NCBI RefSeq assembly: GCF_964355755.1
Contig: NC_092670.1
Location: forward strand, 8,493,201-8,557,200
Source of the DNA: Antedon mediterranea
Taxonomy: Eukaryota > Echinodermata > Crinoidea > Comatulida > Antedonidae
Direction of reading: 5' to 3'
Length of the DNA stretch: 64,000 nucleotides
In this document: positions 1 through 64,000 of the stretch, one piece after another
Layout of the letters: each line of letters begins with the position of its first letter
Position numbering within the stretch: position 1 is the stretch's first letter
Translations under genes and position numbers: made by a program
The notes under the pieces: model-generated
What the model was told of the DNA's origin: nothing
Databases searched by the model: none
What the model saw: the letters and a program-made list of their open reading frames with translations, nothing else

Positions 1-1650
1 GCTATAATTGTCAGTCAAATGGTCTTTTGTCGGTTTACTAATAGTCCAGTGGTTATTGAGCCAAGTTTGATACAGTATATGTTTTATATACTTTTTTTCA
101 GTGGTTCCTAATATTATGTTAAAGGAAAGTAACTGGTACAGGATAAATATATATTAGTACTATTACAAAAATGAATGTTGTTTTCTTATAACTACAATGT
201 TCATAACACTGCACAATATTGGCACGTTTTGATTGAAATACCCTTCAATATGACAGAAAATTACATTATTTTACCTATATATTCCGTCTGAAGAGAAATC
301 ATATATTTTTTATGTGTGTATTGCAATGTACATGTCATGAGTTTTAATTTGATACCAAACTTGGTATGTATATACGAAGATTTAAGTTTTCACCTAATTA
401 CGTAATACTAAAAAAAGGGCGTGGTCCAAATGACATCGTTAAATTGTTCCGATTTTTGGGCACCCCTTCTAGGATTGTTAGATATACCCTAAAGAAGGTT
501 TGTGCCAAATTTGGTGCTTTTGTCACAAAGTGCACAAAAAAAGTGCTAAGTTCCCCTGCTATCTCTCTACTACTACTCTACACAATGTTGATCACACCAC
601 CGTCACACACACGAGGAGGAGGAAGCTCGCACACGGCCCAAAAATCGCTAGCTAGCAGAGAAAAAGTTTTGAGTCCGATATGGTTGAATGATTCCAGAAC
701 GTCATACGTCATGTTTCTACTAGCTACTCTTCGGGTCCCATAGACAAGTCTCGCAAAGCGCGAACATTTCTAGTAAACACACTTTTTAAATAAATCGTAA
801 AAAAATATAAAAGTTGAATTGTTTTATTGTTTGTTTTGTCTATCTGGATATTGAAGTGTTTCTTCAAAATACCAGGAAAACATTTTGGCAAATTTAAGTA
901 ATTTAAAAGGTTAAATAAGCAATTGAAGTGACGGTACCTATCTATTGTATGGTAACAACAGCGAAAACTCATTAAGTAGATTATGCGATGCACCTATGAC
1001 GTCACAGCAATTTACGGCGACGGCTGTACGGCGAGCGCGTGCGGCGATATCCTCGATTTCGCGATGGTTCTGAAATCATATGTATACCCCTAATACGTTT
1101 TTAAAATATGGTCCTCGGTACAGTTGTCCTTTTTGTTGTGGTGAAGTGTTGGACTTAAACCACACAAAATGATTCATTTTCGTTCTATATTGTATATAGC
1201 TTTGGTTTTTATTATTTATTGTTCTAATTTTGTGGCTGTAACGCTTATTAACCCTGTACTACAATAAATTGAAGATGTCCAATACCATTCTGTTTGCCTT
1301 TACTAATCGCACCGATTTTTCTTTACGATAGCTAAATGTGTTAAAATATATTACACAAAAGACAACACAGGCACACTTAAGTTATGTCGTTATTGCTATT
1401 TTAATTATATTTAATTTGGTATATGATTATGATGCAAAGGCAAAGTTATTCTTTATTTGCTACTTAAATTTAAAGTTACAATATTCATCACTGATCACTC
1501 AGTAGAAATTGTTATTTTCATTTGCAAGCAGCTTGAATTAAACCCTAAGAAATAACATTTTCATAAATAGGCCTAAAGACATTTTTATAAAATTTCTTAA
1601 TTTAAAACAATAAAAGGCGTAGGCCTATAATTGAAAAAAGAATGAGGCCT
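1..1650. other. No gene seen; promoter-like CpG patch near 1 kb
   Basis: AT-rich sequence without a convincing coding exon. A consensus CRE (TGACGTCA) lies at 997-1004, directly before a CpG-containing stretch at 1015-1065. This could be a promoter, but no first exon can be assigned. Open frames at 366-743 and 724-993 look random in composition. Confidence 0.4.
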
Positions 1651-1653
1651 AAA

Positions 1654-1757
1654 ATGGATTTTTTTTTAAATAATTATAACATAGAAGAAATGTGTTTCCA
1701 ATGGCTGACGGCTAGTGACAATGAATTGAGACGGATCGCCAACTTGGTCGGTCTTCA
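1654..1757 (+). CDS. Possible orphan first coding exon
   Basis: An ATG at 1654 opens a frame of about 35 codons containing a fairly complex peptide (FQWLTASDNELRRIANLVGL). It runs to a good splice donor, CA|GTAAGT, at 1758. No following exon was found and the family is not recognised. Composition is less AT-biased than the surroundings, which is why it is listed. It could equally be a transposon-derived exon or chance. Confidence 0.2.
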
Positions 1758-1889
1758 GTAAGTTGATATTATTATACGAGTAGGTTGTCCAATTTTTATT
1801 CTATCAAACCATCTTGACTTTGGTCGTCCTGGTCTCCGAGCACTTTTCTATTTTTCCTTGCATTCTAGTAAAATTTTCGAAATAATATA

Positions 1890-2873
1890 GGGGAGGATGG
1901 GGTAAGTGGTCCAATTAATGAGTTTTTATCATAAAATAAATACAGCCAGTGGTAGTAAAACTTAATATAAATACCATGATTAGATGGTCTATATACTTGG
2001 TTACTTATATCCAAAAGTTATTTTGGATTAATTATTTGGAATTAATTAATTTGAATTAATTGGTGACGACTGCTCTGCTGGACCACTTGCCCCGTCAGTG
2101 GGGTAACTGGACAAATATACAAAATACATAAAGAAACAATTTTTGATGACAGAATATTGTTTTTTATTTATCATAACATAATATTTACAAAAGCAAGTCA
2201 TGAACTGTACATGACATTTAATAAAATAATTACATATTTAAACTTCAATTTTTCATGTTTAAACATAGCTTATCATACGCAAAAGTTTTTCACAGTATTA
2301 TTCATGGCTTTTGACAATTGCAAGTTCATTCGATATCATCATCATACCCATATTCATTTATACAGTTTGTGCAAATAAATGTATGCATCTGTCCTCTCCA
2401 TGGAGTACATTCATCATGATACCATGCACTACATGAGCGACATGATGTCCACGATTCATTGTCAAAATATGTTGCATTTTGCGCAAGTGTAGTGTCATCA
2501 TCATCGCTGTATTCACTCACTGGTAATACAAGTCTGTTTGTCTGGTACACCGTAGCGCTTTGCTGCTTCACAACTCAGTTCCCCATTCTTTACGGCCTCC
2601 ACTGCATTCACATTTTGACTCTATGTCCCATTTATTTTGGGCGCCCCATTTTGTGGGCTTGTATGTTCTAACCATACTGAAATATGTATAGAAATTTTTA
2701 AAAATAATTAAAATTAATACATAAAACAAACAAAAATATCATAATTAAATAATAATAATAATTCATAATTGCATATGACACCATAACTAACTGTTTTAGA
2801 GTGTTTTAATGTCAATTTAAAGCCAAAAATGGTTGGACCACTTACCCCAATACCCACTGGACCACTTACCCCA
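1890..2873 (-). mobile_element. Internally deleted pogo-superfamily DNA transposon
   Basis: Both ends carry the inverted word GGGGTAAGTGGTCCA: on the plus strand near 1900-1913, and inverted twice at 2835-2873. A related copy lies near 2080-2115. On the minus strand the element encodes an N-terminal helix-turn-helix fragment followed almost directly by a C-terminal PHD-like zinc-binding fragment (2326-2672). The DDE catalytic core expected between them in pogo/Tigger transposases is absent. It is therefore a non-autonomous deletion derivative. Exact ends and target duplication were not resolved. Confidence 0.6.
2326..2672 (-). pseudogene. pogo-type transposase remnant: HTH N-terminus joined to PHD-like C-terminus
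   Basis: Read on the minus strand, an ATG at about 2672 begins MVRTYKPTK. A shifted frame then gives AVEAVKNGELSCEAAKRYGVP, the typical Psq-type DNA-binding helix of pogo transposases. From about 2571 another frame gives an acidic patch (EYSDDDD) and then a cysteine-rich module with C-x2-C, WYHDEC and C-x2-C, the PHD-like end found on many pogo proteins. The whole DDE domain is missing and the two parts lie in different frames, so no functional transposase can be made. The family call rests on motif order. Confidence 0.6.
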
Positions 2874-3611
2874 ATAATTTTAACATTATTAAAATATGAC
2901 ATTACAAATTCAATTTTTGGTATATATACACTAAAAATGTATTTTCTACAGATGACTAACATACATATTTTAGTAATTATTCATAATTAAACCTATTTAA
3001 CTAATTAGATGGCAAGAATGACCGTTTTTATAGTTTGGCCTATATGTTTTAATAGGCTGGCAGCCATTTTGAAATTCACGCTTTAGGGGTACGTTAAACA
3101 GGGTACAAATCAAGCCTAAAATATGGAATTTTTAATACCAATTATTAAAATCAACAAGATCCACTCATATTAATTCTAACTAATTTATATTTTCTATTTA
3201 TAAAAATATTAACAATAGAACAACAAATTAGGCCATTTAAGCAATATTAATAATGCCTATTGCACATAGATGCTGTTTTTGTACTGCCAGTTTTAAAAAA
3301 TGAGGTCGTAAAAAAAATGATTCTGAACTATTTGGTCCAGTCACTTAATTAAACAAAGCGCCATTGATACAGGCACAACGCACACTGTCAGCTTTCATTT
3401 TTTTCAAGCTACAAAATGTACTAGGCCTAGGGCCTAGGCCTAGGATGATTTTTTAATCTTTAAAGTAGTTAAAAATCACTTTAAACTTACCTTCTTGAAA
3501 CAATCCTTCTAAGAGTGTATTTTTCAATAGATAACTGATAGACGAAAGTTGAAAAATTGCGATTTTGGTAAGTAAACTAATGAGACAGCGTGTTAATTCA
3601 TGTACTAGTAT
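2874..3611. other. No gene seen
   Basis: AT-rich sequence with a short palindromic run of CTAGGCCTAG at about 3420-3445. A minus-strand splice-donor-like site near 3489 follows a short open stretch, but it is too weak to call an exon. Confidence 0.4.
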
Positions 3612-3772
3612 ACAAATAATGAATGTTTATGAGTGCAATGGTACAAATAATGGCACGAGGTGAATGATGAAAGGTTATATCAACGAGGCAAAGCCGAGTT
3701 GATATAACCTTTCATCATTCACCAAGTGCCATTATTTGTACCATTACACGAATACAAAACATTCATTATTTG
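3612..3772. mobile_element. Hairpin MITE
   Basis: A long inverted repeat. The outer arms start ACAAATAATGAATGTTT (3612) and end with its complement (to 3772). The inner 26-bp arms at 3659-3684 and 3698-3723 are perfect complements around a 13-nt loop. It has no coding capacity. The transcript would fold into one long hairpin, so it is a possible small-RNA source. A mobile origin is inferred from structure; other copies were not seen here. Confidence 0.65.
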
Positions 3773-4726
3773 TTTTATATAACATCTAGACGCTTTTTTT
3801 TTCGTACACAAAAATGTTTCAAAAAGTACTATTTAACGATCGTTGAATAGTGCGTACTATTGCACGCCATGCGACCCACATTCGTCCAATCAAATGACAG
3901 GAATTTATATAGGTGTTATATAATAATTTATGTCAAAGTTCATAATAAAAAATAAGGTCTATAGAGGATAGTATAGCACAGTCGGAGAGCCGCGTTGGGA
4001 AATATGACCGTTATCGCGAAATTTTCGACTTCGCATGACGTCATTAATTTTAGAAGCCCTCTCTCGGCACAGAGGCATCAACGTTTCGCGCGAAAACATT
4101 AGCATAAAGTATACGTCATTTTATAGCTGTTTAATAAACATTAATAGGCGAAAAATTAACCATATATGGTAAGATCAGTTCCTTATATGTTTAAGATGTC
4201 GCAGGTCACCTAATTTTCGGAATAATTTGTTGGATTTGTTGTCAGTGACAGTTTCTTTCCAAAGTTCGTGTGCAGCCGTCAAAGCTGAAGTTTTCTGACT
4301 TGTGTTTGTTTACAAATTTTCCATTAGTGGGATTTGCATCCCATACAGTGAATTACCAAAAAATCGGCGTATATGGATAGAGTAAGTATCAATAGTCTGT
4401 TTTACGTTAAAATTGGCTTGAAACCCTATTTAAGCTTCCTACAGCGAACATTTTAAAAAAGGTCCTCATTTCACATAATTGTTACGTCTCGCGGCACCAG
4501 TTCCGTCGTGTGTGGTGCATGGTGTGTTGATTGTGGTTGTTGCAGGTGTGGGTGTGTGCACGACCTGGTGGATCGTTGTCGTAATATCGGCCTAGGCTTA
4601 GCCTTAGTAACATGTTGATAATTAAAATACTTTAGTTACAATTTAGTATTATTAAAGTTTCGTTAATCCTACTCTATATTGAAGATGCGTTGGGAAGGTT
4701 TTAAAAAGATAATTAAGCCAATCGCA
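3773..4726. other. No gene seen; promoter-like segment
   Basis: Holds a CRE (TGACGTCA, 4036-4043) within a CpG-containing stretch (3980-4100). The sequence ATTCGTCCAATCAAATGAC near 3883-3901 recurs inverted at about 37834-37852, suggesting a dispersed repeat. No exon could be supported. Confidence 0.35.
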
Positions 4727-4764
4727 GCCTGACCATGGAGTAATTCTTTACTCCATGGCCTGAC
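4727..4764. mobile_element. Tiny palindromic insertion with 7-bp target duplication (copy 1)
   Basis: A 24-bp core at 4734-4757 reads CATGGAGTAA, TTCT, TTACTCCATG: a perfect hairpin with 10-bp arms and a 4-nt loop. It lies between two perfect copies of GCCTGAC at 4727-4733 and 4758-4764. Core ends match copies at 5084-5110 and 55317-55345. Direct repeats of constant length around a palindrome are the signature of insertion. Mobility is inferred. Confidence 0.65.
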
Positions 4765-5076
4765 ATATAGTTAAATATCCTCATTATTGGCAACTGATGG
4801 GTACAATTTATTTACTGTATTAATAATTATACAATAAATATACAGAAACAAGGAAGTTTTGTGTTTAGTGCTTTTTTATGGTAGGCTTACAGTACAGTCA
4901 TATTTTATCTGAATATGTTTTCAGGTTGTGGATTAATTATATAATTATACAGTATTTAAGAAAATGTTTTCGTCATAGTGACAATTATTTAAATAGTTCT
5001 TTACATTTCAGCTATTCATTTTCATTTCAGGTTTTTTGTTGGTATCAAGATTTTCTATCTCGTTCTTCAATATGAG

Positions 5077-5117
5077 GTTGGACCATGGAGGTATAAAATA
5101 GACCTCCATGGTTGGAC
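5077..5117. mobile_element. Tiny palindromic insertion with 7-bp target duplication (copy 2)
   Basis: A 27-bp core at 5084-5110 has 9-bp arms CATGGAGGT and ACCTCCATG around a 9-nt loop. It lies between perfect GTTGGAC repeats at 5077-5083 and 5111-5117. The first seven bases match copy 1, 350 bp away, but the interior and the target repeat differ. The pair is therefore not a simple segmental duplication. Confidence 0.65.
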
Positions 5118-7256
5118 GGTGGAAGCTGTAAAGTGGTTTTCTCGATTTCAATATCATTGCTGATAGTTTTTCATTTTATTCGCTAATATAACATATAAAT
5201 TTATATTCATTTAAGTTGTAGAAGTGTTTCAGATCAGTAAATTTTTTATAAAGATATAAATTAAGTTGCAATTGATTGATTGATTTACTTTATTAACCAG
5301 AGTCGCACAGATGCATACAATATAAACATAAAACAATCATAAAATCAGTACAATTAACAGTAAGACTCAAGTAAAAATGATATCTCAAAAAGTACATATG
5401 GTGGCATATTTTATATTTACAGTATTAAGCCTAGCTAGTTTGTTATGTCTGATGAACAAGGTGCTATTAGAAGTTTTTATATACAGTAGTATTTACTATT
5501 TGTATCAGTAATTGTTTGAAAGGTTGTATTTTTTCACATTCTGTATATGTATACATAAAAAGAAAAAATGTATTGCTTGTGTGAAATGTAAGTTGTATCT
5601 AATAAAGTAATAGAATATTTCTGTATACAAGTGTGACATTTACTGCCATATATTGATATACTTATAAGTACCAACCAATTAACAATACTCAGGTAAATGA
5701 TGGGCTAATAATTATCTTTTTTTAAAAACATGACCATATAAAAATACATGGTTGAGTCTCTCAAACAAAAGATGCCTGATTTTATAAATAACATTCCCCA
5801 CCATATTTATATATAAATTGAAAATGGGTTATCTTTTTGCACCTTGTTTTTCAATTTATTGTTTTTTAACAGTTTTTGTAATTTTTTCTGGGCCTAGGTT
5901 CTTCTTCAGGCTTCTTCTTGCTTGGTATATGAGCTGAGATAGACCTACCAGCCTAGATTATGGAATACCCAGATTATGTCTACTTCTACTCCAGCTACTA
6001 TAGGCCCTATAACATTACTCCATGCTATAACACAAACTACTATAGTATCAGAATTACTAGCCTAAACTAGGCCTAGAAAATACTATTTTTAGGCCTAGCT
6101 AGGCTAGAAGTTAAGTAAGTAATTATAGTAGCTAGTCTAAGTAGGCCTTTCCTAGCTCAGAAACCAAATAGAACAATAATCGGGCAGCAGATTGAAACCT
6201 TAGGCCTGTGACGCAGTACGCCTGCATGAACAACCAGATTAAACAGGGACACGATTCGGTCCGGGTCGATTCGTACCAGCTTCGTAAAACGTAAACAAAG
6301 TTTCAAAATGGCGGTTTTTCGATCGTAACTGAACAGAAATGTAGTAGGTTTGGTTTGATTAGTGCGAGTTGCATCCCAAGAAAGCTTAAAATTAGATTTT
6401 TATTTTAATAGATAGCTTAATAGTTTATCTTGAAAGGATTTTAAATTCGCTTTGAAACCTTATCTAGAAAATATGAAATTTAATGATTTTTTACCATCAT
6501 TTAAAAAAAAATATAAATAAAAAAGTTTATACACAAAATAATGATATTTCTCGAAACAAAAAAACTGTGGAATTTAGATCACAGTTTTTATCATTATTTA
6601 CGCTTGCAGTTCAACTATTGAAATACGTTTATTGATTTCATCTAATATCAAAATTATACAATTTTCAAAGTGTACTAAAATAGCAAAAATTCCAACATTT
6701 TCCACGAAGCGCGCCCTCACAATGAATGAAATCAGTGATGCGTTACCAACGCGGCTTTCCGACTGAGCAGCAATTGAAGAAAAACTTTTAAAAAAAATAT
6801 TTGGTTGAGGACACACGTCACACCACGCCACACGACACGTGGTGTGATGAGAGGAGAATAGTAGAGACACACGTGACATACACATTTCAACAGCTTGATT
6901 TCACCAAAGATAGTGTTTGATTTCACTGTAAAGATAATGTACTTACAATACTAATGATTGATGAATATTTAAGTTAAGGTAGCTATGCTAGTTACTAACT
7001 ATACATTACTTCTAGGTATAGGCCTCCTAGGCATGTTATTTCATGAAGTGATATTACTCAATGGTTAAATAATTAATTTACTACCTAGCAGCTAGAATTT
7101 CGCTAGTATAGTACAGTTGTAACATGATAACCGATCAGTGCTACTGTACAGTTAGGTCGCGATTCAAATCGGCCGTGGTGTTACGTATTCGGTCGCTGCA
7201 CCGCTCGACTTTCAGTTTCAGGAAAATATATCTATGGCTATTATTAGTAACTAGCA
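5118..7256. other. No gene seen; retroposon tail, TAGGCCTA cluster, YY1-like ATG
   Basis: A (GATT)n-led 3' tail typical of an antisense LINE or SINE lies at about 5270-5350. A cluster of AGGCCTA and CTAGGC words runs 5890-6200. AAAATGGCGG at 6305-6314 resembles the YY1-type start context seen at ADRM1 and RPL7, but its frame stops after six codons. Minus-strand frames at 6598-6926 look like chance. A 10-bp-arm hairpin (TCACACCACG and its complement) lies at about 6813-6842. Confidence 0.35.
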
Positions 7257-8700
7257 ATTATACCCGCCCCAGGGCGGGTTTCAAAATTAGTTTACAGCCT
7301 TCTCAGTACATAACACCCGACGCCAGTATCTGTCTATACTCACCAACATCCACCCCTCAATAACACCCCATACTCTTTCTTAAAAACAAAATCTTCCCAG
7401 TGATGGACAAATTCAATTCAACCTAAGCTTCGAATTGAGAGGAGTATTCATAACTACGATGGGTCTAATAATGGTTGTAGTACGTTGTAAATTGTGTAAA
7501 TGAATAGGTGTCATATTGGCTGATAATTAAAATTTGTAATTTAGATACTGCGGGCACCCAGCCTTCTTTCTCCTTTCACCACCCCAGACACCATCAACAA
7601 ACCTTAACTCCTCCCCTGGACAGTTCAAATTTAGTAACTTTTCCTAGTACAATCCAATCATATAGGCTACTTCATTACGCTAGTATTTTCGCTCCTCCTC
7701 CCTCTACAAAAAACACACCCCAGATACACTGGGTGATCTGTTGAAGCCGGTTCCAGTACAATTTATATTATTATCACTCCCAACCCATAATCCCTCAGTG
7801 GCAGTTTTCAAATGTAGTTTAAAACATTCCAAATACAGTTTCGGTCATGGTGATAGGCCTAGATGTACATCCCAACCCCAAACTCCCATCCGCTTCCCAG
7901 GGATGATTAAATACTTTAAAAGTTTCCAACCACAATTCTGGTGTAAGCAAAATCCCCACTCTCTCCTGAAACCAAACTCCCAACCCCTATCTCCCAACCC
8001 CACTCTCCCACAATGTACGTTTTTTTCCTTGGAGGATTGGTGATGTAGTTGAACACAGTAACAGTAAACAACATGTGTATGTTCACACAGGTATGGATGT
8101 CTGTAATGAGGCAATCCAAGAGACCAACAAATAGCTGGATATGGTTAAAGTACTTTGCTAAATGTGTAATTGAATAGGTGTCATATTGTTTAATGAATAA
8201 AATATGTATATCTATATTTCCCCAAACGCCTTGCTGAGGATAATTCAAATACTTTAAAACTTTTGTAGTATAATTTTACAATTCGATAGCCTACAACCCT
8301 GAGCCCTAGCAAAAATGACATCACAAACCACCACACAACCACCCCCCCCCCCCACCCATTCCACAAAAACCCCAGGATTCGGGGGAATTTTTTAAAATGT
8401 AGTTTAAAACCTTCCGGGTACAATTGCCATCATTTTGATACCCCATACGTATGGTTACGTGCAGACACAGAAATTTTTATAACGAACAAACATCGAAAGT
8501 GGGGGTTTTGACCACATTTTGGTCCCTAACTTGGATCCTAGGTGGCGGATGATGTTGAAATATAGCTTAGAACATTCCCGGTACAATTGCGGTCATTTTG
8601 ATACCCCATATGTAAGATTATGTGCAGTAACAAAATTTTGTATAACGAACAAACAGACAAACAAACAAACAGACAAACTCTCTCACTTATAATATAGATA
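7257..8700. repeat. Decayed modular repeat with an RTE-like tail
   Basis: The segment opens with ATTATACCCGCCC and ends with (GACAAACA)n, then CTCTCACTTATAATATAG, resembling the tail of RTE-type elements. Inside, a module built around AAATGTAGTTTAAAAC, then TTCC and a GTACAATT-like word, recurs near 7270, 7625, 7812, 8245, 8393 and 8553. The last two copies share GGTCATTTTGATACCCCATA or close variants. Frames within it are repeat shadows. Class assignment is tentative. Confidence 0.4.
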
Positions 8701-11700
8701 CTAATAATATGGAGCGCGGCGGCGCCGCAGACGAAATTTCTATTACTGGACGTCTCAGGCAGAAAAATCATAAATCATTCATGAGATTAAAGCATCAAAA
8801 TAGGACATTACCAGGTCCGTAACCAGGTTTGATGGCGTGGTGGATTGTTTAAATTGTTTAGTGGAACAGATTTTTTTTCTCTAGATGGGCATAAATCGTG
8901 TTTCTGGACTATATAATTTGGTGTAATTTCTTCACTATTTATAGAGCGCCATATGCCATTTTTGAAGAATGTGACACTGCCAGACATACGGACGAAAGTA
9001 TTGAAATTAAAAAAAAGTTCATTGCGGCCTACCACGACACACTCGCACACACCCACCACAGATGATACGGCAACTCCCTGCTGTTATCGTTAAAAAGAGC
9101 CTGTCATAAACTCGTGCATCCACTTTAGACTAACTGACTGGGCGAAGTAGGCCTACACGACGTACACGCATGCGCCAGGTGATACTGTACATCCTTCCTG
9201 GGCGTTCCATAAGTTCTTTTTAAAAGATCCAAACGTCTTGGTGTTTGGTAGTTCAAATTAGTATTTTTAAGCGTAAAACTAATAATTAATAGTAATAAAT
9301 GGTTTTGGTTGTAATTATTGACTTGTAAAATATATTCGTAAGTCTTTTGCTAAATGAATGTCGATTTAAATTGAATAATCTCTTTTTATTAAGGCTTGAC
9401 TAGGCCTGTAGTGAATGAAGTGGGAGGCCAAGCAAAACCCTGATCCCCCTGAGCCTATACCGGACTATATAATAAGTATTTATATCAGCCTTATTATATA
9501 TATACAGTATATTAAACAACATCGTTTTAGTCATATGGTACACTACCAGCTATCTTTGAGTGACTATTCCTGGAGTTGAATCCTTTGTTATAAAAAAAAA
9601 AATGCATACCGTTCACAAATTTAGTATTAAAACAATCCATTTGTTTAAATGGTTTTGTTAAAATAAGTGGTACAGTAATTGGAAATATAACAAACATAAT
9701 AAAGTAAAGAAAAAGAGTAATCAAAATTATAAATAGAGAAAATATACAACTAGATTTGAACTCGTCACGGTGACGAGTTAGGCTATCCTGCAATGCATCG
9801 TAACATACAGATGCTATTTATTAGGCTTAGCCTACAGTAAGCTGCACCACAGCGATTGTACAAACAGCATAGCATCGATCAAAATCGTTTAGTTGACGGT
9901 TAGTTTTTATTTTACACCCTTCACGTTTATTTAATTGTTTGAATCTATATATAAATTTACGTAAGGGCAAAATTCGGTAAATCGCACCTTACTTCTACAA
10001 TTTTTACTCGATGGTATATAAAGTTGGTTCGTACTTTCGGTACTGATTTTAACCACCTGATGTAACCCTGTTTACTAATTAAATTAAGTTAGATAATTAG
10101 TTATTGACGATTAAAACGAATTTAGGTTCAACGATTTGGTTTTTTCCGATCGAGGTATACACTTTCTAATGGATGTCCATCTTGAAAAATACCCGCCACA
10201 AAAATGCGAGGAGGCTTCGCATTTTCCTATCTCCTACGATAATTGTTTTTAATAGCTGAAAACCGGTTGAACAGCTAGAGTACACCATCATAATGTTGAA
10301 GACAGGCCGATTTTCTTTAAAAAATACTATTTTGATAGATTTAATATAAGATTATACAAATGTATTGATTTGCGATGAATGGAACATCCCAATCTCTCAG
10401 TCTGCCAGAGTTTTGTTTAACACAAGTAGGTAAATTTATGAGCCCTTGATTTAACACATACGGTAGGTAAATATATGGGCCCTTTGAGAATAAACTTGCA
10501 ATACGTTGACAATACTATAAATATCTATTAACTATTTTTAGTCCTCATTTGAATCGAACATTTCTTACTGTGATTGTTCGTACTGTTAGATGTAAAGTAC
10601 TGTTAGATGTAATATAAAGTACTGTAATGTAAAGTACTGTTAGATGTAATATAAAAATATATACAGATAAACTTTATTAGTAAGATTGTGGATAGGATCT
10701 ACTGTTAGATATATAAACACATTATTATATACAAATAAACTTTATACTGACAGTTCCTTCTCAACGTTTGTATTAATTAATAATAACCAATAAAATAAAC
10801 GTCGTAGTGGTGTATCGTGACATGTACTTTAATATTTCAATCGATTATGACAGTGACAGTTTTAACAAAGTATTAAATCGCAAATGTTTTACTGTATTTA
10901 GAGGTATATTATTTATATTATTATATTCATATTCATTTATTATAGGCCTATAAAACACGAAAACAATATTTCGTTACTGAGTGGATAAAGAATATATTTA
11001 AAAATTGTTCCTCTTTGTACCTATCCGCTTTCCCATCCCTCAACCCTAATATAAAAAAACCCATACAAAACACAAATTGGGTTTCTTTAAATGAGTCCAA
11101 ATCAAAAATTTGGACTCATTTTGTGATGAGTTTCTCCTTCGGAAGTAATTCCCAGGGTGCTAATTTTAGTTGACTACATAAATCATCGTGTCTATTTATT
11201 CGTTTCTGTAAACGACAATGTATTATAGTCCTGCGGTACGTACATTTGAAATCGCCAGTTATTCGAGAACCATCTGTGGGCACGACCTAGATGGTACGCG
11301 AGATGATTAAATTTTCAAATTAAAAATAAAGTTCATGTGTCTGAAGGAGAATTTTTTAAGTAATAACATTATTGAAAATTGGAAGGAATTTGATAACGTT
11401 TATGCGATATGCGCTCTATTGAATGTGACGAACTGTGTCGAAAAGAGACAAAATTCCTTTACATTTGTGTGGCCATACGATGTTTGACGTGCCCGTGTGT
11501 CATTATTTTTTCATTCATAATTCATCAAATATGAAAGAAATATATCATAAAACTATAAAAAACAATATTCAAGCGCAAAAACGGGCTTTCTATGCTGCGT
11601 ACGGGCTAAGTGCGTAAAAAGTCCTGAAACGTATAGAAAGTTGATTAGAAATTCATTTTGAGCATTTTAAACTTTTAAAGCGTGCTTACGCACGAAAATA

Positions 11701-12469
11701 CCAATGTTGAAAATTTTGCTGATGATACAGGAAGATGACCCTTGACATGAAGCATACATGTGTCAAGTGGTATTTAAAATATCTATTGGTTTTCAATTTA
11801 TAGTCAATCTACGCGACAATATTTTCATTAAACCAAAGTTTCTTGTACAACGACATATATGCGCGCATCTGCTGGCCAAGTTACAACATAACTGCTACCG
11901 CCGTTTTTTAAATTTGCATGCAACAAAAAATGAGCACAAAAATTGAAATTTTTGACAATAACAATAGGCTATCGCTCTACAGATAGCGAAAGCCTAATAA
12001 AAATAGAAATCAATTTTAGAAAACAAAACTTTAAGTTAAAATTTTGCATATTAATTGTATTTTGGAATGAAGTTATTGACATATTTTTAAAGTTGAAAGT
12101 AATATAAGTGCATTCTAGCTTTTAGATGAACGATAAGTAAAAAGCTTTGTTGCCTTGAAAACAATTCCAGGTGGGGACAACTAAATCGTATCCTAATAGT
12201 ATTAAAAGTCAATTTTTACTTCACAAGCTGCATCTATTTCAGCTTCGGTTACAGTACTTGCTTTTGCTGTCTGGAATAATAATACAGTACTGTATTTAAT
12301 AATGTATTATTATAAATAATTTGTAAACTATGGAAGTTTTCTTCCATAGTTATTTATAATTTTTTTAGCCTACAAAAGTTTCATTCTTTTTGCCTTTTAG
12401 TTGTTTTTTATGGAAATATTATCTTGAAACAAATCTGTGAAAAAAAATTCTCAAACCATGAATAGTCTA
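8701..12469. other. No gene seen; several short hairpins and a small tandem repeat
   Basis: Contents: a GC-rich patch at 8710-8730; a dispersed hairpin repeat at 9745-9790; a hairpin at about 10197-10221 (AAAATGCGA arms); an imprecise tandem repeat of AAAGTACTGTTAGATGTAAT at about 10575-10660; a 14-bp-arm hairpin at about 11081-11115 (AAATGAGTCCAAAT arms); and a hairpin at about 12327-12351. None shows direct repeats at its ends. The 5' exons of the downstream zinc-finger gene may lie here but were not found. Confidence 0.35.
9745..9790 (-). repeat. Dispersed hairpin repeat, copy related to 28866-28910
   Basis: A perfect palindromic core AACTCGTCAC/GGTGACGAGTT sits next to CTAGATTTG. The reverse complement matches 28866-28910, including GACGAGTTCAAATCTAG, which resembles a tRNA T-arm/B-box. 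A tRNA-derived SINE fragment is possible but unproven. Confidence 0.35.
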
Positions 12470-12610
12470 AGATAAGATAAGATAAGATAAGATAACTTTT
12501 ATTGATCCTCAAAAAGGAAATTCATTGCTCGTCATAATAACAAAGAAAACACTATAAAAACAAATATAGCATAAAACCATTCATATAAAAACATCTAAAA
12601 AATTACAATA
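12470..12610 (-). mobile_element. 3' tail of a non-LTR retroelement (antisense)
   Basis: (AAGAT)n is followed by ACTTTTATTGATCCTCAAAAAGGAAATTC. This microsatellite plus TTTATTGATCC...GGAAATT block is the usual 3' end of L2/CR1-like elements, read here in antisense. It lies in the intron just upstream of the zinc-finger exon. Confidence 0.45.
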
Positions 12611-12660
12611 TAAAATTATCTTCTAAGTCTATTATTATTAGTTAATTTATTTTCTTTCAG

Positions 12661-15600
12661 ATTACAGAATACAGCATGAAATATAAATGTGAACACTGTG
12701 GAGTTAAGTTGGAATTCAGTGACTTGAAAGAACATTTAGGATTACACAATCATTCTAAAGAAATAAAATGTGAGCTCTGTGAAGATACAATTGACAAGTG
12801 TAAGCTACATAATCAGACACCATATGAATGTGATCATGAGGAGGAAGGAAATCGGAATTTGAAAAAACATTTGAGCACAAACACAGGAGAGACACCATAT
12901 GAATGTGAACATGAGAAGGAAGGAAATAGGAATTTGAAAAAACATTTGAGCACAAACACAGGAGAGACACCATATGAATGTGAGCATGAGAAGGAAGGAA
13001 ATAGGAATTTGAAAAAACATTTGAGCACAAATACGGGAGAGACACCATATGAATGTGAGCATGAGAAGGAAGGAAATCGGAATTTGAAAAAACATTTGAG
13101 CACAAACACAGGAGAGACACCATATGAATGTGAGCATGAGAAGGAAGGAATTCGGAATTTGAAAAAACATTTGAGCACAAACACAGGAGAGACACCATAT
13201 GAATGTGAGCATGAGAAGGAAGGAATTCGGAATTTGAAAAAACATTTGAGCACAAACACAGGAGAGACACCATATGAATGTGAGCATGAGAAGGAAGGAA
13301 ATAGGAATTTGAAAAAACATTTGAGCACAAACACAGGAGAGACACCATATGAATGTGAACATGAGAAGGAAGGAAATTGGAATTTGAAAAAACATTTGAG
13401 CACAAATACGGGAGAGACACCATATGAATGTGAACATGAGAAGGAAGGAAATCGGAATTTGAAAAAACATTTGAGCACAAACACAGGAGAGACACCATAT
13501 GAATGTGAGCATGAGAAGGAAGGAATTCGGAATTTGAAAAAACATTTGAGCACAAACACAGGAGAGACACCATATGAATGTGAGCATGAGAAGGAAGGAA
13601 ATAGGAATTTGAAAAAACATTTGAGCACAAACACAGGAGAGACACCATATGAATGTGAACATGAGAAGGAAGGAAATTGGAATTTGAAAAAACATTTGAG
13701 CACAAACACAGGAGAGACACCATATGAATGTGAGCATGAGAAAGAAGGAAATAGGAATTTGAAAAAACATTTGAGCACAAAAACAGGAGAGACACCATAT
13801 GAATGTGAGCATGAGAAAGAAGGAAATCTGAATTTAAAAAAACATTTGAGCACAAACACAGGAGAGACACCATATGAATGTGAGCATGAGAAGGAAGGAA
13901 ATAGGAATTTGAAAAAACATTTGAGCACAAACACAGGAGAGACACCATATGAATGTGAGCATGAGAAGGAAGGAAATAGGAATTTGAAAAAACATTTGAG
14001 CACAAACACAGGAGAGACACCATATGAATGTGAGCATGAGAAGGAAGGAAATTGGATTTTGAAAACACATTTGAGCACAAAAACAGGAGAGACACCATAT
14101 GAATGTGAACATTGTGGGAAGAAATTTAAACAAAGCTGGAATTTGAAAATGCATTTGAGAAAACACACAAGAGCGACACCATATGAAAATTGTGGTATGA
14201 AATTTAATCAAAATTTAAAGATTCTATTGAGAAAATACACAGGAGAGACACCATATGATTGTGAACATGGTGGTAAGAAATTTAAACAAAATGGAAATTG
14301 GAAAATACATTTGAGAAAACACAAAAGAGAGGCACCATATGAATGTGAACATTGTGGAATGAAATTTACACGGAATGCTACTTTGTCAGCACATTTAAAA
14401 ACACATAACACACCTTATGAATGTGAACATTGTGGGAAGAAATTTAAATGGAAGCTTACTTTGGAAACACATTTGAGAACACACAAAAGAGAGGCATCAT
14501 ATGAATGTGAAAATTGTGGGAAGAAATTTAGAAAAAATGTAAATTTAAAAATGCATTTAAGAATACACACAAGAGAGACACCATATGAATGTGAACATTG
14601 TGGTAAGAAATTTAAACAATATGGAAATTTGAAAATGCATTTGAGAACACACACAATAGAGACACCATATGAACGTGAACATTGTGGTAAGAAATTTAAA
14701 CAAAGTGGAAGTTTGAAGATACATTTGAGAACACACACAGGAGAGACACCATATGAATGTCAACATTGTGGACAGAAATTTAAACAAAATGGAAATTTTA
14801 AAATGCATTTGAGAACACACACAGGAAAGACACCATATGAATGTCAACATTGTGGACAGAAATTTAAACAAAATGGAAATTTGAAAATGCATTTGAGAAC
14901 ACACACAGGAAAGACACCATATGAATGTGAACATTGTGGTAAAAAATTTAAACAAAATGAACATTTGAAGATACATTTGAGAACACAGGCAGGAGAGACA
15001 CCATATGAATGTGAACATTGGGGTATGAAATTTAAACAAAGTGGAAGTTTAAAGATACATTTGAGAACACACACAGGAGAGACACCATATGAATGTGAAC
15101 ATTGTGGTAAGAAATTTAAACAAAATGGACATTTGAAAATGCATTTGAGAACACACACAGGAGAGACACCATATGAATGTCAACATTGTGGACAGAAATT
15201 TAAACGAAATGAACATTTGAAAAGACATTTGAGAACACACACAGGAGAGACACCATATGAATGTGAACATTGTGGTAAGAAATTTAAACACAGTGGGGAC
15301 TTGAAAAAACATTTGAGAATACACACAGGAGAGGCACCATATGAATGTGAACATTGTGGTAAGAAATTTAAACAAAATGGGGTTTTGAAAAGACATTTGA
15401 GAACACACACAAGAAAGGCACCATATGAATGTGAACATTGTGGTAAGAAATTTAAACACAGTGGGGACTTGAAAAAACGTTTGAGAATACACACAGGAGA
15501 GGCACCATATGAATGTGAACATTGTGGTAAGAAATTTAAACAAAGTAGAAGTTTGAAGATACATTTGAGAACACACACAGGAGAGACACCATATGAATGT

Positions 15601-16773
15601 CAACATTGTGGACAGAAATTTAAAAACAATGGAAATTTGAATATACATTTGAGAATACACACAGGAGAGACACCATATGAATGTCAACATTGTGGAAAGA
15701 AATTTAAACAAAATGGAAATTTGAAAAAGCATTTGAGAATACACACAGGAGAGACACCATATGAATGTGAACATTGTGGTAAAAAATTTAAACAAAATGA
15801 ACATTTGAAGATACATTTGAGAACACACACAGGAGAGACACCATATGAATGTCAACATTGTGGACAGAAATTTAAAAACAATGGAAATTTGAATATACAT
15901 TTGAGAATACACACAGGAGAGACACCATATGAATGTGAACATTGTGGTAAAAAATTTAAACAAAATGAACATTTGAAGATACATTTGAGAACACACACAG
16001 GAGAGACACCATATGAATGTCAACATTGTGGACAGAAATTTAAACTAAGCTGGAATTTGAATATGCATTTGAGAACACACACAGGAGAGACACCATATGA
16101 ATGTCAACATTGTGGACAGAAATTTAAACAAAATGGAAATTTGAAAATTCATTTGAGAACACACACAGGAGAGACACCATATGAATGTGAACATTGTGGT
16201 AAGAAATTTAAACAAAGTGGAAGTTTGAAGATACATTTGAGAACACACACAGGAGAGACACCATATGAATGTGAACATTGTGGTAAGAAATTTAAACAAA
16301 GTGGAAGTTTGAAGATACATTTGAGAACACACACAGGAGAGACACCATATGAATGTGCACATTGTGGTAAGAAATTTAAACACAATGGGGACTTGAAAAG
16401 ACATTTGAGAATACACACAAGAGAGGCACCATATGAATGTGAACATTGTGGTAAGAAATTTAAACAAAGTGGAAGTTTGAAGATACATTTGAGAACACAC
16501 ACAGGAGAGACACCATATGAATGTGCACATTGTGGTAAGAAATTTAAACACAATGGGGACTTGAAAAGACATTTGAGAATACACACAAGAGAGACACCAT
16601 ATGAATGTGAACATTGTGGTAAGAAATTTAAACAAAATGGGGTTTTGAAAAGACATTTGAGAACACACACTAGAAAGGCACCATATGAATGTGAACATTG
16701 TGGAACGAAATTTACACGGAATGCTACTTTGAATGCACATTTAAAAACACATAACACACCTTATGAAATTTAA
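12661..16773 (+). CDS. C2H2 zinc-finger protein with a 17-unit degenerate finger array (1365 aa, start 12676)
   Basis: Probable sequence-specific DNA-binding nuclear protein. The exon follows an acceptor (TTTTCTTTCAG) ending at 12660. ATG at 12676 matches the conserved start MK[YC]KCEHCG of the paralogue at 22016. Residues 1-47 hold an N-terminal finger-like module. Residues 48-472 are 17 copies of a 25-aa unit, TPYECEHEKEG..NLKKHLSTNTGE, with only one Cys and one His. Residues 473-1360 are 32 finger repeats on the [15 protein letters not shown] plan, most with all four ligands. Ligands are lost in repeats 2, 3, 8, 11, 12 and 17 (for example CEHWG at 12, LRTQ at 11). No KRAB, SCAN or BTB domain is visible. 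DNA target unknown. The stop follows HNTPYEI, and decayed finger sequence continues downstream, so the gene may once have been longer. Confidence 0.8.
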   Translation: MTEYSMKYKCEHCGVKLEFSDLKEHLGLHNHSKEIKCELCEDTIDKCKLHNQTPYECDHEEEGNRNLKKHLSTNTGETPYECEHEKEGNRNLKKHLSTNTGETPYECEHEKEGNRNLKKHLSTNTGETPYECEHEKEGNRNLKKHLSTNTGETPYECEHEKEGIRNLKKHLSTNTGETPYECEHEKEGIRNLKKHLSTNTGETPYECEHEKEGNRNLKKHLSTNTGETPYECEHEKEGNWNLKKHLSTNTGETPYECEHEKEGNRNLKKHLSTNTGETPYECEHEKEGIRNLKKHLSTNTGETPYECEHEKEGNRNLKKHLSTNTGETPYECEHEKEGNWNLKKHLSTNTGETPYECEHEKEGNRNLKKHLSTKTGETPYECEHEKEGNLNLKKHLSTNTGETPYECEHEKEGNRNLKKHLSTNTGETPYECEHEKEGNRNLKKHLSTNTGETPYECEHEKEGNWILKTHLSTKTGETPYECEHCGKKFKQSWNLKMHLRKHTRATPYENCGMKFNQNLKILLRKYTGETPYDCEHGGKKFKQNGNWKIHLRKHKREAPYECEHCGMKFTRNATLSAHLKTHNTPYECEHCGKKFKWKLTLETHLRTHKREASYECENCGKKFRKNVNLKMHLRIHTRETPYECEHCGKKFKQYGNLKMHLRTHTIETPYEREHCGKKFKQSGSLKIHLRTHTGETPYECQHCGQKFKQNGNFKMHLRTHTGKTPYECQHCGQKFKQNGNLKMHLRTHTGKTPYECEHCGKKFKQNEHLKIHLRTQAGETPYECEHWGMKFKQSGSLKIHLRTHTGETPYECEHCGKKFKQNGHLKMHLRTHTGETPYECQHCGQKFKRNEHLKRHLRTHTGETPYECEHCGKKFKHSGDLKKHLRIHTGEAPYECEHCGKKFKQNGVLKRHLRTHTRKAPYECEHCGKKFKHSGDLKKRLRIHTGEAPYECEHCGKKFKQSRSLKIHLRTHTGETPYECQHCGQKFKNNGNLNIHLRIHTGETPYECQHCGKKFKQNGNLKKHLRIHTGETPYECEHCGKKFKQNEHLKIHLRTHTGETPYECQHCGQKFKNNGNLNIHLRIHTGETPYECEHCGKKFKQNEHLKIHLRTHTGETPYECQHCGQKFKLSWNLNMHLRTHTGETPYECQHCGQKFKQNGNLKIHLRTHTGETPYECEHCGKKFKQSGSLKIHLRTHTGETPYECEHCGKKFKQSGSLKIHLRTHTGETPYECAHCGKKFKHNGDLKRHLRIHTREAPYECEHCGKKFKQSGSLKIHLRTHTGETPYECAHCGKKFKHNGDLKRHLRIHTRETPYECEHCGKKFKQNGVLKRHLRTHTRKAPYECEHCGTKFTRNATLNAHLKTHNTPYEI
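12817..14091 (+). repeat. 17 x 75-bp coding tandem repeat (degenerate finger array)
   Basis: Seventeen exact-length 75-bp units (phase marker CCATAT at 12820, then every 75 bp to 14095) are nearly identical in DNA. Variation is largely confined to one codon pair: NR, IR, NW or NL. Units 6-9 and 10-13 repeat the order IR-NR-NW-NR, a 300-bp higher-order duplication. Each unit is 9 bp shorter than the 84-bp finger from which it evidently derives. Confidence 0.95.
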
Positions 16774-16784
16774 ATGGAAGCCAA

Positions 16785-18105
<1,321 letters not shown>

Positions 18106-18337
18106 TTAATGTTCTGTGTGTTGCTGTTTTTTGTTTTGTTTAAAGTACACACACACTTTCAATTCTAAATGTACACTCTTTTACTTATTAGTTAGTAAAT
18201 TGTTATAACATTTATTATAATACTATGATACCATAGGACTTAATTATTGTATTATTTTAATTCACGTTATCATAATATTATACATTTTGGGTTTTGTTTA
18301 CACTTTGTTTCGTTTGTGATATTTTTTTCAAAAATTA

Positions 18338-19645
18338 TAATAAACCCTTTCTATGATTTATAATGTACAGTAGCCTTCCTATGTAATAAACCCTTTCTAT
18401 GATTTATAATGTACAGTAGCCTTCCTATGTAATAAACCCTTTCTATGATTTATAATGTACAGTAGCCTTCCTATATAATAAACCCTTTCTATGATTTATA
18501 TTGTACAGTAGCCTTCCTATGTAATAAACCCTTTCTATGATTTATAATGTACAGTAGCCTTCCTATGTAATAAACCCTTTCTATGATTTATAATGTACAG
18601 TAGCCTTCCTATGTAATAAACCCTTTCTATGATTTATAATGTACAGTAGCCTTCCTATGTAATAAACCCTTTCTATGATTTATAATGTACAGTAGCCTTC
18701 CTATGTAATAAACCCTTACTAAGATTTATAATGTACAGTAGCCTTCCTATGTAATAAAGCCTTTCTATGATTTATAATGTACAGTAGCCTTCCTATGTAA
18801 TAAACCCTTTCTATGATTTATAATGTACAGTAGCCTTCCTATGTAATAAACCCTTACTAAGATTTATAATGTACAGTAGCCTTCCTATGTAATAAAGCCT
18901 TTCTATGATTTATAATGTACAGTAGCCTTCCTATGTAATAAAGCCTTTCTATGATTTATAATGTACAGTAGCCTTCCTATGTAATAAACCCTTTCTATGA
19001 TTTATAATGTACAGTAGCCTTCCTATGTAATAAAGCCTTTCTATGATTTATAATGTACAGTAGCCTTCCTATGTAATAAACCCTTTCTATGATTTATAAT
19101 GTACAGTAGCCTTCCTATGTAATAAAGCCTTTCTATGATTTATAATGTACAGTAGCCTTCCTATGTAATAAAGCCTTTCTATGATTTATAATGTACAGTA
19201 GCCTTCCTATGTAATAAAGCCTTTCTATGATTTATAATGTACAGTAGCCTTCCTATGTAATAAAGCCTTTCTATGATTTATAATGTACAGTAGCCTTCCT
19301 ATGTAATAAAGCCTTTCTATGATTTATAATGTACAGTAGCCTTCCTATGTAATAAAGCCTTTCTATGATTTATAATGTACAGTAGCCTTCCTATGTAATA
19401 AAGCCTTTCTATGATTTATAATGTACAGTAGCCTTCCTATGTAATAAAGCCTTTCTATGATTTATAATGTACAGTAGCCTTCCTATGTAATAAAGCCTTT
19501 CTATGATTTATAATGTACAGTAGCCTTCCTATGTAATAAACCCTTTCTATGATTTATAATGTACAGTAGCCTTCCTATGTAATAAAGCCTTTCTATGATT
19601 TATAATGTACAGTAGCCTTCCTATGTAATAAAGCCTTTCTATGAT
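18338..19645 (+). repeat. 46-bp minisatellite, 28 copies, each with AATAAA
   Basis: The unit starts AATAAACCCTTTCTATGATT and continues TATAATGTACAGTAGCCTTC. GTACAGTAG recurs every 46 bp from 18365 to 19607, giving 28 copies plus a partial. The first copies read AAACCC and later copies mostly AAAGCC. A TTACTAAGA variant appears at about 18717 and again 138 bp (three units) later, showing multi-unit duplication. Each copy carries the canonical polyadenylation hexamer AATAAA on the plus strand, downstream of the zinc-finger gene. Confidence 0.95.
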
Positions 19646-20514
19646 TTTTATTTCAAAGTAAGAGTTTTCTTTTATAGTCGGTTCATTTTTGTAACAATAA
19701 AATCAAGTTTTATTCAAGGTACTGTATAATATACTATTTTCTTTGTGTATATTTGTAAACACATGGCGACAACAGGGGATAGATAGATACTATTTTGTAA
19801 TTTATATTTTTATGTTGAAGTTGAGGTATTGAGCAGAGGTACACTATAGGTTATGTTTTGGAAAAAAAAGTGTATACTGTAGTCATTAGAATTATAAAGT
19901 ACTGTAGTTATATTATAGATAACTGATTTTGCTGCAGTTTTGAAATCGATCAGAATATTCAAAACTTAATGTTGTTACGTGTTGTCAAAAGAATTGACAC
20001 AACAATGTAACACTCAATCCAAGGAGTAACAACTCTCTTCTAAATCCAATTATTAAAGTGGAATTTCAATACAATTCTGCATAATTGGCGTTATACAGTA
20101 TACTGTAAAGGCAGTGACGATCCGCTATTAGATCTCTAGATAAAGCCTTTCCCCACCCACTCTACACAATGGTAGAGTGGGTCGGTTATAATGTCTCGGG
20201 TCGTTACTCAACAAGTACTCTTACAGCATCTAAATAGATAATTCAATTTTCATAATTATACTCTCAACCAATCAAATACCGTAAATAAGTACTTGTCTGC
20301 CAGTCTATGATCCTATTTATTGCTGAGGAATGCCATTCAGTTGTATACAGTGGCAGCGAGAGAACGACTGAGGAAGACGATAATTATCATTGAGGTAGGT
20401 ACACGTTCCTAAACTAAAATATTGATTATGAGACAATCGGCGTGTGTGTTTCTTATAATTGTTAGCAGGATTACTCGAAAATGTATTGCCGATTTTCATA
20501 TGATTTTAAATTTT
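19646..20514. other. No gene seen
   Basis: AT-rich sequence. An 11-bp-arm hairpin (ACCCACTCTAC and its complement) lies at about 20155-20182, without direct repeats at its ends. The minus-strand frame at 20317-20499 shows no recognisable feature. Confidence 0.35.
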
Positions 20515-21440
20515 TCATTTCATTTATTTCAATATCATTATCGCAGCCTTAGCTGAATTACAAAGATTTTTACATTTGTTCAATATTAAAATTTGTATAA
20601 AAGTATAAAACCAATGATAATTATATATAAAAAAGGAGGCAATTTACACAAGAAATACAATACAGGAACATTAAAAAAATTTAGCTTAAAATATTAAAAT
20701 AGAAAAAAAAAAAAAAAAAAACACCTAAAAGCATCAATAAGAATCGCAAAGCTGTACTGGGTGATATATACTGATTATTCATTTAGAAGCGAGATAAGGT
20801 ATGGTATTGCACTTTTTCTATATCTTTCAACTCTGCATTTGGGTTGTTGATACTTTACACGTCTTTGTTTCATGTTACTTACATTCTTCACTGGAAACCA
20901 TTTTCCAAAATGAATACTTTTTGAACAATTCAGAGCAAACTTATAGCATAGATTACGCCTTCTATCAGATAAAGTGTCTAGAGAAAGATCATTGAGTGCT
21001 TGGTCATAAGATATGTAGTCATTACACAATATTATTCTGCAAGCCCTTTTTTGGACAGATTCTATCATATCACTTTGTTTCTTAGTGAGACTAGAATGCC
21101 ATACTGGGACAGCATATTCAACACTTGGTCTTATGTAACTCTTAAATACATCTACAAGATCAAATTTCGGAAGATTGAACTTTCTTAATCTACATAATAT
21201 ATGCAGACGTCTGCTGGCTTTGGATACAATTTCTTTAACATTACGGTCCCATTTGAGGTTAGCTTGTATCCATAAACCTAGTAACTTAGTTTCATTAACG
21301 ATTTCAATTGTAGCATTACCAATGAAAAGGGGTTCAAGTTCATAATGATTTCTTTGAAAGTTAAAATACATAGTTTTACATTTAGTTGGGTTAAGTGTTA
21401 GTTTGTTAAAAGATAGGTTCATAGCTGTATGGGAACACGT
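20515..21440 (-). mobile_element. 5'-truncated CR1/L2-like LINE fragment
   Basis: The open frame (minus, 21422 to 20775, 215 aa) encodes the C-terminal part of a non-LTR ORF2: LTLNPTKCKTMYF, ETKLLGLWIQANLKW, YIRPSVEYAVPVWHSSLTK, and a Cys/Arg-rich end (QPKCRVERYRKSAIPYL). The polymerase motifs are absent. A related end ([17 protein letters not shown]) is present in the LINE at 26.8 kb, so both belong to related families. The 3' region extends to about 20515. Confidence 0.75.
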
Positions 21441-21964
21441 TATTCAATTTCACATGACTAGTAGGGTAAATATCAAGCTGACCACAGCAATGGAAAGTTT
21501 CACCATAGGGATTTTCATTCCTTATTTCGTATTTGTTGATATGTGGCATTGGCCCTCACAATTAACACTCTAAATATCTATTTTGTTGGTAATGTATTGT
21601 ATAGGGCTTGGTTCTATTTGATACGGCTTGGTAATTAGGAGGACCCCGATTTATGTTTCTTTACCCAGAAAAAATAGTAGGCCTAAATGCCTTAAAATAA
21701 CGCAAGCTAATATCACTCGACGCTCAAAATAATCCGTTAGCATTAGGCCTCAGTAGTAAATCTAATGAAAATAAAAACTTTATACACGACATTAAAGTCG
21801 AATACGCCAATTTTAAATTCGTTGACATTATTTTTTTACAAAACTACTGTATGTACATAAGTTTGTTTTGCAATATAGTGTAGCTAATAGAATAGTACTA
21901 CTAAGTATAGCCTGGAGGAAGTAGAATTATAGTTTTGACAATTGTACATTTTTTAGATTTATTG

Positions 21965-23347
21965 ATGAATGAATACGACTTCAACAAAGAAGAATTTAAC
22001 AGTGTAAATACCAACATGAAATGCAAATGTGAACACTGTGGATATGAATTTGAGTTCAGGGATTTAAAGGAACATTTAGGAATACACGTACATAGTAAAG
22101 AGTTTAAATGTGAAAACTCCGAGGATTTTTTGCTAAATGACCAAACACCATATTATGACTTTAAACATTGTAGGCCTAGAATTGAAGAAAGTAAACATTT
22201 TGGACTACCCATTGTCGAAAAAACTTCATATGAAATTGAACATTGTCGAAATGACGAAAGTGATAATTCAGGAAACACTGCCGTAGAAGCTTCGTATGAA
22301 TTAGAACATTGTCGAAATGAAGAAAATGAGAATTTGGGAAACACTTCTGAAGAAACATCGTATACTAAATCTGATGAAAATTGTGGAACTGAAGAAAGGG
22401 GTGATTTGGGAATTCACACTTTCGAAGAAACTTCGTTTGGTTGTGAAAATTGTGGGAAACAATTTAATAAAAGTGATGATTTAAAAAAACATTTTAAAAT
22501 TCACACAAGAGAGACACAACATGAATGTGAACATTGTGGGAAGACATTTAAACAGAATGCGAATTTGAAAAAGCATTTGAGAATACACACAGGAGAAGCA
22601 CCATTTGAATGTGAACACTGTGGGAAGAATTTTAAAGAAAGGGGGAATTTAAACAAGCATTTGCGGATGCATACAGGAGAGAAACCATATGATTGTGAAT
22701 ACTGTGGTAAGAAATTTAGATCTAGTGTAAATTTGACAAAACATTTGAGAGTACACACAGGAGAGAAGCCATATGAATGTGAACAGTGTCAAAGGAAATT
22801 TAAACACAGTGGGCAATTAAAAATACATTTTAGAACTCACACAGGGGAGACACCGTATGGATGTGAACATTGTGGAAAGAAATTTAAACAGAGAGTGATT
22901 TTGAGAGAACATTTGAGAATACACACAGGAAAGAAACCATATGAATGTATATTTTGCGCGAAGAACTTTAGAACTAGTAGTTATTTAAATATACATTTGA
23001 GATTACACACAGGATGCAAATCGTATGAATGTGAATATTGTTGACAGAAATTTATCACTAATGGGACATTAAAAAAACATTTGAGAATTCACACCGGAGA
23101 GACACCTTATGAATGTGAGCATTGTGGAAAGAAATTTAAACATAATGGATATTTAAAATTACATTTGAGAATACACACGGGAGAGAAACCATATAAATGT
23201 GAACAATGTGGAATACAATTTCAATGGGATAAAACCTTCAAAAGGCATCTAAAAACACACACACAGCTTAGAGACACTCTTTCAATCAATTACAAAATTA
23301 GAACTTACATATTTATTTTCACTCTGATTGTTAAAGCATTTGATTGA
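21965..23347 (+). CDS. C2H2 zinc-finger paralogue interrupted by an in-frame TGA
   Basis: The start is either M at 21965 ([11 protein letters not shown]), just after an acceptor-like TACATTTTTTAG, or M at 22016 (MKCKCEHCG), which aligns with the start of the gene at 12676. After the shared N-terminal module ([18 protein letters not shown]) come about four decayed finger-like repeats (SYE.EHCRN type). Canonical fingers follow (CENCGKQF onward; seven complete). The eighth reads CEYC, then TGA at 23042-23044 where a Gly codon is expected. The same frame continues through the rest of finger 8 and two more intact fingers to 23347. Either a recent nonsense allele, an assembly error or readthrough. 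Nuclear DNA-binding role inferred from the fold. Confidence 0.75.
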
Positions 23348-23980
23348 AAAGATGGAATTTCTCAATATAAAATATTGTGTTTTGGTAAAGATATGAGGCA
23401 CATATATTTTTTATTCTGTAGATGGATTCATGACAGAGAAATCAGTTTACTGAACATTTTTTTTAAGTTTTTCATATCTCCCTTTATTTTATGTTATTGT
23501 AAAGTGTATTGATTTTATGTATCGTATTCCTCGTTTTCGTCAGTCACAAAATAGTGTAATTATTATTTGTACAGTGTTACCGCTAGAATAGGCCTAAATA
23601 GTAACAATCGGTAATATTACGTGTGTTTACTCGCTTTTGAAATCTTTTCAATGTAAATTAAAGAGAAATAATATCAAATTGCACCATTCTAAAAATATTA
23701 ACAGTAAATATTCGTGCAACAACTTTTTAAACAAAATTAACTAGGGCAACTACATTGTAAATTATTGCATCTCTAAATTATTTATGGAGTGCTACGATAA
23801 CATGACTGATCTATTATATTTAAGTTATTGAAATGTTATTTCAATGTGATTTCATTATAACAGTGTTTACAATGTTATAGGCTTTGATTTATTTTTATAT
23901 TTGCTTTCATTTTAATTACTTTTATGTATGCAATCGTGTTTTCAATCAAATAGTTTATAGGCCAGTGTGTTTTGGAGTAT
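23348..23980. other. No gene seen; 3' flank of the second zinc-finger gene
   Basis: AT-rich, with no clear AATAAA close to the finger frame and no coding signal. Confidence 0.35.
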
Positions 23981-24494
23981 ATCGCAAAAATAATAGCAGT
24001 TTGTACAGTAGGTCAGTGGTGTAGGAAAGAGTGGTATCGCACAAAATAATAGCAGTTTGTACAGTAGGTCAGTGGTGTAGGAAAGAGTGGTATCGCACAA
24101 AATAATAGCAGTTTGTACAGTAGGTCAGTGGTGTAGGAAAGAGTGGTATCGCACAAAATAATAGCAGTTTGTACAGTAGGTCAGTGGTGTAGGAAAGAGT
24201 GGTATCGCACAAAATAATAGCAGTTTGTACAGTAGGTCAGTGGTGTAGGAAAGAGTGGTATCGCACAAAATAATAGCAGTTTGTACAGTAGGTCAGTGGT
24301 GTAGGAAAGAGTGGTATCGCACAAAATAATAGCAGTTTGTACAGTAGGTCAGTGGTGTAGGAAAGAGTGGTATCGCACAAAATAATAGCAGTTTGTACAG
24401 TAGGTCAGTGGTGTAGGAAAGAGTGGTATCGCACAAAATAATAGCAGTTTGTACAGTAGGTCAGTGGTGTAGGAAAGAGTGGTATCGCACAAAA
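23981..24494 (+). repeat. 56-bp minisatellite, 9 near-identical copies
   Basis: CAGTAGGTCAGTGGTGTAGG recurs at 24006 and every 56 bp to 24454. Copies are essentially identical apart from the first junction (ATCGCAAAAATAATAG against ATCGCACAAAATAATAG). Such homogeneity implies a very recent expansion. The unit shares the word GTACAGTAG with the 46-bp minisatellite downstream of the other zinc-finger gene. Confidence 0.95.
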
Positions 24495-24817
24495 GTCCAA
24501 CAATGCAGAATTACCAATTTATTTGGTTATGTAATTTGCAATGTTTAATATCTCTGTTTCATTTGATTTAATATAAAAGTGGAAATTACAATAAAATGTT
24601 ATGATTGCCTTATTTAAATTTAATGTTTCTTCATTTATTTATTTGACCAAAAAACAATAATGTAAAACAAAACTGAGGAGGAGAATCGGTCAGAACGGTA
24701 AAGCAAAGATTTATAATATTCAAAATCAGCATATAAAACAAGGAAAAAAATAATTTAGCGATTTAGAGAAAGATTTATAATTGCCCAGAAGGACTCGGAG
24801 TCAATTGATGATAAAAT

Positions 24818-24965
24818 ATAAAGCACTGTCTACATAGCACTATCAACATTTTATGTGACAAAAAATGTGATGAGTGTGGACGTGATGATGTCATATACCA
24901 TATTTGGGCATTTCACTACCATATTTGGGCAAATCACACTTTTAGTTTGATAAGACAAAGCTATA
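24818..24965. mobile_element. TIR-MITE family A, copy 2
   Basis: TATAAAGCACTGTCTACATAG at the left and GATAAGACAAAGCTATA at the right, enclosing ACCATATTTGGGC twice. It is more diverged than the other copies. Confidence 0.6.
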
Positions 24966-25882
24966 GGATCGGAAGAGATTCAGAAACAGCTAATTAATAT
25001 TCAAATTCAAACTGTTAATTGCAACAAGGTAAGCATTGTTATATTTACAAATAACAACTACAATTCATTTCGTCACTTTGACGAATTATTTGTGATCATT
25101 GTGAAAACATAATTTTACTGACGTTTCATTTTTAAAAAATAAAATATGAGCGCAAAACATTGATATATTCCATCCATGACCTGATGCATAGGCCTACTAT
25201 TATAGAGTGCTGCTATTAGTGTCATATTTAATATATACAGTATATACGGTATATCTATATACAGTGTAGCATAGGTGAATACGTGACCCACACTATGTTC
25301 TAATGTTTTGGTATGATGATGACAATTTCGGAAGATAATGATTTAAGCAAAAGATATAACTCTTTTAAAATGTTTGTAACTTTGACGAAAGACATGAAAA
25401 ACCCACTTTTTAGTTTCAACTGACCCTTACTATAATGTCAACATTCAACAATTTTTATATGAATTCATATCTACATTTCAGCAGCTTTCATAATAAGTTA
25501 TAAACATCAAGGTCACCTTTAATTCTGAGGAGATGTGTAAGATATTCAAATATACGGTGTAAGTAAAAGTACGTAATACATTTTAATTTTTTAGGCGTGA
25601 CGTGACGTAATCAAATTTGAAACTTATGAGGAAGATTGGTTGAGCAAGCACACATTTTTTTAAACATATATTGTTTTTAAAACTAATAATATTAACATAA
25701 AAATATTTTTTAATTGGATATAATAACTTTAAAAGACCTCTACAAAACAAAAATGCAATAAAACAAAACATGATTTGTTTTAATTTACACGTTTTATTAA
25801 TAAATTATAATTATTATTATTATTAGACGTGTTCGTGTGTTTTAGCATGACACTTTTGCTCTGTATGGCACCCCATTTGCAC
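24966..25882. other. No gene seen upstream of ADRM1
   Basis: AT-rich. A hairpin-like GTCACTTTGAC lies near 25070. (ATT)n lies just before the ADRM1 promoter at about 25808-25824. Confidence 0.35.
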
Positions 25883-25890
25883 TGACGTCA
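25883..25890. promoter_or_regulatory. CRE/ATF site upstream of ADRM1
   Basis: A perfect palindromic TGACGTCA, 42 bp upstream of the ADRM1 start codon. The start itself lies in CAACATGGCGGCC, matching a YY1-type ATGGCGG element. Functional use is inferred. Confidence 0.5.
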
Positions 25891-25931
25891 CATTTTCCCA
25901 ATTGATAATTTGAAAAACTCGTATCATCAAC

Positions 25932-28900
25932 ATGGCGGCCACCGGAGCACTTTTTGGTAGTGGTTCTTCTCGTTCTTCGAGCAAAAACCTGGTCGAATTT
26001 AAGGCTGGTAAAATGCACATGAAAGGAAAGATGGTTAATCCAGATAAACGGAAAGGTCTCGTTTATATTTATCGTTCTGAAGACGCTCTCATTCACTTCT
26101 GCTGGAAGGATCGCTCTACTGGCAGTGTAGAAGACGTGAGTACAGATATGGACGGGACGGAAGAGGGGAAAGAGTGTGCCGCTAGCTAAGAAAGATGGAA
26201 ACTAGGTGGGCTAAGGCTAGAGTAGACCTAGCCTAGGCCTAGATAAGTTAGGCGTATTTTCAAATAGGGCGAACTGATTCTACGTATCCAAATTTCTTAA
26301 ACATGTTAATGTTGTTGTTCCGAAATTGCTATCTTCGTCTGTCATTTTGATGACTTCATGTTTGTAAAAATTAGAATACTAGGTAGGCTAGGCCTACTAG
26401 AGGCCTAGTACTAGTAGGCCTAGCCCTAGGCTAGGGCCTAGACTAGAGGCCTAGGCTACTACTAGGCTAGGCCTAGAATAATAAAAAGGTGGATCCCATA
26501 ATTTTACATGCTTAAATTTTACAGGCCTATGTAGTAGTATGTAATGTATACAGTGTATATGAGTATGATGACACAAAATAGACAGAATTCAGCACTAACA
26601 ACATATCGTATGTATTTTATTTTATTTATTTATTTATTTATTAAGGTATAAAAACATCAAATTCCAACCAGCAGCAAGAGCTGAAAAGGTTGGATTACAA
26701 TCATAAACTTAAAACTGAGAAGAAAAAAACATCATAGTAGATCTAAACTAAACATTAAACTTAAAGGATTCGTGCTACAGTAAGTGCGGAATAGTAGACC
26801 GCCTATATCTTTCAGTGCGACATCTGCAAGAATCCAACTTCGAACTAGTATTGCTCCTTAACGATCTTGAATGCCTATCAGATTTATATGCTGGTAACAT
26901 ATTTCTAAATTTGGTAGATTCTAAAAGACTCTTGCCAAACTTGAGAAGGATCTGTTCTCTACGGGACTTTAAAGAAGGCAAACCTACTTGCTCTAAGGCT
27001 AATTCATAGCTAACATAATGTGGGCTCAAAATTATGCGCAATGCCCGTTTTTTAATTTTTTCTATTAAATTAGATTGCTGAACAGTTAATGATGAATGCC
27101 AAACCTGGCAGGCATATTCCAGCACAGGTCTGATATATGATGTAAATACTGTAACCAGGTCACTGACTGGTGCACTAGACCTTTTCAGGATTTTCTTGAT
27201 GTTATATCATTAACATTTGAACCCCATTTGAGGTCATTTTGGATTATTACGCCAAGCAGTTTTAACTTACTAACTATTGGAAGATTAAAGTTATCAATAG
27301 TGTAAACTAAATTAAGTTGCCGTTGCTTTAAAAAGTTAAATTCAATTACTTGGCATTTAGCTGGTTTAGGTAGAACATCATTAGATGCACACCACTCACT
27401 GACACTATTAAGGACACTTTGTAAGTTAGAGGAAGCACCGCATTTGGTTACTTCCCCTAAGCCCCTTTCTCACAGATGTGTCTGCAATATACCGGTACAG
27501 TGCTGGCATCGTGCCGGTATCGTTACCGGCATACACCCATTCTCATCGGACTATCGTGCCGGAAATATAACCGGTATATACCGGCTTTCTGTGAGAAAGG
27601 AGTCAGGCATATTCGGCCAATAAAAAGTCTCTGACAAAATAATTATTGAGGGCGTCCTTTATTGTTATTATTTTTGTCTAGGGATATATGGCGGCGAATG
27701 TTAGGTTACAGATTATTATCTTCCTTTATAGCATATTTATGCAATACATGCTATGTACAGTATATTGTGCATATATTATACAGGTACAGCAATTAATTAG
27801 CCGTCAATCGGCAATCTGTAAAACACCTTAGGAGGCTGTACAATTTACAAGGCGACGAAGGGTCAGGGGGTCAGGCTAGTTTAGGCACCAACAAAGAGCT
27901 ATATGTATGGCCTAGGCCTGCTATAGATTATGCTACAAATTTCTTCTTGTCCCCTTATTTTAAGCAGCTCTCTTATCTCATTATCCCTCCAGTTCGACAT
28001 TATTATTGTTAATTGAATTGAATCGGCGCCAAAGTGATACACTTGACCGCGCAAGGTGTCTGAAGCCTCGACAGGGAATATAACGGCATTACGTTCTCAC
28101 AGAATGCCTGTCTGGCATTGCGGGGAATATCCCTAGAATATTACTAGGTCTAAAGCAGGTCATGTCGATGCCGGCATGATGCCAAGACGACCCGTTCTCA
28201 CAGAAAACCATACCGGCATGGTAATGGTATATTCCCGCAATATTCCTGGCACTCAGCTCTGTGAGAAAGGGGCTCTAGAGTCAGGTCATCCACAAATTTC
28301 CAACGCCTACAACTTTCAATGGCAGCATCATTTACTAGAACCAAGAATAGTATAGGTCCCAGTTTGGTTCCCTGTGGTACTCCACAAGAGATTGATTTGG
28401 TGGAAGAAACGTGCGTGCCAGGTTTGGTAGTATGAGTTCTTTCACACAGAAAGCTGCAGACGATGGAAACAATGGATGACCTAACTCCAAGTTTAATTAA
28501 TTTATCTATAATAATTGTATTGTTAACTCTATCAAATGCCTTAATAAAATCAATTGTATACAGAGTTCAACTGATTGTTTGGGCTTGTCAAGACTTTCAT
28601 AAACATAATTTAACATATCCACAAGATAATGTATAGTAGATGAACCTTTTGTATTACCATACTGCTTAGTGTCTAATTATTATCAATATCCTCAATAATC
28701 CTCAAAATCTTAGCAAAGACCGGCGTCAATGATATTGGACGAAGATCATCAAAAGAGCGGATCTTCTTCATGCTGACACCGTCATAATAATGACTCTTTT
28801 TCTGTGTGCAATATTCTAACGTACAGTATATGATGACGTGCATGTGTGTGGCGTTTGTTGTTCGGATAACTAACTCGTTAAAGTGACGAGTTCAAATCTA

Positions 28901-31900
28901 GTTTAACTTTTTATTCTGTTATTATTAATATTCATTTGCATTATTATTATATAAATGTAGGATATTGAAAAGGAAATTCTTACGCAATTTCAAATTGGGA
29001 AAAGAAATTTTTAAACTGACTTGTTTTCCCTGTGGTTTGGCATAGTAGTGGTGTAGCATTGTGGCTATTCCTAAGAATTAAATGGTTGTGGGTTTGATTT
29101 CTGAATAAGAAAAAAATAGGCAAGAATTAAATAATATTAATAGCCAAGCCTTGCAGAATACAGTACGTCAAGTTTTATTCATATTTTATTTTCATTTATT
29201 TATTTATTGACTACTTTTGAAACATTTATTATATATACTTTTTGAATTATTTTTTTTTTCTGGTGGAACTAGCCTTAAAGCCCTCCGGGCTTATTTATGT
29301 TTCTCCAGCATAAGTGCATTCTAATTATAAAAAAAAACAAAAAAAACACTGTAATATTATTTCACAATGATGTAACTTATGAAAATAAATTGAATTGAAA
29401 TTGAATTGAAGTTTGAGGTTGTTGCTGCTGAATTGAAATTTCCGAATTGCTGGACAATCAATCTTAATCACTTAATGTATGATTTCTTAAGCTTAGTACA
29501 ATACTTTTTCTTTTAGGACCTCATCATTTTCCCAGATGACTGTGAGTTTAAGCGAATTACTCAATGTACAACTGGAAGAGTTTACATCCTAAAGTTTAAA
29601 ACTGGCAAGAAGTTTTTTTTTTGGTTACAGGTAGGCAAAAAAACCCACAAAAAAATAGTGTTAACAAATTTGTTGAGAGACTGAGCTGAGAGATTTTTTG
29701 ACATAAACCTTTTAAATATCTGTCACACAAATCTCATAACTAAAACAAATTGTCATATATTGAAGGCCTGTAATTGCATTGTACATTGAATGTAATTGTG
29801 CTGATTGGAGCTGGGTGGAAGTACCCACCCTAATCTTATTTTATCTTCCACACAGCCCAATAAATGTCTTCTTGAGGTCCTAAATTCATTTACCAATTAG
29901 AAACACATTCTGAATTTTCCAAACATTAATTAAGCTAGCCCAAAGGTTTCCAGTATTGGGAGAGTTGAGTGTACTAGCACAGTACTGGTGGAATGGGTTT
30001 TATCAATATTTCATGTATTTTTCATTTTTATGTGCTATACTCATTTGGTAGTTTTTAATTATTTGGCATCCCAGGAAGCAAAGACTGATAAAGATGAGGA
30101 ATATTGCCGAAAAACTAATGAGATGCTGAACAACCCACCTGCTCCTGGGTCTTCTGGTGGAGGCGGAGGAGGAGGAAGTGGCGGTGGCATCCCGCCAGAA
30201 TTGGCAGCTGCTCTTGGTGGATCCCATGGAGGTATGTAAACATTTTTCTTTTGTGTGTTTATATAGAAATTTTGATTACCAGACTTTATAGTAAGTGCCT
30301 GTTCAGACATGATTTTGTATTGTAAGTAGTGTACAACTCAATAGAAAAAGATTAGTGGAAGCCCCATGAAAGCTTCAAGATAAATGATTACTTGATTACT
30401 TACAGTAAGTTGAGTCATCAACCAATTGGGTTCTTTATACCAAATGTTTGCTCCGATCATTCATACTGAAAAGGTGTTATGTTAGACTGAACACTTACTC
30501 TATTACAGTATTACTTATTAATATTAATTATAATTATTAATTATAATGTGACTGTGTACTCGCACATTGCTATGCACAAAGCGCCATGAGCTCCACATGG
30601 GTGGGGAACACCGGCGGTATACAAGTTTTCATTTATTATTATTATTATTATTATTGTTGTTAATAAATGAAACCATAACTCAGTACGTCTGAACATACAT
30701 TTAATTAACCCTCTTTATAATTAATACCTAAAATTATCATTTACATTACCTGTAATTATGATTGTGTGTGTGGCTGTAAACAATGCTTTTCTAATTATCA
30801 TTTACATTACCTGTAATTATGATTGTGTGTGTGGCTGTAAACAATGCTTTTCTAATAATCATTTCATTTCTTTTACATATGTTCTGTAGCTGATGGTGGA
30901 CTTCAGAATTTACTGGCCAACATGGATCAGCAGCAGCTATTGCAGTTGTTGTCATCTGCTGGTGGAGGTGGAGGTATAGTTTATTTTATTATTTTATTTC
31001 AGTATAAAAATTTAAAAAACATAACAGATTCAAAAAATTGTATTAGTCCACTTAAAATAGAAATTAACTTTCCCTGGCATAATTAAGAGAATAAATTTAC
31101 ATAGAAAAAGTTTCAAAAATGCTATAGGCCAATATTAAAATACTGTTAATAGGCCAATAGAAGTCAAGACTGATAAAATAATTTATACAATAAGAAATAA
31201 TAACCTCAGAACTTGCATATAAAATAAACACACCGATCAAATATAAACATTCAAAACTATTGCGCAAGACTAAAAAATAAATAAAATCATGAAAAAATTT
31301 AAGAATTGGAGTGCTACCATGTACCTTTTTGAACGGCCTAGCTTCCCGGCCTAACTTTGGATAATGATTCAAGATGGATTAATTAAATAAAAGTTGAAAG
31401 ATAGATTCTCTATTTCTCAAGGAGGAGCCAAGTTAAATAGAGCAGTCAATCTTTCTATGAATGAATTATTCTCACCATTCAATAAATACAGAATATTCAC
31501 TATTTTTTTTGTATTATCATTGCCTATTTTTATCCATTGCTGTTTAGGTGGTATAGGTAACCTTCTTGGAAGTGCAAGACCAGCTACTACTACTCCATCT
31601 GTGTAAGTGATAACATGTTATGCTATTATTATTGTGCTATATTAACAAATATCAGTATGTATATTGATAACAATGTTTAATGACATTCAAGAGCGTAGAG
31701 CGAAAAATCAGTGGGGTCAGAGATCTTTTTACGTTGCGGCCGCAAGTGTATGGAACAGCTTACCAGCAACAGTTAAATGCTCAACTAGTCTAAACAGTTT
31801 CAAGACCAACCTAAAGACGTCGCTATTCGCTGATGTTCTCGCACGTTGTTAATGCACAAAGCGCCATGAGCGCCACATGGGTGGAGGATACCGGCGCTAT

Positions 31901-34900
31901 ATAAGTTTTCATTTATCATTATCATTACAAGAACATAAAAAATTGGCGATATAGCAGAGGATAAGCCTTAAGCCTTGTCTACACTATCAAACTTTATGTG
32001 TCAAAAAAGTTTGATGTGCCTATATATGGTAGTGCTATGCTTAAATATGGTAGTGATATGACATCATCATGTCCATATATGGGCACATCACATTTTTGAT
32101 AGTGTAGACAAAGCCTTAGCTATGATGTTAATAATAATTTATTTAGACTCTAGAAGAAGAATTGACAAATTTCACAATGAAAACTGTCAAGCTAGAGAAA
32201 CTATCATGATTATTTAATATTATGATATCCATTATATATTAATAACGATATATGATGATTACTGCCTATTTTCTGAAAAGTCTGCCGGAATTTCCGCTTG
32301 GGCTGCTCCGTATATCTCTTTTACCAGTTTTTTCCAATCGGATCTTTCATTCATTCATTAATAACAATGTAAATGAATATATTATTTTTTTGTAATTTGT
32401 TGTTTTTGTGTTGGTAAAAAAATATTATCCTCTTAATAAGGGTTGAATCAACCATTTAGCACACTCAAAAGTGTCCCTGTCCCCTAATATGGGTGTCCTT
32501 GAGTAGGGGTTGACCGTAGTGTTAAAAAATATATATTGCCCCTCTTTTCTTGGGAAAGTGTCCCCTGAATAGGAGTACCCAAAGAGGAATGGTTCTACTG
32601 TAGCTTGAACTGTATGTAAAATATCTTACTATCCAATAATAAAACCATGTTTACAATTTATAATTGCTTTTATCTTCTAGGCCCTCAGCTCGAGTGCCGT
32701 CTACAACACCAGCTAGCACTCCCACTGTGGCAGCAAGTGCTTCACCTAGCACTGCTTCATCCAGAGCTAGGCCCGACACAACTAGTTCAAATCAGTCGAT
32801 TCAGTTAACTGATCTTCAGAGTATTCTTAGCACAATGAATAGTAAGGCTCTGTCACACTATCAAACTAGTTTGACAAAAAAGGTGTGATGTGCCCAAATA
32901 TGACAGTGATATGCCCAAATATGGTATTGATATGCCCAAATATGGTAGTGATATGCCCAAATATGTGTAGTGATATGACATCATGTCCATATATGGGCAC
33001 ATCATATTTTGTTGTCACATAAAGTTTGATAGTTTAGACAGAGCTTAAGGCATCCTTGTACAAAATAGAGCATGTTGTAAAAAAAATGAAAGTTGTGAAT
33101 TTTAATATTACTTTACAACTTGCGCACACCACAAAGTACAGTATGTATATCCTACCTGACTACTGTCAGTGGAGTTATTTTCACCATGGTGGCAATGTGC
33201 TAAAAGTTTTACTTTTTATTTACAAAGATAAACTCAGTGCTTTCTATTCTAAACATTCTTCACTTTTTCCAGTTTTCCAACAATTAATTAAAAAATAAAG
33301 TGCATGCAACAGGTGAATAAACTATACATGCATTCAGACAATTAATAGTTTTTATTGCTTGTAAACGTGACAAAAACCTGTAATACGTATAAACACATTA
33401 ATAGATCAACTTTATGTACATGAACTATAAAATCGTAATTAAGCTTTATGCTCTATGTCCAATAGGTGATGGTACAGTACTTATACATGCATACATACAA
33501 AGGGAAATTTGTTTCTTTAATGTTAAAAAATATTTTTTCTTTTCTTTTAGTTCCTCAACAAGAGAACCAGGCAGGTGTGTATAATTCATTCAAAATTGTC
33601 TTCATTCATTATTATTATCATTAAAAATGTCGATGAATTAAATTGAATTGATTATTTTATTTCACTGTTTGCCTTTTAATACCAGACGCTTGACAAATAA
33701 ACTTACTATGATACAGGTGATACGAAGATTAACAAAATTGACACTAGAATCTGACTTGGTTTCAGCTGTCTCAATTCGCATTTATTCTTACATGGACTTC
33801 GAGACAATCTAAATTGTACTTCATTTCTTCTGTTACTGCCCTAATTATAATACACAAAGAGATATTCTACTTGTAAGCGCTAACTCAATTATTGAGGATA
33901 TCCTAGCGAAGGATTTTTCTTTAACGTATAATTTTAAATGTTTAGGTGAAATTTTTATTTTTGGTTCCGATCTTCTTTCCAATAGTGGAAATGCTTTGTT
34001 TTATTATGTACAACAATTTCTTGTTAATTCTGGAAGATTTTATTGATGTTTCTGTTAGTTTTTTGTTTTAAAATGTATTTGTTAATCTGAGGCGTCTTGA
34101 AGCTAAGGTGGTTCCACCTTGTAAGGCGCCTCGGTGTAATTTACTGAATAAAAATAAATAAATAAATAAATAAACTTTCAAAATCTACTCTAAAAGTCTT
34201 CGTAAAGCATAAAGAAATTTGCAAGATGATGATGAGTTATAAAGTAAGTTTTTTTTCTACAGTTGATTTGACACAGGTGCTGACCCATGAAAGTATGGCA
34301 CCAATCCTAGCCAATGAGGAGGTGCAGGAGCGGTTGAAACCATTCTTACCAGAAGGAGGTTCACTTTTGGCTAAGGATTTTGCTGATATATCAACCACTA
34401 TACAATCTCCTCAGTTTCAACAGGTACTTAAATAGTTCTTGATTTATTGCTAGGCCTAGCTCACATACACACTCTACTCCACAACACAACTGTAGACCTA
34501 AGCCTGACCAATGCTTGTATTCAAAGCAACTGACCACTGCCTTTGCAGAAAAAAGCTACTGCATATAAAGTGATAGATACAGTACTTCTCACTTGATGTG
34601 TGCAACAGGTTTCTGGCAACCTCATCATCACTATTTCGACACTGGTAATGATTAAATAGTAAAGTATTTGCTTAAAATGCATGCATCTGACTATCCAAGG
34701 GAACATTTTCAAAATAATAGTAATAATAATAATATGTAAAACGAAATTAAAAAAACAAAACAAAAACCAAATGGTGACAGGTAAATTTGTTGATATTTAA
34801 AAGGTTTGTATTATACTTCAGCTGCCTTAAATGTGGATATAAAAAAACATGAAAATGCATTCATTTTGAGTTGTCATTTAAACAAACTCGTCATTGCAAC

Positions 34901-36299
34901 TGTTCAGTGAGAGGGCATGATGAATTTCCTATAAATTACAAACATGTTTAGGCTTCCACATGCATGCTTCTTACTAATGACAGTCTTGATTATTTATAGG
35001 CTGCTAGCGTTTTCTCAGCAGCATTTCAATCGGGACAACTTGGACCATTGATGGGTCAGTTTGGTCTTAATAAGGAAGCAACTGAGGCTGCCAACAGTGG
35101 AGGTAAGTTGGACATTGGTTCTGAGAACCATAGATTATGTGAATATTAAGCAAGTTAGAGTTGCAACCTTACGAATACGTAGCCAAATCTGTAAACACTT
35201 CTGTCAAACAAAATTTGTCTTACAAAATTTGTCTTACAAACTGGCACTTTCAGATCTGCCTTGAACCGGATTTTGATCATAAATATGCACAAACTAATCA
35301 ACGTCAACGTATATGAATGTAATGCATAAAAAATGTTACGAGAGCCTGCTGCTGCTTAAGGTTCTTAACCTATTATAACCTAGCCCTACATTCAGCAGTA
35401 ACATACATACATAGCAGTCTTTACTATTAACTATTTATAACCTATTTGATGGAGGCTAACAGGCAAAATTCTCAGACACACCATACAATTATGTGTATAA
35501 TATTATAACATTGATGACATCATAATTTGCAAATGGTAATGTACACAATTATAAATTTCAACATGGACGATGTCTGTATGTTTTATTGTGTGAATGTGTC
35601 CTTTTTAAAAAGTTACCATTGATTGGTGACTTTAGTTAAATTGCCTATCTGATACTATGCTGATACAGCCAACAAGTTGTTTAACTAGTATAAGTAAACA
35701 ACTATTTATTTCGGGCATTCTCTTCTCACCTATCCCTCCATTCACCAGATGGTACCGCTTGACATTGAGGTCAATTTTACTTTGTGCTCTTTTTTTTTTA
35801 TTAAACATCTATAGAACCCAAAACCCTAAATTAGAGTTTAAAAAAATAATTTAGAAATTGGACATAATTTAAAGCAACCTAATCCCCTACAAAATAAAAG
35901 AAATGGCTGCTCTATTTATTAGATATTTAATGGGCAAGTTTAACTAAGGTTTATTTTTTATCCCATTGTTGGCTTTTAAAATGCATTTGACCGTCTAGAT
36001 GTCTGTAAAGATCAAATGCATGTTCTACTTATCCTTTCATGCATGCAAATTGTAATGAACTTGCCTAGGGGTGTAGACTTGCCCAGGGGTGTCATTCCCA
36101 GGGCTTTTATTCCCAGGTTTGAGCATAAAGATATTATGTTAATTTTAATATATCTTTGTTTTGAATGAGTTTACCAATGCACAAGTCATTTATTTATTTA
36201 GATTTAGAAGCATTTGCTAAAGCTTTGTCAAAGACAACATCTGAAAAATCTACCTCTGAACAGCCAAAAGATGAAGATGAAAACATGAGTGTAGACTAA
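25932..36299 (+). CDS. ADRM1: Proteasomal ubiquitin receptor ADRM1/Rpn13, ten exons, 386 aa
   Basis: Subunit of the 19S proteasome cap: it captures ubiquitinated substrates and recruits the deubiquitinase UCH37. Exons: 25932-26135, 29517-29630, 30075-30231, 30890-30973, 31548-31602, 32681-32841, 33551-33574, 34263-34423, 35000-35102, 36202-36299. All junctions are GT-AG and the phases join without a break. The N-terminal Pru domain spans exons 1-3 ([58 protein letters not shown]). A Gly-rich stretch and a Ser/Thr/Pro/Ala linker follow. The C-terminal DEUBAD domain ([44 protein letters not shown]) ends in the acidic DEDENMSVD. Length is near the ~400 aa of vertebrate ADRM1. Exon 7 is only 24 nt. 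A MITE overlaps the exon 6 donor. Exon calls were made by eye; identity is secure. Confidence 0.93.
26211..26480. repeat. Cluster of TAGGCCTA-type palindromic words
   Basis: Dense overlapping TAGGCCTA, CTAGGC and CCTAGTA words start about 75 bp after ADRM1 exon 1. Similar clusters lie in the first introns of RPL7 and the carrier gene and upstream of the dehydrogenase. Confidence 0.6.
26620..28795 (-). mobile_element. 5'-truncated CR1/L2-like LINE in ADRM1 intron 1 (antisense)
   Basis: Minus-strand remnants run from RT motifs near 28780 ([18 protein letters not shown]), through LDFIKAF-like and [15 protein letters not shown], to [10 protein letters not shown] near 28285. The frame resumes after an inserted element with the post-RT domain, including [17 protein letters not shown] and [17 protein letters not shown] (27125 to 26775). 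The plus strand shows (ATTT)n at 26618-26642, i.e. an (AAAT)n 3' tail. Frameshifts and stops make it inactive. Confidence 0.75.
27460..28274. mobile_element. ~815-bp inverted-repeat element nested in the LINE
   Basis: Ends AGCCCCTTTCTCACAGA and TCTGTGAGAAAGGGGCT are exact inverted repeats, with CTA directly repeated at 27457-27459 and 28275-28277. The end word recurs inside (TCTGTGAGAAAGG near 27583; TTCTCACAGA near 28094 and 28195), and ACCGGTATA and GCCGGCAT words are abundant. The element therefore looks compound. No protein recognised. It interrupts the LINE right after the FVDD box. Confidence 0.7.
28866..28910 (+). repeat. Dispersed hairpin repeat (related to 9745-9790)
   Basis: AACTCGTTAAAGTGACGAGTT is followed by CAAATCTAGTT, matching the reverse complement of 9745-9790. 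It could be the B-box end of a tRNA-derived SINE. Confidence 0.35.
30541..30660 (+). mobile_element. LINE 3' UTR fragment ending in (ATT)n
   Basis: GCACAAAGCGCCATGAGC, CCACATGGGTGGGGA, ACCGGCGGTATACAAG and TTTTCATTTATTATT match the 3' end of the fragment at 31655-31930, so both derive from one family. It lies in ADRM1 intron 3. Confidence 0.65.
30731..30852 (+). repeat. Perfect 61-bp tandem duplication
   Basis: The segment beginning AATTATCATTTACATTACC and containing GATTGTGTGTGTGGCTG occurs twice in direct succession with a 61-bp offset, in ADRM1 intron 3. Confidence 0.85.
31655..31940 (+). mobile_element. LINE 3' end with C-terminal ORF2 remnant
   Basis: The frame ends [42 protein letters not shown], a widespread C-terminus of CR1/L2/Jockey-like ORF2 proteins. 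It is followed by the same GCGCCATGAGC/CCACATGGGTGG UTR as at 30541-30660. Heavily 5'-truncated, in ADRM1 intron 5. Confidence 0.75.
31968..32118. mobile_element. TIR-MITE family A, copy 3
   Basis: TTAAGCCTTGTCTACACTATC on the left and GATAGTGTAGACAAAGCCTTA on the right form a long inverted repeat around ATATGGTAGTG words. In ADRM1 intron 5. Confidence 0.75.
32430..32610. repeat. Dispersed repeat with GTCCCCTGAATAGG words
   Basis: GTCCCCTGAATAGG, GTAGTGTTAAAA and GCCCCTCT blocks recur at 41935-42060. Class unknown; no protein. In ADRM1 intron 5. Confidence 0.45.
32843..33047. mobile_element. TIR-MITE family A, copy 4, inserted in the ADRM1 exon 6 donor
   Basis: The left end TAAGGCTCTGTCACACTATC and right end AGTTTAGACAGAGCTTA are inverted repeats. 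The CCCAAATATGGTAGTGATAT unit is amplified inside, making this the longest copy (205 bp). TA lies at both ends (32843-32844 and 33046-33047). The exon 6 splice donor A|GTAAGG (32842-32847) overlaps this left end. Confidence 0.8.
33700..34178 (+). mobile_element. LINE 3' fragment ending in (AAAT)n
   Basis: A broken frame near 33800-34045 contains [20 protein letters not shown] and [11 protein letters not shown], resembling the extreme C-terminus of jockey-type ORF2 proteins. It is followed by GGCGTCTTGAAGCTAAGGTG, a short hairpin, and (AAAT)n at 34148-34172. In ADRM1 intron 7. Confidence 0.55.
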
Positions 36300-36496
36300 A
36301 GTGGTTCAAGACAACAATATTACTCAATGTTTGTGTGCAGGTATAGAGTACACAGTGAATACAGTATAATAATTTAGATTGAAGAAATCAATATTCTAAG
36401 AAAGCTACGACATGTGGATAATATTAAATCAAATGTTTAAAATATTAAAAAGAAATTAAAAATGTTTGTGCCATTATGTTATTAAGATACAGTATA

Positions 36497-36502
36497 ATAA
36501 AA
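36497..36502 (+). terminator. Likely ADRM1 polyadenylation signal
   Basis: AATAAA about 200 bp after the ADRM1 stop codon, the first canonical hexamer in a suitable position. Confidence 0.45.
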
Positions 36503-36966
36503 TTAGAGTTTGAGCAGAAATTGTTTTATTTTTTATCAACTCATTGTATTTATCACACATTACAGTCTTGCAAATAAATGTTAGCATAATAACTATACAA
36601 AATCAAGAGCTGAATTACATTTGTTATACTGAGTTCAGTTTTACCACTAAAGCGCTTCATTTACGACAAATTTCCCAGTTTCTCGGTTTGTATTCAACCT
36701 TTTAAAAGACCATTGCCCAGGCGAGATAATGGATGGACGCTCAAAACGATGAGTTTCCAATCGCATACTTCATAATCTGATTAGTGTGCTCTTTATATTT
36801 ACTGCCTAGCAGAATTATTTATTACTGTTAATTATTAGCTATCACTATCTCTTAATTATTTTTTTTTTCTTACACAAACACAGAAGAATACTTGAGAATA
36901 TTCAGTGTATTTTGAACAAGTCTATATAAACCATGGTTTACTATAATTTTGATACAGATCATTGAT

Positions 36967-37100
36967 TTAAGCCTTTAAAACTTTAAAACTTTATGTGACA
37001 AATATGCGATGTGCGCATATATGGACATGATGCTGTCATATCACTGCCATATTTAGACACATCACACTTTATTTTGCCAAACTAGTGTAGACAAAGCGTA
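36967..37100. mobile_element. TIR-MITE family A, copy 5
   Basis: TTAAGCCTTTAAAACTTTAAA with TTATGTGACAAAT at the left and AAACTAGTGTAGACAAAGCG at the right. The left end is rearranged compared with other copies. Confidence 0.6.
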
Positions 37101-38161
37101 TAACATATGATGGAATGTAGTTAAAAGAAGCTTTGTTAATATAATGCTCTACCAGCACAGATCTAATGCAAGTCTTAACTGTATAACAAAAGCGTTTTGG
37201 CAGTGGACTTTATACCTGAACTAGTCTGCAAATTATTTCAAGATTAATTGACAAACTGTACCATATTTACGGTAATTATTTGCAGATCACCATTGATATC
37301 TGTTCTTGTTTACAAAGTTTTCTTGCCTTATTCTTCTTACCATCATAATTCAGGACAAATAACACACATGAAATAAACCCTGACTTGCTATTTACAGTAA
37401 GCAATTGCCAACAAATTAATAATTAATCTAGCACCATTGAGTTGGCATTTTATTTCTGTATGAATAAACAATACCCATACATTCTGTATATAAAACCATG
37501 ATTAAATTACTGAAGTTGTCTGCTGAAACTTTAATGCTGTCTTCAGAACAAAGCCTTAAAAAGGGCCTGTTTTTTTTCTAGAATGGATGACTATAAATAG
37601 ATAAATACTGTATTTACATTTGTCCTACAGAAAGCTAATTCATATACAGTATATTACTTTTAGAAAGCAAAAAGAAACCAAGTTCCATTCAACAGTTAGC
37701 TATCCTATATAGTGATGATAATCTTTTATTTTTTATGTCATTCGATGAAAATAATATTTTTTTAAATCCAATCAAATGGCTTCATGAATAAACAATAATA
37801 TTTAAATAAAAATTGTATTGATATTGACGTCATTTGATTGGACGAATATGGTAAAAATTGTAATCCTTTCAAGGATGAAAACTTGTGTCAATTGTTTTTC
37901 TGCAGGAAAATGTATAGTGTATTTTTTTATACAGTATATCTATCTAATGCAATTGTTATAAATCGTCTATATGTAGTATTTATCAGGCCAATATAGTACA
38001 GTAGCTAATCAAGTCATTTAAATGCTTTTAACACAGTTTAAACAAACTTCGCTATTTATACTTTAAAAGGTGCTGCACAATATTATTGAAATGAATACCA
38101 AATATTAGACAGTTAGTCTACTCTTGTGCCAGTTAATATTTTAATCAAAGGTCACCATAGG
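37101..38161. other. No gene seen between ADRM1 and the dehydrogenase
   Basis: AT-rich. It holds CCAATCAAATG and its complement about 70 bp apart (37768-37850), perhaps a small inverted-repeat element related to 3883-3901. Confidence 0.35.
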
Positions 38162-38167
38162 TTTATT
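38162..38167 (-). terminator. Possible polyadenylation signal of the minus-strand dehydrogenase
   Basis: TTTATT on the plus strand (AATAAA on the minus) about 140 bp beyond the stop codon at 38309. Confidence 0.35.
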
Positions 38168-38308
38168 AAACTATTGACCTGAAAGAAATATTGTTATGAA
38201 TTAATAATTTCTAACCCTCATATAATAGTTGTGAACTTCAAAATGAGTTCAATTATGTAATTATTGATTCATATGATTTTTTTTTAAATTAACCCTTCAA
38301 AAACGTGC

Positions 38309-41300
38309 TCAGTTCTTCTTTCCGTGACCGACGAATTCATCCATACTTTGAAGAACGCCGAAAAAGTTTGCAACTTTGAGCAGTACTTCCACTGGCAAAA
38401 TTCTGTGAAAAAAATAGTATGAATGAATTTAATTCACTTTTTATTTAAATGAGTTTATTCTTATAATCCTCTCTTTTCTCAGCTTTCTGATATTGAAAAC
38501 ACTTATTTTTTCTACTTTATTTTAGCTAAAGGTATTTTTAAATGATGAAAAATACTGATAGCTATACTCAAAATTGCCTTGTACTGCAGTATTGTTATTT
38601 GAAAGGTGAAAGTAATAAATGTTTATTGCCTGTGAACTCTGTTAGCTGTAAAATATTAGAGCCATCACCAATGCTTTATGAGCGATGTAACAAACTCCTC
38701 TGATTTTAAAGTGTTAATACTATAAGATATTAGTGGGAAACAAGCTTAAAGCATATAAAACAAACACTTGATTTCTTAACATTAAGCTGCTTTCACATTG
38801 CGAAAATATTGCGAGCGTTGAGCTTGCTTTGACATTGATAGCATGAATTCGGTATAAATCCAATGTCATAAGATAAATTGGCCTTAAACCTTTTTACTCG
38901 GGGTACCCGAGTCTAGGACTTACTCATTTTCTCCTCCATCTGGACACTATTGAGTAAAAAGTGCGATTTTTAAAGTACTACTCCTCCCTTATTAGTTGTA
39001 GTATTGAGCTGGGATTTAGCATGAATATACTACAGGGACATGTCCTCAAATCTATAGATTTTTAAATTTCAAACCGGATGCAGCCATATGACGTCTCGAA
39101 GATGATACCATATAGCCGTATTTGGTAGGTTATTGATGTGTATGTGACGTCGCATCCCGTCTTATGACGTCATTACAGCTTCATTTGCTGTATCCCGAGT
39201 ATCACACATTCGTGCTTTTTTGTTAATTAATTTGTTTAATTAAGAAGCCACAATGTGCAACACACACCACAGCGTTATGTAGTTATATGCGGCTTCTTGG
39301 CGTAGTGGTTATCACGTTTGCTTAACACGCAGAAGGTACCTGGTTCGAGCCCGGGCGAAACCTTTTTTTCCTTAAATTTATGGTGAAATATACTGTATAT
39401 GTAATATGATAATTATACAGAGTATATCAAATTTTTATTATTTTTTAAAATACTTATTTTGTGTAATCGGTAATTATCACTTTTACACATGTTTATTTTG
39501 CTTTGTGCTTATTACCATTTATTTGTAATTTAAATGGATTAAAAAACTTTCTGTAACCCACATTTTTAGTGTAAGAGGTTTCGTAGTGTAGTGGTTGTCA
39601 AGTCTGCTTAACACGCAGAAGGTCCCGGTTCGAGCCCTGGCGAAACCTATTTTTCTTTAACTTTATGGTGAAATATACTGTATACGTAATATGATATAGA
39701 GTATCTCGTTTTATTACTCGGGGTACCTGAGTCTAGGACTCTCTCATCTTTTCCTCTTCTTCTTCCATCCGGACACTATTGAGCAAAAAGTGCGATTTAT
39801 AAAGTACTACTCCTCCCTTATTCGTTGTAGTATTGAGCTCGGATTTAGCATGAATATACTACAGGGACATGTCCTCAAAACTATAGAGCCGGATTTTTTA
39901 ATTTCATACCGGATGCAGCCATATGACGTCTCGAAGATGGTACCGTATAGCCGTATTTGGTAGCGCGGTTATTGATGTGTATGTGACATTACATCCGGTC
40001 TTATGACGTCATTACAGCTTCTTTCGCTGTACCCCGAGTATTGCACATTCGTGCTTGTTTTTTATGTTTACCAGTAAGTGATCTATGGAACCCACACCAC
40101 TATTCCAATCAACAGGTCAAACATGTTGGTGTTAAACGTTGTATAAGAATACACAGTGTAACATTAGTAACATCAATTAATGTTAAGCTCTGTTTACACT
40201 ATCAAACTAGTTTGACAAAAAAAAGTGTGATGTGTCCAAATATGGTATTGTGTGTCCATATATGGGCATATCACATTTTTGTTGTCATATAAAGTTTGAT
40301 AGTGTAGACAGAGCTTTATGTACAAGCGAGAATCTTTCAATTCACTAATATCACATACTGGGACATTTTGGTGGGTCATGGTAGTGGTACAGTATGGTAG
40401 ACAAAATACTCTATCAATAAAATATGTTAAAATACACAAGAAATTACAAGAAGCACAACAATAAACATGATATGGCAGGTACCATGGATTTAATTTGAAG
40501 AGATACATAGCTTGTCTTCTCCATGCATGCGAGATACTCACGTTTTAAGATACACAAAAACGTGCATGATCCAAGGTAAGACTAAAACCTCTTGATTAGT
40601 GACGACAGCATCTACCACTCTCTTGCCAACAGATGTGGGTGACAGGCTAGGTAGTATGAATGGATATCTATAATGAAAAGTATACAATGTTCTAGTACCA
40701 ATATCCAAAGTAATCTCAATGGGCCTTTTGCTTGAATGAACATTAGAATGGGTTTATGAAATATGTGGAGTGAAAAAAAGACAGCAAACTACACCATTAT
40801 TTATGTGATGCTCTTAGAGTTGCTCTAAGTTGTTCTAGTTTTAGTTGTTGTTGTTGTTGTTATTATTTCTTTACTATGTGTACCACTAGTCAATGGCACA
40901 TAGTACAGCATCTCGGTCTGTATTCTAGCTCAAATATTATACATATGAAACGCCAAAATAATCATCATAAGTCAAATCACTGTCTAGAACCTAGACCAGA
41001 TGTGTTTCATGAATAGAAAGGTAAATGAACAAATATTTTCTTGATACGGATAGTCTGTGAATATTAGGAATAAAAAAAGTTGTTTTTGAGATGTTCCATA
41101 AAAATATTCAAATTGTAAGTTGTTGCAATTGGTATTTTTTTAAATTTTAAATAGCCGCCTATAAAATAAAGTTGTCAAATTGAAAAAAAAGCCCTTTAAC
41201 ATTTGCCACAATATTTTTTATGAACTAAAACAGATATTTATTTGAGCTAATTTCCTGTTTTGCATAAATTCACCCAAATTCCTTCTTTTCTATAAAGCTC

Positions 41301-44300
41301 TGTCTACTATATTCCATGTACCGTACTGTAGCCTTCTTTAAAATTACCAACATTAACAGGTCAATGCTACTGTAGCAGCTGAAGCAGTTCTCAAAGCAGC
41401 AGCATTGATGTTCAAAGATATTAAACAAAATTTCAAAACTGTAGTAACAGGCATGATCAATGCTGCAAAACAGATTATAATTTATAGCAATTTTCAACAA
41501 TCAAAACTCTTTTTGCTCTCCAACAAAAACAAAAGGCTGTTCACACAATCTCTCTAATTAATAAATATTATTAAACAGTCAAATAGAAGCCCTCTTTTTG
41601 TATACACTATTAAAGGGGAAACTTTCCTGTGAAACAACAAGGGGAAACACTATTTCCAGCCCCCTATTCAGGGACCTATTAAGGCGACTTTGTTGGGTCC
41701 TGAAGGTATCCTCTAAATACTGTGGAGTTCTACTACACTGTATACAGACCTGCCAACATTTACAATGCAAGTGGAACAGCAGTGTAATGTCTGGCTTTAA
41801 ATATTTTACAATGGGTGCACCTTCCATCCAGATTAAAGTTAACTTTAAAACAGAGTACAGTTAGGAAAGGGGAAAAAAGAATCAGAATAAATTGCTACTG
41901 TAAACGTTATCAACATTGTTTACAGTAGAACTCCTACTTATACAGTTAAATAATAGTCCCCTGAATAGGGGTTGGCTTGTTTGTAGTGTTAAAACATTAT
42001 TTTCCCCTCTACCTACAGTATTCTCCAGGAAGTGTGCAATAGGGGTGTGTCTACTGAATGCTTTTGGATATAATTTCTTATTGTGCATTTTTATCCATAG
42101 GTGTAAAAACATCTGTTCTAAGTCAAGAATAATGGGATTTGTATAATGTATGGATACAGTTAAGACAAACATTCATGGAAACCTAAAACCGAATAAAATG
42201 AACACCTTTTTATAAAATTCAAACAATATTCAAGGTACTATAGAATATTCAACTATAATTTTACTTTGTGCAAACTAACCTACAGTATTTTTTGTATGTT
42301 TGATCAAAAGGGCATTAAAGGTAATTATAATATCACCCCTGGATACAGTATATTCAATTTGTGTATTTGCCCCAATTATGAAAGATCAAACGTGTGATTG
42401 ATGGTGTTATTCATTTAGAAGCCAGCACAATGCTTTGCAAGGGTAAATAAACTCTTTATCAAACTTGGTCAAAAAAGATTAAAGATTATACAGATTGCAA
42501 TTCATTGATATTCATGAGTTTGTGTGTAGATTAGTCTACTTGGGATGTTAATGAATACATTGACATGATTTATATCAATTTTGTTTTAGCATAAATACAT
42601 ATTATATACAGATAACTAATCTAAGTCTATGAACACAGCTGCAAATAGACATACTATAAATACATTAACATTTTCTAATAGAATACTTCTCCATATAGGC
42701 CTCTTGGTCAAAATAAAATACAAAAAAAAGTAGTATATTTATAGTAACAGGATCTGGCCTGATAGATACATTATATCATCTCTCAATCGTTTGTGGATAA
42801 TATTTGGGTATATTATTTTCAACAATAAAGAAAAGTTTAATTTTATATAGCATATGCTGCACCATATTTCAGTTCAATTATTAATATTTCGTCAAGCACT
42901 CTGGCTCGAAAATTGTCTTGCTTGTCACTTATATAAACATAAGAAAATATGATAAAATGGCTAAAATACAGACAGTACAACAGGGTCAGAATACAAATGC
43001 AACAATACTAACATTTCAAGAAAGGTTAAAACAAAAAAATATCATATGGTTAGAGTTCATATACAGTATGTATATAAAAATTGGATTTAAAAAATGTTCT
43101 CCTGACAAAGTTTTCATTAAAAAGCCTCATGAGTCGTATTTATTAATATGTAACCATGTAATGTTTCAGAGAGCATAAACATTCCCTCCTCCACAACCCC
43201 ATCTTTTTCTCCATGATGCAACTAATACAGAATACTAACTTTATTTTGACACCTTTGAACATTTCTGTAGTGATGTGATACGGGTTAACCAGGGTGAATT
43301 TCACGTCTGTAGCGCCCTCAGCTAGAGCTTCTAAGCACACCGATTCATGGAAACCCTGCGCTGCAAACTTGCTCATACAGTAGTCGCTAAGTCTAACAAG
43401 CCCAAAATTGCCAGCAATACTCGCAATGGTTACAACATGTCCATGGTTGGTTGATATCATATGCGGCAAAAAAGCTTTAATCATCTAAAATTAAAACAAA
43501 ACGAAAATAAAAAAATGGTTTAATTAAAAAAACTGCAAAAATGAATTTCAAGAAGCTGTATATAATTGCAGCATGTTGCAGGGGGGGAATACTGTCATAT
43601 GGGTTTGTGGGGAGTTGGGTTTCGAGGGCCGGACACCAACCTTCTCAGTATAGCGAACAGTAGGTGGATTGGAATTATTTATACATTATTAAGCGGTTGT
43701 TAAAGATAGTCTTCGAGACAGTGTAGTTATTGTAGAAGGGCACAATAATAATATTATTGTTAAACATTTCATTCAGCACTGTATTACAAAAACAAAGATA
43801 TTTTTTATATTTTATAATAAAAAGGAAACGAAAGTCTCACTCACCCAAACGTGAGCTAGTGAGTTTATCTCTATTGTTTTAATAATGGATTCGTCTGGAA
43901 TATCCATCAGTCGTTTTCCCGAAACAATACCCGCATTGTTTACCAAAATATCTATCTCCCCTACTTCCTCTTTCACTTTTCGTGCAACACGATAGACATC
44001 TTCACGTTTAGATACATCGCATTTAAAAGTAGAAACCTTAGCTCCGATTTCCTTGACAGCATCAGCAGTTTTCCTATTAGCTACATCATTTATATCCCAC
44101 AGCACTAATTCAGCACCCTTTCGGGCAAATTGTGTAGCGATATGAAATCCTAGGCCTCCGCCAGCTCCAGTAATGAGCACACGTTCTCCGGCCACGGACT
44201 TGGCAATCCAAGAGGCTGGAAGAAAAAATCGCAATGTCGAGCGTAGTATCTCCCATAATATCTGTAAATTTAGTATAATGAAATCAGCAATGGCATTCAT
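38309..44300 (-). CDS. Short-chain dehydrogenase, SDR16C/RDH10-like retinol dehydrogenase, four exons, 306 aa
   Basis: NAD(P)-dependent oxidoreductase. Relatives (RDH10, SDR16C5, HSD17B11/13) oxidise retinol or steroids at ER or lipid-droplet membranes. Minus-strand exons: 44300-43845, 43484-43240, 40667-40542, 38402-38309, all GT-AG and in phase. N-terminal hydrophobic anchor (IADFIILNLQILWEIL, residues ~4-30); cofactor motif TGAGGGLG (~44-51); NNAG (~118-121); catalytic Ser in IASIAG and Y-x3-K in DYCMSKFAAQGFHES; VNPYHITTEMF; C-terminal VANFFGVLQSMDEFVGHGKKN, typical of the family. Length matches SDR16C5 (~309 aa). Intron 3 holds two plus-strand tRNA-like genes and a MITE. Which orthologue it is cannot be decided by eye. 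The start is the only in-frame Met before the anchor. Confidence 0.9.
38895..39218 (+). repeat. ~330-bp repeat, copy A, upstream of the first tRNA-like gene
   Basis: Runs from ACTCGGGGTACCCGAGTCTAGG to ATTCGTGCTT and is repeated at 39715-40057 at high similarity. Shared blocks include AAGTACTACTCCTCCCTTATT, GCATGAATATACTACAGGGA and ATGACGTCTCGAAGATG, and each copy has TTATGACGTCATTACAGCTTC with a CRE-like palindrome. Confidence 0.85.
39291..39362 (+). tRNA. tRNA-Val(AAC)-like gene, degenerate
   Basis: Anticodon arm TTTGC-TTAACAC-GCAGA gives anticodon AAC. The T arm CCTGG-TTCGAGC-CCGGG pairs, with one G-U. The D region GTAGTGGTTATCAC is typical of eukaryotic tRNA-Val. The acceptor GGCTTCT against CGAAACC has two mismatches, so it may be a pseudogene. 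A T7 terminator follows at 39363. No CCA is encoded and no intron is present. Confidence 0.6.
39577..39647 (+). tRNA. tRNA-Val(AAC) gene or near-functional copy
   Basis: The acceptor GGTTTCG/CGAAACC pairs perfectly. The anticodon arm TCTGC-TTAACAC-GCAGA gives AAC. The T arm CCCGG-TTCGAGC-CCTGG has one mismatch, and the D arm ends CAA instead of CAC. TTTTT follows shortly after. Both tRNA-like genes are followed by TTTATGGTGAAATATACTG, so they arose by local duplication. Confidence 0.65.
39715..40057 (+). repeat. ~330-bp repeat, copy B, downstream of the second tRNA-like gene
   Basis: The second copy of the module at 38895-39218. The order copy A, tRNA-like, tRNA-like, copy B suggests tandem duplication of a module-plus-tRNA segment, or capture of the tRNA genes between repeats. 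Frames across it are not coding. Confidence 0.85.
40183..40317. mobile_element. TIR-MITE family A, copy 6
   Basis: TTAAGCTCTGTTTACACTATC at the left and GATAGTGTAGACAGAGCTTTA at the right are nearly perfect inverted repeats. It has a short interior and lies in intron 3 of the dehydrogenase gene. Confidence 0.8.
41935..42060. repeat. Dispersed repeat related to 32430-32610
   Basis: GTCCCCTGAATAGGGGTTG, GTAGTGTTAAAACATTATTT and CCCCTCT blocks are shared with the copy in ADRM1 intron 5. In intron 2 of the dehydrogenase. Confidence 0.45.
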
Positions 44301-44646
44301 TTTGTTGCAGGGTGTTAAATCGTTGGCCTAAGTATCTATAATCAGTAGTAAGCTAGGCCTAGATATAGGCCTAGTATCAAAGTACAGTGCGCACTAAATA
44401 ATAGTAAAAATAGGCTATTATTATACACGCATCAAACACACACACAAACCACACACCGCGAAAAATAAAACTTCAAGTTGAGTTGAAAATGTATGTCAAA
44501 GTTCAGAATGGTACATTATTACGTACACGTCGTCAGCTTGATTTATGAAGTGATTGGATAAAAAAAACAATGTTCAGAAGAGAAAGCACATGGCATGTCT
44601 CCGTGGGGGGCGGGGCTATTATAAAGATATTATGTCAAAATACTAT

Positions 44647-44688
44647 ACTACCCATGGAGCTATAACATTTTATAGCTCTATGACTACA
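44647..44688. mobile_element. Possible degenerate tiny palindromic insertion (copy 4)
   Basis: The core 44653-44682 starts CATGGAGCTATAA and ends TTATAGCTCTATG: 12 of 13 arm positions pair around a 4-nt loop. It begins like copies 1 and 2. Both sides carry ACTAC, but the two 7-bp flanks are not in exact register, so target duplication is not proven. Confidence 0.4.
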
Positions 44689-45808
44689 CTATATAGATTT
44701 ATAAAGCGCTTTTCCAAAACAAAATTAATTAGAGCAGTATATAAGGACAAAATTATTTCCTAAGGGAAAAGAAAACTTTTTCTTCTAAATACATTATTAA
44801 TGTGTATTTATATATTTTTTTCATATAATTTGATATCTTAAATATGTCTATTTTTGTGTCTATGTAATTTTTACACATACATACACTAACAGTCACTACA
44901 AGGATATGGATCTAATGCATGCAGTTTATATTATATTAAGACCAAAAAACAATACTCAACAAACTGAATATTATGTCGCATACTGTATTTTTTGTTTGAA
45001 TTAATTATTTTTAATCGTATTTTAATTGTATTTTACACTGGCCTATTTTACCAATTAATGGCATGTATCATTTTTTTTTTTTTTGATGTATTGTCTTTTT
45101 GCCTGAGAAAAATTAATTTCCATTTTAAGTGAACCCCTTAAACTTTTAGGTTGATTTTATCAAATTTGTATAATAAAAATATAATAATATATTAATAATT
45201 ATATTTGAAATAGTGTATTAATTGAAATTTGTATATTCAATTCAATTCAACAACAACATTTAGTTCATCAATGGCTCAGTATAACTAACAAATAGTAAAA
45301 AAGATATCAAATAGATTGATATAAAGAAACCATAATAGGATCATTACTAGAAGATCTTGAAAGAAGAAAATCTTGTCACGTAAGACCCTTTTAGAGTAAT
45401 GATTTATACATTGTTGATTTACAGACTAAACAAATCAAAATTTGATCAATAAAATCAATAAAACAAACAAAAAACAGAATAGTAATATAAATAATAATAG
45501 TTATATTCATGAACGCTTTAATACAATGATAGGAAATATCTTTTTAATTTATTCCGAAAGGTAAAAAGAGAAGTTTTAATAGTGACATATTTACTACTTA
45601 GCAATATTCTAGAGGGCGGTAATATAAGCCATTGATTTTATATTATAATACAGATATTTTAACGAAGAAAGAGAAAATGATTTTTATATCTAAATGATTC
45701 AATATAAATAATTTTATAATTTATATATTTTATTCCTTTGGTAGTTATGAGATTTAAAATAAATTAACAATAAATTATTTAGATACAAAATTGTTTAGAA
45801 TCAAGTGG
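44689..45808. other. No gene seen; interval between divergent dehydrogenase and RPL7 genes
   Basis: Very AT-rich with no conserved frame. The two genes are divergently transcribed about 1.5 kb apart. Confidence 0.35.
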
Positions 45809-45818
45809 CCTTTTCTCT
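45809..45818 (+). promoter_or_regulatory. Pyrimidine-rich (TCT/TOP-like) initiator of RPL7
   Basis: CCTTTTCTCT lies 10-19 bp upstream of the RPL7 start codon, resembling the polypyrimidine initiator of ribosomal-protein genes. The start context ACAAACATGGCGG also fits a YY1-type element. Confidence 0.45.
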
Positions 45819-45827
45819 AGTACAAAC

Positions 45828-48190
45828 ATGGCGGATAAGTATGTTCTGAACTGTCTGCTAAAAATCGTTGTTAATCTATGAAATCCATTAGTTAATTAAA
45901 TATTTCGATTACATACATTGAATTGTTTAAACTAATACCTATATTTAATGTGTTTTTGTGCGTTTATAACAATAAGATAACAATTTGTAAAGTAGTTTCA
46001 GTTAGCGATATACACTGGGTACGGTATAGGCCTAGGCAAAAGGCAACGAACAATCATCGCGTGTACTTTGATAATATGCCCGAGTGTTGAATATAATGCC
46101 AGTAGGCTTGTCCTACATTCTTGGATCACTACATTTATTATTTAATTCTACTCCACTATAAATTCATATTCGTGTGTTCGGCGTTCCTGTCTGAGACTAA
46201 GAAAGAGGTCAGGTAGCTGTTGAAATTCACTACCGCCGCACCAGTCATACGTAGGCCTAGTCGTAGGCTAACGTAGATAGATAGGAAGTGTAGGCCTAGG
46301 CCCAGAATGGACTAGACCTACAATCAATAGTGTAGAAGTAGAAAACAGCAATCAATAGTAGGATTCAATGCTTGCATCATTTTTTTTATATTCTAGGAAG
46401 CTCCAGCAAGTACCTGAGACCCTCCTCAAAAAGAGGAAGAAGAACTTAACTGAAAAGGCCAGAAAGGTTCAGGCACGTCTCCTAAACAAGAAATCATCAG
46501 AAAAGAAGAGAAAAGTAATCTTCAAGCGCGCCGAGCAGTATATCCGTGAATACCGCCGCAAAGAACGTGATGAGATTCGAATGAAACGTCAAGCCAGAGC
46601 GGCTGGAAACTTTTACGTTCCAGGAGAAGCCAAGTTGGCATTTGTTGTCAGAATTCGAGGGTAAAAAATAGCATTTTTTAAACAACAATAATAGATGGAT
46701 AAAACATACAATGTATAATATTAATAATAATAAGATTTATACAGCGCACAAATCCACAAAAGTGCTCAAGGCGCTTGTGAAAACCATGAAACCAAATAAC
46801 CTTAAACCTAAAAACAACTGATAATTTTGACAAAAGAAACCAAAATAAAAACAAGACCAATCGAACCCACATCACTGCTTCCGTTTACAAGCAATTTAAG
46901 GTGCATGTATGGGAGACATGATGGAGGAAAAATTGTGAAATATTGAATGGGAAAATTTATATGCACAAAGTATATACACAGAAAATTTATCCCTGGTTTT
47001 GAACATACTATAAGTCTCTGCTTTATTTTTCGAAAGCTAGTTTTTTATAAAAATTTTTAATTAAACACAATTAAATTAATTAAATGAATAATTGTTTCTA
47101 TTGGTTTCCTTACTACACAGTATTAATGGTGTGAGTCCTCGAGTAAAGAAGATCTTGCAGTTACTTCGTTTACGACAGATCCACAATGGTATATTCATCC
47201 GCCTCAACCATGCAACTCTTCAAATGCTCCGACTTGTTGAACCATACATCGCTTGGGGGTAAGTTGAAAAATGTGCCCTAGTATAATTTCCTAAACTGGA
47301 AGTTATTTTATGTTAAAGGTGGGTGGGCTTGCACCCAGTGTGGATGATTCCATTATGCACTTGTCAATTGTATGACCCATTATACAACCCCCGTACAAAT
47401 AATTATTGATTCGGGGGTGCGTCAAAAATCCTAAATGGTACATCACATCAATGAACAATGGTATTTCGATGTCCGTCAATTTATCACCCACCATTTAAAC
47501 AACATGGTAATTGTTCAAAATGGGCATCATGGTCACTTAAAGGTAAGTCACTTCTTTTATGCAGGAGTGCGGCATGGTATTCTAAAGGTATGACGCACAT
47601 CGGACAAATGACGTACCTCTAATGGGGTCATATAGTGGGTCATACAATTGACAAGTACATTGGTCCTAACTTGTAAGTGATCCATATAAAAGTTATTATT
47701 GCAAAATTGCGTGGTTGGTAGATTATCCTTGTTTAAATTCTAACTTCTGTTTTTCAGATACCCAAATTTGAAGACTGTGCGTGAATTGATCTACAAACGT
47801 GGATATGGAAAGGTTGACAGAAGACGTGTAGCTATTACCGACAACTCTGTTATTGAAGGCACACTAGGTATGTAACCATTTGACAAAAAAACAATCTAGA
47901 TACTATGCGGTACTGGGAAATTGGGTGGACATTGGAAAGTCTAAATCACATTATCTATAATCTTGTCATTTTATTTTGTAGGCAACCTTGGAATTATCTG
48001 TGTTGAAGATCTTATTCACGAGATATTCACAGTTGGACCCAATTTCAAGAAAGCTAATAATTTCATATGGCCATTCAAGCTGAGCTCACCGCGAGGTGGA
48101 TACAAAAAGAAGGGCAATCACTTTGTTGAAGGTGGAGATTATGGAAACAGGGAAGACAAAATAAACAACTTTGTCGCTCAGATGAATTAA
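45828..48190 (+). CDS. RPL7: 60S ribosomal protein L7 (uL30), five exons, 243 aa
   Basis: Large-subunit ribosomal protein that binds rRNA in the cytosolic ribosome. Exons: 45828-45838 (only ATG GCG GAT AA), 46397-46660, 47121-47258, 47758-47867, 47982-48190. All junctions are GT-AG and in phase. Residues 1-~75 form the basic eukaryote-specific extension ([19 protein letters not shown]). Then come the hallmark [90 protein letters not shown], and [20 protein letters not shown] with [16 protein letters not shown]. Length is close to the human 248 aa. The tiny first exon ending after four codons is common in ribosomal-protein genes. Intron 3 holds a 298-bp inverted-repeat element. Confidence 0.96.
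46725..46800 (-). mobile_element. LINE/SINE 3' tail in RPL7 intron 2 (antisense)
   Basis: (TAA)n is followed by GATTTATACAGCGCACAAATCC and AAAAGTGCTCAAGGCGCTTG, a widespread 3' terminal block of non-LTR elements and their SINEs. Confidence 0.5.
47359..47656. mobile_element. 298-bp inverted-repeat MITE in RPL7 intron 3
   Basis: The left end ACTTGTCAATTGTATGACCC is matched exactly by the complement at the right (GGGTCATACAATTGACAAGT), and similarity continues for about 15 more bases. No coding capacity. Target duplication unclear. Confidence 0.75.
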
Positions 48191-48276
48191 AAACACAAAC
48201 AAAAGATAACTGGAGCTTATATTGTCTAAAAAAAAAGTAACATCTTAAATGGTAAAAATGTATTGGTTTGGTAACA

Positions 48277-48282
48277 AATAAA
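48277..48282 (+). terminator. RPL7 polyadenylation signal
   Basis: AATAAA 87 bp after the RPL7 stop codon, in AACAAATAAAACTG. Confidence 0.6.
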
Positions 48283-48289
48283 ACTGTAT

Positions 48290-49084
48290 GCTACCTGACA
48301 TAATAAAATATAAAAAAACTGAATAGAAATCTTGTTTTAATTTACAGTACAGTTGTCTTCAATCATTTTAAACCATGACAACATTTATTTGTTATTTCTT
48401 ATTACAGACTGGGGGAAAGCTAAGCTTTGAATTGCGTTGCCATAAAGTTGTTATTCACCTTTGACCATTTATTCACTCTTAAACAGATTTTCTACTAGGC
48501 GAATCTGTTTGCATGAATCCGTTTGCAGACAACAACAAAATCGCTACCCTTTCCACTACAACAAAAGTGAATAGCAGTGATTTTCATGCTCATCTCATGT
48601 CTGCTGAGCTTTTCGATTCACATGATTTGTTGTGCAGTTTTTCACTTAGCAAAAAGTAGAAACAAGTCTAGATACCAATTTCGCTATAACGCAAAGAACT
48701 AGGATTCGTTGCAGAGAGAGGTTTGGAAGATGGAAACAAATTCGCCCAGTGGAAAGTTGCTTAACATGCAAAAATGTTGTACATATTGTAGCAAAATAAT
48801 TAATTACTATATTAACACTACTGACTGTACGTTTTATTTGCTTGATGAATTATTGTATTCATGACTTAAGATTATTCAATAATATTCATAATTGTGTACA
48901 TTCTATAAAATGCCATGTGCAGCTGGCTAATCATACTGTATACAAAAGAAGATTACGCCCTCTATAATTAAAAATTTGTCAATAAAATCCCGGCCCACAC
49001 AACACCACGTCGCGTAAAACTGCTGCCTCCTCTCGATCCTGCTGCCTGCATGCTGCATGCGCTGTGTCCCCGTGTGTAGCTAGT
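48290..49084. other. Intergenic; probable promoter of the carrier gene near its end
   Basis: No coding exon. GC content rises at 48990-49075. A splice-donor-like A|GTAGGT at 49141 could end a noncoding first exon that joins the acceptor at 50101. Confidence 0.3.
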
Positions 49085-49500
49085 AGTAGGCCTATACAAA
49101 ACTAGCGGGCTGCGGCTGCCGTGCTAGCAATCAACAAGCAGTAGGTGACTTTCTCTTCTTAATTAATATAGTATTAGCTACGTTATGGAATAAGGTAGGC
49201 CTGCTAGAGGGGCCTAACTCTATATTGGCCTAGGATAGGCCTTCAGGCTAGCTTAGCTAGTTAGGCTGGAATTCGTTAGGCCTAGGCTAGCCTATACACT
49301 CTACACATTAGCTAGCCTATCTCTAGGCCTACTAGCTAGCTAGGCTAGACCAGGCCTACTAGGACTAGCCTAGGCCTAGCTAGCTAGGATAGGCCGAAAT
49401 ACTCGCACGCGTAGTAGCTAACCTATGCCATGCATAGATCTCATCTTTAGTTTCGTCTAACTAGGGCCTAGCTAGCTAGGCAGGCCTACAAAATAACGCA
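49085..49500. repeat. Dense TAGGCCTA/CTAGCTAG cluster
   Basis: Highly repetitive short palindromes (TAGGCCTA, GCTAGCTAG, CTAGGCCTAG) with no regular period, in what is probably the first intron of the carrier gene. Confidence 0.6.
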
Positions 49501-50186
49501 AGCGACTGCCCCTCTTTTTTTTTAAAACAGTAGGACTGACCGAAAAGTTGAATACAAAAAAAAACCTACAACTTCAACTTGTTTCCCATGTCAGTCTCTG
49601 CTCAGACAGAGACTCTGCTTCTGCTGTGCATTCAATATTTATGGTTTAATGCAAACGCATGTTACCTGTATTTGTATGTAAAAGTCATGGTAAATTTTGG
49701 AGGTAACCTAATGGATGAATTTTTCAAACTGCATATTTTAAATTTAGTGACCTTCAATAGAACAATTAGGCCTACTATAACAAAGGTTTGTCCCTGAAAT
49801 GTCCAGTATCTTTAATTGAAGGAAATTAACCTAATTACCTGTATTACTATTAATTATACAGTACTGTACACTCTCATTTTAATTGGCAGCAATCCTTATT
49901 ATTTTACATGTTTAGGCCTAGGTTTGTTTGCTGTGTTGAAAAAGATTTAATGCTCAAAATGTACACCATGTGATTCCAAAAGAAAATAAAATTTGTCGGT
50001 TACTTTAATACAACTTGTGTAAGCCACTTCAGTTTTACACTATGTGAACATGCCCTAAATATATTTCAAATTTAAATTTAATTCTTTTTTTTATTTTTCA
50101 GGTAAATCAATAAAATCACAAATTTATATGGATAATACAAAAATAATGTGAAATTTATAACTTTTCAACCCTCATCGAAATGAGTT

Positions 50187-51516
50187 ATGACGAACAAAAA
50201 CATGTCTTTACATCAAGACTCTGGAGGACTTTTAAACAATGCCAAAACTGCAGAGATGCAAGTGCAACCAACTTCAGAGACAATATCTCCAGAACCAGTA
50301 CACGAATCTCTAGAGTTCTTCTATGGAGGAGGTGCTGCTTTTATAAACATCATGGTTACTTTTCCGCTAAACAAAGTTCTTTTTCGGCAGCAACTACACG
50401 GCATCGGTGTCGAGAGAGCCTTTGCGCAGTTGCAACGAGAAGGCCCGGCAATGATTTTTCGCGGTGTGTTACCACCGTTATTACAAAAGACAACATCAAC
50501 AGCACTGATGTTTGGACTATATGATCAATATTCTAAAATGATTAGACACCAATTTCCATCTATTCCTGTTTCTTCAGCTAAAATGTTGGCAGCAGTTTTT
50601 TCAGGTGAGATACTGCATTTTTTTCTTTTGGTAATTTAAACACAATAACTCTGTTTCATACGTACAGTATTTATACTGTGTTAATACAAAAATACTCTCA
50701 AGCATACAGTATCATGCTTGCATGTTTCTTTAAATTAGTTACTGTAGAACGGGATAGTAAAAATGCTTTGTTGTGCAAAGTTGAAATAAATGTCATACCA
50801 CATACATATCGATTTAGAGGTTTTGTTTGCACCTATAAAAAACACAAAAATACAAGCCACATTGACAAAAACCACCAACATTCTTTTTCCTGATCAATAC
50901 ATTATAAGAATGTAATTGAATGTAAATTTAAATAATTATTTTTAATAAACTATAAAAATAGTAGTTCTTTATTATTTAGATTATTTGTTTTTATTTAGGA
51001 ACATCCGAAGCTATTCTTGTTCCATTTGAACGCGTTCAAACTGTTCTCCAAGACAACCGTCAAAAACATTATCGTAACACAATACACGTCTTCAAAGAAT
51101 TGTACTCCAAATACGGTATTAAAGAACTATATCGAGGACTAACCCCGATCCTTTTGCGAAATGGCCCAAGCAACGCTGTTTTCTTCGGTTTTCGTCATGA
51201 GCTGAAAGACTTGTTACCGGAAGCTCAAACACAGACTGGAAATATTTTAAATGACTTTGTGAGTGGTGCGGTTCTTGGTGCTAGTATTAGCACCGTTTGG
51301 TATCCTATAAATGTTGTAAAAACTCGCATGATGGTGAAGGTTGGTGGAGAGTACCTCTCATTTCGGCAAACGTTCTGGAATATTTATTACGAGCGAGGCA
51401 AACGTTTGTATAGTTTATTCTATGGTGTTCATCTTAACTTCAGTCGCGCATTGATTTCTTGGGGCATTATCAACGCATCTTATGAACTTCTCAAGCAAAC
51501 ATTTACACCTAGATAG
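50187..51516 (+). CDS. SLC25A51: SLC25A51/52-like mitochondrial NAD carrier, two coding exons, 311 aa
   Basis: Inner-membrane carrier. Its vertebrate relative SLC25A51 imports NAD into mitochondria. Coding exons: 50187-50604 and 50999-51516, joined at a Gly codon (GT-AG). An acceptor ending at 50101 implies a 5'-UTR exon upstream. Three carrier repeats are visible with family-specific motifs: FPLNKVLFRQQLHGIG; GVLPPLLQKTTSTALMFGLYD; VPFERVQTVLQD; ELYRGLTPILLRNGPSNAVF; YPINVVKTRM; YGVHLNFSRALISWGIINAS. The degenerate signatures (PLNKVL, PINVVK) match SLC25A51/52 rather than ordinary carriers. Start: MTNKNM at 50187, with Met6 (50202) as alternative. The last codons run into a 28-bp tandem repeat. 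Ortholog assignment is confident at subfamily level. Confidence 0.92.
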
Positions 51517-51608
51517 GGATACTCCTTTATTTACACCTAGATAGGGATACTCCTTTATTTTCACCTAGATAGGGATATACTCCTTTATTTTCACCTAGAT
51601 AGGGATGC
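51501..51608 (+). repeat. 28-30-bp tandem repeat spanning the carrier stop codon
   Basis: Four copies of CACCTAGATAGGGATACTCC with TTTAT, at spacings 28, 28 and 30 bp. The first copy supplies the last coding triplets (ACA CCT AGA) and the stop TAG. The others lie in the 3' UTR. Confidence 0.85.
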
Positions 51609-52642
51609 TTATTTGGGTTTCCCTTAAAATAGAGATAATACTCTGAATTTATTTTCATTTATAGAGGAAGATGCTTATTCAAAGATGCTGCCTCATTGAA
51701 TGCAATCAGTAAAATCTTTCAACCAATTAATTTATTCGTTTTTACTTTTTTAATTTTGACCTCAAAATGATTTTGTTTTGGTACCAGTAGCTTTGAAATC
51801 ACTGTATGATTTCTCTACCATATTAATAAAAATTCATTATTTAATATTAAGAAAAATAATGAAAGTTTATTTTATTATTTTAATGGGAGAATTTGATGAA
51901 ATACAGTTTAAAGAGTCAATCTTTCATTGAATTTACTGTGCAAAGCATTGTTTGTTTTTTAACAGGTCTGTATTTTTTAACATACAACATACTGCATTCA
52001 ATTTTATTATTGTTATTAAAAGGCCCAACTTTCTGAGCAGTTCAAATATAGTAAAGTAGTTACCGACCGTGTCATCAATATATAACAAGGAGAAAATATC
52101 CCATCTCCAGTAACTATTTTTAGGCATTCAGTAATATTAGCAGGATGGTCATGCCTTATTTTAAACCAATAATTTGACCACTTAATTAGCCACTTGATAG
52201 GCGAGTGTTATTTTACTGTTGATGTATTTTTACTTTTTATTTCTAAACCCACTTTATACATGTAAATCTTTCAAAATTGTTAAATCAGCAATTATCATCG
52301 CTCATCAATATCAATTTAGGCAAGGTAATACTAATAGCTGAGCCCTGTTTTTTCAGGACAAACCTAATGCTTAAAATTGGTGAGAAACACTAAATTTACA
52401 GTAGAACTCAAATCAGGATATGTATAATTAATATCTGGAAAACACAATGTACCATCAATGTCCTCAAAATAAAAAAAATAAAACAATTTAATAGAAAGTA
52501 CTGTACAGTATAAATTCCTTGATTTATTTGAAAGCGTCATTGAAACAATATTATTATGAATTTGGATCTCTACTGCGCCAGTGATGGATCCATGTTTCTA
52601 AAATATTGGATGCCAGGGGCATAACAATTATAAATCGACTAT
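51609..52642. other. No gene seen
   Basis: Downstream flank of the carrier gene up to the foldback element. AATAAA-like sites occur near 51826. No coding signal. Confidence 0.4.
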
Positions 52643-54445
52643 TAGACCGGGCGCCCGGAAGATTTATTCATGTGAAAAGATACAAAAGGTTTGATGATGT
52701 AGTTAGGTGCGTATTAGGGCGAGATGCAATATTCGACATTGCTGCCGGGTCACAGCCTGTACATAGGGCCTGTGGGGATCATAACATAGGGGGGTAAAAA
52801 TGCATTTATTTATGTGAAGCGATACAAGGATAAACTTTTTTGGATATCATTCGCAGTGGGCTACTAATGATTACATCACCAATGACAGCAACTTTATCCT
52901 GTACGGGGCGCCAAACAGCAACATTTTAGGGCCACGCCCAAATGGGTTTATTCATGTGAAGCGATACAAGGTTGAATCTTTTTTTAATGGCAGCAGTATA
53001 TATTGGGGATGGCAAAAACACCAATGACAGCAACTTTATCCTGTACATAAGCTCAGACAGCAGCCCCAAAGGTCCGCAGTTTCCCCCTATTCGGCTATAT
53101 ACTCGGCGCGTATGTCGTCTATTGGCGTTCATCTGAGTTAGAAATACGTGATACGGACTCGGACTGACAATAAATACACAGTAGAATGCTAAAACAATAA
53201 ATAAAGAGAGCAGTTGTTTCCTGTACCAAATCATCAAACATCAAACTCTTAGGAACTCGCCCAAAATGGGTTTATCCATGAAGTGTGTAATCATTTTTGA
53301 AAAAAATGTTGTTTTTTTTTACTTTTTCGGTACACAGCAGCTCAAATACCCGAGGCTCCATTCGTGATCAACAATGTTGATAATACAAACACATTCACGA
53401 TAACGAGTGACTTTTATTTTATAATTGAAATATATCTTTATTTTGGAATAATAAATAACACCAACAAAAACACTTAAAATAACCAACAGCAGATTTGTAT
53501 TTTAGGGTATCATTTTGAACAATCAATATTATATCAAAATCATTATTTCACAACACAAAATAATATAATTTAAGAATATTTTTCAGATAAACTAATTAAT
53601 AATTACACTCATAATGATCGACACCGGTACCGATTATTGTGCTTTATTATTATAACTCGATTTAAATATTGTTTTAATTACACACTAGACACTAGTGATA
53701 TGTCTATATGAAAAAAGGCAATGAAATCTAAATTTGCAACATTTTTTACATAACATAACATAATAGTAAAGTAAATAATAGTTCGAATTCAACATAATCA
53801 CTTAGAAAATTGGTAAGGTATAGATTAGACTATCGATTGCACACTATTACTGTATTTTTAATTCAATTTAAATTTAAAAAAAAGTAACAGTTTTCATGTG
53901 AATTAGACTGATAAAAACCAACAAATAACTTAATCTGCCAACATTTTAAACATCGTTACTTGTCCATAATGGATCGACTACTGTATCGATTACTGCACAT
54001 TGTTTTACTTTAACTGAAACAAAGTCAAATTTTTAATTGTTACTGTACTAATATTAGACAGTGATATCTGATAAAAGGCAACATTAATTAATATTAATAA
54101 TACTGAACCAAATTAAATATCGTTACTTATCCACAATGGATCGACTACTGTATTGGTTATTGCACATTATTTACTAACTAAAATAAGAAAGTGATATCTG
54201 ATAAAACGCAACAAACTGAATCGAATTAAATATCGTTACTTATCCATAATGGATCGACTACTGTATTGATTACTGCACATTATTTTACTATAACTGCCCA
54301 AGTCAAATTTAAAATTGTTACTGTACTAACATTAGACAGTGATATCTGATAAAATGCAACATACTCAGGACCAAATTAAATATCGTTACTTATCCATAAT
54401 GGATCGACTACTGTATCGATTATTGCACATTATTTAACTATAACT

Positions 54446-56281
54446 TTTTAACTACTAATCTTTTCAATACACAATTTGTAAACAACTTTTGCATAGATAA
54501 TGATCAGCATTGTGATTTGGATACAATAGATTGTCTTACCAACTTTGAATGTGAACCCTTTGTGATGCCTGAGGTATTTTATGCCCTCTCACAGTTAAAT
54601 GTATCCAAATCACCAGGACCTGATTGTTTGCTTCCAGTATTCTTAAAGTCATGTAAGGCACAATTGGCTAATGTTTCACCGGTGAATGTTTTATGTACAT
54701 TCTTTAATTTAACTGTACAAAAAGGTATTTTACCAAAACAATGGAAGGATGCAAATGTTGTACCTATTTTCAAAAGAAATGGAAAACCCAAAGACGAAAT
54801 GAAAAGCTATCGTCCAGTGTCTTTAACTCCCATAATTTGTAAGATTATTGAGATATTTCTTTGCTATCGTTTAAGGGAATATCTAGAATATAATAATATC
54901 CTTTCAGAAAATCAGTTTGGGTTTAGACAAATGTATAGTACTGAACTTTTACTTTCAAAGGTTTTTCATTCATGGGCACAGAGCTTAGAACTTAAAGGCT
55001 GTAAAAATATTGATATTATTTTTCTTGATTTTTCGTCTGCATTTGATAAGGTGTCTCATAAAAGATTAATTAAGAAACTTAATAACTGTGGCATTGGTGA
55101 GAACACTAATGCATGGATTACAGATTTTCTTTCAAATAGACACCAAATGGTTATTTACAGAGGAGAAAAGTCAGAGTGGGTAAATGTTACTTCAGGGGTA
55201 CCACAAGGGTCAGTTTTGGGCCCTCTTTTATTTTTGATTTACATAAGTGATATTGTAAATAATATTTCTTCTTCACTTTTTCAATTTGCTGATGATCACA
55301 CATTATCACGTCCTATCAGGGAAGAGTTAATTTAACTCTTCCCTGGTCCTATTTATAACAATAATGATTGTAAATTACTTCAAAAGGATTTAGATTCAAT
55401 TGCTAAATGGGCAAATGTAAACCAACTTCCCTTAAATCCTGTCAAATGCGCCGTAATGCATGTTACAAGATGTAAAGATATAGTTAACTGGGATTATACC
55501 ATAGAATCAGACAATATTCCTAAAGTTACAGAATTAAAATTTCTAGGTGTTTATGTAAATAGTTCGATGTCTTGTCATACACAAGTTAATTATGTATGTT
55601 GTAAAGCAAGCAGATTGCTTGGTTTTATTTCAAAATGTAGTAAAAATATGTCCTGGTTAGCTATGTTGAACTTATACAAAGCTCTATAACTTCCAGTGAT
55701 TACCTACTGTTGTTCAATGTGGGCACCATTTGAGAAATCACATACTAATAGAATAGAAAGTATACAAAGGAAAGCAACAAGGATAATAATGTTTAGAAAG
55801 GAAGGTTCCTGGGAAACCTCTTATTTTCATAGGTTGAAAGTGCTTGAATTATTATCTATTGATGACTTGTTTAAATTACATAGACTTTCATTAGGATTTA
55901 AGTTGTTGAAAGGTTACTGCCCCCATTCTTTCAATGAGTATATTAAAACTAGTGAAAGATGTCCGGGTAGGCTTTTACGTTGGAATTCGAAAGGCAATAC
56001 TTTTCATAATTCTGTATTTGTTTCCTTTCCTAGACTATGGGAGCAAATACCAAATGACATAAAAGATTCACAAAAAATTTCAATATTTAAGGCTGCTCTA
56101 ACAAAACACTATATTTCATGTTATGTATAGTTTATTTGTATTTTTCTTGTATATGGTTTTATCTTAACTGTTTGTATTGTATGGAGTGAGTGCAGAATCT
56201 GTTTGGGCTTTAGCCTATTTTCATTCCTGGTTATTTTTACATTGATGACCGAATAAATATTATTATTATTATAATTATTAT
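54446..56281 (+). mobile_element. 5'-truncated non-LTR retrotransposon inside the left foldback arm
   Basis: A 1836-bp insertion between direct repeats TATAACT (54439-54445 and 56282-56288), ending in GAATAAAT(ATT)n. One reading frame from 54517 to 56130 encodes an RT domain (SPGPDCLLPVFLK, KSYRPVSLTPIICKI, ENQFGFRQMYSTELLL, IIFLDFSSAFDKVSHKRL, TSGVPQGSVLGPLLFLIY, FADD) and the post-RT region (TELKFLGVYVNSSM, VITYCCSMWAP, IQRKATRIIM, PRLWEQIPNDIK). The endonuclease domain is missing. Two in-frame stops interrupt it: TAA at 55333 inside a tiny palindromic insertion, and TAA at 55687. CR1/Jockey-like group by motifs; the clade was not resolved. Confidence 0.85.
55310..55352. mobile_element. Tiny palindromic insertion with 7-bp target duplication (copy 3), in the LINE RT gene
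   Basis: The 29-bp core (55317-55345) has 14-bp arms CAGGGAAGAGTTAA and TTAACTCTTCCCTG around a single T. It lies between perfect GTCCTAT repeats (55310-55316 and 55346-55352). Core plus one repeat is 36 bp, so the LINE frame resumes in phase after it, but the insert brings a TAA stop. This is the clearest evidence that the palindrome entered an existing sequence. Confidence 0.75.
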
Positions 56282-56999
56282 TATAACTGCCCAAATCAAT
56301 TTTAAAATTGTTACTGTACTAACATTATACAGTGATATCTGATAAAATGCAACATACTCAGGACCAAATTAAATATCGTTACTTATCCATAATGGATCGA
56401 CTACTGTATCGATTATTGCACATTATTTTACTATAACTGCCGAAGTCAAATTTAAAATTGTTACTGTACTAACATTATACAGTGATATCTGATAAAAGGC
56501 AACATTAATAATACTGGACAAAATTAAATATCGTTACTTATCCACAATGGATCGACTACTGTATTGATTATTGCACATTATTTTTCTCTAACTGAACCCA
56601 GGTCGAATATTGTACATGCAGTGTAACTACCGACACACTGTAAAAGCACAATTGAGCAAAGACATCGAGGTTACTGGCTGTATGCATTAAAATAACTGAA
56701 TATTGTACATTCAACATATTCCATTGTTACTAGCTAAAAAGAATACACGATATAATAAAACCAATAGGGGCTATTGTATTTCTTTTTACATGATTTGTGA
56801 CAGCGTCATTTATAAATTTGATTATATCACACTGTAATGATACTGGATTCTGCTTGCCAACTATCTATGGATCAAATAGTTCAGTATTTACATTTGATAT
56901 ATTATATACAATATTTACTTCAAAACTGTCAAATGTTTTATGTAAACGATTAAAAACTATTAAATCAGCCGTAATGCATAATCTTTTTAGTTTATCTAT

Positions 57000-57545
57000 T
57001 CGTCATCATCACAGTCACTTTCACTGTCATCACTCCAAGGTTGGTCATCATCGATTTCAGCTTCAAAATCTATTATTTCAAGTTCTTCATCATCAGTTTG
57101 TTCCAATATTCCTGCATCAGTATCGTCAAGAACTTTGTTCCGAGTGTGGATCACTAGTCAATGGATCTGGTAGAGCATTTCCATCAAACCATTTCGGTAC
57201 ATACCTTCCATCACCATTATCAACCCATCCATAGTTTAATGGGCGTAGGTTTTGTGTTGGCTGAGGAGTATGAGCGTGTCTCCACATAAGATACATAATT
57301 TGCCCTCAACAGATGCTGAGTGATTGTGATTTCACATGGTGGCAATGACGAACAGTTGATCTTCTTGACTTTCTTCTTTCCAGTTGTCATTTTGCGAAAC
57401 GATTGGTACCTGGCCTCATTAATACTGTTCATGCTTTTAAACCCATATATCTTGCATACATAGGCAGTGACTGCGGGTTTGTCCATCCTGTCACCACAAA
57501 GCGATCGCAATGACTTGCCTTTGCGGTAAAATCCAGTATCATTAC
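57000..57545 (-). pseudogene. Gene remnant in the centre of the foldback element
   Basis: The minus-strand frame from about 57541 reads TGFYRKGKSLRSLCGDRMDK, then CKIYGF, SINEARYQSF, SSLPPCEITITQHLLRANYV. After a frameshift near 57233 it continues NYGWVDNGDGRYVPKWFDGN. A further shift leads to an acidic end (DDEELEIIDFEAEIDDDQPW). The pattern GD-R-LPP-QH-RA-YGW recalls a multicopy uncharacterised protein family common in invertebrate genomes; that comparison is from memory. No catalytic motif is seen. No ATG at the start and two frameshifts, so probably inactive. Confidence 0.5.
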
Positions 57546-59572
57546 AGTGTGATTATAATCAAATTTATAAATGACGCTGCCACAAATCATGTAAAAAGAA
57601 ATCCAATAGCCCCTATTGGTTTTATTATATCGTGTATTCTGTTCAGCTAGTAATGGAATATGAGGAATGTACAATATTTAGTTATTTAATGCATACAGCC
57701 AGTAAACTCGATGTCTTTGCTCATTGTGCTTTTACAGTATGTCGGTATGCAAAATATTCGACCTGGGTTCAGTTGGAGATAAGTAACGATATTTAATTTG
57801 GTCCAGTGTTATAAATGTAACAATTTTAAATTTGACTTGGGCAGTAAAATAATGTGCAATAATCGATACAGTAGTCGATCCATTATGGATAAGTAACGAT
57901 ATTTAATTTGGTCCTGAGTATGTTGCAGATACCACTGTCTAATGTTAGTACAGTAACAATTTTAAATTTGACTTGGGCAATTATAGTAAAATAATGTGCA
58001 GTAATCAATACAGTAGTCGATCCATTATGGTTAAGTAACGATATTTAATTCGATTCAGTTTGTTGCGTTTTATCAGATATCACTTTCTTATGTTAGTTAG
58101 TAAAATAATGTGCAATAATCAATACAGTAGTCGATCCATTGTGGATAAGTAACGATATTTAATTTGGTTCAGTATTATTAATATTAATTAATGTTGCCTT
58201 TTATCAGATATCACTGTCTAATGTTAGTACAGTAGCAATTAAAAGTTTGACTTTGGTTCAGTTAAAGTAAAACAATGTACAGTAATCGATACAATAGTCG
58301 ATCCATTATGGACAAGTAACGACGTTTAAAATGTTGGCAGATTAAGTTTTTTGTTGGTTTTTATCAGTCTAATTCACATGAAAACGGTTACTTTTTTTTA
58401 GTAATAGTGTGCAATCGATAGTCTAATCTATACCTTACCAATTTTCTAAGTGATTATGTTGAATTCGAACTATTATTTACTTTACTATTATGTTATGTTA
58501 TGTTAAAAAATGTTGCAAATTTAGATTTCGTTGCCTTTTTTCATATAGACATATCACTAGTGTCTAGTGTGTAATTAAAACAATATTTAAATCGAGTTAT
58601 AATAATAATAAAGCACAATAATCGGTACCGGTGTCGATCATTATGAGTGTAATTATTTAGTTTATCTGAAAAATATTCTTAAATTATATTATTTTGATCG
58701 AAATAATGATTTTGATATAATATTGATTGTTTAAAATGTTACCCTAAAATACAAATCTGCTGTTGGTTATTTTTAAGTGTTTTTATTGGTGTTATTTATT
58801 ATTCCAAAATAAAGATATATTTCAATTATAAAATAAAAGTCACTCGTTATCGTAAATGTGTTTGTATTTTTCACATGAATAAACACGAATGGAGCAAAAA
58901 AGAGAGAAAGAGAGAAAAAACGATTCATACTTCATGGATAAACCCATTTTGGGCGAGTTCCTAAGAGTTTGATGTTTGATGATTTGGTACAGCAAACAAC
59001 TGCTCTCTTTATTTATTGTTTTATCATTCTGCTGTGCATTTATTGTCAGTCGGAGTCGGTATCACGTATTTCTAACTCAGCTGAACGCCATAAGACGACA
59101 TACGCGCCGAGTATATAGCCGAATAGGGGGAATCTGCGGACCTTTTTAGGGCTGCTGTCTGAGCTTATGTACAGGATAAAGTTGCTGTCATTGGTGTTTT
59201 TGTCATCCCCAATATATACTGCTGCCATTAAAAAAAGATTCAACCTTGTATCGCTTCACATGAATAAACCCATTTGGGCGTGGCCCTAAAATGTTGCTGT
59301 TTGGCGCCCCGTACAGGATAAAGTTGCTGTCATTGGTGATGTAATCATTAGTAGCCCACTGCGAATGATATCCAAAAAAGTTTATCCTTGTATCGCTTCA
59401 CATGAATAAATGCATTTTTACCCCCCTATGTTATGATCCCCACAGGCCCTATGTACAGGCTGTAACCCGGCAGCAATATCGAATATTGCATCTCGCCCTA
59501 ATACGCACCTAACTACATCATCAAACCTTTTGTATCTTTTCACATGAATAAATCTTCCGGGCGCCCGGTCTA
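57525..59572 (-). repeat. Right arm of the foldback element
   Basis: About 2.05 kb, the reverse complement of the left arm. Module copies lie near 57875, 58017, 58130 and 58297, fewer than on the left, so module number has changed since the arms formed. Confidence 0.8.
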
Positions 59573-60597
59573 TATATCTCCAGTTATCCTAAACAGTGAC
59601 AAGAAACAATGTCTACCAAATATCTTGTCTTCAGTTATTCTAATCAAAGCAATATTATTACGTTTTACAGTAAAGACTAGAAAATATTTTATTTGAGATT
59701 TTTTATGTAGTTTATTTTAAATTTTCCAAATTGTTTGGAATTCTTTGTAAATAACTGTAATGATAGTACTGTAGTAATAACAGAAAGATATATTTTATAC
59801 AGTAATTTTATTCAATGCATTTTTAATTGTAATGTACAGTAGATTATTTGGTTACGTTTTGCATTCTCAATTGAGAAAGTTTTTTAAACATTTGTTATAT
59901 ATTTTTAAAATGATGATAATTGATATAATTGTATCCTTTATAAAGTTAGTTTATTGCAAATTTCTTTTTGAGAGTGCCAAATTTCTTACTCAATCTTTCA
60001 AGAAAATGACAAATAATAGTTTCAAATAAAAATCTAAAATTCTTCAACAGTATGAAAAACACTGTTTGATATACTCAACCTATAAAAATGTATCCTACCA
60101 ATCAACTCAGTGATAATAACTTCTACTGAGTGACTGCATCAGGGAGCTAAGTACTGTAAAGTGACAGTCATGGGTTTTTCTTAACTTTCTGACCTAATTC
60201 TTACTGAATACTCGGTATATTGCGACCACGCAGATGATCTAGAGGTTGTGGTTTCGGGTCCCACCTATAATAATTGCAAAAGTGTTCACAAGAAAGTGTT
60301 CATGTACTGTTGAGCAGTAGGCCCTACAGTAACAGTATTTGTCTCAAGGATCTAATATTTACACAGTATGATATTCATTTTTAGAATGTAGTTTTGTGAA
60401 GTTAGGCTTGTGTTCCTTACCACTCTAGGCTACAGTTAATAATAATGTTTTAATGTTCGTTTTGGCTAGCAAAATGCTTGTGGACTTGTAAATAAAAAAT
60501 TAGGGAATTGATCTCATGGAGGTGTAGTGAATTTTGTACTTTTTGCATGGGGCTACCTAATACATATCACTATAACGCTCTACCTACAGTAATTTTC
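59573..60597. other. No gene seen
   Basis: AT-rich flank of the foldback element. GACCACGCAGATGATCTAGAGG with GGTTTCGGGTCCC near 60222-60265 is weakly tRNA-like, perhaps a SINE relic. Confidence 0.3.
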
Positions 60598-60655
60598 AAT
60601 TCAATTCAATTCAAAATTCTTTAATCATCCCACACGGGGCAATTAAAAAAAAAAT
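60598..60655 (-). mobile_element. Short retroelement tail (antisense)
   Basis: (AATTC)n is followed by AAAATTCTTTAATCATCCC and ACACGGGGCAATT, similar in layout to the tail at 12470-12610. Confidence 0.35.
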
Positions 60656-60957
60656 TTTGTAGTGTTTATAGTTTTCATTAAGTTAATTTTGTTAATTGAA
60701 AGAATGATGCCCTATTATCATTATTATTATTAGATGATCTTCCATGCCCTGTTTAGCCGGACTGTTTAGTACAGTACACTAATTTGTTTGTATTAATGCA
60801 GACCACTTTAATGCTACAGTGAGTTACACATTTAATTTCAAATATAATACATAGGTTACACAATGTATTTCGGTTTCAATGATCTTTGTATTCATAGGTT
60901 TTAATATGATGTGTTAATTTAGAACAAAACTAGACAGAATTCCCCACATAAGTAGTT

Positions 60958-61079
60958 CCCCAGTATCATAGGAGAAATCTGTATTATTACAGTATTTCAT
61001 GGTGCCTGTAATAAATATTACAATTTGGTCTTTGATACTAGGTGATACAGTACATGTGAAATTTTCTATGATACTGGGG
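60958..61079. mobile_element. Small inverted-repeat element (122 bp)
   Basis: CCCCAGTATCATAG at the left end and CTATGATACTGGGG at the right are perfect inverted repeats. The interior is non-coding. Confidence 0.6.
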
Positions 61080-61976
61080 TAAATCTATATAAATGGGAGA
61101 CAAACTTGCTTACCAAATATTGATGGTAAATTAAAACATAGTTTGAAGACATTTCGTCATATTGTCTAGAAAAAAATCTTGGTTCGTTTCCTGTCTGCTG
61201 TCGTAAATAATTTAGCCAAATACGAATAAAAATATTAAATTTTCTTTTAAATTTTAATAGGAATAAATAATACATATGTTTGTGTATTATCATTGTTTAA
61301 ATTTGTCAACAAAAAAATTGTCCCATCCCCATATTGGTCATTGCATTTCTAAATTTAAAATAGATAAAACTTGACAGCAAACAAACATTATACTATATAT
61401 AGGCCAATTATCTTTGTTTTAACATCTGTTTTGTATACAGAAATTGTGAACTGCGATGACATCACTCAAAATTGGTTGTGTACAGTAGTTGGCTATAGAA
61501 TGTAAACAATTCTTTTTTAGTATTCTCATAAATTTAACTTGTGTTTGAAATTATAAATACGGCAGGAATTAATAGCAACATAAACATTGAGAAGATTCTT
61601 TGTATAGCATTTAGCATAAGTAATTTAATGCTCCTAAACTGATTTTATACCCAACTAAATTTCCCTCTTATAATAATAGAATTACATTATAGTGTGAATA
61701 TACAAATCGGTGTGTTACCTGAATGTTCAGTGAAAATTATTTAATAAAATAAGAGGTTGAATGGTGTGTTAAATTGTTAAGAGTTACAATGTTATTATAA
61801 ATATTTATTGATGACTATTAATAATAAATTAATGAAAACAATATTTCTTACTGGTTGTTCTGTATTGCCTCAATTTATTGCATATTCGTTAATAAAAATA
61901 TCAAAATAATTAAAGCACATATCATTTAATAATAAAATATGGTTAATAATTAATTTAAATATTAATTTAATATTTA
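61080..61976. other. No gene seen; 3' flank of the minus-strand gene
   Basis: Very AT-rich. Several AATAAA on the minus strand could serve the gene ending at 61977. No coding signal. Confidence 0.35.
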
Positions 61977-63148
61977 TTAATTAACAATTAATGGCAGTTT
62001 GCGATGATTTAGCCAAGATGGAAATGCTGTTGGCAGGGCATCCAGGATTTTCTCGAGGATGAAACGGATGGCTTGTTGCATTGCAACCGTTAGGAGATCA
62101 ACAGCCGGAATAGACATGACCAATAAACACAGCTTCTCCTGAAATAAGAAATACATTTACAAGAGCCTTTTAAATAAAAAGAATTGTCTAGGGGCAAGCA
62201 TTACTTATGTAACCATGAGCAGCAGTGGAGGATGGGTATCTTTCCTCTATTAAGAAAAAGCCACCTCAACCATGATTTGAACCTGGAATCTTCTGCATCG
62301 TCCTACCAGACCATTTGTGCTTTCGGTTCACAAACATACTGTATAATTGTGCCCTACAGTACCCTGGCCTGCTGTCAGAAGACCTGACCTTTTCTCCCTC
62401 ACTGAGCCTATGAAGATTAACTTCGAATTACCTTTGCGTTTGAAATTGATCTACTATCCTCCAGTGAGAATCTAGATAATCTATGTAGAATATACTGAAC
62501 GTCTGGGTCATCTTTTCCAACACTTGACTCAATCTCGTACTGTAGATCAGTATACCTGGAAAAAGATATTATATTTATGATTCACTTATTATATAAAAAC
62601 TATTGGTAGTTGTTAATTTTGTATGTATAAACCTCTGCCTCCCTTTTGAATTATTTACATCTATGTCGGGCAACTTTAATTGCATATTTTAAGGAAGCTT
62701 TTAAAACTCGCCCTTTTTAACTCATACATTTTTGTTTAGTTTTCTGGCATTATATTTTTACTATCTACTAGCATATTTAAGCTTTTACATAATGCGATAT
62801 ATAAACCTGTATTTTAAGTATACAGTAGATAATATTTCTTAGCCTAAAAAAGTGTAATTGGGAAATACAGCCTCTGGATCTTCCACAGAATTACACTTTT
62901 ATACTTTCAGTAGGGCCTTATTGTTAATAAATTAATGTTTCATAGCTTTTTATTTAAGAGGTGATTCAAAAAGCTCTCTCAAATGGCCAGAGCATCAAAG
63001 ATGTTTGTTTATTAACAGGATCAAATTATGAAAGATGAGATTAATTATTTGCAAAATCAATATTTTGATGTTGCAAGTTGCATACCTGGAGAAGCCTTGA
63101 GCATGCAATCTAATTTCATTATTTGTTTTGTTAACATTCTTTAAAGCA
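61977..63148 (-). CDS. Last three exons of an unidentified protein-coding gene (partial)
   Basis: Minus-strand exons 63148-63086, 62555-62432 and 62138-61977 (stop TAA at 61979-61977) join in phase through good GT-AG sites. They encode about 115 residues: ALKNVNKTNNEIRLHAQGFS; RYTDLQYEIESSVG; KDDPDVQYILHRLSRFSLED; EKLCLLVMSIPAVDLLTVAM; IRFILEKILDALPTAFPSWL; ending HRKLPLIVN. The composition is that of a soluble, mostly helical protein with no transmembrane segment certain. I do not recognise the family. The 5' part lies beyond 63148, probably outside the window. Consistent phase across three exons and a normal amino-acid mix make it very likely real. Confidence 0.65.
62847..62904. repeat. Short inverted repeat in an intron
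   Basis: AAAAAGTGTAATT and AATTACACTTTT lie about 30 bp apart, probably a small MITE remnant. No direct repeats at its ends. Confidence 0.4.
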
Positions 63149-63224
63149 CTGCGCAAATGAAGTATTGATTTCAATTCAAACTTTCACCACAACATAAAAA
63201 AGTATATACCTAGATAAATAAATA

Positions 63225-63724
63225 TTAAAGATGTATTGTCCCTTGAAACACAAAAAAATGAAGGTCAATATTCTAAATTTAAATCTGCCATATCAAAGTA
63301 ATATTAAAGTTATTCACTTTAAGTCGAAAATTCGAGCCAAAAACAACAAGTTTACGTAATTAAAAGGTAAATTAATTTTATTACATTTCGTCGCGAGCGA
63401 AAGTAAACAAAAATTTCAAACCATGAGTATGCATTATGCATGATGCTAATTAGGATTGTTTACAACTTGCACGGTTGAGAAGGTGTTTTCACACAGATCG
63501 CAAGGAAGTTTTATGAATATGCATACAGAGTAGCCAAACAAGCGCGTTGCATTATGAGATATGTTTTGATCGAAAACTTTAACTGGAAGTCAAAGTTATT
63601 TTTTGAACAAAAAAACGTCTGTATTTCAGTTAAATGATATGATACTTCAAAATAACCCACTTTTTTTCGAAATCTTTTATTTTTTATTTTTTTGGAATTA
63701 GTCAAAGGGACAATACATCTTTAA
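63225..63724. mobile_element. 500-bp element with TTAA ends and terminal inverted repeats
   Basis: The left end TTAAAGATGTATTGTCCCTT is matched by the right end AAGGGACAATACATCTTTAA. TTAA lies at both outer edges (63225-63228 and 63721-63724), consistent with a TTAA target as in piggyBac-like elements, although it may be part of the inverted repeat. No transposase frame. Confidence 0.7.
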
Positions 63725-64000
63725 CATAAAGGAATTTCAACATATAAATATATGTTATCACTCAATTTTAACAGAAATGAAACTCTAAAATCTGTCAGTG
63801 AAGGGAAAATATCCATATTTGAAGTCTTGTGTGAAAAATGGCCAAAATTGAATTTCTTTGGCCTGCTCGCTAGTTTAGTTTTCTGGAAAATCGGGTACAG
63901 TACCTGTATTGGAATGCCCTTTAAAAATGTAGTTAGGAATGTACTGGGACCATGTGCAAGCTATGGTTTTGTTCAAAAGGAGTTTACAAACATAGATTAT
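63725..64000. other. No exon recognised up to the window edge
   Basis: Presumably an intron of the minus-strand gene ending at 61977. A weak minus-strand donor lies near 63910 without a convincing exon. Confidence 0.3.

Follow-up and report, generated by a model that had tools for sequence, protein, structure and literature searches.

The closest described counterparts of the short palindromes reported here belong to the P superfamily of DNA transposons. Excision of the Drosophila P element produces 3′ tails of 17 nt, CATGATGAAATAACATA (PMC2895639), and the TIR of this element continues with AGGTGG after nucleotide 17 (PMC11368186). Repair junctions of Drosophila P{wa} have 17-nt arms, AT/TA microhomology, truncated arms and short, partly templated inserts, and they keep the target duplications (PMC2895639 Table 1). 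These junctions depend partly on polymerase theta (PMC2895639). Galileo, another member of the superfamily, produces 7-bp duplications and a few of 8 bp at the palindromic target GTANTAC (PMC4168063).

The DNA analyzed here is a stretch of 64,000 nucleotides, hereafter the window. It contains three palindromes, each located between perfect 7-bp direct repeats, as had been claimed in the earlier note. Palindrome 1 (4727-4764) reads GCCTGAC-CATGGAGTAATTCTTTACTCCATG-GCCTGAC, with target duplications at 4727..4733 and 4758..4764 and a 24-bp core at 4734..4757. Palindrome 2 (5077-5117) reads GTTGGAC-CATGGAGGTATAAAATAGACCTCCATG-GTTGGAC, with duplications at 5077..5083 and 5111..5117 and a 27-bp core at 5084..5110. 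Palindrome 3 (55310-55352) reads GTCCTAT-CAGGGAAGAGTTAATTTAACTCTTCCCTG-GTCCTAT, with duplications at 55310..55316 and 55346..55352 and a 29-bp core at 55317..55345. These structures were read directly from the sequence, and the duplications, all given on the + strand, were recovered by a scan for CANRG-ended palindromes of 16-60 bp with a flush 7- or 8-bp repeat (at most one mismatch in the repeat). Exactly these three are found in the whole window, a hairpin-first scan is concordant, and the same scan on 20 first-order (dinucleotide) resamplings yields a mean of 0.0.

Other repeated sequences were observed in the window. Arrays of an 84-bp unit, judged by eye to encode C2H2 zinc fingers, are present at 12815-17020 (more than 20 units) and at 22442-23213. 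Two very homogeneous tandem arrays lie at 18338-19647 (46-bp unit, 28.5 copies, 98%) and 23980-24494 (56-bp unit, 9.2 copies, 99%).

The simplest explanation for each of the three palindromes is that it is the repaired donor site of an excised P-superfamily DNA transposon, and not a tiny transposon. As judged from the sequence of one genome, we place the probability of this reading at about 0.95. We favor it for three reasons: The palindrome centers vary, but each arm reproduces the start of one TIR; scars with a single arm exist; and the same genome harbors full elements that combine these TIRs with 7-bp duplications and with genes for a P-type transposase. The suggestion that the palindromes represent an undescribed system is accordingly not upheld, since they are best read as scars of elements whose superfamily is known.

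The genome searched, which contains the window, is a eukaryotic assembly of 354 Mb in 18 contigs. The pattern CATGGAG-N(0-30)-CTCCATG occurs 2,521 times, versus 12 for the reversed control, and CAGGGAAGAGTTAA occurs at 972 places (473+499), versus 0 in the control. Several scars lie inside dispersed repeats and have been copied along with them, so these counts overstate the number of independent events. On the reading we favor, this genome contains thousands of P-type excision scars. In some places scars are nested or in tandem on one target sequence (GTATAAT, GTTTGAC; L142:27-270 and L002:1500-1575), which indicates that a target has been reused.

Direct repeats are retained by the further copies, as a product of transposition should retain them. 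An exact 7-bp repeat lies flush with the core in 39 of the 57 distinct palindromes whose flanks were compared; when flanks are re-paired at random between palindromes, the mean is 0.9 and the maximum 6. Repeat length does not vary freely. Sorted by their longest flush direct repeat, the 57 copies fall at 7 bp (38), 8-9 bp (four) and 0-1 bp (15), and none falls at 2-6 bp. A clean 7-bp repeat is absent from 18 scars, about 10 of which have one or two mismatches or an 8-bp repeat. When symmetrized, the duplicated target derived from the palindrome flanks is GTTNAAC. The earlier note attributed the 7-bp duplications and common ends to a transposition mechanism and set the duplications apart from the TA and TTAA of the MITEs, and both parts of this proposal are borne out.

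The anatomy of the scars was examined by using the matches listed for each search (about 100 per search). In a given family, every arm is a shortened form of a single TIR sequence, and the center differs from copy to copy. A MITE or tiny transposon is expected to have a homogeneous interior, but 41 distinct cores are seen in 80 scars of family F1 and 38 in 67 scars of family F2 among these matches (for F2, a core recurring within a dispersed repeat was counted once). All full copies have the inner part of the TIR, but no tabulated scar does. Most of the 147 junctions tabulated are blunt or overlap by 1-3 nt, and the others carry inserts of 1-21 nt, some of which repeat arm sequence (e.g., CATGGAGTAAAGAATAAGAATAAGAATATTCTTTACTCCATG). 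One scar, L100, reads GTTGAAT-CATGGAGGTATAAAAATA-GTTGAAT. Because it retains a single arm, it could not have moved to its site as a transposon, whereas an excision scar may have this appearance.

The arms of palindromes 1 and 2 match the TIRs of elements that carry a P-type transposase, and we therefore read these palindromes as scars of families F1 and F2, respectively. Both target duplications are kept, the element body is gone, and partial TIRs of a known element are joined. The arms of palindrome 1 are prefixes of the F1 TIR, CATGGAGTAAAGAATAAGAGGAGACACAACT. Its core, the probable F1 footprint, consists of a 10-nt arm on the + strand and a 15-nt arm on the − strand that overlap by 1 nt; listed on the minus strand, the palindrome is CATGGAGTAAAGAATTACTCCATG. 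The core of palindrome 2, the probable F2 footprint, joins the + strand arm CATGGAGGTATAAAATAGA to CCTCCATG. This + strand arm equals nucleotides 1-20 of the F2 TIR minus one A of the A5 run.

Complete copies of F1 are recognizable by their facing ends. A 17-nt F1 arm forms at least 10 facing pairs among the matches listed: The ends are separated by 2.2-2.9 kb in nine pairs and by 12.7 kb in one. An eleventh pair, 242 bp apart on contig C3, was rejected as an element since it represents nested scars (L142). In all five paired-end copies examined, the target duplication is an exact 7 bp, and the same 31-bp TIR, CATGGAGTAAAGAATAAGAGGAG(A/G)CACAACT, is present. The long copy (C5:14656949-14669633) encloses a transposase, L023, at C5:14660536, whose ORF matches RNaseH_N (PF21787, 7.9e-25) and the P-type HTH (PF12017). 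A second copy of this transposase (L032) is 96% identical and has an F1 end (L135) ∼2.7 kb away.

For F2, the arm was lengthened to 21 nt. Among its 14 exact matches, two lie face to face on C11. They delimit an element of 6,324 bp (C11:13871856-13878179), whose 32-bp TIR, CATGGAGGTATAAAAATAGAAGGAGAGAGCTC, and 7-bp duplication, GATACCG, are both exact. This element encloses L024, one of 35 P-type transposase matches in the genome. Its coding pieces match TNP-like_RNaseH_N (PF21787, 4.9e-24), the GTP-binding domain (PF21788, 2.4e-4, below the curated cut-off for that family) and RNaseH_C (PF21789, 1.1e-5). In the PDB, the F2 protein has a single convincing match, the Drosophila P transposase (6p5a, 6e-5), to which its FDEMKV motif aligns. 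On the strand opposite the transposase, the F2 element also has a PHD-finger ORF (L117:295-657, +) and a 342-aa ORF without a Pfam match (L117:1080-2108, +).

Features expected of the P superfamily are found in these source elements. The TIRs are close to 31 bp and have CANRG-type ends (32 bp in F2 and 31 bp in F1, both CATGG), and the transposases of both sources have an RNase H core, with the GTP-binding insertion domain matched in the F2 exons. Duplications of 7 or 8 bp are likewise expected, and all six complete paired-end copies checked (five F1 and one F2) have exact 7-bp duplications; among the scars, 39 of 57 are exact at 7 bp and some have 8 bp.

Several other candidates were set aside. 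The transposase family comprising L025, L027, L028, L031 and L035 was rejected as a source because its end, CAAAGATCTTATAATC (one end mapped), marks a different P-type family. A palindrome at L064:911, CAAAGATTGTATAGCGGCGCTATACAATCTTTG, with the 7-bp repeat CTGTCTG, may be a scar of a family related to this one. L063 and L118 resembled short but complete elements; instead of direct repeats, however, the two flanks of each are inverted copies of one another. They were therefore considered inverted duplications and left out of the element count. These large duplications (L118:1-576, L063:1400-2000), with a transposon end plus flank on both sides, could be aberrant repair products or assembly artefacts. 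Finally, a 407-bp "element" with F4 ends (L034) looked like a MITE with 5S-like sequence. Its interior (nucleotides ∼19-374), however, is an abundant SINE-like repeat that occurs widely without those ends (1,692 candidates in the genome), and we therefore read it as a SINE inserted into a scar. In this scar (L034:2578-2984; target duplication TTATTAT, arms CATGGAGGAAATATACA), the head of the intervening repeat resembles 5S rRNA by eye.

The lengths of the arms provide an indirect view of where the donor was cut. Among the tabulated scars, no F1 arm extends beyond nucleotide 19 of the 31-nt TIR, and no F2 arm extends beyond nucleotide 21 of 32. Of the 14 exact F2 21-mers, eight stop at nucleotide 21, and the other six continue with GGAGAG and represent element ends. 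If a chance match at the next base is allowed for, the tails would be ∼18 nt for F1 (CATGGAGTAAAGAATAAG before AGGAG) and ∼20 nt for F2 (CATGGAGGTATAAAAATAGA before AGGAG), so that the cut divides the F1 TIR into CATGGAGTAAAGAATAAG and AGGAGACACAACT and the F2 TIR into CATGGAGGTATAAAAATAGA and AGGAGAGAGCTC. From arm ceilings at nucleotides 18-19 and 20-21, we infer that F1 and F2 transposases make a long staggered donor cut inside the TIR. Since the Drosophila P element is cut before AGGTGG, all three cuts, whether inferred or known, would lie directly before AGG(A/T)G.

A probable series of events can be proposed. The transposon would insert and duplicate 7 bp of its target, with a preference for GTTNAAC. 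Transposase would then excise it with a long stagger, such that ∼18 nt (F1) or ∼20 nt (F2) of each TIR remains on the flanks as 3′ tails, a strand polarity that is assumed by analogy with Drosophila P. These tails are not complementary and would be end-joined after variable trimming, often at 1-3 nt of shared sequence, with occasional short inserts, some repeating nearby arm sequence. The expected product is a duplication, a partial TIR, an inverted partial TIR and a second duplication. The same analogy suggests that repair proceeds by a polymerase-theta-like pathway.

Palindrome 3 offers evidence of a different type. It interrupts the reverse-transcriptase frame of a LINE, with two 14-nt arms (beginning CAGGGAAGAGTTAAATTAC) flanking one T, and the stop codon at 55335 lies inside the palindrome. 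When the flanks plus a single copy of the target were used as a query, 14 other LINE copies were found to be uninterrupted (93-99% identity, nearly all across the full 182 bp). In the window copy and in one on C8, the match extends over 218 bp, which corresponds to a 36-bp insert (29+7). This second LINE copy (C8:18038217-18038434) has apparently the same 36-bp insert as window positions 55317-55352, and the scar was therefore probably copied or duplicated after it formed. Scar-like anatomy, variable centers and empty LINE sites are known for family F6, but no complete F6 element (CAGGGAAGAG...) was found in the genome; what was detected there is limited to candidate single ends (L116, C8:8566154) and an inverted duplication (L063). 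Its source is consequently assigned by anatomy, and by this shared anatomy palindrome 3 is probably an F6 excision footprint.

Other explanations are far less probable. It is very unlikely that the palindromes were left by another cut-and-paste superfamily (hAT, Dada, Mutator) or by an unknown one. The failure to find a complete F6 source in the genome favors this possibility, as do the CAGGG ends of F6, which we take to resemble hAT ends. However, the F1 and F2 sources carry P-type transposases between their TIRs, and a scar of ∼20 nt per side fits a long P-type stagger. Also, the 7-bp duplications and GTTNAAC target resemble those of Galileo, a P-superfamily member (PMC4168063). Slightly less probable still is the proposal that these are internal-deletion remnants of interrupted gap repair, wherein synthesis from both ends is followed by end joining, rather than joined primary cut ends. 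Full elements do coexist with shorter derivatives (2.2-2.9-kb copies beside the 12.7-kb one), and a minority of scars have inserts of up to 21 nt. But this process predicts arms of any length, and in 147 of 147 tabulated junctions the arms stop at nucleotides 18-19 (F1) or 20-21 (F2).

We consider it even less probable that the palindromes are ultra-short non-autonomous transposons (24-45-bp MITEs) moved by a P-type or unknown transposase, although their high copy number, shared ends and target duplications are what such elements would exhibit. Some cores, such as CATGGAGGTATAAAAATATTTTTATACCTCCATG, even recur at unrelated sites, but these are the cores that end joining at a short stretch in common (TA) should produce. 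Moreover, centers are hypervariable, arms are truncated from one TIR, single-arm copies exist, full elements share these ends, and none of the tabulated scars retains the inner TIR of those elements. The earlier note was therefore correct regarding a transposition origin, but the view of the palindromes as transposing units fails on the varying centers, the prefix-like arms and the one-arm scar L100. Chance hairpins or template-switch mutations, for which an AT-rich genome is the sole argument, have a negligible probability: The pattern count is 2,521 versus 12 in the control, exact repeats number 39 of 57 versus 0.9 expected, and shuffled sequences give 0. We rejected them on the basis of the resampled-sequence scan and the flank re-pairing.

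Excision and end joining of P-type elements, the reading we prefer, implies that short interspersed palindromes resembling an undescribed mobile element are debris of P-type transposition. A repeat finder could easily call such scars MITEs. They can also break genes, as with the LINE reverse-transcriptase frame here. Because scars outlast the element, they would record past transposition, the second-strand cut site of the transposase and the end-joining habits of the host, in an organism without genetics.

The transposases also differ at their N termini. The THAP domain of Drosophila P, which we take to be a variable part of the superfamily and not its defining core, gives no hit here; in its place are matches to zf-AD (F2, 3.7e-7; L029, 2.4e-6) or, in F1, to the RAG1 importin-binding domain (RAG1_imp_bd, 5.4e-6, above the curated cut-off). 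The best PDB match of the F1 N terminus is a RAG1 chain, with a weak score (E 0.017). P-type transposases with a predicted N-terminal C4 zinc domain are encoded at L117:3482-5230 (−), L023:259-618 and L029:265-624. According to the mention of it in PMC8355894, N-RAG-TP is an Aplysia transposon made only of RAG1-N-like sequence. A link between P-type transposons and the RAG1 N terminus is possible from these similarities, and we regard it as a lead rather than a demonstrated relationship. Taken jointly, the observations could mean that this genome holds a natural archive of thousands of P-type scars far outnumbering elements, that no fixed 17-nt stagger applies across the P superfamily (F1 near nucleotide 18 and F2 near nucleotide 20, set by the inner AGG(A/T)G and not by distance from the end), and that the RAG1-N-like domain would place the donor of that part of RAG1 among P-type transposons. 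We would give this combined view an even chance of being correct.

Comparison with known systems distinguishes what is shared from what is not. Like MITEs, the palindromes have short inverted repeats and target duplications, but MITEs, in contrast to them, are mobile and homogeneous in their interiors. Stowaway-type elements also leave excision scars, which retain only short sequences from the element ends (PMC4561436). The Drosophila P element similarly has a 31-bp TIR starting with CATG and a transposase with an RNase H fold and a GTP-binding insertion (PMC7776569, 6p5a). It differs in its 8-bp duplication and 17-nt stagger (PMC7776569), whereas the transposases here have a zf-AD/RAG1-N-like N terminus, and the F2 element, unlike Drosophila P, also holds the PHD-finger ORF and the ORF lacking a Pfam match. 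Galileo shares 7-bp duplications with a few of 8 bp, and its target, GTANTAC, compares with GTTNAAC here (PMC4168063). However, it is an element of Drosophilidae, and its TIR sequences appear to be different.

The closest match is to Drosophila P scars, which likewise keep the duplication and have two inverted partial TIR arms, truncation, 2-nt microhomology, short inserts and a ceiling just before AGG (PMC2895639). Those scars have an 8-bp duplication and 17-nt arms, in contrast to 7 bp and ∼18 or ∼20 nt here, and they were induced in the laboratory, whereas thousands are fixed in this natural genome. We found no natural genome-wide collections of P-type scars in the open-access literature, which leaves most subscription journals outside. 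P-element scars from Drosophila laboratory work and the 7-bp duplications and GTANTAC target of Galileo are already known. The abundance of the scars, the families and the two stagger lengths appear to be new.

Follow-up and report, generated by a model that had tools for sequence, protein, structure and literature searches.

The 29-bp palindrome that interrupts a LINE reverse-transcriptase (RT) gene in Antedon mediterranea is quite probably the end-joining scar of an excised P-superfamily transposon and not a tiny mobile unit. Palindromes of this kind are real, non-random and numerous, and are best explained by known biology; scars of this type seem to be very numerous in the genome and mark former transposon sites. 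Dispersed palindromes with 7-bp repeats, which can be mistaken for a family of miniature mobile elements, are readable as a fossil record of excision and end joining. The window analysed here is the whole stretch of 64,000 nucleotides (C1:8493201-8557200), and the genome searched comprised 354,431,138 bases in 18 contigs.

The palindrome and its LINE host

Scar S1 consists of two perfectly complementary arms around one centre base, placed between two exact copies of GTCCTAT (Table 1). This anatomy had been given in the preliminary description and was confirmed, together with the 36 bp of extra DNA (29 + 7) that keep the reading frame and bring in an in-frame TAA. That the palindrome is secondary to the LINE, as also claimed there, is concluded from the restored frame, the continuity of the RT homology and the existence of empty sites. 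When the flanks of S1 are joined without the insert, the RT reading frame continues, and the Pfam RVT_1 match ends at profile position 165 on the left of S1 and restarts at 165 on the right. In 90 of 120 homologues the alignment extends 15 or more residues beyond the junction, and in 81 of these 90 it is free of gaps up to 10 residues from that point. Furthermore, at least 14 LINE matches in the same genome cross the site in 127-136 bases versus 171, and a single GTCCTAT with no palindrome was found in six of the seven other LINE copies read, which are the clean empty sites that the preliminary description had proposed to look for.

The seventh copy (L001, on contig C8) carries the same insert. 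It does not represent a second event, because the scarred LINE lies there inside a near-identical copy of a 6.9-kb element. This foldback-like inverted-repeat element has 1.8-kb arms (92%) and the ends TAGACCGGGCGCCCGG, and its loop holds repeats of about 150 bp as well as the scarred LINE; the C8 copy (L049) is 99.97% identical over 6,910 aligned bases, has other flanks, and its identity stops 23 bases short of the right end of the window element. The S1 palindrome pattern gave 0 matches in the viral contig collection, and the LINE protein gave no confirmed relative in the viral and genome contig collections.

Table 1. Features of the window, with positions counted from its first base.
Feature	Position	Strand	Observation
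LINE reverse-transcriptase frame, host of S1	54517-56132	+	broken by the scar and one further stop
Left 7-bp target duplication of S1, GTCCTAT	55310-55316		present once in each of the six LINE copies with an empty site
S1 palindrome, CAGGGAAGAGTTAA-T-TTAACTCTTCCCTG	55317-55345		arms 55317-55330 and 55332-55345, 14 nt, 100% complementary, 1-nt spacer; probably two joined inverted-repeat ends of a departed transposon; arms recur at 20 dispersed loci that were read, almost every one with a duplication of its own
Right 7-bp target duplication of S1, GTCCTAT	55346-55352		exact repeat of the left copy
Scar S2, GCCTGAC + CATGGAGTAATTCTTTACTCCATG + GCCTGAC	4727-4764		palindrome 4734-4757; exact duplication
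Scar S3, GTTGGAC + CATGGAGGTATAAAATAGACCTCCATG + GTTGGAC	5077-5117		palindrome 5084-5110; duplication readable as 8 bp too
Scar S4, decayed, ACTACC (one base lost) + CATGGAGCTATAACATTTTATAGCTCTATG + ACTACAC	44647-44689		insert 44653-44682
Scar S5, one-sided, CTATAAC + ATTACTCCATG + CTATAAC	6007-6031	-	insert 6014-6024; 7- or 8-bp duplication
Foldback-like inverted-repeat element	52643-59572		contains the scarred LINE
Two tRNA-Val(AAC) genes	39291-39363 and 39576-39649		in a duplicated block
Large tandem C2H2 zinc-finger arrays	12676-16773 and 21935-23213		84-bp units; the first also has a 150-bp repeat region coding EKEGNRNLKKHLST units
Near-identical tandem array	18338-19647		46-bp units (98%)
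Near-identical tandem array	23980-24494		56-bp units (99%)

Palindromes with target duplications in the window and across the genome

The window contains three exact scars (S1-S3), one decayed (S4) and one one-sided (S5), and the palindromes other than S1 are probably scars of related families ending CATGGAG. The insert of S5 is not palindromic; its reverse complement, CATGGAGTAAT, equals the S2 end, a single transposon end being left. Taken alone S5 is weaker, because 7-bp direct repeats are common (a repeat 10-34 bases away from a random site occurs at a rate of 0.0056, 534/94,571), and it draws its weight from the fact that the repeats flank exactly the S2 end.

The same abundance, 540 direct repeats of 7 bp within 45 bp in the unmasked window, might suggest that a chance palindrome had met a chance repeat, but the combination is so rare in randomised sequence that this has a negligible probability. 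The window has 3 instances of arms of at least 9 nt with an exact abutting 7-bp repeat, and 400 dinucleotide shuffles gave 0. Of 128 palindromic positions, 3 had matching 7-mers on either side, versus 12 matches in 38,400 offset tests. When the arms were relaxed to 8 paired bases out of 10, 3 exact 7-bp cases in the window compare with 3 summed over 40 shuffles. Twenty 10-kb pieces taken at round coordinates (200 kb) were added to the window, giving 264 kb, in which 8 palindromes begin with CA[G/T]GGA and have perfectly paired arms of 8 nt or more; all of these carry the duplication, 7 of them as an exact 7-bp repeat and 1 with one mismatch, and S4 misses the perfect-arm threshold and stands outside these 8. 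The 200-kb sample has 13 exact 7-bp cases, of which 4 are counted scars, 8 lie in tandem arrays and 1, in L046, is a 55-bp case within a repeated stretch that was left out of the scar count. The check for which the preliminary description had called is answered by the shuffles of the window together with the 200-kb sample: palindromes flanked by 7-bp repeats lie far above chance. By extrapolation, 8 scars in 264 kb would amount to roughly ten thousand genome-wide.

The S1 palindrome recurs at at least 22 places outside the LINE, 20 of which were read (L009-L028); with S1 itself and the sample locus L038 these form the S1-family set of 22 loci. The duplications are exact and 7 bp long at 17 loci and exact and 8 bp long at 2, with one mismatch at 2 and two mismatches at 1. 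The inserts measure 29 bp at 15 loci, 30 bp at 2, 31, 32 and 33 bp at 1 each and 34 bp at 2, the last two (L018 and L019) having a common duplication. Among the 16 distinct exact duplications, counted together with their reverse complements, the second base is T and the sixth A in 91%, and the first is G or A in 87%. The 29-mer has only two centres (A or T), at many independent sites. The sister pattern CATGGAGTAAN6TTACTCCATG, of the S2 type, occurs at 27 places in the genome; in the 20 read, four of which have common flanks, the duplication is exact in 16 (15 of 7 bp, 1 of 8 bp), has one mismatch in 2 and is neither in 2.

A wider set was obtained with the 17-nt arm CAGGGAAGAGTTAAATT, which has 693 matches in the genome, against 0 for the reversed control. 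Forty regions were read around such places among the matches listed on C1: an exact 7-bp repeat follows the TG end in 15/40 and an exact 8-bp repeat in 5/40, and the remaining 20/40 show altered duplications, no partner, or special structures. One of the latter, L068 (C1:23594980-23595577), is a tandem array whose unit resembles a P-type scar with its duplication (GTTGGAC CAGGGAAGAGTGAAATTACATTCTAGTTAA...), and gives the impression of a satellite that arose by amplification of a footprint. In another, L055 (C1:3582085-3582571), a 427-bp element that ends in CAGGGAAGAGTTAAATTACAATT... is bounded by inverted and not direct repeats. No partner end lies close to L074 or L088. L074 was considered as a full-length element and rejected: the 7 kb read contain one TTCCCTG without a duplication after it, and no partner end was recognised there.

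Several loci share flanks and are not independent, namely L018/L019; L051, L061, L064, L069, L072 and L075; L052/L053; L060/L079; L070, L071 and L073; L076/L077; and L095, L100, L102 and L104. Several of these groups are probably passengers in larger repeats.

Joined transposon ends or mobile palindromes

The following course of events would account for S1. An element with the ends CAGGGAAGAGTTAAATT... would have entered the LINE and duplicated GTCCTAT, the copies of which now bound the insert. If its transposase behaved like that of Drosophila P, it would have cleaved precisely at the element's 3' ends and, on the 5' strands, well inside it (in flies, 17 nt inside the inverted repeat; PMC7776569), leaving each broken chromosome end with a single-stranded tail made of the outer inverted repeat. 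The two tails, which have one and the same sequence in opposite orientations, may then have been trimmed back and, after pairing through a few self-complementary bases, joined; the resulting order of duplication, end, inverted end and duplication, a near-perfect palindrome, is what is found at the site. Copies of a scar can thereafter travel as passengers of larger repeats, as the scarred LINE copy on C8 has done. In such a scheme the 29-mer may correspond to two tails ...TTAAATT with an imperfect AA[A/T]TT overlap, the 30-mer to a perfect AATT overlap and the 34-mer to a blunt 17+17 join.

Junctions of this architecture are known from the fly. Excision of P{wa} yields the 8-bp duplication followed by CATGATGAAATAAC(AT)GTTATTTCATCATG and the duplication again, a 30-bp palindrome that was recovered in 14 isolates where 68 junctions were sequenced (PMC2895639, Tables 1-3), and shorter, unequal, insertion-bearing and near one-sided products are described in the same work (PMC2895639). 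The inserts in A. mediterranea are outer inverted-repeat ends set head to head with variable centres. On C1 the junctions include perfect 42-bp palindromes as well as others of 36, 33, 30 and 28 bp, and unequal ones of 20+10 (L080), 20+6 (L081) and 17+5 (L086) nt; unequal or one-sided remnants are represented by S5, L080, L081, L086 and L087. Because of the varied centres, the loci with one end or nearly one end and the likeness to fly junctions, these sites most likely once housed a larger transposon that has since left.

The opposite reading takes the palindromes themselves as mobile, as ends-only mini-elements of about 24-66 bp that are cut and pasted in trans by a P-type transposase. It would suit the occurrence of an identical 29-mer at many loci, each with an independent 7-bp duplication, and the finding of 693 arms with no full-length source in the 264 kb or among the matches listed on C1. 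Centres nevertheless differ within one family, and S5, L080 and L086 have target duplications with no complete second end and so are not whole mobile units; both complete ends and one fixed interior, as expected in every copy of a mini-element, were not found throughout. P substrates, moreover, need far more end sequence: at least 138 and 216 bp are reported for P elements in flies, and the end regions of Anopheles P-MITEs are somewhat under 100 bp (PMC1562414). Since variable centres and one-sided copies are in themselves marks of a footprint, and P substrates need longer ends, we regard self-mobility as quite unlikely. The same low probability is given to its strongest form, in which the 29-bp palindromes would be transposition-competent, the smallest cut-and-paste elements known, driven in trans by a P-type enzyme after loss of the source, with the one-sided copies as their scars. 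A bolder variant, in which the source elements are removed en masse in body cells and the genome of the soma shows scars only, appears highly improbable. The preliminary description had likewise seen in the palindrome an undescribed mobile unit; its secondary insertion and true 7-bp duplication are upheld, and the mobile unit is not supported, in view of the variable centres, the one-end loci and the fly-like junctions.

Returning to excision scars of a P-type element, the length of the arms calls for a qualification. S1, which keeps some 14-15 nt of each end, and the copies of 29-34 bp stay within a 17-nt stagger, and some inserts measure 36-66 bp, above twice 17 nt; arms of 18-23 nt per end are common to L050, L052, L054, L058, L059, L062, L063 and L066. 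A limit of 17 nt on every arm, which L018 had suggested, was dropped when further loci broke it, and the set is not classed as footprints of a fly-like 17-nt cutter because several copies keep more than that of each end. The 17-nt value was measured in the fly and is not known to characterise the P superfamily as a whole. For this part of the set one has to assume that the stagger was longer, that bases were added or that gap repair was aborted.

Gap repair has to be considered for the whole set too. Synthesis of this kind (SDSA), aborted after excision, might delete the interior and leave the two ends with no direct joining of tails. It would explain arms above 17 nt, inserts of 41-66 bp and the 427-bp L055; incomplete gap repair figures in discussions of how structural variants of P and Galileo arise (PMC4168063), and SDSA together with end joining is common after P excision in flies (PMC2895639). 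As a general account it is nonetheless unlikely, as it offers no obvious reason for the concentration of inserts at 29-42 bp, and the direct end-joining products of the fly fit the short scars better (PMC2895639).

P-type transposases, the source element and known systems

The genome has 35 matches to the P-type transposase domain PF21787 and 75 to THAP. Two of the PF21787 places, L091 (C1:2820415-2827415) and L092, are copies of one element, 5,551 and 5,562 bp long, 99.4% identical and with perfect 32-bp inverted repeats. An open reading frame of 794 aa in L091 matches PF21787, PF21788 and the solved P transposase 6p5a (E 1.5e-14), and a third place, C3:37950354, equals L091 and L092 in its PF21787 score; this multi-copy P element of about 5.55 kb has probably been active recently. 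When the ends are taken as symmetrical, the duplications of L091 and L092 are the 7-bp CGGACAC and TATAAAC, which by letters alone are readable as 9 and 8 bp. One P-element family of this very genome thus makes 7-bp duplications. It is not the source of the scars, because its ends start CTGAGACAAC (CTGAG...) and not CA[G/T]GGA. Another PF21787 place, L093, shows no clear ends within the 4.6 kb read.

A full-length element with CA[G/T]GGA ends, exact arms and an exact 7-bp duplication was not found in the 264 kb, and among the matches listed on C1 facing exact 17-nt ends 1-20 kb apart occur only between neighbours that are each closely partnered. A THAP-like regular expression has two matches in the window, one where a zinc-finger gene begins and one with no further support. 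The sample locus L038 contains, at 5559-7548, a candidate element of 1,990 bp with 14-bp inverted ends TAGGTATCCCAATG and the 7-bp repeat CTTTTAG. The apparent absence, so far as searched, of an intact source with CAGGGAAGAG..., CAGGGAAGAGTTAAATTACAATT or CATGGAGTAA ends constitutes a testable puzzle.

Because no source element with CA[G/T]GGA ends was met in the parts searched, another cut-and-paste superfamily (hAT, Dada or other) might have left the scars. Ends of hAT elements can begin CAGGG, which counts in favour of such an origin, and excision of hAT elements leaves hairpins on the flanks and not long inverted-repeat remnants, which counts against it. The hAT element hobo also favours GT...AC-type targets (GTNCGNAC), but its duplications are 8 bp. 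For Dada, duplications of 6-7 bp are described, mostly inside multicopy RNA genes; this does not agree with S1, which sits in a LINE, and two tRNAs were the RNA genes identified in the window, neither of them at any of the five scars. Duplication length, motif and type of remnant jointly fit the P superfamily best, and an origin in one of these other superfamilies is therefore judged rather improbable.

The source would accordingly belong to the P superfamily, to judge by the length and motif of the duplication, the architecture of the remnants and the P elements that the genome contains. Duplications of 7 or 8 bp with a GT...AC preference, as in that superfamily, are present, the preference being common to hobo. 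Since GT...AC is not specific to P, and since several copies keep over 17 nt of each end, our confidence in scars of a P-type element is slightly lowered. No report of natural, genome-wide palindromic P scars was noticed in the open-licence PubMed Central literature searched. At the density extrapolated above, junction choice, use of microhomology and target preference would become measurable at scale in a non-model animal.

Among known systems, the P element of the same genome (L091/L092) resembles the scars in its 7-bp duplications; it carries a P-type transposase and differs in end sequence. 1360/Hoppel and Galileo, both of the P superfamily, also make 7-bp duplications with a palindromic preference, at GTTNAAC in 1360 (PMC3276498) and GTANTAC in Galileo, a few copies of which have 8 bp (PMC4168063); these are whole elements of flies, whereas ends-only remnants in another animal are seen here. 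The P-MITEs of Anopheles share P ends and a target duplication without a transposase gene, but they have an unrelated interior and 8-bp duplications (PMC1562414), whereas almost only the outermost ends are present in A. mediterranea. The comparison with Drosophila P excision sets a fly assay beside a natural genome, and an 8-bp duplication with a CATGATGAAATAACATA tail beside mostly 7-bp duplications with CA[G/T]GGA... and arms of 18-23 nt in several copies. In both, nevertheless, a target duplication encloses the two inverted-repeat ends, fused head to head into an almost perfect palindrome, and both have short microhomologies, small insertions and near one-sided products.
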